This document shows, piece after piece, positions 1-35,841 of a stretch of 35,841 bases of DNA; the stretch's first letter is position 1, and every line of letters starts with the position of its first letter. The notes under the pieces are model-generated. The model saw only the letters and a program-made list of their open reading frames with translations, was not told where the DNA came from and did no database searches. Position numbers and translations under genes: made by a program. The DNA comes from an uncultured Pseudacidovorax sp. (GTDB taxonomy: Bacteria > Pseudomonadota > Gammaproteobacteria > Burkholderiales > Burkholderiaceae_C), in contig NZ_CAJYES010000145.1 in the NCBI RefSeq assembly GCF_913773995.1, forward strand, positions 1 through 35,841, written 5' to 3'.

Positions 1-516
1 CTGCCGATGATCCTGGCGGGCGCGCCGCTGTGGGTGATCGTGCTGACGGCGCTGATGCTCAACGTGCGCTTCGTGGTGTTCAGTGCGCACTGGCGGCGTT
101 ACTTCGGCCTGCTGCCCCGGCCGCAGCGGCTGGGGCTGGCCTATCTGGCGGGCGATCCGGTGTACGTGCGCTTCATGCAGCGCTACCCGCGGCGCTCGCC
201 CGACCAGCTGGCGTACTTCCTGGGCCTTGCGCTGTTCAACTGGGCGGCGTGGCAGGTGGCCTCGCTGGCGGGCATCTTCCTCGCCGACGCCATTCCGCCG
301 GACTGGGACCTGCGCTTCATCGGCGTGCTCGCGCTGCTGGGCCTGGCGATGCCCATGATCGCGGACCGGCCCAGCTGGCTGGTGGCCGCGGTGGCCGGCA
401 CCATCGGCTGGATGGGACAGGGCTGGCCCTTTGGTCTGCAGGTGATCGCAGCCATTGCCGTCGCCATGGCGGCCGGCCACTGGGCGGAACGCCGCCCGCG
501 CATCGCCACGCCATGA
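1..516 (+). CDS. azlC: AzlC family branched-chain amino acid permease, large subunit (5' partial)
   Basis: The frame is open to the left edge, so the start lies outside the window; 171 residues are visible against about 230-250 for the family. AzlC is the larger membrane subunit of the AzlCD pair, which exports branched-chain amino acids or analogues across the inner membrane. The visible part has the family-typical NVRFVVFSAHWRR motif after a hydrophobic segment, followed by several hydrophobic stretches near the C terminus (for example around the LALLGLAMPMIA segment). Its stop overlaps the azlD start in an ATGA arrangement, which implies translational coupling. The assignment rests on recognised family motifs and on the small AzlD partner directly downstream. 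Confidence 0.88.
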   Translation: MPMILAGAPLWVIVLTALMLNVRFVVFSAHWRRYFGLLPRPQRLGLAYLAGDPVYVRFMQRYPRRSPDQLAYFLGLALFNWAAWQVASLAGIFLADAIPPDWDLRFIGVLALLGLAMPMIADRPSWLVAAVAGTIGWMGQGWPFGLQVIAAIAVAMAAGHWAERRPRIATP

Positions 517-851
517 CCGATCTGCATCTGTGGATCGCCATCCTCGCGCTGGCGGGGGTGACCGTGCTCACGCGCGGCGTGTTCCTGCTGCCGCGCCGGG
601 AGCCGCGCCTGCCAGGATGGCTGGCGTCGGGTCTGCGGCATGCACCGCTGGCGGCGCTGATGGCCGTGGTCGTGCCGGAGGTGCTGCGCGGCTCGGCCGG
701 TGCCGCCGTCGCCACGGGCTGGCATGACCCGCGCTGGCTGGCCGTGGCCGTGTCGGTCGCCTGGTTCTGGTGGCGGCGTGGCGTCACCGGACCTGTCGTG
801 GTGGGGACGGCGACCTTGCTGCTGCTGCGTGGGCTGGGCATGGCGGGCTGA
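513..851 (+). CDS. azlD: AzlD family branched-chain amino acid transport protein, small subunit
   Basis: This 112-residue, very hydrophobic protein starts at the ATG overlapping the azlC stop. It carries the AzlD features of an N-terminal membrane segment (WIAILALAGVTVLTRG) and a central L-R-H-A-P-L-A-A-L motif. It would form the small subunit of an AzlCD exporter in the inner membrane. The length matches the family (about 100-115 residues). The 4-bp overlap makes co-translation with azlC likely. Substrate specificity cannot be read from the sequence. Confidence 0.85.
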   Translation: MTDLHLWIAILALAGVTVLTRGVFLLPRREPRLPGWLASGLRHAPLAALMAVVVPEVLRGSAGAAVATGWHDPRWLAVAVSVAWFWWRRGVTGPVVVGTATLLLLRGLGMAG

Positions 852-889
852 GCGGGGGCGTCGCGGTGTTCGAAGCGATGGGGCGGGGC

Positions 890-1025
890 TTCGACAAGCT
901 CAGCCCGAACGGTTCTTGGATCACCTGATCAGCCATCCACTTCGGTATCGGCGGACGGGCCGGCTATGCACCTCGGTATCGGCGGGCTGGTCATTACCCC
1001 CGTTCGCGCTGAGCTTGTCGAAGCG
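890..1025. repeat. REP-like inverted repeat pair in the azlD-SDR gap
   Basis: The half-site CTTCGACAAGCTCAGCCCGA begins near 890 and its inverted counterpart ends near 1025 (core GCTGAGCTTGTCGAAGCG). Between them is a direct repeat of TCGGTATCGGCGG at 942-954 and 973-985. Repeats of this type are common, as I recall, between genes in Comamonadaceae and related Burkholderiales. The inverted halves could form a cruciform or a transcript hairpin. No coding frame in this gap is convincing. Confidence 0.6.
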
Positions 1026-1120
1026 CCTATATACGGCCACCGCACGTGCGTCGCACTGGACGGCTTCGATGCGCGCTTTTCCGACGTCGTGCCGCCTGCG
1101 CGCATGCCTTCATGCTGCCC

Positions 1121-1921
1121 ATGACTTCCGCACTCCAACTCTCTTCCGCCCAAGGGCGCGACCGTTTCCATGGCCGTGTGGTCATCGTCACCGGCGCCGG
1201 CTCGGGCATCGGCGAGGCTATCGCCCGACGCTTCTCCGCAGAGGGCGCCCATGTCGTGCTGGCCGGGGACCATGCCGAGAAGCTCGACAAGGTCGCGGCC
1301 GATCTGCCCGACGAGCGCACGCTGGTGCATGAGGTCGACGTGGCCGATCTGGGCCAGGTCAGTGCCCTGATCGAGGCCACCATCGAGCGCTTCGGCGAAC
1401 TGCATGTGCTGGTCAACAACGCCGGTATCGCACCCGAGGGCGATGCGACCGATGCCTCGGCCGAGGACTTCCATCGCACGCTGGCGGTGAACGCCGGTGG
1501 CGTGTTCAACGGCGCCAAGGCCGCGATGCTGCACCTGGAGCGCAGCCGCGGCTGCATCGTCAACACGGCCTCGGTGTCGGGCCTGGGCGGCGACTGGGGC
1601 CTGGTGGCCTACAACGCGTCCAAGGGCGCGGTGGTCAACCTGACCCGCGCCATGGCACTGGACCATGGCAGCCGCGGGGTGCGGGTGAATGCCGTCTGCC
1701 CCAGCCTCACCTTTACGCCCATGACCGCGGACATGCAGGGCGACCCCGAGACCATGGAGCGCTTCAAGGACCGCATTCCGCTCGGCCGCGGCGCCGATCC
1801 GGCGGAGGTGGCCTCGGTGGTCGCCTTCCTGGCCAGCGATGACGCCAGCTTCGTCAATGGTGCGCTGGTTCCGGTGGATGGTGGCCTGACGGCGTCCAAC
1901 GGGCAGCCGCGGATGTCGTAG
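1121..1921 (+). CDS. Short-chain dehydrogenase/reductase (SDR) family oxidoreductase
   Basis: This is a 266-residue classical SDR using NAD(P)H. From the chosen ATG the cofactor motif TGAGSGIG is at residues 24-31, NNAG at 99-102, the presumed catalytic Ser at 151, and the YxxxK pair at Tyr164 and Lys168, so the active site is complete. The C terminus has the usual final segment ending in VPVDGG. Upstream in-frame starts at 1046 and 1112 exist, but the residues they add (Arg-rich, read from the repeat-flanking region) look non-coding. No strong ribosome binding site is seen at any candidate. It stands alone between the repeat region and a bidirectional terminator. The substrate cannot be inferred; similarity to 3-oxoacyl-ACP-reductase-like SDRs is only general. 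Confidence 0.85.
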   Translation: MTSALQLSSAQGRDRFHGRVVIVTGAGSGIGEAIARRFSAEGAHVVLAGDHAEKLDKVAADLPDERTLVHEVDVADLGQVSALIEATIERFGELHVLVNNAGIAPEGDATDASAEDFHRTLAVNAGGVFNGAKAAMLHLERSRGCIVNTASVSGLGGDWGLVAYNASKGAVVNLTRAMALDHGSRGVRVNAVCPSLTFTPMTADMQGDPETMERFKDRIPLGRGADPAEVASVVAFLASDDASFVNGALVPVDGGLTASNGQPRMS

Positions 1922-1946
1922 CCGACGACGCGGCCTGACCATCCCA

Positions 1947-1982
1947 TGAAAAAGGCGCGCCCGATGGACGCGCCTTTCTTCT
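1947..1982. terminator. Bidirectional rho-independent terminator between the SDR gene and argA
   Basis: A perfect 9-bp stem, AAAGGCGCG at 1951-1959 with CGCGCCTTT at 1969-1977, encloses a 9-nt loop. On the minus strand it is followed by TTTTTC, a good U-tract for ending argA. On the plus strand it is followed by a weaker TTTCTTCTT tract that would serve the SDR gene. Its position between convergent genes fits a shared terminator. Confidence 0.85.
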
Positions 1983-1995
1983 TGGCAAGGCTGCT

Positions 1996-3345
1996 TCAGC
2001 CCAGCTTCTTGACCAGGACCTGGCTCTTGCGGTCCCAGTTGTATTTCTTCTTGCGCGCCTCGGGCAGCCAGTCCGGGCTCACGGGCTGGAAGCCGCGCTT
2101 GATGAACCAGTGCATCGTCCGGGTGGTCAGCACGAAGATGCTGTCCAGGCCGATGGCGCGCGCGCGGTGCTCGATGCGCTTGAGCAGCTTCTCGCCGTCG
2201 CCCTGGCCCTGTGACTGGGGCGAGACGGTGAGGGCCGCCATCTCGGCGGTGCGTGCCTCGGGGTAGGGGTAGAGCGCCGCGCAGCCGAAGATCACGCCGT
2301 CGTGCTCCACCACCGTGTACTGGTGGATGTCGCGCTCGATTTCGGTGCGGCTGCGCTTGACCAGCGTGCCGTCGCGCTCGAAGGGCTCGATCAGCTGCAG
2401 GATGCCGCCGATGTCGTCCACGCCGGCCTCACGCACCGATTCGAGCTTCTCGTCGATCACCATCGTGCCGATGCCGTCGTGCACATAGATCTCCAGCAGC
2501 AGCGAGCCGTCGACGGCGAAGGGCAGGATGTGGTTGCGCTCCACACCGCCCTCGCAGGCCTTGACGCAATGCTGAAGGTAGAAGGCGGTGTCGGTCGGCT
2601 GCTGCGGTGGCGAGAGCTGGGCGAGCCACTTGCGGGCCACGTCCAGGGGCAGCTCGGTGTCGATGGGGTTGTCTTCGCTCACGGGCTGGCTCGGGTCCAT
2701 GGCGATGCCGGGCACTTCGGTCAGGAAGATCAGCTTGTCGGCCTGGATCGACACGGCGACGCTGGTCGCCACTTCTTCCATCGCCAGGTTGAAGGCCTCG
2801 CCCGTGGGCGAGAAGCCGAAGGGCGAGAGCAGCACCATGCTGCCGCCGTCCAGCGCGCGGCGGATGCCGGTGGCGTCCACCTTGCGCACCAGACCGGAAT
2901 GCTGGAAGTCGACGCCGTCGACGACGCCCACCGGCCGCGCCGTGATGAAGTTGCCCGAGAGGATGCGCACCGTCGAGCCCGCCATGGGCGTGTTGGGCAG
3001 ACCCTGGCTGAAAGCCGCTTCGATCTCGTAGCGCAGCTGGCCGGCGGCCTCCTGCGCGCAGTCCAGCGCCACCTCGTCGGTGATGCGCATGCCGTGCGAA
3101 TAGCGCGCCTCGTGCCCCTTGGCCCGCAGCTGCTCGTTGACCTGCGGCCGGAAGCCGTGCACCAGCACGACCTTGACGCCCATGGACTGGATCAGCGCTA
3201 GGTCCTGCGCGATGGACGGCAGCTTGCCGGCCGCGATGGCCTCGCCTGCGATGCCGACCACGAAGGTCTTGCCCCGGTGCGTGTGGATGTAGGGCGCCAC
3301 CGACCGGAACCAGGGCACGAAGGTGAAGTTGAAGACGGCGGACAT
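1996..3345 (-). CDS. argA: Amino-acid N-acetyltransferase (N-acetylglutamate synthase)
   Basis: This 449-residue protein acetylates L-glutamate with acetyl-CoA, the first committed step of arginine synthesis, in the cytoplasm. It has the two-part ArgA structure. An amino-acid-kinase fold (about residues 25-270) includes the LVHGFRPQVNEQL motif; in this family it binds arginine for feedback inhibition. A C-terminal GNAT domain (about 300-440) has the acetyl-CoA loop QSQGQGDGEKLL and a late YNWDRKSQVLVKKL end. The length matches bacterial ArgA (about 440-450). It lies downstream of the VapBC-like pair on the same strand with a 55-bp gap, so read-through from that promoter is possible. The start has no strong Shine-Dalgarno sequence but matches the family N terminus. 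Confidence 0.95.
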   Translation of the reverse strand: MSAVFNFTFVPWFRSVAPYIHTHRGKTFVVGIAGEAIAAGKLPSIAQDLALIQSMGVKVVLVHGFRPQVNEQLRAKGHEARYSHGMRITDEVALDCAQEAAGQLRYEIEAAFSQGLPNTPMAGSTVRILSGNFITARPVGVVDGVDFQHSGLVRKVDATGIRRALDGGSMVLLSPFGFSPTGEAFNLAMEEVATSVAVSIQADKLIFLTEVPGIAMDPSQPVSEDNPIDTELPLDVARKWLAQLSPPQQPTDTAFYLQHCVKACEGGVERNHILPFAVDGSLLLEIYVHDGIGTMVIDEKLESVREAGVDDIGGILQLIEPFERDGTLVKRSRTEIERDIHQYTVVEHDGVIFGCAALYPYPEARTAEMAALTVSPQSQGQGDGEKLLKRIEHRARAIGLDSIFVLTTRTMHWFIKRGFQPVSPDWLPEARKKKYNWDRKSQVLVKKLG

Positions 3346-3400
3346 GCGCGGAGCAGGACTGTGGAAGGTGGAAGCGGAAGGAAGGACGCGAGCCGCCCGT

Positions 3401-3820
3401 TCAGGCGGCAGCGCGGAAGGGGTCGACCAGCGTCAGGTCGCCAAATCGTCGGCCATGCTGCAGATCTTCGGTGTAGAGCGTGACGGCGCCGCTGCGTTGC
3501 GCGGCCTCGACCACCATGGCGTCGAAGATCGAGAGGCCGTGGGCCTGGGCGGTATCGAGCGCCGACTGCACCAGGCGCAGGTCGGTGTCGACCACCTGCC
3601 AGGCGCTGTAGCCGTCGAGCAGGGCGCGCACCGTGTCGGCCGCGATGCGGTGCTTGTGGGTGAGCACGCTGTAGAGCTCGATGAGCACCTGCGTGCTCAG
3701 CACGCCCTCGGCGGCGGCCGCGTGGCGGGCGACGAGCTCGCGCGCTGCGGCCTGCTTGGTCGGCGAGCGCGGATCGACGCAGTACACCAGCACGTTGGTG
3801 TCGAAGAAGGCGAGGGGCAC
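3401..3820 (-). CDS. PIN-domain ribonuclease, VapC-like toxin
   Basis: This is a PIN-domain protein of about 139 residues, expected to be a Mg2+-dependent endoribonuclease neutralised by the adjacent antitoxin. From the GTG start the first metal-binding Asp is residue 7 (FFDTNVLVY). Later acidic positions lie in LIELYSVL, in [12 protein letters not shown] and in the TEDLQHG motif, which completes the usual PIN set. The GTG at 3818-3820 lies 10 bp after the antitoxin stop. An ATG at 3880 would overlap the antitoxin by 50 bp and add about 20 unstructured residues, so I prefer the GTG, though neither has a clear Shine-Dalgarno sequence. The RNA target is unknown. Confidence 0.85.
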
Positions 3821-3830
3821 GGGCGAAGCG

Positions 3831-4121
3831 TCAGTCGGCGGAGCGGGCCCTTGCCCGGAAGTCGCCGTCGTACAGCTCATCGCGCAGGCTGCTGCTGTGT
3901 GGCTGCGCGGCCGGCTGCGCCTCGCTGGCGGCGGCGTCGATGGCCGCCATCAGCCGGGCCGTGGCAGCGTCGCGCAACATCTGGCGGCTGGCCTCGGCCT
4001 CGTTGACGTACTGCTGCAGGAACTCCCGCACCTTGGCGCTCAGCGACGTGCCCTGCTGGATGGCGCGAACGCGGGCGGCCTTGATGAGCTGGTCGTCGAC
4101 GTTGATGGTCAGGTTGGCCAT
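3831..4121 (-). CDS. Ribbon-helix-helix antitoxin of the PIN-domain pair
   Basis: This 96-residue protein starts at an ATG preceded by a good GAGGAA ribosome binding site. Its N terminus ([18 protein letters not shown], then a helix through VREFLQQYV) matches the ribbon-helix-helix DNA-binding fold of VapB/FitA-like antitoxins. The C-terminal tail ([15 protein letters not shown]) is the sort of flexible segment that blocks a PIN active site. It is directly upstream of the toxin gene, so the two would form an autoregulated operon. A candidate operator lies upstream at 4180-4203. Confidence 0.85.
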
Positions 4122-4179
4122 GGGCTTCCTCGCAAACTGGGCGCAGCGTTTGGCGCGGCGGCGGGTGTCGGTCGAGTCT

Positions 4180-4203
4180 ACACGGAAACATGTGAACCCG
4201 TGT
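4180..4203. promoter_or_regulatory. Candidate operator: inverted repeat in the divergent antitoxin/hrpA gap
   Basis: ACACGG at 4180-4185 is the exact inverse of CCGTGT at 4198-4203, and the ACATGT palindrome sits between them (4188-4193). The element lies in the 99-bp gap between the divergently transcribed antitoxin gene and the hrpA-derived frame. This is a typical place for a ribbon-helix-helix antitoxin to bind its own promoter. That it is a binding site is inference. No convincing -35/-10 pair was found beside it. Confidence 0.35.
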
Positions 4204-4220
4204 GCTGCGATACTCGGCCG

Positions 4221-7034
4221 GTGCCGCTCCAGATCGACTTTCCCGATTCCCTTCCCGTATCCGCCAAGCGCGACGAGATCGCCGCCGCCATCCAGGCCCA
4301 CCAGGTGGTCATCGTGTGTGGAGAGACCGGCTCGGGCAAGACCACCCAGCTGCCCAAGATCGCCCTGGCGCTGGGCCGCGGCAAGCTCAACGCACCCGAG
4401 GGCCGCGGCCGACTGATCGGCCACACCCAACCGCGGCGGATCGCTGCCAGCTCCGTGGCCAAGCGCATCGCCGAGGAACTGAAGACGCCGCTGGGCGAGG
4501 TGGTGGGCTACAAGGTCCGCTTCCAGGACCGGTTGAGCCGCGACGCCTCGGTCAAGCTGATGACCGACGGCATCCTGCTGGCGGAGACGCAGACCGACCC
4601 GCTGCTCAAGGCCTACGACACGCTGATCATCGACGAGGCCCACGAGCGCTCGCTGAACATCGACTTCCTGCTGGGCTACCTGCGCGAGATCCTGCCGCGG
4701 CGGCCGGATCTGAAGGTGATCGTCACCTCGGCCACCATCGATGCGGAGCGCTTTGCGAAGCACTTCGAGAGCCGCAACGGGCCGGCGCCGGTCATCTATG
4801 TCTCGGGCCGCACTTTCCCGGTGGAGATGCGCTGGCGGCCCTTCGAGGAATCGCGCGAGTACGACCTGAACGACGCCATCGCCGACGGCGTGGACGAGCT
4901 GTGGCAAGGCAACGCCGCGGGCGACATCCTGGTGTTTCTGCCTGGCGAGCGCGAGATCCGCGAGGCGGCGGACCATCTGCGCAAGCACCTGTCCCATCAG
5001 CCGGTGATGCGCGCGGCCGAGGTGCTGCCGCTGTTCTCGCGCCTGTCGCAGGCCGAGCAGGACCGCATCTTCGAGGGCCACACTGGCCGGCGCATCGTGC
5101 TGGCCACCAACGTGGCCGAGACCTCGCTGACGGTGCCGGGCATCCGCTATGTGATCGATGCGGGCACGGCGCGGGTCAAGCGCTATTCCTTCCGCAGCAA
5201 AGTCGAGCAGTTGCTGGTCGAGCCGGTCAGTCAGGCGGCGGCCAACCAGCGCGCCGGCCGCTGCGGCCGGGTGGCCAACGGCATCTGCATCCGGCTCTAC
5301 GACGAGAAGGACTTCGCCAGCCGGCCGCGCTTCACCGACCCCGAGATCCTGCGCTCATCGCTCGCGGGCGTGATCCTCAGGATGAAGTCGCTGCATCTCG
5401 GCGACGTAACGGCCTTCCCCTTCCTGGAAGCGCCGAGCGGCCGGGCCGTGGCCGATGGCTACCAGCTGCTGGGCGAACTGGGCGCGGTGGACGATGCCAA
5501 CGAGCTGACCGACATCGGCCGCGAACTGGCCCGGCTACCGCTGGACCCGCGGGTGGGCCGCATGATTCTGGAGGGCCGCACGCGCGGTGCGCTGCAGGAG
5601 GTGCTGGTCATCGCCTCGGCCATGAGCGTGCAGGACGTGCGCGACCGGCCGCTCGAAGCCCAGCAGCAGGCCGACCAGGCCCATGCCAAGTTCGACGACG
5701 AGAAGAGCGAGTTCAGCGGCTATTTGACGCTGTGGAAATGGCTGCACGAGGCGCGTGGGGGCGCGCCGGTGGCGCAGACCCGGCGTGAGATGGCCGCCGC
5801 GACGCAGGCGCCGAAGAGGGCGAGCGCGGCGGTGTTGCCGGTGAGCCAGCGGCTGGCGGTGGCGGAGGGCGGCGAGCCCCCACCCCAACCCTCCCCCAGT
5901 GGGGGAGGGAGCGAAGACCCCTCACGCGCGGGGGAAGGCGGCGAGGACCGCGAGGCCATGCTGGTGCGCCTGCGCGCGCTGCAGGCCGAACTCACCACGC
6001 TGCAGGGCGAGTCGCCGCTGATCCTGCCCACGGTGGACTATCAGGCCGTCGCCGCCGTGGTGGGCGACTGGACCGGCATCCCCGTCGGCCGCATGCAGCG
6101 CAACGAGATCGACACCGTGCTCAAGCTGCCGCTGCTGCTGGGCCAGCGCGTGATCGGCCAGGACCACGCGATGGAGATGATCGCCAAGCGCATCCAGACC
6201 AGCCGCGCCGGCCTGGACAACCCCAGCAAGCCCATCGGCGTGTTCATGCTGGCGGGCACCTCGGGCGTGGGCAAGACCGAGACCGCCCTGGCCCTGGCCG
6301 AGGCGCTGTACGGCGGCGAGCAGAACCTCATCGTCATCAACATGAGCGAATACCAGGAGGCGCACACCGTCAGCTCGCTCAAGGGCGCGCCCCCCGGCTA
6401 CGTGGGCTATGGCGAGGGTGGCGTGCTGACCGAGGCCGTGCGCCGCAAGCCCTACAGCGTGGTGCTGCTCGACGAGGTGGAGAAGGCGCACAGCGACGTG
6501 CACGAGCTGTTCTTCCAGGTCTTCGACAAGGGCTTCATGGAAGACGGCGAAGGCCGCACCATCGATTTCAAGAACACGCTGATCCTGCTGACCACCAACG
6601 CCGGCACCGACCTGATCGCCAGCATGTGCCGCGACCCCGAGCTGATGCCCGACCCCGAGTCGATGGCCAAGGCCCTGCGCGAGCCGCTGCTCAAGGTCTT
6701 CCCGCCCGCGCTGCTGGGCCGGCTGGTGACCATTCCCTACTACCCGCTGTCGGACGAGATGCTGGGCAGCATCGTGCGGCTGCAGCTGGGCCGCATCAAG
6801 AAGCGGGTCGAGGCGCGCTACAAGATCCCGTTCGAGGTGGGCGACGACGTCGTCAAGCTGGTGGTCAGCCGCTGCACCGAGAGCGAATCGGGCGGCCGGA
6901 TGATCGACGCCATCCTCACCAACACCATGCTGCCGGACATCAGCCGCGAGTTCCTCACGCGAATGATGGAAGGCAAGCCGATCGAGCGCGTCCGCGTGGG
7001 CGTCGACAACGGCAACTTCACCTACCAGTTCTGA
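4221..7034 (+). CDS. Chimeric frame: N-terminal HrpA DEAH-box RNA helicase joined to C-terminal ClpV/TssH T6SS ATPase
   Basis: This single open frame of 937 residues is made of parts of two unrelated proteins. Residues 1-514 are HrpA: Walker A GETGSGKT at 34-41, DEAH at 138-141, SAT at 170-172, QRAGRCGR at 343-350, ending near [14 protein letters not shown]. HrpA is normally about 1300 residues, so its C-terminal part is gone. Residues from about 576 to the end are the second AAA+ domain of ClpV, which recycles contracted T6SS sheaths: Walker A GTSGVGKT at 679-686, Walker B Asp751-Glu752, a TTNAG sensor, and the C-terminal small domain. ClpV is normally about 870-900 residues, so its N domain, first AAA+ domain and middle domain are missing. 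The joint (about 515-575) is low-complexity and encoded by a GC-rich palindromic repeat. The GTG start at 4221 gives the usual HrpA N terminus; a GTG at 4200 is an alternative. A functional hybrid is unlikely. Confidence 0.9.
5876..5922. repeat. GC-rich palindromic repeat at the hrpA/clpV joint
   Basis: A perfect 9-bp inverted repeat, CCCTCCCCC at 5889-5897 and GGGGGAGGG at 5901-5909, with a 3-nt loop. It is embedded in a C-rich then G-rich block (CCCCCACCCCAACCC before, GAGCGAAGACCCCTC after). It resembles dispersed intergenic repeats of Burkholderiales genomes. Here it is translated as a Pro/Ser/Gly-rich stretch ([20 protein letters not shown]). Its location exactly between two unrelated coding blocks makes it the likely crossover or mis-assembly point. 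Confidence 0.75.
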
Positions 7035-7058
7035 CATCGAAACCTGGAGAAAAGACCC

Positions 7059-7490
7059 ATGACCACCTGCAGCTATCCCAAGTGTTCGAAGAAGGCCTTT
7101 CGCGACGGTCTGTGCACCACCCACATGCCCAAGGCGCCCGCGGTCGACCGGCCGATCTATACCTGGCAGCCGGGCCTGGTGAAGGGGCTGCTCAAGCCCA
7201 ACCAGACCTTCATGACCCTGTGCGAGAAGGACACGCCGGCCGAGCCCTACAAGCGGCGCATCGAGCATCTGCGCCTGAACGGCCCCACCGGTGGCTCTCC
7301 CGAGCTGGTGCACGGCATCCTGTGTCTGCACGACACCCAGAAGGCCAACAACGTGACCGTGTGGTATTCGTGGGAAGGCGTGGCCATGACCGTCTGGGGC
7401 CTGGGTTCGCACTCCGGCGGCAGCGGCGCGGGCAACCGCAAGTACACCATGACGTGGTGCGACGGCACCAACAAGTCGTGGAGCCGTTGA
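7059..7490 (+). CDS. Uncharacterised T6SS-associated protein with an N-terminal Cys/His cluster
   Basis: I do not recognise this 143-residue protein as a named family. It starts 24 bp after the clpV-derived stop, with GGAG upstream of the ATG, and lies between clpV and the rest of the accessory block. Residues 4-22 form a C-x4-C-x9-C-x2-H pattern (Cys4, Cys9, Cys19, His22), which could bind one zinc ion. The remainder is soluble and rich in Trp, Gly and Thr, with a C-terminal region (WYSWEGVAMTVWGLG, then GGSGAGNRKYTMTW) that looks beta-rich. No signal peptide or membrane segment is visible. It could be an effector, an adaptor or a regulator; position is the only functional clue. Confidence 0.8.
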   Translation: MTTCSYPKCSKKAFRDGLCTTHMPKAPAVDRPIYTWQPGLVKGLLKPNQTFMTLCEKDTPAEPYKRRIEHLRLNGPTGGSPELVHGILCLHDTQKANNVTVWYSWEGVAMTVWGLGSHSGGSGAGNRKYTMTWCDGTNKSWSR

Positions 7491-7533
7491 GGCTGCGACC
7501 CCTTCCCACTTCCTTCGCCCCCTGCGCACCAAG

Positions 7534-8919
7534 ATGGCCGTCAAGATCACGTCCGCTGCCGCAACGCCGCGCCGAGGCGGCCGGCGCGGCAACACGGTGC
7601 GCGTGCATCCGGCCGAGGCCATGCGCATGGCGCTGGGCCTGCACCGCGCAGGCCACCTGGACGATGCCGAGCGGATCTACCGCGAACTGCTCGCCCGCGG
7701 CGTGCGCGATGCCAACGTGCTGCACTTCCTGGGCATGCTCACGTACCAGCGCGGTCGGGCCGACGAAGCGCTCGCCCTGATGCGCGAATCGCTGGCCATG
7801 GACGCGGGCATGCCCGACTGGCACAGCAACCTGGGCAATGTGCTGCTCGATGCGGGGCAGCTGGACGAGGCGGCCGAAGCCTATGCGCAGGCGCTGGCGC
7901 TGCGGCCCGACCATGCCCCGTTTCTCAACAATCTGGGCGTGCTGCTGCACGAGCAGGGCCGGCACGAGGAGGCCGAGCGCGCCTATCTGCGCGCCGTGGC
8001 GCTGGTGCCGGACTACGCCGATGCCTACACGAACTGTGCGTCGCTCTACATGGCGGTCGGCCGGGCTCCCGAGGGCCTGCAGATGTTCTGGCAGGCGCTT
8101 CTGCACGCGCCGCGTCACGCGCGAAGCCGCCATCTGCTGGGTCTGGCGCTGTACCACCTTGGACGCCTGGAGGAGGCGGCTGCCGTCTACCGCGACTGGC
8201 TCAAGGACGAGCCGGACAACGTGCAGGCGCGCCACCATCTGGCGGCGTGCAGCGGCGTCGATGTGCCCGGGCGTGCGGCCGACGGCTATGTCGAGAAGGT
8301 GTTCGACGAATTCGCCAGCAGCTTCGATGCCAAGCTGGCCACGCTGCACTACCGTGCGCCCGAGCTGGTCGCCGACCAGGTGGCGGCCTGCCTGGGCGAG
8401 CCCCGGGCGGCGCTGGACGTCCTCGACGCCGGCTGTGGCACCGGACTGTGCGGCCCGTTGCTGGCGCCCTATGCGCGCCATCTCGAGGGCGTGGACCTGT
8501 CGGCGGGCATGCTGGCCAAGGCCGAGCCGCGACAGGTCTATCACCGGCTGGTCAAGGCCGAGCTGACCGCCTTCCTGCAGCAAAGCGAAGCAGAGAGCCG
8601 CGACCTGATCGTCTCGGCCGACACGCTGTGCTACTTCGGCCGGCTCGCGCCGGTGTTCGAGGCGGCGCAACCCATGCTGCGCCCCGGCGGCTGGCTGATG
8701 TTCACGCTGGAGGCCATCGATGCCGCCCTGCATCCGCAGGGCGCCGGCGTCGAGGGCTTCGTGCTCAATCCCCACGGGCGCTACAGCCACGATGCCGCGG
8801 CCGTGCGTCGGGATCTGGAGTCCGCCGGGCTGGAGCCCGTGGTCTTCGAATCCGTGCACCTGCGCGAAGAGAGCGCCCGCCCGGTACTGGGCTGGCTGGT
8901 CGCCGCGCGCCGCCGCTGA
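7534..8919 (+). CDS. TPR-repeat protein with a C-terminal SAM-dependent methyltransferase domain
   Basis: This 461-residue fusion has about six tetratricopeptide repeats over residues 25-245 (for example the block around SNLGNVLLDAGQLDEAAEAYAQ), then a class I methyltransferase domain. The SAM-binding loop DAGCGTG is at 298-304, followed by the acidic motif GVDLSAGMLAKA. A later segment (DLIVSADTLCYFG, then MLRPGGWLMFTLE) is also typical of the fold. The layout matches predicted TPR-containing methyltransferases (COG4976-like). It lies in a rightward block ending 19 bp before vgrG. It may modify or chaperone a T6SS component or cargo, but no substrate can be named. The start at 7534 is the first ATG, and the basic N-terminal 25 residues are probably disordered. 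Confidence 0.85.
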   Translation: MAVKITSAAATPRRGGRRGNTVRVHPAEAMRMALGLHRAGHLDDAERIYRELLARGVRDANVLHFLGMLTYQRGRADEALALMRESLAMDAGMPDWHSNLGNVLLDAGQLDEAAEAYAQALALRPDHAPFLNNLGVLLHEQGRHEEAERAYLRAVALVPDYADAYTNCASLYMAVGRAPEGLQMFWQALLHAPRHARSRHLLGLALYHLGRLEEAAAVYRDWLKDEPDNVQARHHLAACSGVDVPGRAADGYVEKVFDEFASSFDAKLATLHYRAPELVADQVAACLGEPRAALDVLDAGCGTGLCGPLLAPYARHLEGVDLSAGMLAKAEPRQVYHRLVKAELTAFLQQSEAESRDLIVSADTLCYFGRLAPVFEAAQPMLRPGGWLMFTLEAIDAALHPQGAGVEGFVLNPHGRYSHDAAAVRRDLESAGLEPVVFESVHLREESARPVLGWLVAARRR

Positions 8920-8938
8920 CCTTCACGAGTCCGATTTC

Positions 8939-11797
8939 ATGGCCACACAGGAATTCCGCATCGAAAGCGACTCGCCCGTCAACAGCGAGCTCATGTTCTG
9001 GGGCATCGTCGGCCACGAAGGCCTGAGCCGGCCGGCGGCCTACGAGCTGTCGGTGCTGTCCAAGGCCAACGACCTGGATGCGGCCGATGTGCTGGGTCAT
9101 GCCTTCGACGTGGTGGTCGAGTTCCTGGACGCCGACGGCAACATGCACGAGCGCCACTGCCAGGGCCATGCGGTGCGCTTCGCGCGCCTGGGCGCGGTGG
9201 GGCGCTACTTCGAGTACCGCATCACCCTGCGCTCCTGGTTCTGGCTGCTGACAAAGCGCATCAACGCCCGCATCCACCAGGACAAGAGCGTGCTGGACGT
9301 GATGGACGCCACCTTCGAGGACAGCGCCATCAAGCGCTTCAAGAAGACCAAGCCCAGCGGCGTGGTGGGCGAGCACAAGCCGCGCACGTATTGCGTGCAG
9401 TTCGAGGAAAGCGACTACGCCTTCGTCTCGCGCCTGCTGGAGGACGAGGGCATCTACTACTGGTTCGATGCCCACGACGCGCCGGGCACCATGCTGCTGG
9501 CCGATGGCGCCGGCAATGCGCACGACAAGCTGCCGGTCGTGGGCGAGCTGCCGATGGCCACCGGCGGCGGCGAGGAGCGCTTCGACGAGATCCTGCGCTG
9601 GTGCGATGCACGGTCGTTCACCAGCGGCCGCTATGCCTCGCGCGACAGCGACTTCAAGAAGATCCGCACCGTGCTCAAGTCCGACGCCGACGCCTCGGGC
9701 GAGCACGAGCTGAGCGACCTGGAGGTGTTCGAGTTCCCGGGCGGCTACTTCGAGAACGGTGCGCTCAACCTCAAGCTCGGCGCGCGCATCGACCAGATGG
9801 TGTCCGAGCGCCGCCAGCACTGGGCGCTGACGGCCTGGCCCGACGTGGCGGTGGGCCGCTGCTTCGACTTCAGCGGCGATCCCGACGGCACGCGCGACGG
9901 TGCCTACCTGATCGCGGGCTGCACGATGGTGCTGATGCATCCCGGCTACGAAGGCATGGACGCCGAGCCGCGCGACGGTGCGGCCGGGCGTCTGCTGACC
10001 GCGCTGCTGGCCGACGATGCCGTCAACGCCCAGGTGCTCGACGCGGTGGGCCGCCTGGTGGCCGAGGAGCCGCTGCTGCACACCGGCCGGCGTGGCGCGG
10101 GCCTGTTCCTGCTGACGGCACTGCCCGCCGACACCACTTTCAAGCCGCCGCGGCTCACGCCGCGGGTGCGCATGCCCGGGCCGCAGTCGGCCCTCGTGGT
10201 GGGCGCCGCGGGCAAGGAGCACGACGTCGATCCCTTCGGCCGCGTCAAGGTGCACTTCCATTGGGACCGCTACGACAAGAGCGACGAGAAGTCCACCTGC
10301 TGGATCCGCGTGTCGCAGCCCTGGGCCGGCAAGGGCTGGGGCGGCTACTTCGCGCCGCGCATCGGGCAGGAAGTGGTGGTCGACTTCCTCAACGGCGACC
10401 CCGACCGGCCGCTGATCATGGGCCGCGTCTACAACGACGACCAGCCCATCCCCTATCCCAGCGCCACGCAGAGCGGCTTCAAGACGCGCTCCACGCCCGG
10501 CGGCGGGCCCTCGAACTACAACGAGATCATGTTCGAGGACAAGAAGGGCGCCGAGCTGGTGAACATCCATGCCGAGCGCAACATGTCGACCTCGGTGGAG
10601 GCCGACGACTCCACCAGCGTCGGACACGACCAGTCCCTGATGGTCCACAACGACCGGACCTCGACGGTCGAGGGCAACGAGAAGACGCTGGTCGTCAAGG
10701 ACCAGACCAACGAGGTCAAGAAGAACCAGACCAACACGGTCCGCCTGACCCAGACCAACTACATCGATCTGGGGCAGGTCAACTTCATCGGCAGCGCCGG
10801 CCAGGCCACCACCGTGCAGGGCGACGTGACCTGGACCACGCCGCTGAACTATGTGCTCACGGCGTCCACCTCCACGACGGTGAACACGGCCAAGTTCACG
10901 CTCAACGCGGGCCACGTGGAGCTCAACGCCACCGCCGCGAACTCCTTCAAGATCGCCAGCACGGGGGCGATCACCATCGCCGGTCAGGCCGGTCGCACCG
11001 ATTCCACCGTGGGCGACCACAAGATCACGGCCACCGGCTCGCTGCAGAGCTTTGCGCCCAAGGTGCTGCAGGGCGCGGCCACCAGCATGGACGTGGTGGC
11101 CGGCACCAGCCTGTTCATGTCGGGCCTGGCGGACACCACGGTGACCGGCATGAAGGTCAACGTGACGTCGCTGGGGCCGCAGAAGGACGCGACGCTCGGC
11201 ATGTTCAGCAAGACCATCCTGGGCATGGAGAGCAAGAACAACATCGGCATGGTCTCGCAGGGGGTGCTGGGCCTCAAGTCCGAGAGCATCGCCGGCCTTG
11301 GCCTCAAGCAGCTGATGCTCAAGGTCGACGACGCGGTGCTGCACACCCTCAAGGCCGGTGCGGGCAGCGGCGGGGCGGGCGCGATGCTGGCGCTGGTCAA
11401 GGGCATCAACGTGATCGCGCCCCTCCTGCAGATCGCCCTGGGCGTCAAGGACCTCAACTCGGGCGTCAGCCGGGCGTCCGACGCCTACGAGAACGCGGCC
11501 AAGAAGCTGGCCGAGGCCGCGAAGGAGATGCAGGCCCTCAATCCCGACCTGGCGGGCAAGCTCACGCGGCTGTCCAGCCGGGCCCAGCAGCGCGCCAGCG
11601 AGGAGCACACCAAGGAGATGGTGGGCACGGGGGTGGCGATCGCCGGCGCCGCGCTGGGCGTGGCCGCCACGGGCGTCGCCGCGGCCGGGGTGGTGGACGC
11701 CGCCGTGACGCCGATCGCCGATGCCGCGATGAAGGGTTTCCAGGAGGGCGCGGCCGAGGGCATCGATCTGCTGTCCAAGGGCCTGCCGCCCGTCTGA
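8939..11797 (+). CDS. vgrG: VgrG (TssI) T6SS spike protein with a long C-terminal extension
   Basis: The 952-residue protein forms the trimeric spike at the tip of the Hcp tube. Residues 1 to about 370 are the gp27-like base. A gp5-like OB fold follows at about 425-520, including DPFGRVKVHFHWD and the IGQEVVVDFLNGDPDRP motif. A beta-helix of short V/T-rich repeats runs over about 530-620 (SVGHDQSLMVHNDRT and similar). The extension (about 620-952) has more beta-type repeats, then from about 794 an alpha-helical part with a Gly/Ala/Val-rich stretch (about 894-923). No known catalytic motif is visible in the extension. The ATG at 8939 gives the usual N terminus and lies 19 bp after the methyltransferase stop. 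Confidence 0.93.
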   Translation: MATQEFRIESDSPVNSELMFWGIVGHEGLSRPAAYELSVLSKANDLDAADVLGHAFDVVVEFLDADGNMHERHCQGHAVRFARLGAVGRYFEYRITLRSWFWLLTKRINARIHQDKSVLDVMDATFEDSAIKRFKKTKPSGVVGEHKPRTYCVQFEESDYAFVSRLLEDEGIYYWFDAHDAPGTMLLADGAGNAHDKLPVVGELPMATGGGEERFDEILRWCDARSFTSGRYASRDSDFKKIRTVLKSDADASGEHELSDLEVFEFPGGYFENGALNLKLGARIDQMVSERRQHWALTAWPDVAVGRCFDFSGDPDGTRDGAYLIAGCTMVLMHPGYEGMDAEPRDGAAGRLLTALLADDAVNAQVLDAVGRLVAEEPLLHTGRRGAGLFLLTALPADTTFKPPRLTPRVRMPGPQSALVVGAAGKEHDVDPFGRVKVHFHWDRYDKSDEKSTCWIRVSQPWAGKGWGGYFAPRIGQEVVVDFLNGDPDRPLIMGRVYNDDQPIPYPSATQSGFKTRSTPGGGPSNYNEIMFEDKKGAELVNIHAERNMSTSVEADDSTSVGHDQSLMVHNDRTSTVEGNEKTLVVKDQTNEVKKNQTNTVRLTQTNYIDLGQVNFIGSAGQATTVQGDVTWTTPLNYVLTASTSTTVNTAKFTLNAGHVELNATAANSFKIASTGAITIAGQAGRTDSTVGDHKITATGSLQSFAPKVLQGAATSMDVVAGTSLFMSGLADTTVTGMKVNVTSLGPQKDATLGMFSKTILGMESKNNIGMVSQGVLGLKSESIAGLGLKQLMLKVDDAVLHTLKAGAGSGGAGAMLALVKGINVIAPLLQIALGVKDLNSGVSRASDAYENAAKKLAEAAKEMQALNPDLAGKLTRLSSRAQQRASEEHTKEMVGTGVAIAGAALGVAATGVAAAGVVDAAVTPIADAAMKGFQEGAAEGIDLLSKGLPPV

Positions 11798-11812
11798 TCG
11801 CCGCCGTCTTCC

Positions 11813-14413
11813 ATGCAGGTCCACAAGCCTTCCGCGCTGTCGCTGATGCAGCGCAGCTTCGAGTTCCGCGGCCGATCCGGCTGCGCGGTGAGCGCGCTGA
11901 TGGCCGTGCGCATGGGTCATCCCGACGGGCTGCATGAGCAGACGCTGTGGAAGCTCGTGCAGGCCCACATCGAGGGCGGGCTGGTCGACGAAGGCATGGC
12001 CAAGCTCACGCCGGAGTTCCTGGTGTCGGGCCGGGTGCATGCGCCCGCCCACGTGCCCGGCGTGGCAGCCAGCGTCACGTTGGGGGGCGTCAGCAAGCAG
12101 GTGCTGGCCTTCGCCCCGCGCTTCTGGGTCGACAACACCGTGCGCACCGGCGGTGCCTTCGAGCCCGTTCCCCTGGACTGGGCCCAGGCCTACGGAGGGG
12201 CAGACTTCCCGGCCAATCCGGCGGGCGTGGGGCGCATGCCCGTCGATGGCGTGCACTGGCTGCCGCGGCTGGAGTTGCCCCACTCGCGGGTGGGCACGCC
12301 GACTGACGCCGCCGTGCCGGCAGGCTTCGGTGCGCTCGGGCCGATGCATCCCCAGCGCGCGGCACTGCGGGGCACCTACGACGAGCAGTACCTGCGCCAG
12401 CATGCGCCCGGCTTCGCGCCGGACCTGGACTGGTCGCACTTCAACATGGCGCCGCGCGACCAGTGGCTGCCCGGGCCGCTGCGCGGCGATGAGCCTTATC
12501 TGCTGGAGAACCTTCATCCGGCCGGCACGGTGTTGCAGGGCACGCTGCCGCGACTGCGCGCCCGCGTATTCGCCCAGCATGCGGCCGGCGCGCACGGCGA
12601 GGCGACGCTGCGCGAGGTGCCGATGCGGCTGACGACCGTGTGGTTCCTGCCCGAGGTGGAGCGCTTGGTGCTGGTGTGGCACGGCCTCCTGCAGGTGGAG
12701 GAGGACGATGCCTCGGACATCGCGCACCTGCTGGGCGCACTCGAACGCCTGGACGAAGGCCGCGCCGACGAGCATTACGCGCAGGTGCTGGAGCGTCGCC
12801 TCGACCCGCGCTTCGGCGGCATCGAGAGCCTCGACGAGAGCGTCCTGCTGCCGGCGGACTGGGCGGGGGTCGACGCGGACTTCGACGAGGCCGGCGCCGC
12901 TTTCCAGATGGAGGGCCTGCATGCCGAGGCGCAGCTGCGCCGGGCCAGCATCGACGTGGGCCTGGCGCGGGAGCGGGCCATCGAGGCGGGCCGCGACCCC
13001 GATGCGCTCGGCCTGAAGATGCCGCAGCGGGAGGCTGCGCCCACGCCTTCGGAGTTGCCGGCCTACCTCAAGGCCAAGCAGGCGCAGGCCGAGAAGGAGC
13101 ATTGGGCGGTGGTCGACGAGCTGGCGACGCAGCTCGAGAAGATCATGGACAGCGAAGACCTGCTGGGCGTGCGCACTGCCGATCTGATCCAGCGTGGGCC
13201 GCCCGACTACTCTGCCGAGCGTCATCTGGCCCAGCTCCAGGCGCAGGGCGCGGCGCTGCCGCTGGCGCCGGCCGCGCTGCTGAGCAAGCTGCGCCTGCAG
13301 GAAGACGCGCAACGGGTGGCGTACTGGCAGTCCGCCCATCTGCAGGCGCCAGCGCTGCCGCTGACGGGCGATGCGGGCCGGCAGCGCCGGCTGGAGATCG
13401 AACAGATCATCGCGCTCGGCCTGCGCACCCTGCCCTGGATCGACCTGACCGGCGTGGACCTGTCCGAGCTGGACCTGCGCGGCTTCGACTTCACCGCGGC
13501 CTGGCTGGAGAGCGTGAGCCTGCGCGGTGCCAACGTGTCGGGCTGCCGATTCGTCGGTGCGGTGCTGGCCCATGCGGACCTGCGCGGCTGCATTGCGGTG
13601 GGGGCGGATTTCACGGCGGCGAACCTCGGCGGCGCCGTTCTCGCCGGCGCGGTGTTCGACCAGTCCAACCTCGAAGGGGCCACGCTGGTGCGCAGCCAGC
13701 TCGCACAGTCCAGCCTGCGCCATGCAAAGCTGACCGGTGCCACCCTGCACGACAGCATCTGGGGCGCCGCCGACTGGACGGGGTGCGCCTTTCCCGGCGG
13801 TACCTTCCACAAGCTCGATCTGCGTGCGCTGGTGCTGGCCCAGGCCGACCTGCAGGGCGCGACCTTCATCGAATGCGATCTGCGCGGCGTGGATCTCTCG
13901 GGGGCGCAGCTCGCGGGGGCGAACTTCATCACCTGCGACCTGCGGGAGGCGCGGATGAACGGCGCCCGCGCGCGCGGCATGGTGTGCACGCTCGGCACCG
14001 TGCTGGACGGCATGCAGGCCGCGCAGGCCGACTTGAGCGAGGCCAACTGGGGCCAGTGCAGCGCGGTGGGGCTGATCGCCCCCGGCGCGCGCTTTGCCGG
14101 CGCCTGTCTGCACCGCACCGACCTTCGGCGCGCCGATCTCAGTCGGGCCAACGTCCAGGCCGCCCTGATGACACGCGCCCGGCTCAGCCATGCGGTGCTG
14201 CACGGCCTCGATGCCCGCGATGCCGTGCTCACTCGCGCCAGCCTGCTGGCCGCCGACCTGCGGCAGGCCAACCTCTTCGGCGCGGACCTGTCGCGCGTGG
14301 CGCTCAGCGGCGACACCCGCCTGGACGGCGCCCTGCTGGAACGCTGCCGCACCTGGCCCCGGCTCGATGCGCAACAGCAGGCCGTCGCGGCGCAGCGGGA
14401 GGCACTGGCATGA
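11813..14413 (+). CDS. DUF2169 domain protein with C-terminal pentapeptide repeats (T6SS accessory/adaptor)
   Basis: In this 866-residue protein, residues 1 to about 330 match the DUF2169 type that accompanies vgrG genes (features include LDWAQAYGG and a late WFLPEVERLVLVWHG). About 330-540 is helical and charged. From about 542 a long run of pentapeptide repeats (pattern A(D/N)LxG, for example LDLRGFDFTAAWLES) continues nearly to the end and should fold as a right-handed beta-helix. DUF2169 proteins are thought to help load cargo onto VgrG. The start is 15 bp after the vgrG stop, and its own stop overlaps the next start (ATGA), so the genes are translationally coupled. No secretion signal is seen. 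Confidence 0.85.
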   Translation: MQVHKPSALSLMQRSFEFRGRSGCAVSALMAVRMGHPDGLHEQTLWKLVQAHIEGGLVDEGMAKLTPEFLVSGRVHAPAHVPGVAASVTLGGVSKQVLAFAPRFWVDNTVRTGGAFEPVPLDWAQAYGGADFPANPAGVGRMPVDGVHWLPRLELPHSRVGTPTDAAVPAGFGALGPMHPQRAALRGTYDEQYLRQHAPGFAPDLDWSHFNMAPRDQWLPGPLRGDEPYLLENLHPAGTVLQGTLPRLRARVFAQHAAGAHGEATLREVPMRLTTVWFLPEVERLVLVWHGLLQVEEDDASDIAHLLGALERLDEGRADEHYAQVLERRLDPRFGGIESLDESVLLPADWAGVDADFDEAGAAFQMEGLHAEAQLRRASIDVGLARERAIEAGRDPDALGLKMPQREAAPTPSELPAYLKAKQAQAEKEHWAVVDELATQLEKIMDSEDLLGVRTADLIQRGPPDYSAERHLAQLQAQGAALPLAPAALLSKLRLQEDAQRVAYWQSAHLQAPALPLTGDAGRQRRLEIEQIIALGLRTLPWIDLTGVDLSELDLRGFDFTAAWLESVSLRGANVSGCRFVGAVLAHADLRGCIAVGADFTAANLGGAVLAGAVFDQSNLEGATLVRSQLAQSSLRHAKLTGATLHDSIWGAADWTGCAFPGGTFHKLDLRALVLAQADLQGATFIECDLRGVDLSGAQLAGANFITCDLREARMNGARARGMVCTLGTVLDGMQAAQADLSEANWGQCSAVGLIAPGARFAGACLHRTDLRRADLSRANVQAALMTRARLSHAVLHGLDARDAVLTRASLLAADLRQANLFGADLSRVALSGDTRLDGALLERCRTWPRLDAQQQAVAAQREALA

Positions 14414-15462
14414 CGGTGAGCGCGGAACTCCTCGCGCTGGGCGTGGGGCTGGGCGAAGCCTTCGATGGGCAGGATTTCCGGGGCGGGCGCTACGAAGGCG
14501 TCTACCTGGCGGGTGGCATGTTCTCGTCCTCATCGTGGGCCGCCGCGGACCTGCGCCAGTGCGATGGCCGCGAGGCCGTGTTCGACCACTGCGATCTGGC
14601 CGGCGCCACCCTTGCCGGGGCCAACCTGCGTCATGCCGTGTTCAACCGCTGCAGCCTGGTGCATGCGGACCTTCGCGGCGCCAATCTCCATGCCGCCACC
14701 TTCAACGAATGCGATCTCTCGCATGCGCAGATGGCGCAGGCCTGGCTGGGCATGGCGAAGCTGCAGGGCTGCAGCCTGCAGCATGCGGGCCTGCACGGCT
14801 GCGAGCTCGACTCGACCACCCTGTCGGAGTGCAGCCTGGTCGACGTCAATGCGGACGGCACGCGCTGGCTGCACACCGTGGTGGCGGGCTGCGATGTGAC
14901 GCAGCTCACCTGGCAGGGCGCCACCATGACGCGGGCCAGCTTCTTCCGCACGCCGTTGCCGGGCAAGCGCTTCGACGGCGGGCGATTCGAGTCCTGCCAG
15001 TTCTCGCAGTGCGACCTGAGCGGATGCTCCTTCGTGGGCGCGCAGCTGAGCCAGTGCAACTTCCAGGGCAGCACGCTGGACGGCTGCAACTTCGCCGATG
15101 CCCAGGCCCCGATGGCCGTGTTTGCGCAGGCTCGCGGGCGCGAGGTCGTCTTCACGGGTGCGCGGCTACGGCAGTCGCTGTTCGGCGGCGCGGCGCTGCC
15201 CGGCGCCCGCTTCGCCGGGGCCGACCTCTACCAATGCCACTTCGCCGGGGCGGTCCTCAAAGGCGCCCTGCTGGCCGACGCCGACTGCACCTATGCCGAC
15301 TTCAGCGGCGCGGTGCTGCGTGCGGCCGACCTGCGCGGCGCAGTGCTCCTGCGCGCGGTGCTGCATGCGACCGACCTGGAAGCGGCCCAGCTCACCGATG
15401 CGGCGCGCGCCCTGGGAACGGACCCGGTGCGCGCCCGTGCAGAGAACTGGACCGCGGCCTGA
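14410..15462 (+). CDS. Pentapeptide-repeat protein, Cys-rich, T6SS accessory
   Basis: Nearly all of this 350-residue protein consists of pentapeptide repeats, predicted to form a four-sided beta-helix. The repeats are unusual in often having Cys where Gly, Arg or another residue is common (for example FDHCDLAGATLAGANL and CELDSTTLSECSLVDV). It overlaps the previous gene by 4 bp and precedes the DUF3540 gene by 20 bp. Its close link to the DUF2169-pentapeptide gene suggests that the two act together on VgrG or its cargo. An alternative is an immunity-like or structural role; the sequence does not settle this. Confidence 0.85.
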   Translation: MTVSAELLALGVGLGEAFDGQDFRGGRYEGVYLAGGMFSSSSWAAADLRQCDGREAVFDHCDLAGATLAGANLRHAVFNRCSLVHADLRGANLHAATFNECDLSHAQMAQAWLGMAKLQGCSLQHAGLHGCELDSTTLSECSLVDVNADGTRWLHTVVAGCDVTQLTWQGATMTRASFFRTPLPGKRFDGGRFESCQFSQCDLSGCSFVGAQLSQCNFQGSTLDGCNFADAQAPMAVFAQARGREVVFTGARLRQSLFGGAALPGARFAGADLYQCHFAGAVLKGALLADADCTYADFSGAVLRAADLRGAVLLRAVLHATDLEAAQLTDAARALGTDPVRARAENWTAA

Positions 15463-15482
15463 GCATTTCACTAGGAGTTCCC

Positions 15483-16130
15483 ATGACCACCGTGCATGTC
15501 CCCCCGGCGCCGACGCGTTCCTCCCGTCGCCGCGCACATCCCGCCTCCTCATCGTGCGGCCTGCCGTCGGCCGGCTGGCGGGTGGCGACGGTGCACAGCG
15601 TCGATGAAGACGGCCGGATCGTGCTCGGCGATGCACCGGCCACAGCCGCGCGGGCCGCGCTCGGCTGCCTGGTGGCGGTGCAGCAGGGCGATACCGTGGC
15701 CGTGCTGTCCCAGGACGGCTGCGCCTGGGTGATGAGCGTGCTGGCCCGGCCCGGCCCGCAGGACCTGGCCCTGCGCAGCCCGGGCGCGCTCGCGCTGCGC
15801 GGCAGTGCCATCGACGTGCAGGCCGGCGAGGCGCTGCGGATGCAGGCGCCACAGGTCGCGCTGGATTGCGAGCAGGCCCAGGTCACCGGTGCGCGGCTGA
15901 ACGTGTTCGGCGCCAGCATCAAGGCCATCGGGCAGGCGCTGAGCAGCGTGTTCGACCGCGCCCATCACCATGCCGGGCAGTACATGCGCACCACGCAGGG
16001 CCTGGACCGCACGCAGGCCCGCCACGTCGAACTCCATGCCAGCCAGCTGCTGCAGGTCCATGCGGAGCATGCGCTGGTGGAGGGCGAGAAGCTGGTCAAG
16101 GCACGCGGTGCCCAGATCCACTTCGGCTGA
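15483..16130 (+). CDS. DUF3540 domain-containing T6SS accessory protein
   Basis: This 215-residue protein starts at an ATG with a strong AGGAG ribosome binding site. After a basic, probably disordered N terminus (about 1-30) there is a compact beta-rich region (about 31-110, for example WRVATVHSVDEDGRIVLGD), then a segment ending in a repetitive coil (RHVELHASQLLQVHAEHALVEGEKL) resembling the VgrG spike end. This architecture and the position between pentapeptide and PAAR-like genes match DUF3540 proteins. It may extend or cap the spike, or adapt the PAAR-like tip to VgrG. The function is inferred from neighbours. Confidence 0.75.
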   Translation: MTTVHVPPAPTRSSRRRAHPASSSCGLPSAGWRVATVHSVDEDGRIVLGDAPATAARAALGCLVAVQQGDTVAVLSQDGCAWVMSVLARPGPQDLALRSPGALALRGSAIDVQAGEALRMQAPQVALDCEQAQVTGARLNVFGASIKAIGQALSSVFDRAHHHAGQYMRTTQGLDRTQARHVELHASQLLQVHAEHALVEGEKLVKARGAQIHFG

Positions 16131-16138
16131 GGACCGCC

Positions 16139-16534
16139 ATGTTCGCGAACTGTCAGATGATGGGCACCGACATGGGCTTCCCGGACGTGTGCCTGACCCC
16201 CTCGCCCGCGGGACCGGTGCCGGTGCCTTATCCCAACATCGCGATGGGTCCGATGGCCGTGCCCAACTGCCCCACGATCCTCATCATGTGCACGCCGGCC
16301 CACAACCTGGGCACCACGGTGCCGATGACCAATGGGGACAACGCGGGCGTCGCCATGGGCGTGGCCTCGGGCACGGTGATGGGACCGTCGCGGCATGTGA
16401 CGGGCGCGTTCACGGTGCTGTTCAACGGCATGCCGGCCAGCCGGCTCACCAGCATGAGCCTGCAGAACAGCACCAACTGTCCGGGCGTGCGCGTCGTGCC
16501 CAGCCAAGCCGTGGTGCTTCTGCTCGCGCCTTGA
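16139..16534 (+). CDS. PAAR-like DUF4150 domain protein (T6SS spike tip)
   Basis: The 131-residue protein begins at an ATG eight bases after the DUF3540 stop, with GAGG just upstream. It consists almost entirely of the PAAR-like/DUF4150 fold: MGFPDVCLTPSP and PVPYPNIAMG near the start, then the central SGTVMGPSRHVTGAFTVLFNG and the ending PSQAVVLLLAP. Such proteins form a metal-stabilised cone that sharpens the VgrG spike and may carry toxin domains. Here there is no C-terminal toxin extension, so it would be a plain tip. Confidence 0.88.
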   Translation: MFANCQMMGTDMGFPDVCLTPSPAGPVPVPYPNIAMGPMAVPNCPTILIMCTPAHNLGTTVPMTNGDNAGVAMGVASGTVMGPSRHVTGAFTVLFNGMPASRLTSMSLQNSTNCPGVRVVPSQAVVLLLAP

Positions 16535-16657
16535 ACGCGCGAGCCGGCGGCCTACCTCTTCCGGCAAGATTGCCAAGGCACGGCACGCCATGAATACTGG
16601 TTCGCTCGCAGGGGCCCGGCGATCCGGCCGGGCGGTCGTCGCGCGGAGAGCTTCTTC

Positions 16658-18598
16658 ATGATCGAAATCGTCGTCGTCGGCCGCCAGGGTGCCCCGATGG
16701 GTCGTCCTCTGGCTGCCCGCTTCGGCCCACAGGGCGGCACCATCGGCCGGGCCGACACCAACACGCTGGTCCTTGACGACCCGGATCGCACCGTCTCCCG
16801 CGTGCATGCCCAGGTGCTCTGTCGCGGCGGGCAGTACGTGATCGTCGACCGCGGCAGCAACCCCATGCAATGCAATGGCGTGCCACTGGGGGCCGGCAAC
16901 GAGGCGCCCCTGCGCGGCGGGGAGCGCCTGGTCATCGGCAGCTTCGAGCTGGCCGTGCAGGGCGTGGCCGCAGCCGCGCCCCCGGTCGCCGCGGCGGATC
17001 TGCCCACCGGCTTCGGCCAGGTGGCCGCGGCAATGCCCGCGCCGGCCGGCGACGATCCGTTCGCCGATCTGCTGGCCGGCCTCGCGCCCGCTGCGCCGCT
17101 CGCCCGGCCGGTGCCCGCACCGCCGCCCAGCGCGCCCGCCGTGCCGCTGCCCGACGCCTTTGCCGATCCCATGGGCCTGGCGCCGCGCATGCCCGCGCCC
17201 TCGGCGGCCGACCCGTTCGCCGGTCTGCTCGGTGCGGCGCCGGCCGGCCCGGCCCCGCTGGACGACTTCTCCGACCTCGGCCTGCCCGCGGCCTCCAACC
17301 CCACCGCCAACTCGCAGCGCATCGACGACCTCTTCGGCCTCGGGCCCGCCCCGTCGGGCGGCGATCCACTGGCCCTGTCGCCACTGGCCGACCCGCTGCG
17401 GCAACCGAACACGGCCGGCGGTGCCGCCGATCCGCTCGCGGCCTTCCAGCAGGCCGCGTCGGCCAGCCAGCCGCCGCGCAGCGACCATGCACCCATCGGC
17501 CAGTTCGGCTTCACGCCGCCGCGTGCGGCCGTCGCGCCCGCCACGCCAGCCGGCCCGGGCGGCGGCACCTTTCCCGATGCCGCGGGCGAGCCGATCCGCA
17601 TCGGCCGCGCCTCCGCCGCGCGGCCTGCCACCGCCGCGGAGCCGCCGCCCGCCGCCGCGACCACGCCCTTCGCTGCGAGCCCCATCCAGTCGCCTGCGGC
17701 GCTGGCGTCCCCGCCGACGGGCGTGCCCGATCCCTTCGCCGACCTGCTCGGCGATGAACCCTTCGGTCCGGCGCCGGCCGCGGGTGGGGGCTTCGACGAT
17801 CTGCTGGCACCTGCGCCTGCGCCTGCTCTGGCTGCCATCGCGCCACCGGCGCCAGCCCCGATGCCTGCCGCCACGCCGCCGCCGGCCTGGCCCGTGTCCA
17901 CCGAGGCGCCAGTGGCCGCACCGGCCGCTGACCGGTCCGCACCGGCCACGCCCGCACCCGCAAGCGCGGCCGTCGGCGCCACCGGGGACGCCGGCGAACT
18001 CCTCGCCGCATTCCTGCACGGCCTGGGCGGCATGCACCAGCCGCCCACGCAGCTCACGCCCGCGCTGATGGAGCGCATCGGCGTCATGCTGCGCAGCGCC
18101 ACCGAAGGCACGCTGCAGCTGCTGCTCACCCGCCAGGAGCTCAAGCGCGAAGTGCGGGCCGAGGTCACCATGATCGCGGCCCAGGCCAACAACCCGCTCA
18201 AGTTCTCGCCCACCGTCGAGGTGGCGCTGGGCCATCTGCTGGGCCCGCAACTGCGCGGCTTCATGCCGGCGGAGGCGGCCATGCGCGACGCCTACGACGA
18301 CCTGCGCGCCCACCAGTTCGGCGTGATGGTTGGCCTGCGGGCGGCGCTGGCCGCGCTCATCGCCCGCTTCGGCCCCGAGGAGCTGGAGAAGAAGATCGCC
18401 GCGCGCTCGGCCCTGGACAGCCTGTTTGCGGCCAACCGCAAGGCCAAGCTCTGGGACCAGTTCACGGCCCTGTACGGCACCATCGCCGCCGAGGCCGAGG
18501 ACGACTTCCACAGCCTGTTCGGCAAAGCCTTCCTGGAGGCCTACGAGGCCCAGATGGCCCGGCTCAAGCAGGCAGGCGAGGGTGACGCGAAGCCGTGA
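16658..18598 (+). CDS. tagH: T6SS-associated FHA domain protein (TagH/Fha-type)
   Basis: This 646-residue protein has three parts. An N-terminal FHA phosphothreonine-binding domain (about 1-95) keeps Gly30-Arg31, Ser47-Arg48 and His50. A Pro/Ala-rich linker (about 100-445) carries repeated D-P-[FLM]-x-x-L motifs such as DPFADLL. A helical C-terminal domain (about 446-646) is typical of T6SS FHA proteins (MLRSATEGTLQLLLTRQELK, then NNPLKFSPTVEVAL). FHA proteins switch the T6SS on when phosphorylated by a Ser/Thr kinase. The PP2C phosphatase gene follows after 42 bp; no kinase gene is in the window. The ATG has GGAGAG upstream. The gap from the DUF4150 gene (123 bp) could hold a promoter, but none is clear. 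Confidence 0.9.
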   Translation: MIEIVVVGRQGAPMGRPLAARFGPQGGTIGRADTNTLVLDDPDRTVSRVHAQVLCRGGQYVIVDRGSNPMQCNGVPLGAGNEAPLRGGERLVIGSFELAVQGVAAAAPPVAAADLPTGFGQVAAAMPAPAGDDPFADLLAGLAPAAPLARPVPAPPPSAPAVPLPDAFADPMGLAPRMPAPSAADPFAGLLGAAPAGPAPLDDFSDLGLPAASNPTANSQRIDDLFGLGPAPSGGDPLALSPLADPLRQPNTAGGAADPLAAFQQAASASQPPRSDHAPIGQFGFTPPRAAVAPATPAGPGGGTFPDAAGEPIRIGRASAARPATAAEPPPAAATTPFAASPIQSPAALASPPTGVPDPFADLLGDEPFGPAPAAGGGFDDLLAPAPAPALAAIAPPAPAPMPAATPPPAWPVSTEAPVAAPAADRSAPATPAPASAAVGATGDAGELLAAFLHGLGGMHQPPTQLTPALMERIGVMLRSATEGTLQLLLTRQELKREVRAEVTMIAAQANNPLKFSPTVEVALGHLLGPQLRGFMPAEAAMRDAYDDLRAHQFGVMVGLRAALAALIARFGPEELEKKIAARSALDSLFAANRKAKLWDQFTALYGTIAAEAEDDFHSLFGKAFLEAYEAQMARLKQAGEGDAKP

Positions 18599-18640
18599 GG
18601 GCGGCTCCGCGACCGAGGACAACTGCGACAAGGAGCGCGC

Positions 18641-19417
18641 GTGGAAATTGAGATCGTCACCCTGACCCGGCCCGGCGGGCGTGACTACAACGAAGACGTC
18701 TACGGCCACTGGTACAACGACCGCCATGTGCTGTGCCTGGTGGCCGACGGCGCCGGAGGCCACGGCGGCGGCGACGTGGCCTCCGCCACAGCGAGGGCCA
18801 GCCTGCTGGGCGGCTTTGCGACGCAGCCAGGACTCGATGCCGACGTGTTGCGCGCGCTGGTGGCGCGTGCGAACGAGGCCATCGTGGAGCGTCAGGCCGA
18901 AGGCGGCAAGCTCGCCGCCATGCGCACGACGCTGGTGATGGCCGCCATCGACCTGGAAGCGCAGGCCATGGTGTGGGCGCACAGCGGCGACAGCCGCGCC
19001 TACCTGTTCCGCGGCGGCGCGGTGGTGGCGCGCACCACCGACCACAGCCTGGTGCAGCAGATGGTGGCCGGCGGCATGCTCGATGACGAGGGCGCCCGCC
19101 TGCATCCGCAGCGCAACGTGCTTCTGTCGGCCCTGGGCTCGGTCACCGAGCCGCCGCAGATCGACATCTCCGAGCGCATGCGGCTCGAACCGGGCGATGC
19201 GCTGCTGTTGTGCTCCGACGGTGTGTGGGAGGTGCTGGGCGACGAAGGTCTGGCCAGCAGCCTGCAGGCCTCGCGCACCCCGCGGCAATGGACCGACCAG
19301 ATCGATGCCCAGATCATTGCGCGGGCCAAGCCCGGGCAGGACAACTACACGGCCATCGCCCTGTGGGTCATGCCTGAAGGCCACGACGATGAGACGCGGC
19401 TGATGCCCGCAGCCTGA
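18641..19417 (+). CDS. pppA: PP2C family Ser/Thr phosphatase, T6SS regulator
   Basis: This 258-residue protein phosphatase 2C-like enzyme would remove phosphate from the FHA protein or its kinase and so switch the T6SS off. Metal-binding motifs are intact: RDYNED (Asp15, Asp19), VADGAGGHGGGD (Asp36-Gly37), AHSGDSRAYL, CSDGVWE and QDNYTAI. The start is GTG with AAGGAG upstream. It is the last gene of the rightward accessory block. The name pppA follows the T6SS phosphatase of Pseudomonas by role and context only. Confidence 0.88.
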   Translation: MEIEIVTLTRPGGRDYNEDVYGHWYNDRHVLCLVADGAGGHGGGDVASATARASLLGGFATQPGLDADVLRALVARANEAIVERQAEGGKLAAMRTTLVMAAIDLEAQAMVWAHSGDSRAYLFRGGAVVARTTDHSLVQQMVAGGMLDDEGARLHPQRNVLLSALGSVTEPPQIDISERMRLEPGDALLLCSDGVWEVLGDEGLASSLQASRTPRQWTDQIDAQIIARAKPGQDNYTAIALWVMPEGHDDETRLMPAA

Positions 19418-19483
19418 CCGCAGCGGTCGGTGTCGTTTTTGGCTTGCAGGGCGCGCCGAGTTCCTGCATCGGGCGTGAAGGCG

Positions 19484-19514
19484 CCATAAAAAAACGCCGG
19501 CGGTCGCCGGCGTT
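19484..19514 (-). terminator. Rho-independent terminator of the leftward hcp operon
   Basis: A perfect 9-bp stem, AACGCCGGC at 19493-19501 with GCCGGCGTT at 19506-19514, has a GGTC loop. Read on the minus strand it is followed by a run of seven T, a strong terminator signal placed 24 bp after the hcp stop. On the plus strand no U-tract follows, so termination of the phosphatase transcript here would be weaker. Confidence 0.9.
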
Positions 19515-19537
19515 CGTGCTCGGGCGCAGGCCCCGGC

Positions 19538-20023
19538 TCACACTTCCGCGTTCTCGGCGATGTCCCACTCGGCTTCCTTGACCGGCTCCGGCGTGCCGTC
19601 CGGCTTCTGCGGCGTGTACTCGACCTTCACCTTGGCGAAGTTCAGGGTCACGTTCTCGGTCAGGCGGTCTTCGCCGCCACTGCCGCCCGTGCTGACCGCC
19701 GTGATCAGCACTTCGGTCATCGTGATCTTGATGTACTCGACCGGCCCCTTGCCACCGGCCTTGCGGACGATGAGCTGGGCGTCCTTGTGGTGCGTGCCGT
19801 TGCAGCAGGTCTTGAACAGCGAAGGGCTGGACGCGTCCACGTACTTGGTGATCGACAGGTCCTGCACGCTGACCTTGCCCGAGCCGCCGCCGCCGCCCAT
19901 GTGGGTGGTGCCGGACTGGGACAGGCCCCAGCTCCAGGCGAGGACGTCGATCTTGCCCTTGTGGACCTTGTCGACCGACTCGCCCGTGAGGTCGCCGATC
20001 TTGATGAACATGTCGATTGCCAT
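19538..20023 (-). CDS. hcp: Hcp (TssD), T6SS inner-tube protein
   Basis: The 161-residue protein assembles into hexameric rings that stack into the T6SS tube and can carry effectors in the ring lumen. Characteristic features are the N terminus MAIDMFIKIGDLTGES, the HKGKIDVLAWSWGLSQ strand, the Gly-rich loop HMGGGGGSGK, and a C-terminal TPQKPDGTPEPVKEAEWDI tail. AAAGG lies upstream of the ATG. It is the last gene of the leftward tssA-tssB-tssC-hcp run. An 11-bp hairpin lies in the gap after tssC, and a strong terminator follows the gene. Confidence 0.96.
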   Translation of the reverse strand: MAIDMFIKIGDLTGESVDKVHKGKIDVLAWSWGLSQSGTTHMGGGGGSGKVSVQDLSITKYVDASSPSLFKTCCNGTHHKDAQLIVRKAGGKGPVEYIKITMTEVLITAVSTGGSGGEDRLTENVTLNFAKVKVEYTPQKPDGTPEPVKEAEWDIAENAEV

Positions 20024-20100
20024 GATTCGAGCCTTTCAGTGTGTGAGTGAAGTGGAGTTGCCTTCGATGCGAAGAGAGGAAGGCTGTCTGGAGAACGATG

Positions 20101-20140
20101 CGCGTGCGCCTTTTTCAAACGATCGGGGCAGGCGCACGCG
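20101..20140 (-). other. Stable hairpin in the tssC-hcp gap
   Basis: CGCGTGCGCCT at 20101-20111 is the perfect inverse of AGGCGCACGCG at 20130-20140, with an 18-nt loop. It begins only 7 bp after the tssC stop on the minus strand and lies upstream of hcp. No U-tract follows on the minus strand, so it is probably not a full terminator. It could slow 3' decay of the tssABC part or set processing so that hcp mRNA accumulates separately. Confidence 0.55.
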
Positions 20141-20146
20141 AGGGGC

Positions 20147-21637
20147 TCATCCGCCCTTGGCGGAAGGCAGCTTGGACACCAGCCGCAGCGACACCGTCAG
20201 GCCTTCGAGCTGGTAGTGCGGCCGCAGGAAGAACTTGGAGGTGTAGTAGCCGGGGTTGCCCTCGACTTCTTCCACGATCACCTCGGCGGCGGACAGAGGC
20301 TTGCGCGCCTTGGTCGACTCCGAGGAGTTGGCCGGGTCCCCGTCCACGTAGTTCATGATCCAGTTGTTCAGCCAGCGCTGCATGTCGTCCTTCTCCTTGA
20401 AGCCGCCGATCTTGTCGCGCACGATGCACTTGAGGTAGTGCGCGAAGCGGTTGCAGGCGAAGAGGTAGGGCAGGCGAGCGGCCAGGTTGGCGTTGGCCGA
20501 GGCGTCCGGGTCGTCGTACTCGGCCGGCTTGTGCAGCGACTGGGCGCCGATGAAGGCCGCGAAGTCCGAGTTCTTGCGATGGATCATCGACAGCAGGCCT
20601 GCCTTCGAGAGCTCGGCCTCGCGGCGGTCGCTGATGGCGATCTCGGTGGGGCACTTCTGGTCCACGCCACCGTCGTCGCTGGGGAAGGTGTGCAGCGGCA
20701 GGTTCTCCACCGCGCCGCCCGACTCGATGCCGCGGATGCGCGAGCCCCAGCCGTATTCCTTGTACGAGCGGTTGATGTTTGTGGCCATCGCATAGGCCGC
20801 GTTGGCCCAGGCGTACTTGTTGTGGTCGGCGCCGGCCGTGTCTTCCTCGAAGTCGAACTCTTCCACCGGGTTGGTGTTGGCGCCGTAGGGCGTGCGCGCC
20901 AGGAAGCGCGGCATGCACAGGCCCAGGTAGCGCGAGTCGTCCGACTCGCGCAGCGTGCGCCAGCCGGCGTACTCGGGCGTGCTGAAGATCTTGGTCAGGT
21001 CGCGCGGGTTGGCCAGTTCCTGCCAGCTGCCCATCTGCATTAGGCTGGGGTTGGCGCCGGTGATGAAGGGCGCATGCGCGGCCGCCGCGATCTTGGCCAT
21101 CTCGCCCAGCAGTTCGACGTCGGGCGGCGTGTGGTCGAAGTGGTAGTCGCCCACGATGGCGCCGAATGGCTCGCCGCCGAACTGGCCGTATTCCTCTTCG
21201 TAGACCTTCTTGAACATCGGGCTCTGGTCCCAGGCCGCGCCCTTGAACTTCTTCAGCGTCTTGGCCAGGTCCTGCTTGGAGACGTCCATCACGCGGATCT
21301 TCAGGTTCTCGTCGGTCTCGGTGTTGTTGACCATGTAGTGCAGGCCGCGCCATGCACTCTCGAGCTTCTGGTAGTCGGGGTGGTGGATGATCTTGTTGAT
21401 CTGCTCGGTCAGCTTGGCGTCGATGGCGGCGATCATGGCCTGGATCGACTGCGTGACGTCCTTGCCGATCAGCGCCGTGTTCGACAGCGCCTGCTGCGCC
21501 AGCGTGAGCACGGCGGTCTCGACCGCGCTCTTGGCCTCGTCGCTGCGGGGCTTGAATTCCTTCTGCAGCAGCGATGCGAAATCGCTGCCGGCGTACTCGA
21601 CCTCTTTCAGCGCATTCTGCTGAAGTGCTTCTGCCAT
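20147..21637 (-). CDS. tssC: TssC, T6SS contractile sheath large subunit
   Basis: This 496-residue protein pairs with TssB to build the sheath whose contraction drives the Hcp tube. Family signatures include IIHHPDYQKLESAWRGLHYM in the N-terminal third, FGAIVGDYHFDHTPPDVELL, the central RFLARTPYG, and the late RLPYLFACNRFAHYLKCIVRDK. Length is normal for the family. The start has AGGAG upstream, and the gene follows tssB with a 31-bp gap. Confidence 0.97.
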   Translation of the reverse strand: MAEALQQNALKEVEYAGSDFASLLQKEFKPRSDEAKSAVETAVLTLAQQALSNTALIGKDVTQSIQAMIAAIDAKLTEQINKIIHHPDYQKLESAWRGLHYMVNNTETDENLKIRVMDVSKQDLAKTLKKFKGAAWDQSPMFKKVYEEEYGQFGGEPFGAIVGDYHFDHTPPDVELLGEMAKIAAAAHAPFITGANPSLMQMGSWQELANPRDLTKIFSTPEYAGWRTLRESDDSRYLGLCMPRFLARTPYGANTNPVEEFDFEEDTAGADHNKYAWANAAYAMATNINRSYKEYGWGSRIRGIESGGAVENLPLHTFPSDDGGVDQKCPTEIAISDRREAELSKAGLLSMIHRKNSDFAAFIGAQSLHKPAEYDDPDASANANLAARLPYLFACNRFAHYLKCIVRDKIGGFKEKDDMQRWLNNWIMNYVDGDPANSSESTKARKPLSAAEVIVEEVEGNPGYYTSKFFLRPHYQLEGLTVSLRLVSKLPSAKGG

Positions 21638-21668
21638 GGGGTTCTCCTCGATCCGGGGCGGGTGGGTG

Positions 21669-22181
21669 TCAGGCGGCGCTGTCTTCGGCCGGCTTCTTGG
21701 CAGCGGCCAGCGACTGCAGCAGGGCCGGGTCTTCCAGCACCTTGGCCAGCAGTTCCTCGGCGCCGCCCTTGCCGTCCATGTAGGTGACCAGGTTGGACAG
21801 CTGGTTGCGCGCTTCCAGCAGCTTGTTGAGCGAGTCCACCTTGCGCGCGATGGCGCCAGGCGAGAAGTCCTCCATGTTCTCGAAGGTGAGTTCCACCTTG
21901 AGCTCGCCCTCGCCGGTGAGCGTGTTCTCGACCGCGAAGGCGGTGCGCGGCTTCATGGCCTTCATGCGGGCGTCGAAGTTGTCGACGTCGAACTCGAGGA
22001 ACTTGCGCTCGGCCACCGGCGCCAGCGGATCGGCCGGCTTGCCCGACAGGTCGGCCAGCACGCCCATGACGAAGGGCAGCTGCACCTTCTTCTCGGCGCC
22101 GTACAACTCGACGTCGTACTCGATCTGCACGCGCGGCGCGCGGTTGCGGGCAATGAATTTCTGACTGCTCTTGGAAGACAT
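21669..22181 (-). CDS. tssB: TssB, T6SS contractile sheath small subunit
   Basis: This 170-residue protein forms the sheath heterodimer with TssC. Signatures are RAPRVQIEYDVELYGAEKK, LPFVMGVLADLSG, and a C-terminal region beginning FENMEDFSPGAIARKVDSLN that packs against TssC. The ATG is preceded by AAGGAG. It sits between tssA (49-bp gap) and tssC, and all genes are read leftward from the promoter near 23314-23342. Confidence 0.97.
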   Translation of the reverse strand: MSSKSSQKFIARNRAPRVQIEYDVELYGAEKKVQLPFVMGVLADLSGKPADPLAPVAERKFLEFDVDNFDARMKAMKPRTAFAVENTLTGEGELKVELTFENMEDFSPGAIARKVDSLNKLLEARNQLSNLVTYMDGKGGAEELLAKVLEDPALLQSLAAAKKPAEDSAA

Positions 22182-22230
22182 GCGAAAGCTCCTTGGAGGA
22201 GGGGGGTGAAGACTGGGAGCCGCGGCGCGC

Positions 22231-23289
22231 TTACTGGTCGCTGGAGGCGCTTGCGCCCGTCACGTGCTCGATGGTGCTGATGGCGTCGGGCGCCAGGTTG
22301 GCGATGATGTCCAAGAAGCTCACGCCGATGAGCTTCTTGGCGCGTTCGATGAGCAGCGGTGCGGGGTTGCCGGGCTCGGTGCGCTGCAGGTAGGCGATGA
22401 CCTTGTCGAGCATCAGCACGGCATCGGCGCGCGACTGGATCTCGCCGCGGATGGGGGTCGGACCGGCGGAGCGGCCGGCACTTTCGACCGTGTCGCTGCC
22501 AACCTGGCCTTCGCCGATGCCGGCGTCGCCAGCGTCCGCTGCGCCAGCCTCAGGGGCCAGGCTCTGTGCGGCCTGGTTGAGCATGTGGCCGATGGCGCGC
22601 AGACGCGACAGGTCCACCGCCTCGCCCAGGCCGCTGCTGTCGTTGAGCACCTGGCGCAGGCCGCTGATCGCGGGCGCGGCACCGGCCATGCGTTGGGCCA
22701 CTTCAGGCTGCGACTGAACGATCTCCTCGAGGCCGCCCTGCACCTGCGAGGCGGAGTAGCCCGCGTCGCCGCCCGAGCTCTCCAGCACGCCGCGCGCGAT
22801 CGCGATGTCGCGCACGCGGATGCGGCCCAGGCTGCGCGCCGTGCCCACCCAGGCGTCGTACAGGTCACGTACCACCAGCAAATCGTCGGCCAGCGGCGCC
22901 AGCGCATTCAGGCGCATGGTGGGATCGTTGTCGTCGTCCGCATCCAGCATCGGATGGACGTGGTCCCACTGGGTGTCGAGCAGGCCGGTGAGAAGGCGGA
23001 TGCCCGACAGGAAGCCTTCCAGGCCCTGCAGCCGGGTGCTGGCGCGCAGCAGGTGCACCGCCACGCGCACGTCCTTGGTCCGCCGCAGCAGCGCCTGCGC
23101 CGCCTCGGCCACCTGCGGCCACTCGGGCTCGACGGCGGGGATGACGGTGTCGCCGAACTGCTGCTCGGGTTTGCCTTGCGCAGAAGCTTCGAGCGCGATG
23201 AAATCCGGGTCGTATTCCAGGTCATCGCCGCAGGGCGATGCCTCGCCGATGGGCTCCAGCAGTGCGTCGACGAGGTCCGTGGTGAGCAT
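22231..23289 (-). CDS. tssA: TssA, T6SS baseplate/sheath assembly protein
   Basis: This 352-residue protein has the ImpA N-terminal domain at about 10-130 (PIGEASPCGDDLEYDPDF at 13-30, then the EWPQVAEAAQALLRRTKDVRVAVHLLRA helices). TssA primes and caps growth of the tube and sheath. The C-terminal segment (RADAVLMLDKVIAYLQRTEPGNP, then IGVSFLDII) is typical of the shorter TssA class. The ATG at 23287-23289 fits the family start; upstream in-frame codons to 23454 would run through the promoter and into tssJ, so they are rejected. It is the first gene of the leftward tssA-tssB-tssC-hcp run. Confidence 0.93.
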   Translation of the reverse strand: MLTTDLVDALLEPIGEASPCGDDLEYDPDFIALEASAQGKPEQQFGDTVIPAVEPEWPQVAEAAQALLRRTKDVRVAVHLLRASTRLQGLEGFLSGIRLLTGLLDTQWDHVHPMLDADDDNDPTMRLNALAPLADDLLVVRDLYDAWVGTARSLGRIRVRDIAIARGVLESSGGDAGYSASQVQGGLEEIVQSQPEVAQRMAGAAPAISGLRQVLNDSSGLGEAVDLSRLRAIGHMLNQAAQSLAPEAGAADAGDAGIGEGQVGSDTVESAGRSAGPTPIRGEIQSRADAVLMLDKVIAYLQRTEPGNPAPLLIERAKKLIGVSFLDIIANLAPDAISTIEHVTGASASSDQ

Positions 23290-23290
23290 G

Positions 23291-23318
23291 TTGCCTGTGA
23301 AAAAGTGCTGGGGATAAT
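23291..23318 (+). promoter_or_regulatory. Sigma70-type promoter for tssJ
   Basis: On the plus strand TTGCCT (23291-23296) and GATAAT (23313-23318, 5/6 to consensus) are 16 bp apart. Transcription would begin near 23325, leaving a leader of about 35 nt with AAGGAA before the tssJ ATG. It overlaps the opposing tssA promoter. Confidence 0.5.
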
Positions 23319-23342
23319 CGAAGATGCCCATCCCAGGGTCAA
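23314..23342 (-). promoter_or_regulatory. Sigma70-type promoter for tssA-tssB-tssC-hcp
   Basis: On the minus strand a -35 TTGACC (23337-23342) and a -10 GATTAT (23314-23319) are separated by 17 bp, and transcription would start about 20 bp before the tssA ATG. The -35 box is 5/6 and the -10 box 4/6 to consensus. The -10 bases overlap the -10 of the opposing tssJ promoter. Confidence 0.55.
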
Positions 23343-23360
23343 TGCAACGAAGGAAATAGC

Positions 23361-23894
23361 ATGCAGGCGCCATCCCCCCAACGTTCGTCCTATGGCCGCC
23401 TTGCGCGGCGCTCGCTGGGGCGTGGTCTTCTTGCCGGTGCGGCGCTCGTTCCACTGCTGCTGGTGGGCTGTGCGGCGCCGCCTCCGCCGCCGCCCAAGCC
23501 CGTCGTCACGCCGGTGGTGCTCAGCCTCAAGGGCGGCGCCGATGTGAATCCCGATGCACGCGGACGCGCATCGCCAGTCACTGTGCGCGTGTATGCGCTG
23601 AAGGCGTCGCAGGCCTTCGACGCGGCCGACTTCTTCACCCTCTTCGAGAAGGACCAGGCCACGCTGGCGGCCGACCAGGTGCAGAAGGAGGAGGTGCTCC
23701 TTCGGCCCGGCGACGTCCGTCGCATCGAGATGACGCTGCCGGCCGACGCCAAGGCGCTGGCCTTCATGGCCGCCTACCGAGACCTGGAACGGGCCCGCTG
23801 GCGCGAGGTTCGGCCGGTGGAGCCGGGCAAGCCGGTGAAGCTCGATGTGACCTTCGGCGCGCGGCAGATCCGCATCGAGCCGACGGCGCCCTGA
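23361..23894 (+). CDS. tssJ: TssJ, T6SS outer-membrane lipoprotein
   Basis: The 177-residue lipoprotein has a basic N terminus, a hydrophobic signal segment, and a lipobox LLVGC with the lipidated Cys at residue 37, then a Pro-rich linker. The mature domain shows TssJ features: TVRVYALKASQAFDAADFFTLFEKD, VLLRPGDVRRIEM, and ALAFMAAYRDLERARWR. It would anchor the membrane complex to the outer membrane by binding TssM. It is transcribed divergently from tssA and converges with the short TssM-like gene (28-bp gap). Confidence 0.94.
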   Translation: MQAPSPQRSSYGRLARRSLGRGLLAGAALVPLLLVGCAAPPPPPPKPVVTPVVLSLKGGADVNPDARGRASPVTVRVYALKASQAFDAADFFTLFEKDQATLAADQVQKEEVLLRPGDVRRIEMTLPADAKALAFMAAYRDLERARWREVRPVEPGKPVKLDVTFGARQIRIEPTAP

Positions 23895-23922
23895 GGGCAG
23901 ACGCGTCACCGCCGCGCCGTGC

Positions 23923-24903
23923 TCAGCGGGTGGGCAGGTCGGCCATCCGACCCAGAAGTCCCTGGGTGAAGGCCGCCTCGGGCCGCGACGCCGTGAAGAA
24001 CAGGCCCTGCCAGCGCGGCAGCGGCGCCAGCGGCTCGCCGTCGGTCAGCATGTCCAGCCACTGGCACAGGCCGGCCCGCAGGCTGCGAACCTGCTCGACG
24101 AATTCGTGCATGTCGCGCCGCATCGGCAGGGGCGGCGCGTCGAGCATCACACCCAGCCGCAGAGCCTCCAGGCGCTCCATCAGCGGCTCGAAGAGGGGGT
24201 CCAGCAGGTCTTGCGGCCGCGCCGCGTGGCTGGCGCCAGGATGGCGCATGCCCCAGGGCTGGCGGAAAGCCTCGGGTGGCAGCAGCGCTTCGAAACCGGC
24301 ATAGCCCCGCAAGGCCTGCATCTGCGTGACGACGAGGTGCACCGGCAGCGCCGCGCCCAGGCCGCCGCAGGCCTGGTGCGCGAGCTGCGTGATGCGTCCG
24401 AGGCGCGTGGTGCGCTCCGCGCCCTCGCGCAGCAGGTCTGCGGCGGCCATGCACAGCACCAGCCCCTGCAGTGGCTGTGCCGGGTGGCGGCGGGCGAGGG
24501 CCTGCAGCGCATGGGGCCACAGGGCCAGCCGGCGCGCGCCAGCATCCAGACCCTCGGCAGAAGGGAGCGTGAGGCTGAGCAGCAGCATGCCATCCGCCTC
24601 GCGCGCTTCCCAGAACCCAGAGGGTGAGGCATCGCCTTCACCGCGTGGGCCCAGCAGCGACAAAGGCGCGGCTTGGGCATCGCCGATGCCCATCAGCCGG
24701 CCGGCGACACCCCGGCGGGGCAGCGCCATTCGCAGCGCGCGGATCTCGGCGCTGCTTGGGCGCTCCCGCGCCGCCTGATGGCGGATCCAGCGTGCCAGGC
24801 GCCGCCCGCGCGCCCAGCGTTGCCGGCCTTCGCGTCGCCACCATGGCCCGGACAGCAGCAGCGTCAGCAGCGCCAGCAGGCCGAGGGCCAGGCAGGGGGG
24901 CAT
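23923..24903 (-). CDS. Short TssM/IcmF-like protein lacking the P-loop and periplasmic domain
   Basis: This 326-residue protein starts 2 bp after the tssL stop. One membrane segment lies at the N terminus (ALGLLALLTLLLSG). The rest resembles part of the cytoplasmic GTPase-like domain of TssM: PLQGLVLCMAAADLL, then RITQLAHQACGGLGAALPVHLVVTQMQ, then a FEALLPPEAFRQPWGM block like the IcmF region after the TKxD motif. Full-length TssM is about 1100-1200 residues and has a Walker A motif and a large periplasmic domain; none of these is present. The reading frame ends cleanly before the convergent tssJ, so it does not look like a fresh frameshift. It could be a stable short TssM variant or a long-established truncation. 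Confidence 0.7.
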   Translation of the reverse strand: MPPCLALGLLALLTLLLSGPWWRREGRQRWARGRRLARWIRHQAARERPSSAEIRALRMALPRRGVAGRLMGIGDAQAAPLSLLGPRGEGDASPSGFWEAREADGMLLLSLTLPSAEGLDAGARRLALWPHALQALARRHPAQPLQGLVLCMAAADLLREGAERTTRLGRITQLAHQACGGLGAALPVHLVVTQMQALRGYAGFEALLPPEAFRQPWGMRHPGASHAARPQDLLDPLFEPLMERLEALRLGVMLDAPPLPMRRDMHEFVEQVRSLRAGLCQWLDMLTDGEPLAPLPRWQGLFFTASRPEAAFTQGLLGRMADLPTR

Positions 24904-24905
24904 GG

Positions 24906-25526
24906 TCAGCCGTCCACGCAGGGCATCAGCGCGGCGCAGGCCAGGGCCACGAACGCCATGGCCGCCGCAAGGACGGCGAACCGCCATGGCCGGGCGTGTC
25001 GCGCCGGTGGCACGGCGACTCCGGGCACGCTCGGCACCGATGCCCATGCGCCCCATGCCGAAGGCCGGATCGGGGCCAGCGGCAATTGGGCCGCATGCAA
25101 CGCCTTCAGCCGGGCCAGCATGCCGGCGTCCTGCCCGCGCTCGAAGTGGTACTGGCCGTGGAAGCCCTGCGCCAGCGCATACCAGTAGACCTCGCGGACC
25201 TGCGCATCGTGGGGGCCCAGGGCGGAGAGGTGATGAAAGAACTCGGTGCCGGCGGTGGTCGAATTGAAGAGCATCAACTGCAGCGAGTCGGCCGCGCCCT
25301 GCGGCCACTGCGCCAGCACCTCGTCGAGCCAGGCGACCACCGCGAAGGTGGCCGATTCCACCTGGGCCAGCGCATGGCCCGCGTCGAGCGCCTGGCTGCG
25401 TGCGCGCATCAGCTGCTCGCGTGCGAGCCGGCTCGCCTGCGCAGGCTCGCGCGCGGCCGCGGCCTGCGCCTGCAGGGCGAGCCCGAACGAGAAGAGCGGC
25501 GCATAGAAGTCGAACAGGCGCGGCAT
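24906..25526 (-). CDS. tssL: TssL (DotU/IcmH), T6SS inner-membrane protein
   Basis: This 206-residue protein has an all-helical cytoplasmic domain (about 1-140) with the DotU-type motif AVVAWLDEVLAQWPQ and the following TTAGTEFFHHL. A Pro-rich segment leads to one C-terminal membrane helix (FAVLAAAMAFVALACAALM), as in tail-anchored TssL. It contacts TssM and the baseplate. The stop lies 2 bp from the start of the short TssM-like gene, so the two are translationally coupled. There is no peptidoglycan-binding extension. Confidence 0.92.
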   Translation of the reverse strand: MPRLFDFYAPLFSFGLALQAQAAAAREPAQASRLAREQLMRARSQALDAGHALAQVESATFAVVAWLDEVLAQWPQGAADSLQLMLFNSTTAGTEFFHHLSALGPHDAQVREVYWYALAQGFHGQYHFERGQDAGMLARLKALHAAQLPLAPIRPSAWGAWASVPSVPGVAVPPARHARPWRFAVLAAAMAFVALACAALMPCVDG

Positions 25527-25770
25527 GGGCCTTCGTGCACAACCGTGGGTCCGGATCGCATGTGCAGCCCATCTTGGCGACGCGCCTGCGGGGCGACCAT
25601 AGGGCGACGGAGCTATGCCTTTCGGGCAGGGGTGGCGCCTTGCTGGCGGGGGGCTTAGGCGCTACGCTGCCAGCTTTCGCGCCTGCGAGGGCAGGCGGCG
25701 GCGGCGCGAGGGCATCGCGGGGTGCAGGCCTCGGCGAATGCGGCGCGCGCACATCTCCATCGAGCACGCC

Positions 25771-26445
25771 ATGAGAATCCTGATCGCCGAAGACCACCGC
25801 CTGGTCATCGAGGCCATGAAGGCCAAGCTGGCCGAACTGCAAGAAGGCGTCGAGTTCGTGGTGGCCACCACGGCGGCCGAGCTGTCCTCGCTGGCCACCG
25901 ACGACGTCGACCTGGCGCTGATCGACCTGAACATCCCGGGTGCCGACCAGTACGCCCACATCGACGAACTGCGGCGCCGCCATCCGGCGGTGCCCGTGAT
26001 CGTGGTCTCGGGCTACGAGGACCCGGCCATGATGCGCGCCGTGCTCGACCGCGGAGCACTGGGCTTCATTCCCAAGGCCTATTCGCCCGATGTCATGCTC
26101 TCGGCCGTGCGCCTGGTGCTGGCCGGCGGCGTCTACGTGCCGCCCATGATGCTGTCGGCCCTGCCCGGCGGGCTGGCGCCGCATGCAGGCGGCGAGTCGC
26201 AGGTGCGCGCCGTCTCCGCGCCGTCGGCGGCGCCCACGCTGGAGCATCTGCGCAACGTGCTCACCGAGCGGCAGGTCGAGGTGCTGCAACTGCTGTCGCA
26301 GGGCAAGCCCAACAAGCTGATCGGCCGCAGCCTGGGCATCAGCGAGGGCACGGTAAAGATCCATCTGGCGGCCATCTTCCGTGCGCTCAACGTGCGCAAC
26401 CGGACCGAAGCCGTCGTCGCAGCCCAGTCCCTCACCGAAGCGTGA
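25771..26445 (+). CDS. LuxR/NarL-type response regulator
   Basis: The 224-residue protein has a receiver domain (about 1-120) with the acidic pair Glu7-Asp8, the phospho-acceptor Asp52 (ALIDLNIPG) and a Lys in GFIPKAYS. A LuxR helix-turn-helix follows (about 160-224: LTERQVEVLQLLSQGK, then ISEGTVKIHLAAIFRALNV). It should bind DNA when phosphorylated. The ATG at 25771 gives the usual start; upstream in-frame starts add unlikely residues. It is divergent from tssL across a 244-bp gap in which I see no clear promoter. No histidine kinase gene is next to it. A role in T6SS control is possible by position only. Confidence 0.9.
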   Translation: MRILIAEDHRLVIEAMKAKLAELQEGVEFVVATTAAELSSLATDDVDLALIDLNIPGADQYAHIDELRRRHPAVPVIVVSGYEDPAMMRAVLDRGALGFIPKAYSPDVMLSAVRLVLAGGVYVPPMMLSALPGGLAPHAGGESQVRAVSAPSAAPTLEHLRNVLTERQVEVLQLLSQGKPNKLIGRSLGISEGTVKIHLAAIFRALNVRNRTEAVVAAQSLTEA

Positions 26446-26466
26446 GCGGCTGAGGCGCGCAGCGTC

Positions 26467-26489
26467 GAGGCCGTTCCGGCCACGGCCTC
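26467..26489. other. Hairpin between the response regulator gene and gph
   Basis: GAGGCCGT at 26467-26474 pairs perfectly with ACGGCCTC at 26482-26489 across a 7-nt loop. It lies 22 bp after the response regulator stop. There is no U-tract, so a factor-independent terminator is not supported; it may be a weak terminator or a 3'-end stabiliser. Confidence 0.35.
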
Positions 26490-26557
26490 CAGCGCAGCGG
26501 GGCAGAGCAAGGCGTCGGGCGCTACAGTCGCAGGCCCGACTTCGACCCTGCCTGTCC

Positions 26558-27253
26558 GTGACCGCCCCCTTCTTCGACCGCTCTTCCCTCGACGCCGCCA
26601 TCGTGGACCTCGACGGCACGATGGTGGACACCCTGGGCGACTTCGCCGCCGCGCTGGGCGGCATGCTGCAGGACCTGTCGTTGCCGCCCATCGAGGCGGA
26701 CGTCATCGGCACGCTGGTGGGCAAGGGCTCCGAGCACCTGATCCGCGCGGTGCTGCAGCAGGTGGGGGCGCCGTCGCCCGAGGCGCTGTTCGGGCACGCC
26801 TGGACCCGCTACCAGCACCACTACCTCGCCATCAACGGCCGGCACTCGACCGTCTACCCCGGCGTGGCCGAGGGCCTGGCGGCGCTGCGCGCGCAGGGCC
26901 TGCGCCTGGCCTGCCTCACCAACAAGCCGCTCGCCTTCGCGCGGCCACTGCTCGCGGCCAAGGGGCTGGACGGCTTCTTCGACCACGTCTTCGGCGGCGA
27001 CAGCTTCGCGCGCAAGAAGCCCGACCCGCTGCCCGTGCTGCTGACCTGCGAGGCCCTGGGCAGCGCACCGGGACGCACGCTGGCCATCGGCGACTCCAGC
27101 AACGATGCGCAGGCGGCGCGCGCCGCCGGCTGCCGCGTGGTGCTGGTGGGCTACGGCTACAACCACGGCCGCCCTGTGCGCGAGGTGCCGGCCGATGCGT
27201 ACCTGGATTCACTGGCGGACCTGCGCTTCGGCACCGGCGCCACGGCCCCCTGA
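26558..27253 (+). CDS. gph: Phosphoglycolate phosphatase (HAD superfamily)
   Basis: This 231-residue enzyme hydrolyses 2-phosphoglycolate, a by-product of DNA repair and oxygenase activity. HAD motifs are complete: VDLDGTMVDT with Asp17 and Asp19, CLTNKP, ARKKPDPLP, and GDSSNDAQAARAAGC. The GTG at 26558 gives the correct N terminus (MTAPFFDRSS); longer in-frame starts run into the intergenic hairpin. In many Burkholderiales gph precedes trpE, as here. The rpe gene that commonly lies upstream of gph is replaced by the T6SS region and regulator. Confidence 0.92.
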   Translation: MTAPFFDRSSLDAAIVDLDGTMVDTLGDFAAALGGMLQDLSLPPIEADVIGTLVGKGSEHLIRAVLQQVGAPSPEALFGHAWTRYQHHYLAINGRHSTVYPGVAEGLAALRAQGLRLACLTNKPLAFARPLLAAKGLDGFFDHVFGGDSFARKKPDPLPVLLTCEALGSAPGRTLAIGDSSNDAQAARAAGCRVVLVGYGYNHGRPVREVPADAYLDSLADLRFGTGATAP

Positions 27254-27294
27254 CGAACGCTTGCGCAAACGGTCGCCGCCCGCAGGCCCTCGGC

Positions 27295-27300
27295 TACACT
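27295..27300 (+). promoter_or_regulatory. Possible -10 element of the trp leader promoter
   Basis: TACACT (4/6 to consensus) lies 11 bp before the leader-peptide ATG, which would place the transcript start at or very close to that ATG. No good -35 box is found at 16-18 bp spacing. The assignment is tentative. Confidence 0.3.
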
Positions 27301-27311
27301 CGCCGCCTCTC

Positions 27312-27395
27312 ATGTTCATTCATCACGTCATCCAGACGGGGCAAGGCTGCCGGGGAGCCTGGCCCTGGCGCAAGCCAAAGACGTTGACCGCCTGA
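27312..27395 (+). CDS. trpL: Putative trp leader peptide
   Basis: This 27-residue reading frame begins MFIHHVIQT and contains a Trp-Pro-Trp motif (residues 17-19) near its end, stopping 121 bp before trpE. A short frame with closely spaced Trp codons just upstream of trpE is the hallmark of attenuation control: a ribosome starved for charged tRNA-Trp would stall there. No Shine-Dalgarno sequence precedes the ATG, so it may be translated from a leaderless or nearly leaderless mRNA. Its nature as a leader peptide is inferred from position and content. Confidence 0.7.
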   Translation: MFIHHVIQTGQGCRGAWPWRKPKTLTA

Positions 27396-27428
27396 TCGCG
27401 CGGCCCTCGCGGCTGCGCACGCCTGGCC
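27368..27428 (+). promoter_or_regulatory. Competing RNA structures in the trpE leader
   Basis: GCGCGGCC (27398-27405) can pair with GGCTGCGC (27411-27418) around a 5-nt loop with one G-U pair. The same downstream strand can instead pair with GCGCAAGCC (27368-27376), which begins at the last base of the second Trp codon of the leader peptide, leaving one bulged A. A ribosome stalled at the Trp codons would favour the first pairing. In addition, CCTGGCC occurs at 27358-27364 (over the first Trp codon) and at 27422-27428; both are complementary to GGCCAGG at 27501-27507 in the trpE ribosome binding site. No U-tract terminator is visible. Confidence 0.4.
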
Positions 27429-27516
27429 CGGCCGATGCCTCGCTCGCCGTGCCTCCTCCAGATCGAATGAACCGCCGCATGGGCCACAGGAGCGCCCGCC
27501 GGCCAGGAGAAACCCC

Positions 27517-29028
27517 GTGATCACCGAACTCGAGTTCAAGAGCCTCAGCAGCCAGGGCTTCAACCGCATCCCGCTGATGACCGAGGCCTTCGCGGACCTC
27601 GAAACCCCGCTCTCCCTCTACCTCAAGCTGGCCCATGGCCATGGTGCCGCAGGCGGCGGGCGCCACAGCTTCCTGCTCGAATCCGTCGTCGGCGGCGAGC
27701 GCTTCGGCCGCTACAGCTTCATCGGCCTGCCCGCACGCACGCTGCTGCGCGCCAGCGGCTTCGGCGACGAAGCCCGCACCGAGGTCGTGACCGACGGCCA
27801 GGTGGTGGAGACCGCCAGCGGCAACCCGCTGGACTTCATCGCGGCCTACCAGAAGCGCTTCAAGGTGGCGCTGCGGCCCGGCCTGCCGCGCTTCTGCGGC
27901 GGCCTGGCCGGCTACTTCGGCTACGACGCGGTGCGCTACATCGAAAAGAAGCTGGAGAAGACCTGTCCGCCCGACACCATCGGCTGCCCCGACATCCTGC
28001 TCTTGCAGTGCGAGGAGGTGGCGGTCATCGACAACCTGTCGGGCAAGCTCTACCTGATCGTCTATGCCGACCCGTCGCAGCCCGAGGCCTATGCCCGCGG
28101 CAAGCGCCGGCTGCGCGAGCTCAAGGAGCTGCTGCGCTATTCGGTGGCCGCGCCGCAGGTCAAGCCCACGCAGGCGCATCCGGCCGAGCGGCCCTTCGCC
28201 AAGGCCGACTACCTGGCGGCGGTGGAGCGGGCCAAGGAGCTGATCGCCGCCGGCGACTTCATGCAGGTGCAGGTGGGCCAGCGCATCAGCAAGCGCTATA
28301 CCGAGTCGCCGCTGTCGCTGTACCGTGCCCTGCGTTCGCTGAATCCCAGCCCCTACATGTACTTCTACGACTTCGGCGACTTCCACGTCGTCGGGGCCTC
28401 GCCCGAAATCCTGGTGCGGCAGGAGCAGGCCGGCGACGGTGCGCAGAAGATCACCATCCGCCCGCTGGCCGGCACCCGGCCGCGCGGCGCCTCGATGGAG
28501 CTGGACAAGGCCGCCGAGGTCGAACTGGTCAACGATCCCAAGGAACGCGCCGAGCACGTCATGCTGATCGACCTGGCGCGCAACGACATCGGCCGCATCG
28601 CCAAGACCGGCAGCGTGAAGGTGACCGAGGCCTTCGCGGTCGAGCGCTACAGCCACGTGATGCACATCGTGAGCAACGTCGAGGGCACGCTGCTGGACGG
28701 CATGGGCGCCATCGACGTGTTCAAGGCCACCTTCCCGGCTGGCACGCTGACCGGCGCGCCCAAGGTGCATGCCATGGAGCTGATCGACCAGCTGGAGCCC
28801 ACCAAGCGCGGGCTGTACGGCGGCGCCTGCGGCTACATCAGCTATGCCGGCGACATGGACCTGGCCATCGCCATCCGCACCGGCGTCATCAAGGACCAGG
28901 TGCTGCACGTGCAGGCCGCGGCCGGCGTGGTGGCCGACTCGGTGCCCGAGCTGGAATGGAAGGAAACCGAGGCCAAGGCCCGCGCGCTGCTGCGTGCGGC
29001 AGAGCTGGTGGAAGAAGGCCTGGAGTGA
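27517..29028 (+). CDS. trpE: Anthranilate synthase component I
   Basis: This 503-residue protein makes anthranilate from chorismate, using ammonia delivered by TrpG, as the first step of tryptophan synthesis. LLES at 53-56 is the tryptophan feedback site motif. The chorismate-binding C-terminal domain carries [41 protein letters not shown] and [15 protein letters not shown]. The GTG start has AGGAG at 27505-27509, nine bases upstream. The gene leads the trp run after the leader peptide. Fully intact. Confidence 0.97.
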
Positions 29029-29033
29029 GCGCC

Positions 29034-29624
29034 ATGAAGCTGCTGATGATCGACAACTACGACTCCTTCACCTACAACCTGGTGCAGTATTTCGGCGAGC
29101 TGGGCGCCGAGGTGGAGACGGTGCGCAACGACGAGATCACGCTGGAGGGCATCGGCGAGCGCATCGCCGCCGGCGTGAGCCGGCTGGTGATCTCGCCCGG
29201 CCCCTGCTCGCCGGCCGAGGCGGGCGTATCGGTGCCGGCCATCCAGGCCTTCGCCGGCAAGCTGCCCATCCTGGGCGTGTGCCTGGGCCACCAGAGCATC
29301 GGCGCGGCCTTCGGCGGCAGGATCGTGCGGGCCCGGCAGCTGATGCATGGCAAGGTCAGCGAGATCACGACCACGCGCGAAGGCGTCTTCGACGGCCTGC
29401 CCGAGCGCTTCACCGTCAACCGCTACCACTCGCTGGCCATCGAGGCGGACAGCTGTCCGAAGGTGCTGGCCGTCACGGCCCGCACCGACGACGGGGAGAT
29501 CATGGGCGTGCGCCACACCGAGCTGCCGCAGGCGGTGCGGATGGAGGGCGTGCAGTTCCATCCCGAGTCCATCCTGACCGAGCATGGCCATGCCATGCTG
29601 AAGAACTTCCTGGAGCCCGCCTGA
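29034..29624 (+). CDS. trpG: Anthranilate synthase component II (glutamine amidotransferase)
   Basis: The 196-residue class I glutamine amidotransferase supplies ammonia to TrpE. The nucleophile Cys83 lies in [10 protein letters not shown], the catalytic His-x-Glu is in VQFHPESIL, and the start [16 protein letters not shown] is typical. It could also serve aminodeoxychorismate synthase (PabA role), as such proteins often do. It follows trpE by 5 bp, and its stop overlaps the ltaE start (TGATG). Confidence 0.95.
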
Positions 29625-30676
29625 TGACCCGCACCGCCCCCATCGACCTGCGCAGCGACACCGTCACCCGCCCCACCGCGGCGATGCGCCAGGCCATGGT
29701 GGCGGCACCCGTGGGCGACGACGTCTTCGCCGACGATCCGACGGTCAATGCGCTGCAGGCGCGCATCGCCGGGATGCTCGGCTTCGAGGCTGCGCTGTTC
29801 GTGCCCACCGGCACCCAGAGCAATCTGTGCGCGCTGCTGGCGCACTGCCAGCGCGGCGACGAGTACATCGTCGGCCAGATGCAGCACTGCTACCGCTGGG
29901 AGGGCGGCGGGGCCGCGGTGTTCGGCAGCATCCAGCCGCAGCCGCTGGAGCATCAGCCCGACGGCACGCTGGCGCTGGCCGACATCGAGGCCGCCATCAA
30001 GCCGGACGACGCGCACTTCGCGCGCACCCGACTGCTGGCGCTGGAAAACACGCTCGGCGGCCGGCTGCTGCCCTTCGACTATGTGCAGCAGGCCACCGCG
30101 CTCGCGCAATCGCGCGGCCTGTCGCGCCATCTGGATGGTGCGCGCCTCTTCAACGCCGCAGTCGCACAGGCCAAGGTCACGGGCGGCGACGCACGCACCG
30201 AGGCCCGGCGCATTGCGCAATGCTTCGACAGCGTGTCGGTGTGCTTCAGCAAGGGCCTGGGCGCGCCGGTGGGCTCGGCGCTGTGCGGGTCGCGCGAGTT
30301 CATCGCCCGCGCGCACCGGGTGCGCAAGATGGCCGGCGGCGGCATGCGCCAAGCCGGCATGCTGGCCGCGGCAGCGCTGCATGCGCTGGACCACCACATC
30401 GACCGGTTGGCCGACGACCATGCGCTGGCGAAGCGCTTCGCGGACGGCCTCGCCGGCATCGCCGGCCTGAAGGTCGAGGCGCCGCATACCAACCTGGTGT
30501 TCGTCGACCTTGAAGGACCGGCACGCGAGCGCGGCGCGGGGCTGATGGACTTCCTGAAGTCGCGCGGCGTGCTGGCGACGGGCCTTTATCGCCTGCGCTT
30601 CGCGACGCATCTCGATGTGGACGAGGAAGGCGTGGACCAGGCCGTCGCGGCCATGAAGGACTACTTCCATGCCTGA
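29624..30676 (+). CDS. ltaE: Low-specificity L-threonine aldolase
   Basis: This 350-residue PLP enzyme splits L-threonine or allo-threonine to glycine and acetaldehyde. The N terminus IDLRSDTVTRPT is the family signature, the PLP Lys is residue 210 (VCFSKGLGAPVGS), and Asp171 lies in HLDGARLFNAAV. It overlaps trpG by 1 bp and the LysE gene by 8 bp, so it is embedded in the trp operon although it is not part of tryptophan synthesis. Confidence 0.93.
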   Translation: MTRTAPIDLRSDTVTRPTAAMRQAMVAAPVGDDVFADDPTVNALQARIAGMLGFEAALFVPTGTQSNLCALLAHCQRGDEYIVGQMQHCYRWEGGGAAVFGSIQPQPLEHQPDGTLALADIEAAIKPDDAHFARTRLLALENTLGGRLLPFDYVQQATALAQSRGLSRHLDGARLFNAAVAQAKVTGGDARTEARRIAQCFDSVSVCFSKGLGAPVGSALCGSREFIARAHRVRKMAGGGMRQAGMLAAAALHALDHHIDRLADDHALAKRFADGLAGIAGLKVEAPHTNLVFVDLEGPARERGAGLMDFLKSRGVLATGLYRLRFATHLDVDEEGVDQAVAAMKDYFHA

Positions 30677-31316
30677 CCTGCCGCACCTGCTGGCCTTCGT
30701 GCTCGCCGGCCTGCTGCTGAACCTCACGCCGGGTGTGGACGTGTTCTACATCGTGGGCCATGCGCTGCGCCAGGGTTGGCGCGCGGGCGTGGTGGCGGCG
30801 CTGGGCATCACGGCCGGCTGCTGCGTGCACATCGTCGCGGCGGCCGTGGGCGTGAGCGCCATCGTGGCGACCTCGGCCACCGCCTTCGCCGTGCTCAAGT
30901 GGGTCGGCGCGGCCTACCTGGTGTGGATCGGCCTGCAGATGCTGCGCCGGCCGGGCGCCCTGCAGGCCGGACTGGCCGCGCAGCAGAGCCCGCAGACCGA
31001 GCCGCTGGCGCGTGTCTTCCGCGGCGGCTTCCTGACCAATGTGCTCAACCCGAAGGTGGCGCTCTTCTTCCTGGCCTTCGTGCCGCAGTTCGTCGATCCG
31101 GCGGCGGCGCATCCGGCCGGGGTGTTCCTGCTGCTCGGTCTGCTGTTCAACTTCAACGCCCTGTGGGTCTGCATCGGCTGGGCCGCGCTCGCGGCCTGGC
31201 TGGCACGCCGCCTCGATCGCGCAGGCGCCGTGCTGCGCTGGGCCGAGCGTGCCGCGGGCCTCATGGTGCTGGGCTTCGGCCTCAAGCTTGCCTTCAGCGA
31301 TGCGCCTTCGCGCTGA
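30669..31316 (+). CDS. LysE/RhtB family amino acid exporter
   Basis: The 215-residue membrane protein has about six hydrophobic segments and the family motif [21 protein letters not shown] at the start, with [18 protein letters not shown] in the middle. The family exports amino acids or homoserine lactones. Overlap with ltaE and its place before trpD suggest co-transcription; an amino acid linked to the ltaE reaction (threonine or glycine type) is a plausible but unproven substrate. Confidence 0.9.
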
Positions 31317-31371
31317 ATCTCCGCACCTCCTGTCCCTTCTTCCTTCCGACTTCGAGAAAGCAGACACCGCC

Positions 31372-32406
31372 ATGCCCATCACGCTCCAGGAAGCCGTCCA
31401 GCGCACCATCGAGCATCGGGAGATCTTCCATGACGAGATGCTCCACATCATGCGCCTCATCATGCGCGGCGAGGCCTCGCCCGTGATGACGGCGGCGCTG
31501 ATCACCGGCCTGCGCGTCAAGAAGGAAACCATCGGCGAGATCACCGCCGCGGCGCAGGTGATGCGGGAGGTGGCGCTGCACGTGCCGGTCAAGAACCGCA
31601 CGCACCTGGTCGACATCGTGGGCACGGGCGGCGATGGTTCGCACACCTTCAACATCTCGACCTGCTCGATGTTCGTCGCCGCCGCAGCCGGCGCCAAGGT
31701 CAGCAAGCATGGCGGACGCAGCGTGAGCAGCAAGTCCGGCAGCGCCGACGTGCTGGAGTCGCTGGGCGTCAACATCAATCTTGGGCCAGAACAGATCGCG
31801 CGCAGCATCGAGGCGGTGGGCATCGGCTTCATGTTCGCGCCCAACCACCATCCGGCGATGAAGAACGTGGCGCCGATCCGCCGCGAACTCGGCATCAAGA
31901 CCATCTTCAACATCCTGGGGCCGCTGACCAACCCGGCCGGTGCCACCAACATCCTAATGGGCGTGTTCCACCCCGATCTGGTGGGCATCCAGGTGCGCGC
32001 GCTGCAGCGCCTGGGCGCCGAGCATGCCCTGGTGGTGTACGGCCGCGACGGGCTGGACGAGATCTCGCTGGGCGCCGCCACCATGGTGGGTGAGCTGAAG
32101 AACGGCGAGATCCGCGAGTACGAGGTGCATCCCGAGGACTTCGGCCTGCGCATGGCGAGTCTGCGCTCCCTGCGGGTGCAGACGCCGGAGGAATCGAAGT
32201 CGGTGCTGATGGGCGTGCTCGAGGGCGCGCATGGCGCCGCGCGCGACATCGTGCTGCTCAACGCGGGCGCGGCGCTCTATGCGGCCAATGTCAGCGACTC
32301 CATCGGCGCCGGCATCGAGCGCGCGCGCGAGGCGCTGGACAGCGGCGCTGCCAAGGCGCGGCTGGCGCAGATGGTCCAGTTCACCACGTCCGCTGCCGCG
32401 GCCTGA
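31372..32406 (+). CDS. trpD: Anthranilate phosphoribosyltransferase
   Basis: This 344-residue enzyme joins anthranilate with PRPP to form phosphoribosyl-anthranilate. The PRPP loop [17 protein letters not shown] begins at residue 81. [18 protein letters not shown] and the [10 protein letters not shown] segment follow, as expected. The ATG at 31372 gives the family N terminus. A 55-bp gap separates it from the LysE gene, with no clear terminator there. Confidence 0.97.
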
Positions 32407-32432
32407 TCCCGACTCACCGAGAGAACGCACCC

Positions 32433-33239
32433 ATGTCCGACATCCTCAACAAGATCGTGGCCGTCAAGCACGAGGAAGTGGCCGCCGCCCGCAAGCGCGT
32501 GCCGCTGGAAGCCATCCGCGCCGATGCCGAAGGCCGCGTGCTCACGCGTGACTTCGTGGGCGCGTTGCGCCGCCGCATCGCCGCCGGCCAGGCTGGCGTG
32601 ATTGCCGAGATCAAGAAGGCCAGCCCGAGCAAGGGCGTGATCCGCGAGGGCGAGTTCATTCCCGCCGACCTGGCCCAGAGCTATGCCATGGGTGACGGCG
32701 AGATGGCGGCCGCCTGCCTGTCGGTGCTGACCGACCGCCAGTTCTTCCAGGGCAGCGCCGACTACCTGCGCCAGGCGCGGGCCTCCTGCGACCTGCCGGT
32801 GCTGCGCAAGGATTTCATGGTCGACGCCTGGCAGATCTACGAGTCGCGCTCGATGGGGGCCGACTGCGTGCTGCTGATCGCCGCCTGCCTGGACGATGCG
32901 CAGATGCGCGACTTCGAGGCCATCGCCCTGGGCCTGGACATGGCGGTGCTGGTCGAGGTGCACGATGCGGCCGAGATGGAGCGCGCCCTGAAGCTGCGCA
33001 CGCCGCTTGTCGGTGTCAACAACCGCAACCTGCGCAGCTTCGAGGTGTCGATCCAGACCACGCTGGACCTGAAGGCCATGGTGCCGGCGGAGCGCCTGCT
33101 GGTCACCGAATCGGGCATCGCCACGCGCGAGGGCGTGCAGCAGTTGCGAGAAGGCGGCGTGAACGCCTTCCTGGTCGGCGAACGCTTCATGCGCGCGCCG
33201 GAGCCGGGCGAGGCGCTGGCCGAACTGTTCGCGCAGTGA
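32433..33239 (+). CDS. trpC: Indole-3-glycerol phosphate synthase
   Basis: The 268-residue TIM-barrel enzyme forms indole-3-glycerol phosphate from carboxyphenylamino-deoxyribulose phosphate. Signature motifs are all present: [45 protein letters not shown], and [12 protein letters not shown]. It is a single-function TrpC without a fused TrpF. It follows trpD by 26 bp. trpF, trpB and trpA are not in the window. Confidence 0.97.
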
Positions 33240-33250
33240 GCGGGGCGGCG

Positions 33251-34000
33251 ATGACCCAGACGGGCGCAGCCACCCAACTGCAATCCGCCGATCCGGCCGA
33301 CTGGGCCGTGGCCGAAGGCTGGAGACCGCTGGTCGACCGCTTCTTCGCGAGCGACAAAGGACGGGGCCTGCTCGGCTTCCTGCAGCAGCGGCTCGACGCA
33401 GGCGCGGTGATCTTTCCGCCCCGGCCGCTGCGCGCGCTGGAGCTTACGCCGCCGGAGGCGGTGCGCGTGGTCATCCTGGGCCAGGACCCTTACCACGGCC
33501 GCGGCCAGGCGGAGGGGCTCGCCTTCTCGGTGGCGCCGGGCGTGCGCCTGCCGCCTTCGCTGCGCAACATCTTCCAGGAGCTTGAGCGCGATCTGGGTAC
33601 GCCGCCGCCCAAGTTTCCGAATCCTGGCGGCAGCCTCGTGCGCTGGGCGGAGCAGGGCGTGCTGCTCCTCAACACCTGCCTCACGGTGGAGGAAGGTCAG
33701 CCCGCCAGCCACGCGGGTCGTGGCTGGGAAGTGCTGACCGATGCGGTGATCCGCCATGTGGCCGAGGGCGAGCGGCCGGTGGTGTTCATGCTGTGGGGAT
33801 CGCATGCCCAGAGCAAGCGCAGCTTCATCGACGGGCGACGGCACAAGCTGCTGATGGCCAACCATCCTTCGCCTCTGTCTGCGCTGCGGCCGCCGGTGCC
33901 GTTCATTGGCTGCGGGCATTTCGGCCAGGCACGGGCATGGCGCGATGCGCAACGCGCGACGGCGCCCGCGGAAGGCGCGGCGCCGGATCGAGACGGCTGA
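33251..34000 (+). CDS. ung: Uracil-DNA glycosylase
   Basis: This family 1 uracil-DNA glycosylase (249 residues from this start) removes uracil from DNA. The water-activating loop GQDPYHG is at 77-83 with Asp79; LLLNTCLTVEEGQPASHAG and the later HPSPLS, with its catalytic His, follow. The ATG at 33251 has GCGGGG nearby; an in-frame GTG at 33236, overlapping the trpC stop, is an alternative adding 5 residues. It is likely read from the trp operon and converges on the patatin gene with 3 bp between stops. Confidence 0.95.
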   Translation: MTQTGAATQLQSADPADWAVAEGWRPLVDRFFASDKGRGLLGFLQQRLDAGAVIFPPRPLRALELTPPEAVRVVILGQDPYHGRGQAEGLAFSVAPGVRLPPSLRNIFQELERDLGTPPPKFPNPGGSLVRWAEQGVLLLNTCLTVEEGQPASHAGRGWEVLTDAVIRHVAEGERPVVFMLWGSHAQSKRSFIDGRRHKLLMANHPSPLSALRPPVPFIGCGHFGQARAWRDAQRATAPAEGAAPDRDG

Positions 34001-34003
34001 GCG

Positions 34004-35122
34004 TCAGGCGGTGCGCCGCCTTGGCGCCGGATCGGCCACGGGCCCGGTCGGCAAGGGCGCCCCAGCCACGTAATCGGCCTGGATGTCGATGGTGGTGCGG
34101 CGGCCCACGTCCTCGAAGTGCTGGTCCAGCCAGTCCACGGCTGCGCGCCGGCCGCGCTCGAAGAGCTGCTCGATCATGGCGATATCGGTGGAGAGCTTGG
34201 TCGAGGAGGGCAGCGGGTCGTCCAGGGCGCTGTCGATGTCGATGCGGTGCAGCCGCAGCTGGCGAAATTGCCGGCCCTCCTGCAGGCGGCCGTCGGCCAG
34301 CAACTGCTGCATGAAGTCGATGCTGCGCATCTGCGCGATCAGGCTCGCGTTGAATGCCAGTTCGTCCACCCGCTGGGCGATGTCGTGCGGCGTGCGTGGC
34401 GTCTCGGCCCGGCGCAGGGGGTTGAGCTGGACGAGCACGATGTCGGCGCTGTCGCAGTTCTCGATCAGTGGCAGCAGGGCGGGATTGGCCGAGTAGCCGC
34501 CGTCCCAGTAAGGCTCGCCGTCGATCTCCACCGCCTGGAACATGGTCGGCAGGCAGGCTGAGGCCATCACGGCCGAGAGGGTCAGCCCTTGGCCGTGGAA
34601 GATCTGCGCGCGGCCGGTGCGCACCTGGGTGGCGGAAACGTAGACGCGCGGGCTGTCGAGCGTGGCCAGGGCGTCGAAGTCGATTTCCTGGTCCAGCAGC
34701 GTGCGCAGCGGGTTGATGCCGAGGGGGTTGAACTGGTACGGCGAGGCCCATGGGTCCGTGGTCAGTGGCGACAGGCCCGGGGCTTGGCCGAAGAGCATGC
34801 GCATGAACTGCGAGGCCAGGGCGCCAGGCGCACCTGCGCCAGCCACCCGACGCCAGACGCGCTCGAGCGTCTGGCGCGCCAGGTCACGCGCAGCCGTCCT
34901 GCCCGGGTCGGCCGCATCGCCGGCCTTTGCGAACCCGTGTGCCAGGGCCACGGCATTGACCGCCCCAGCGCTGGCGCCGCTGATGCCGTCGATGCCGAGG
35001 CGGCCATCTTCAAGCAGTGCATCCAGCACGCCCCACGTGAAGGCCCCGTGCGAGCCGCCGCCCTGCAGCGCAAGATTGACTTTGGGCCGGCGGGAAGCAA
35101 GAGGAAGGGTGGTGGCACTCAT
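34004..35122 (-). CDS. Patatin-like phospholipase
   Basis: The 372-residue lipid hydrolase uses a Ser-Asp dyad. The oxyanion motif GGGSHG is at 21-26, the nucleophile Ser51 lies in GASAG (49-53), and the partner Asp207 lies in DGGYSANP. There is no signal peptide, so the enzyme is probably cytoplasmic or surface-associated on the inner side. As I recall, RssA/YlbK-like patatins are similar in length, though the substrate cannot be read. It is not near the T6SS genes and has no T6SS-specific features, so an effector role is not suggested. Confidence 0.9.
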   Translation of the reverse strand: MSATTLPLASRRPKVNLALQGGGSHGAFTWGVLDALLEDGRLGIDGISGASAGAVNAVALAHGFAKAGDAADPGRTAARDLARQTLERVWRRVAGAGAPGALASQFMRMLFGQAPGLSPLTTDPWASPYQFNPLGINPLRTLLDQEIDFDALATLDSPRVYVSATQVRTGRAQIFHGQGLTLSAVMASACLPTMFQAVEIDGEPYWDGGYSANPALLPLIENCDSADIVLVQLNPLRRAETPRTPHDIAQRVDELAFNASLIAQMRSIDFMQQLLADGRLQEGRQFRQLRLHRIDIDSALDDPLPSSTKLSTDIAMIEQLFERGRRAAVDWLDQHFEDVGRRTTIDIQADYVAGAPLPTGPVADPAPRRRTA

Positions 35123-35242
35123 CCGGCAATTGTGCAGTGCAGCAAAAACCCTGGCAGTGGCATTCGTCCGCCTCTGCTGTCATCCCATGCGCCGTGGATG
35201 CAAAAAATTTTCTGACTCGCACTCGCCAGCCATCGTGGATGG

Positions 35243-35251
35243 TGCTATAGT
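35243..35251 (+). promoter_or_regulatory. Extended -10 promoter of the tRNA cluster
   Basis: TGCTATAGT is an extended -10 (TGn followed by TATAGT, 5/6 to consensus), ending 12 bp before the tRNA-Tyr gene. No recognisable -35 box is at the right spacing, which the extended -10 could compensate. It probably drives the tRNA genes and may contribute to tuf. Confidence 0.55.
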
Positions 35252-35263
35252 CTGTGGTTCGCC

Positions 35264-35349
35264 GGAGAGGTGGCCGAGTGGTTAATGGCAGCAGACTGTA
35301 AATCTGCCGGTTTATACCTACGCTGGTTCGAATCCAGCCCTCTCCACCA
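35264..35349 (+). tRNA. tRNA-Tyr (GUA)
   Basis: The acceptor stem GGAGAGG pairs with CCTCTCC at 35339-35345, followed by an A and an encoded CCA. The anticodon GTA is at 35298-35300 within a stem GCAGA/TCTGC. A long variable arm is present, as expected for tRNA-Tyr. First gene of the tRNA cluster before tuf. Confidence 0.97.
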
Positions 35350-35422
35350 GCGAATGATGAAAGTTGCCGAGCGATTTTCGTGCGAGGCCCTGATGTCGAT
35401 GTCGGCATCGAAGTGTCACGAT

Positions 35423-35496
35423 GCGGGAGTAGTTCAATGGTAGAACCCCAGCCTTCCAAGCTGATGACGCGGGTTCGATTCCCGTCTCCCGCTCCA
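35423..35496 (+). tRNA. tRNA-Gly (UCC)
   Basis: The acceptor GCGGGAG pairs with CTCCCGC near the 3' end, followed by T and an encoded CCA. The anticodon TCC is at 35455-35457 in a CTTCCAA loop. The T arm contains GGTTCGATTCC. Second tRNA of the cluster, 73 bp after tRNA-Tyr. Confidence 0.97.
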
Positions 35497-35534
35497 CGCG
35501 GTTTCATCAAACGTTGAGCGACGGTTTTCTAGTT

Positions 35535-35609
<75 letters not shown>

Positions 35610-35687
35610 ACGATTGCAGGGATGGTGCGGCAGCCGGCTGCACAAGTCCATGTACATGTGGTCTAAGTTGTATTCGGAGTCCAGACA

Positions 35688-35841
35688 ATGGCAAAAGGCA
35701 AGTTTGAACGCACCAAGCCGCACGTGAACGTGGGCACCATCGGTCACGTGGACCATGGCAAGACGACGCTGACGGCGGCCATCGCCACGGTGCTGTCGGC
35801 CAAGTTCGGCGGCGAAGCCAAGAAGTACGACGAAATCGACG
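35688..35841 (+). CDS. tuf: Elongation factor Tu (3' partial)
   Basis: The first 51 residues are present before the window ends. [20 protein letters not shown] and the P-loop GHVDHGKT are diagnostic of EF-Tu, which brings aminoacyl-tRNA to the ribosome. GGAG lies about nine bases before the ATG. The tRNA cluster upstream is the usual Burkholderiales arrangement, where tRNA genes and tuf share a transcript. Confidence 0.97.

Follow-up and report, generated by a model that had tools for sequence, protein, structure and literature searches.

An in-frame HrpA-ClpV chimera in a Pseudacidovorax draft genome, very probably an assembly mis-join at a shared palindromic element

How does a single open reading frame come to begin as an HrpA helicase and end as a ClpV ATPase? 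The frame in question was found in a Pseudacidovorax draft genome (5.37 Mb, 261 contigs) on contig C145; the window analysed here is this whole contig (35,841 bases). The frame (3681-7034, plus strand) is open over 1117 codons and passes from an HrpA N-terminal half to the second ATPase half of ClpV/TssH. Residues 170-704 (window 4188-5792) matched positions 46-569 of 1284 in the HrpA family TIGR01967 with 851.6 bits, which passes the curated cut-off (722.75). The match was not full-length, as the C-terminal half of HrpA is absent from the frame. Residues 754-1107 (window 5940-7001) matched positions 498-851 of 852 in the ClpV family TIGR03345 with 569.1 bits. With the N half of ClpV absent, the frame did not reach the cut-off of that family (884.95, with both AAA+ domains). 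The Pfam domains followed the same order (DEAD, Helicase_C, HA2_N and HA2_C, then AAA_2 and ClpB_D2-small). An earlier note, made from the sequence alone, had described an in-frame HrpA-ClpV chimera whose halves contain no stops or frameshifts and whose switch coincides with a palindrome at 5889-5909. The two family matches within one open frame bear this description out, and the palindrome lies between the end of the HrpA match and the start of the ClpV match. Among the best 80 of 582 confirmed relatives, the closest named matches of the frame came from Pseudacidovorax sp. RU35E and Xenophilus species, which makes a place in the Comamonadaceae probable.

The features of the window are collected in Table 1. 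HrpA sequence is absent from the initial 173 codons, which overlap two features of the opposite strand, a PIN-domain gene and a small frame. This minus-strand pair (3401-4191), in which the small upstream frame had no Pfam match, resembles a VapBC-type toxin-antitoxin pair. T6SS families were matched downstream of the ClpV part (8720-21637). An inverted repeat with 28-base arms, 93% complementary, was observed at 885-1027 and perhaps belongs to another dispersed repeat family.

Table 1. Features of the 35,841-base window (contig C145).
Feature	Position	Strand	Basis or remark
PIN-domain gene	3401-3880	minus	PF01850
Upstream extension of the open frame, non-HrpA	3681-4199	plus	HrpA match starts at residue 170
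hrpA N-terminal part (DEAH-box RNA helicase)	4200-5850	plus	TIGR01967; own upstream neighbourhood leftward (window 1-5851)
Switch point, 35-base block common to the hrpA and clpV linker elements of relatives	5878-5912	plus	
Perfect palindrome, dispersed REP-like element	5889-5909	.	
clpV/tssH C-terminal part (second AAA+, D2-small)	5913-7034	plus	TIGR03345, PF07724, PF10431
VgrG, T6SS	in 8720-11797		family match
Pentapeptide-repeat protein, T6SS region	11813-14413		
FHA protein TagH, T6SS	16658-18598		
T6SS sheath large subunit	20147-21637	minus	

The earlier note had proposed looking in the same genome for the missing HrpA C-terminal and ClpV N-terminal halves, and for the same repeat at their ends. 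Both halves were found. A search with the C half of RU35E hrpA located the HrpA C half at C197:9721-12036 (92% identity), 73 bases short of the end of a 12109-base contig. The ClpV family search located the ClpV N half (positions 1-491 of 852) at C216:39556-41061, 44 bases short of the end of a 41105-base contig. The end of C216 falls within a palindrome, and C197 starts a few bases ahead of one. Each complementary arm stops at a contig end with a repeat of the same type next to it, which is the pattern expected of a mis-join. TIGR03345 had no match above its cut-off anywhere in this genome. A protein on C105 matched the family over its full length with 813.5 bits, under the cut-off, and showed 43% identity to the ClpV part of the chimera; we take it as a putative ClpB-type paralogue.

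Gene order was compared with that of same-genus genomes. In the near relative G001, the four arms are paired the other way: the left part of C145 continues into C197 and C216 continues into the right part of C145, over approximately 19 and 73 kb respectively. Window 1-5851 is collinear with G001 C11:271737-265913 (93%), and G001 C11 from 271737 down to 252313 corresponds to C145 1-5851 followed by C197, with one gap. The blocks of window 5871-35841 follow the order of G001 C1:32359-88, and G001 C1 from 73375 down to 88 corresponds, divergent stretches excepted, to C216 followed by C145 5871-35841. The orders in G008 and G010 match the G001 arrangement over the stretches compared. In G010 hrpA, the window match and the C197 match are only 11 bases apart; in G001 clpV, the distance from the C216 match to the window match is 37 bases. 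Since the arms pair otherwise in these relatives, C145 consists of two loci switched at the repeat.

Matches to hrpA and to a clpV-type gene were found at separate places in all 14 same-genus genomes, and no HrpA-ClpV fusion, which the earlier note had thought worth seeking in related genomes, was present in any of the 24 other genomes searched (these 14 and 10 further genomes of the order). The hrpA frame has at least 1336 codons in 14/14 same-genus genomes, and the hrpA of G009, G013 and G014 carries one stop inside the matched stretch. In RU35E, hrpA is a single frame (L004:6524-10534). The best clpV match in G006 is a 213-codon fragment, and the clpV frame of G010 has 577 codons, an N gap being the cause.

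The palindrome at the switch reads CCCTCCCCC-AGT-GGGGGAGGG. As single-stranded DNA it is predicted to form a 9-bp hairpin (-11 kcal/mol; 4/200 shuffles folded as well or better). The linker elements of hrpA (G010) and clpV (G001, G010) in relatives are alike at 34/35 bases. Window 5878-5912 is identical to G010 hrpA at all 35 bases and to the clpV of G001 and G010 save for the spacer base; at the spacer base the window is of the hrpA type, and beyond it the sequence is that of clpV. The blocks of G010 hrpA and G001 clpV are alike for 22 bases to the left and 12 bases to the right of the spacer base. Translated in the frame of the chimera, the repeat gives Pro/Gln/Ser/Gly codons, and it stands in that same frame in relatives, in hrpA (G010) and in clpV (G001). 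The frame is open at the joint because the switch falls inside a block that both linkers of relatives read in the same frame. Consequently, the missing stop is weak evidence, as the repeat reads open in that frame in relatives too.

The linker comparison covered hrpA from 12/16 loci and clpV from 6/8; linkers that did not fit the search expression (G003, G004 and G005 among others) were left out. The hrpA linker of G008, G001, G006 and G011 is a short Ala/Pro stretch, and that of G010 holds an in-frame palindromic insert. The clpV linker of G001 contains a 14-residue in-frame stretch derived from the element, with the same DNA in G010 beside its N gap, and the clpV linker of G008 is without the element. 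By eye, C197 opens with sequence similar to the second half of the insert in G010 hrpA. C216 closes with sequence like that of the insert in G001 clpV. A second copy of the 35-base block was not found in this strain's genome. In G012, a different insert was observed in the hrpA linker (L099; SPQPSPAGGRGG...LLRAGEGGGEGG), which may reflect a separate insertion of a palindrome into this linker.

The palindrome is not confined to this locus. Allowing up to 3 mismatches, it had 26 forward and 21 reverse matches in the genome, and a reversed control pattern had none; merging the matches of both strands before counting gave 23 loci. Such a short palindrome dispersed above chance is what characterises REP/REPIN elements. 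So does its pairing: 8/23 loci (on C102, C226, C236, C258, C260, C65, C75 and C79) contain a pair of palindromes spaced by 64-88 bases, in an inverted orientation judged by eye from the flanks. The two palindromes of G010 hrpA face the opposite way to these pairs. Copies without mismatch, with any spacer base, occurred in 10/15 genomes of the genus, this genome included. One RAYT-like gene was detected by Y1_Tnp, the single match above the Pfam cut-off (31.9 bits); it scored 73.0 bits against NF047646 (cut-off 80). A search for an autonomous transposase near the element gave this one gene, which is not beside any of the copies found.

Seventeen element loci were checked for open frames and 6 of them (L137, L139, L140, L145, L147 and L132) were family-scanned. 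A UvrA frame (L137, G000:C198:3524-6544, minus strand) holds an in-frame palindrome pair in mid-gene (SPSPSGGGQGWGP...PHPDFPPEGEGE), and the TIGR00630 match continues through the pair. Beyond the pair, the same frame has another, different repeated stretch (TVRAE...). In a YgiQ frame (L132, G000:C16:1632-3248), the profile match starts at position 199 of 558 with an element copy adjoining and a contig end near, so that an in-frame copy is possible in ygiQ as well. Frame inspection and family scanning of L139, L140, L145 and L147 yielded no clear evidence that the element is inserted within a gene. In other bacteria, in-frame REPs within uvrA and within genes for RNA helicases are described in PMC3733652, which places the present element in a known kind; REP/REPIN elements, intragenic REPs included, are likewise a described kind (PMC3733652; see also PMC3116915).

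Next, the element was related to the contig ends. Seven of the 23 element loci lay 120 bases or less from a contig end (0.27 expected, P = 6e-9). The 120-base limit was picked after the locations had been seen, and the count lacks the lengths of C186, C189 and C231. A strict half-palindrome was present in the first 100 bases of 0/40 contig starts (C145, C216 and 38 others spread over the contig numbers of the 261 contigs; one of the starts reads N) vs. 0/40 interior controls, and in 2/578 tiles of three stretches of the same genome. With no excess over interior controls, the element appears to account for few of the contig breaks. A 17-base adapter-like sequence occurred 7 times, all within approximately 30 bases of a contig end (control matches, 0); we take it to be part of an Illumina adapter. 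The clpV element of G010 (L125, G010:C21:26000-38000) contains a 10-base N gap (bases 5642-5651) amid long C/G runs, which indicates that the site is hard to assemble in that genome too.

These results support the earlier note's suggestion that repeat recombination or a mis-join produced the joint, the missing halves lying at repeat-bearing contig ends and the genes being separate in relatives. Of these, an assembly mis-join at the palindromic element common to both linkers is very probably the cause. The four arms, their ends, their order in relatives and the element shared by the relatives' two genes are direct observations. The strain would carry hrpA and clpV at separate, distant loci, each with a REP-like palindromic element in its linker, as in the relatives, and the two elements would share a near-identical block of approximately 35 bases round a GC-rich hairpin. 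Reads failing or becoming ambiguous at this block would leave two left arms and two right arms at one collapsed repeat. The assembler could then have joined the hrpA front to the clpV back as C145 and left the clpV front (C216) and the hrpA back (C197) loose; the frame would have stayed open since both elements share a reading frame in relatives. We infer that both elements are also present in this strain and that the switch arose in the assembler rather than in the chromosome. A mis-join is favoured because the assembly is fragmented and the gene order in relatives is unrearranged. As reads of ordinary length should span 35 bases, the error would also require either a small k-mer or coverage lost over the hairpin.

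A real chromosomal event is unlikely. Recombination between repeat copies, as a large inversion or as a deletion with a retained circle, would truly have joined the hrpA front to the clpV back and broken both genes. The block that both genes share in relatives stands exactly at the switch, REP-like elements are dispersed through the genome and the frame is clean. Moreover, a real reciprocal rearrangement would leave the identical four arms, and loose ends close to the second repeat copy would look alike. However, the reciprocal junction of clpV front and hrpA back is unassembled, with both arms ending at contig ends, and the change needed is large: hrpA and clpV occupy different contigs in G001, the former approximately 266 kb into a contig of 1.25 Mb. 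The separation of the two genes in all 14 same-genus genomes argues against recombination as well. Slightly less likely still is a more general version, in which a real junction would reveal same-frame REP-like elements in the linkers of unrelated genes as recombination joints at which domains are spliced without a frameshift. If this were true, the linkers of hrpA, clpV, uvrA and perhaps ygiQ would be ready recombination joints, and this strain would show one such event.

An established gene under selection, whose product would couple an RNA helicase to an unfoldase of the ClpV type, is highly improbable, in line with the earlier note's doubt about a selected fusion. The whole frame is open, but the fusion is absent from the 14 same-genus and 10 further genomes, and the best 80 of 582 confirmed relatives match only up to query residue 761. 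The product would contain ClpV without its front and HrpA without its back, while both halves lie elsewhere in the same genome. No published HrpA-ClpV fusion or like case was found in a literature search, among the matches listed. This candidate was rejected, as no examined relative carries the join. Contaminant or mixed-sample DNA joined to the genome would also give a chimeric contig; it is scarcely to be expected here, since G001, G008 and G010 are near relatives for both halves alike (93-97% of residues matching), this genome also contains the missing halves, and its listed contamination is 0.87% (completeness 99.99%).

Intragenic palindromic elements can, on the mis-join reading, yield clean, in-frame but false fusion genes at assembly, without a telltale stop. 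Such chimeras could pass into protein databases as novel domain architectures. Checking contig ends for the missing halves exposes them.

Compared with known systems, the chimera is like HrpA (TIGR01967) in its motor core through the HA2 region, the C-terminal half being instead on C197. It is like ClpV/TssH (TIGR03345) in the second AAA+ domain and D2-small, with T6SS genes adjoining, the front half being on C216. The element resembles REP/REPIN sequences as a short GC-rich palindrome that is dispersed, paired at 8/23 loci and in-frame in uvrA; by contrast, the sole transposase relative here falls under its NCBIfam cut-off. The Rickettsia palindromic elements, as described in PMC3733652, are likewise palindromic in-frame inserts within genes, although their hosts belong to an unrelated bacterial group.
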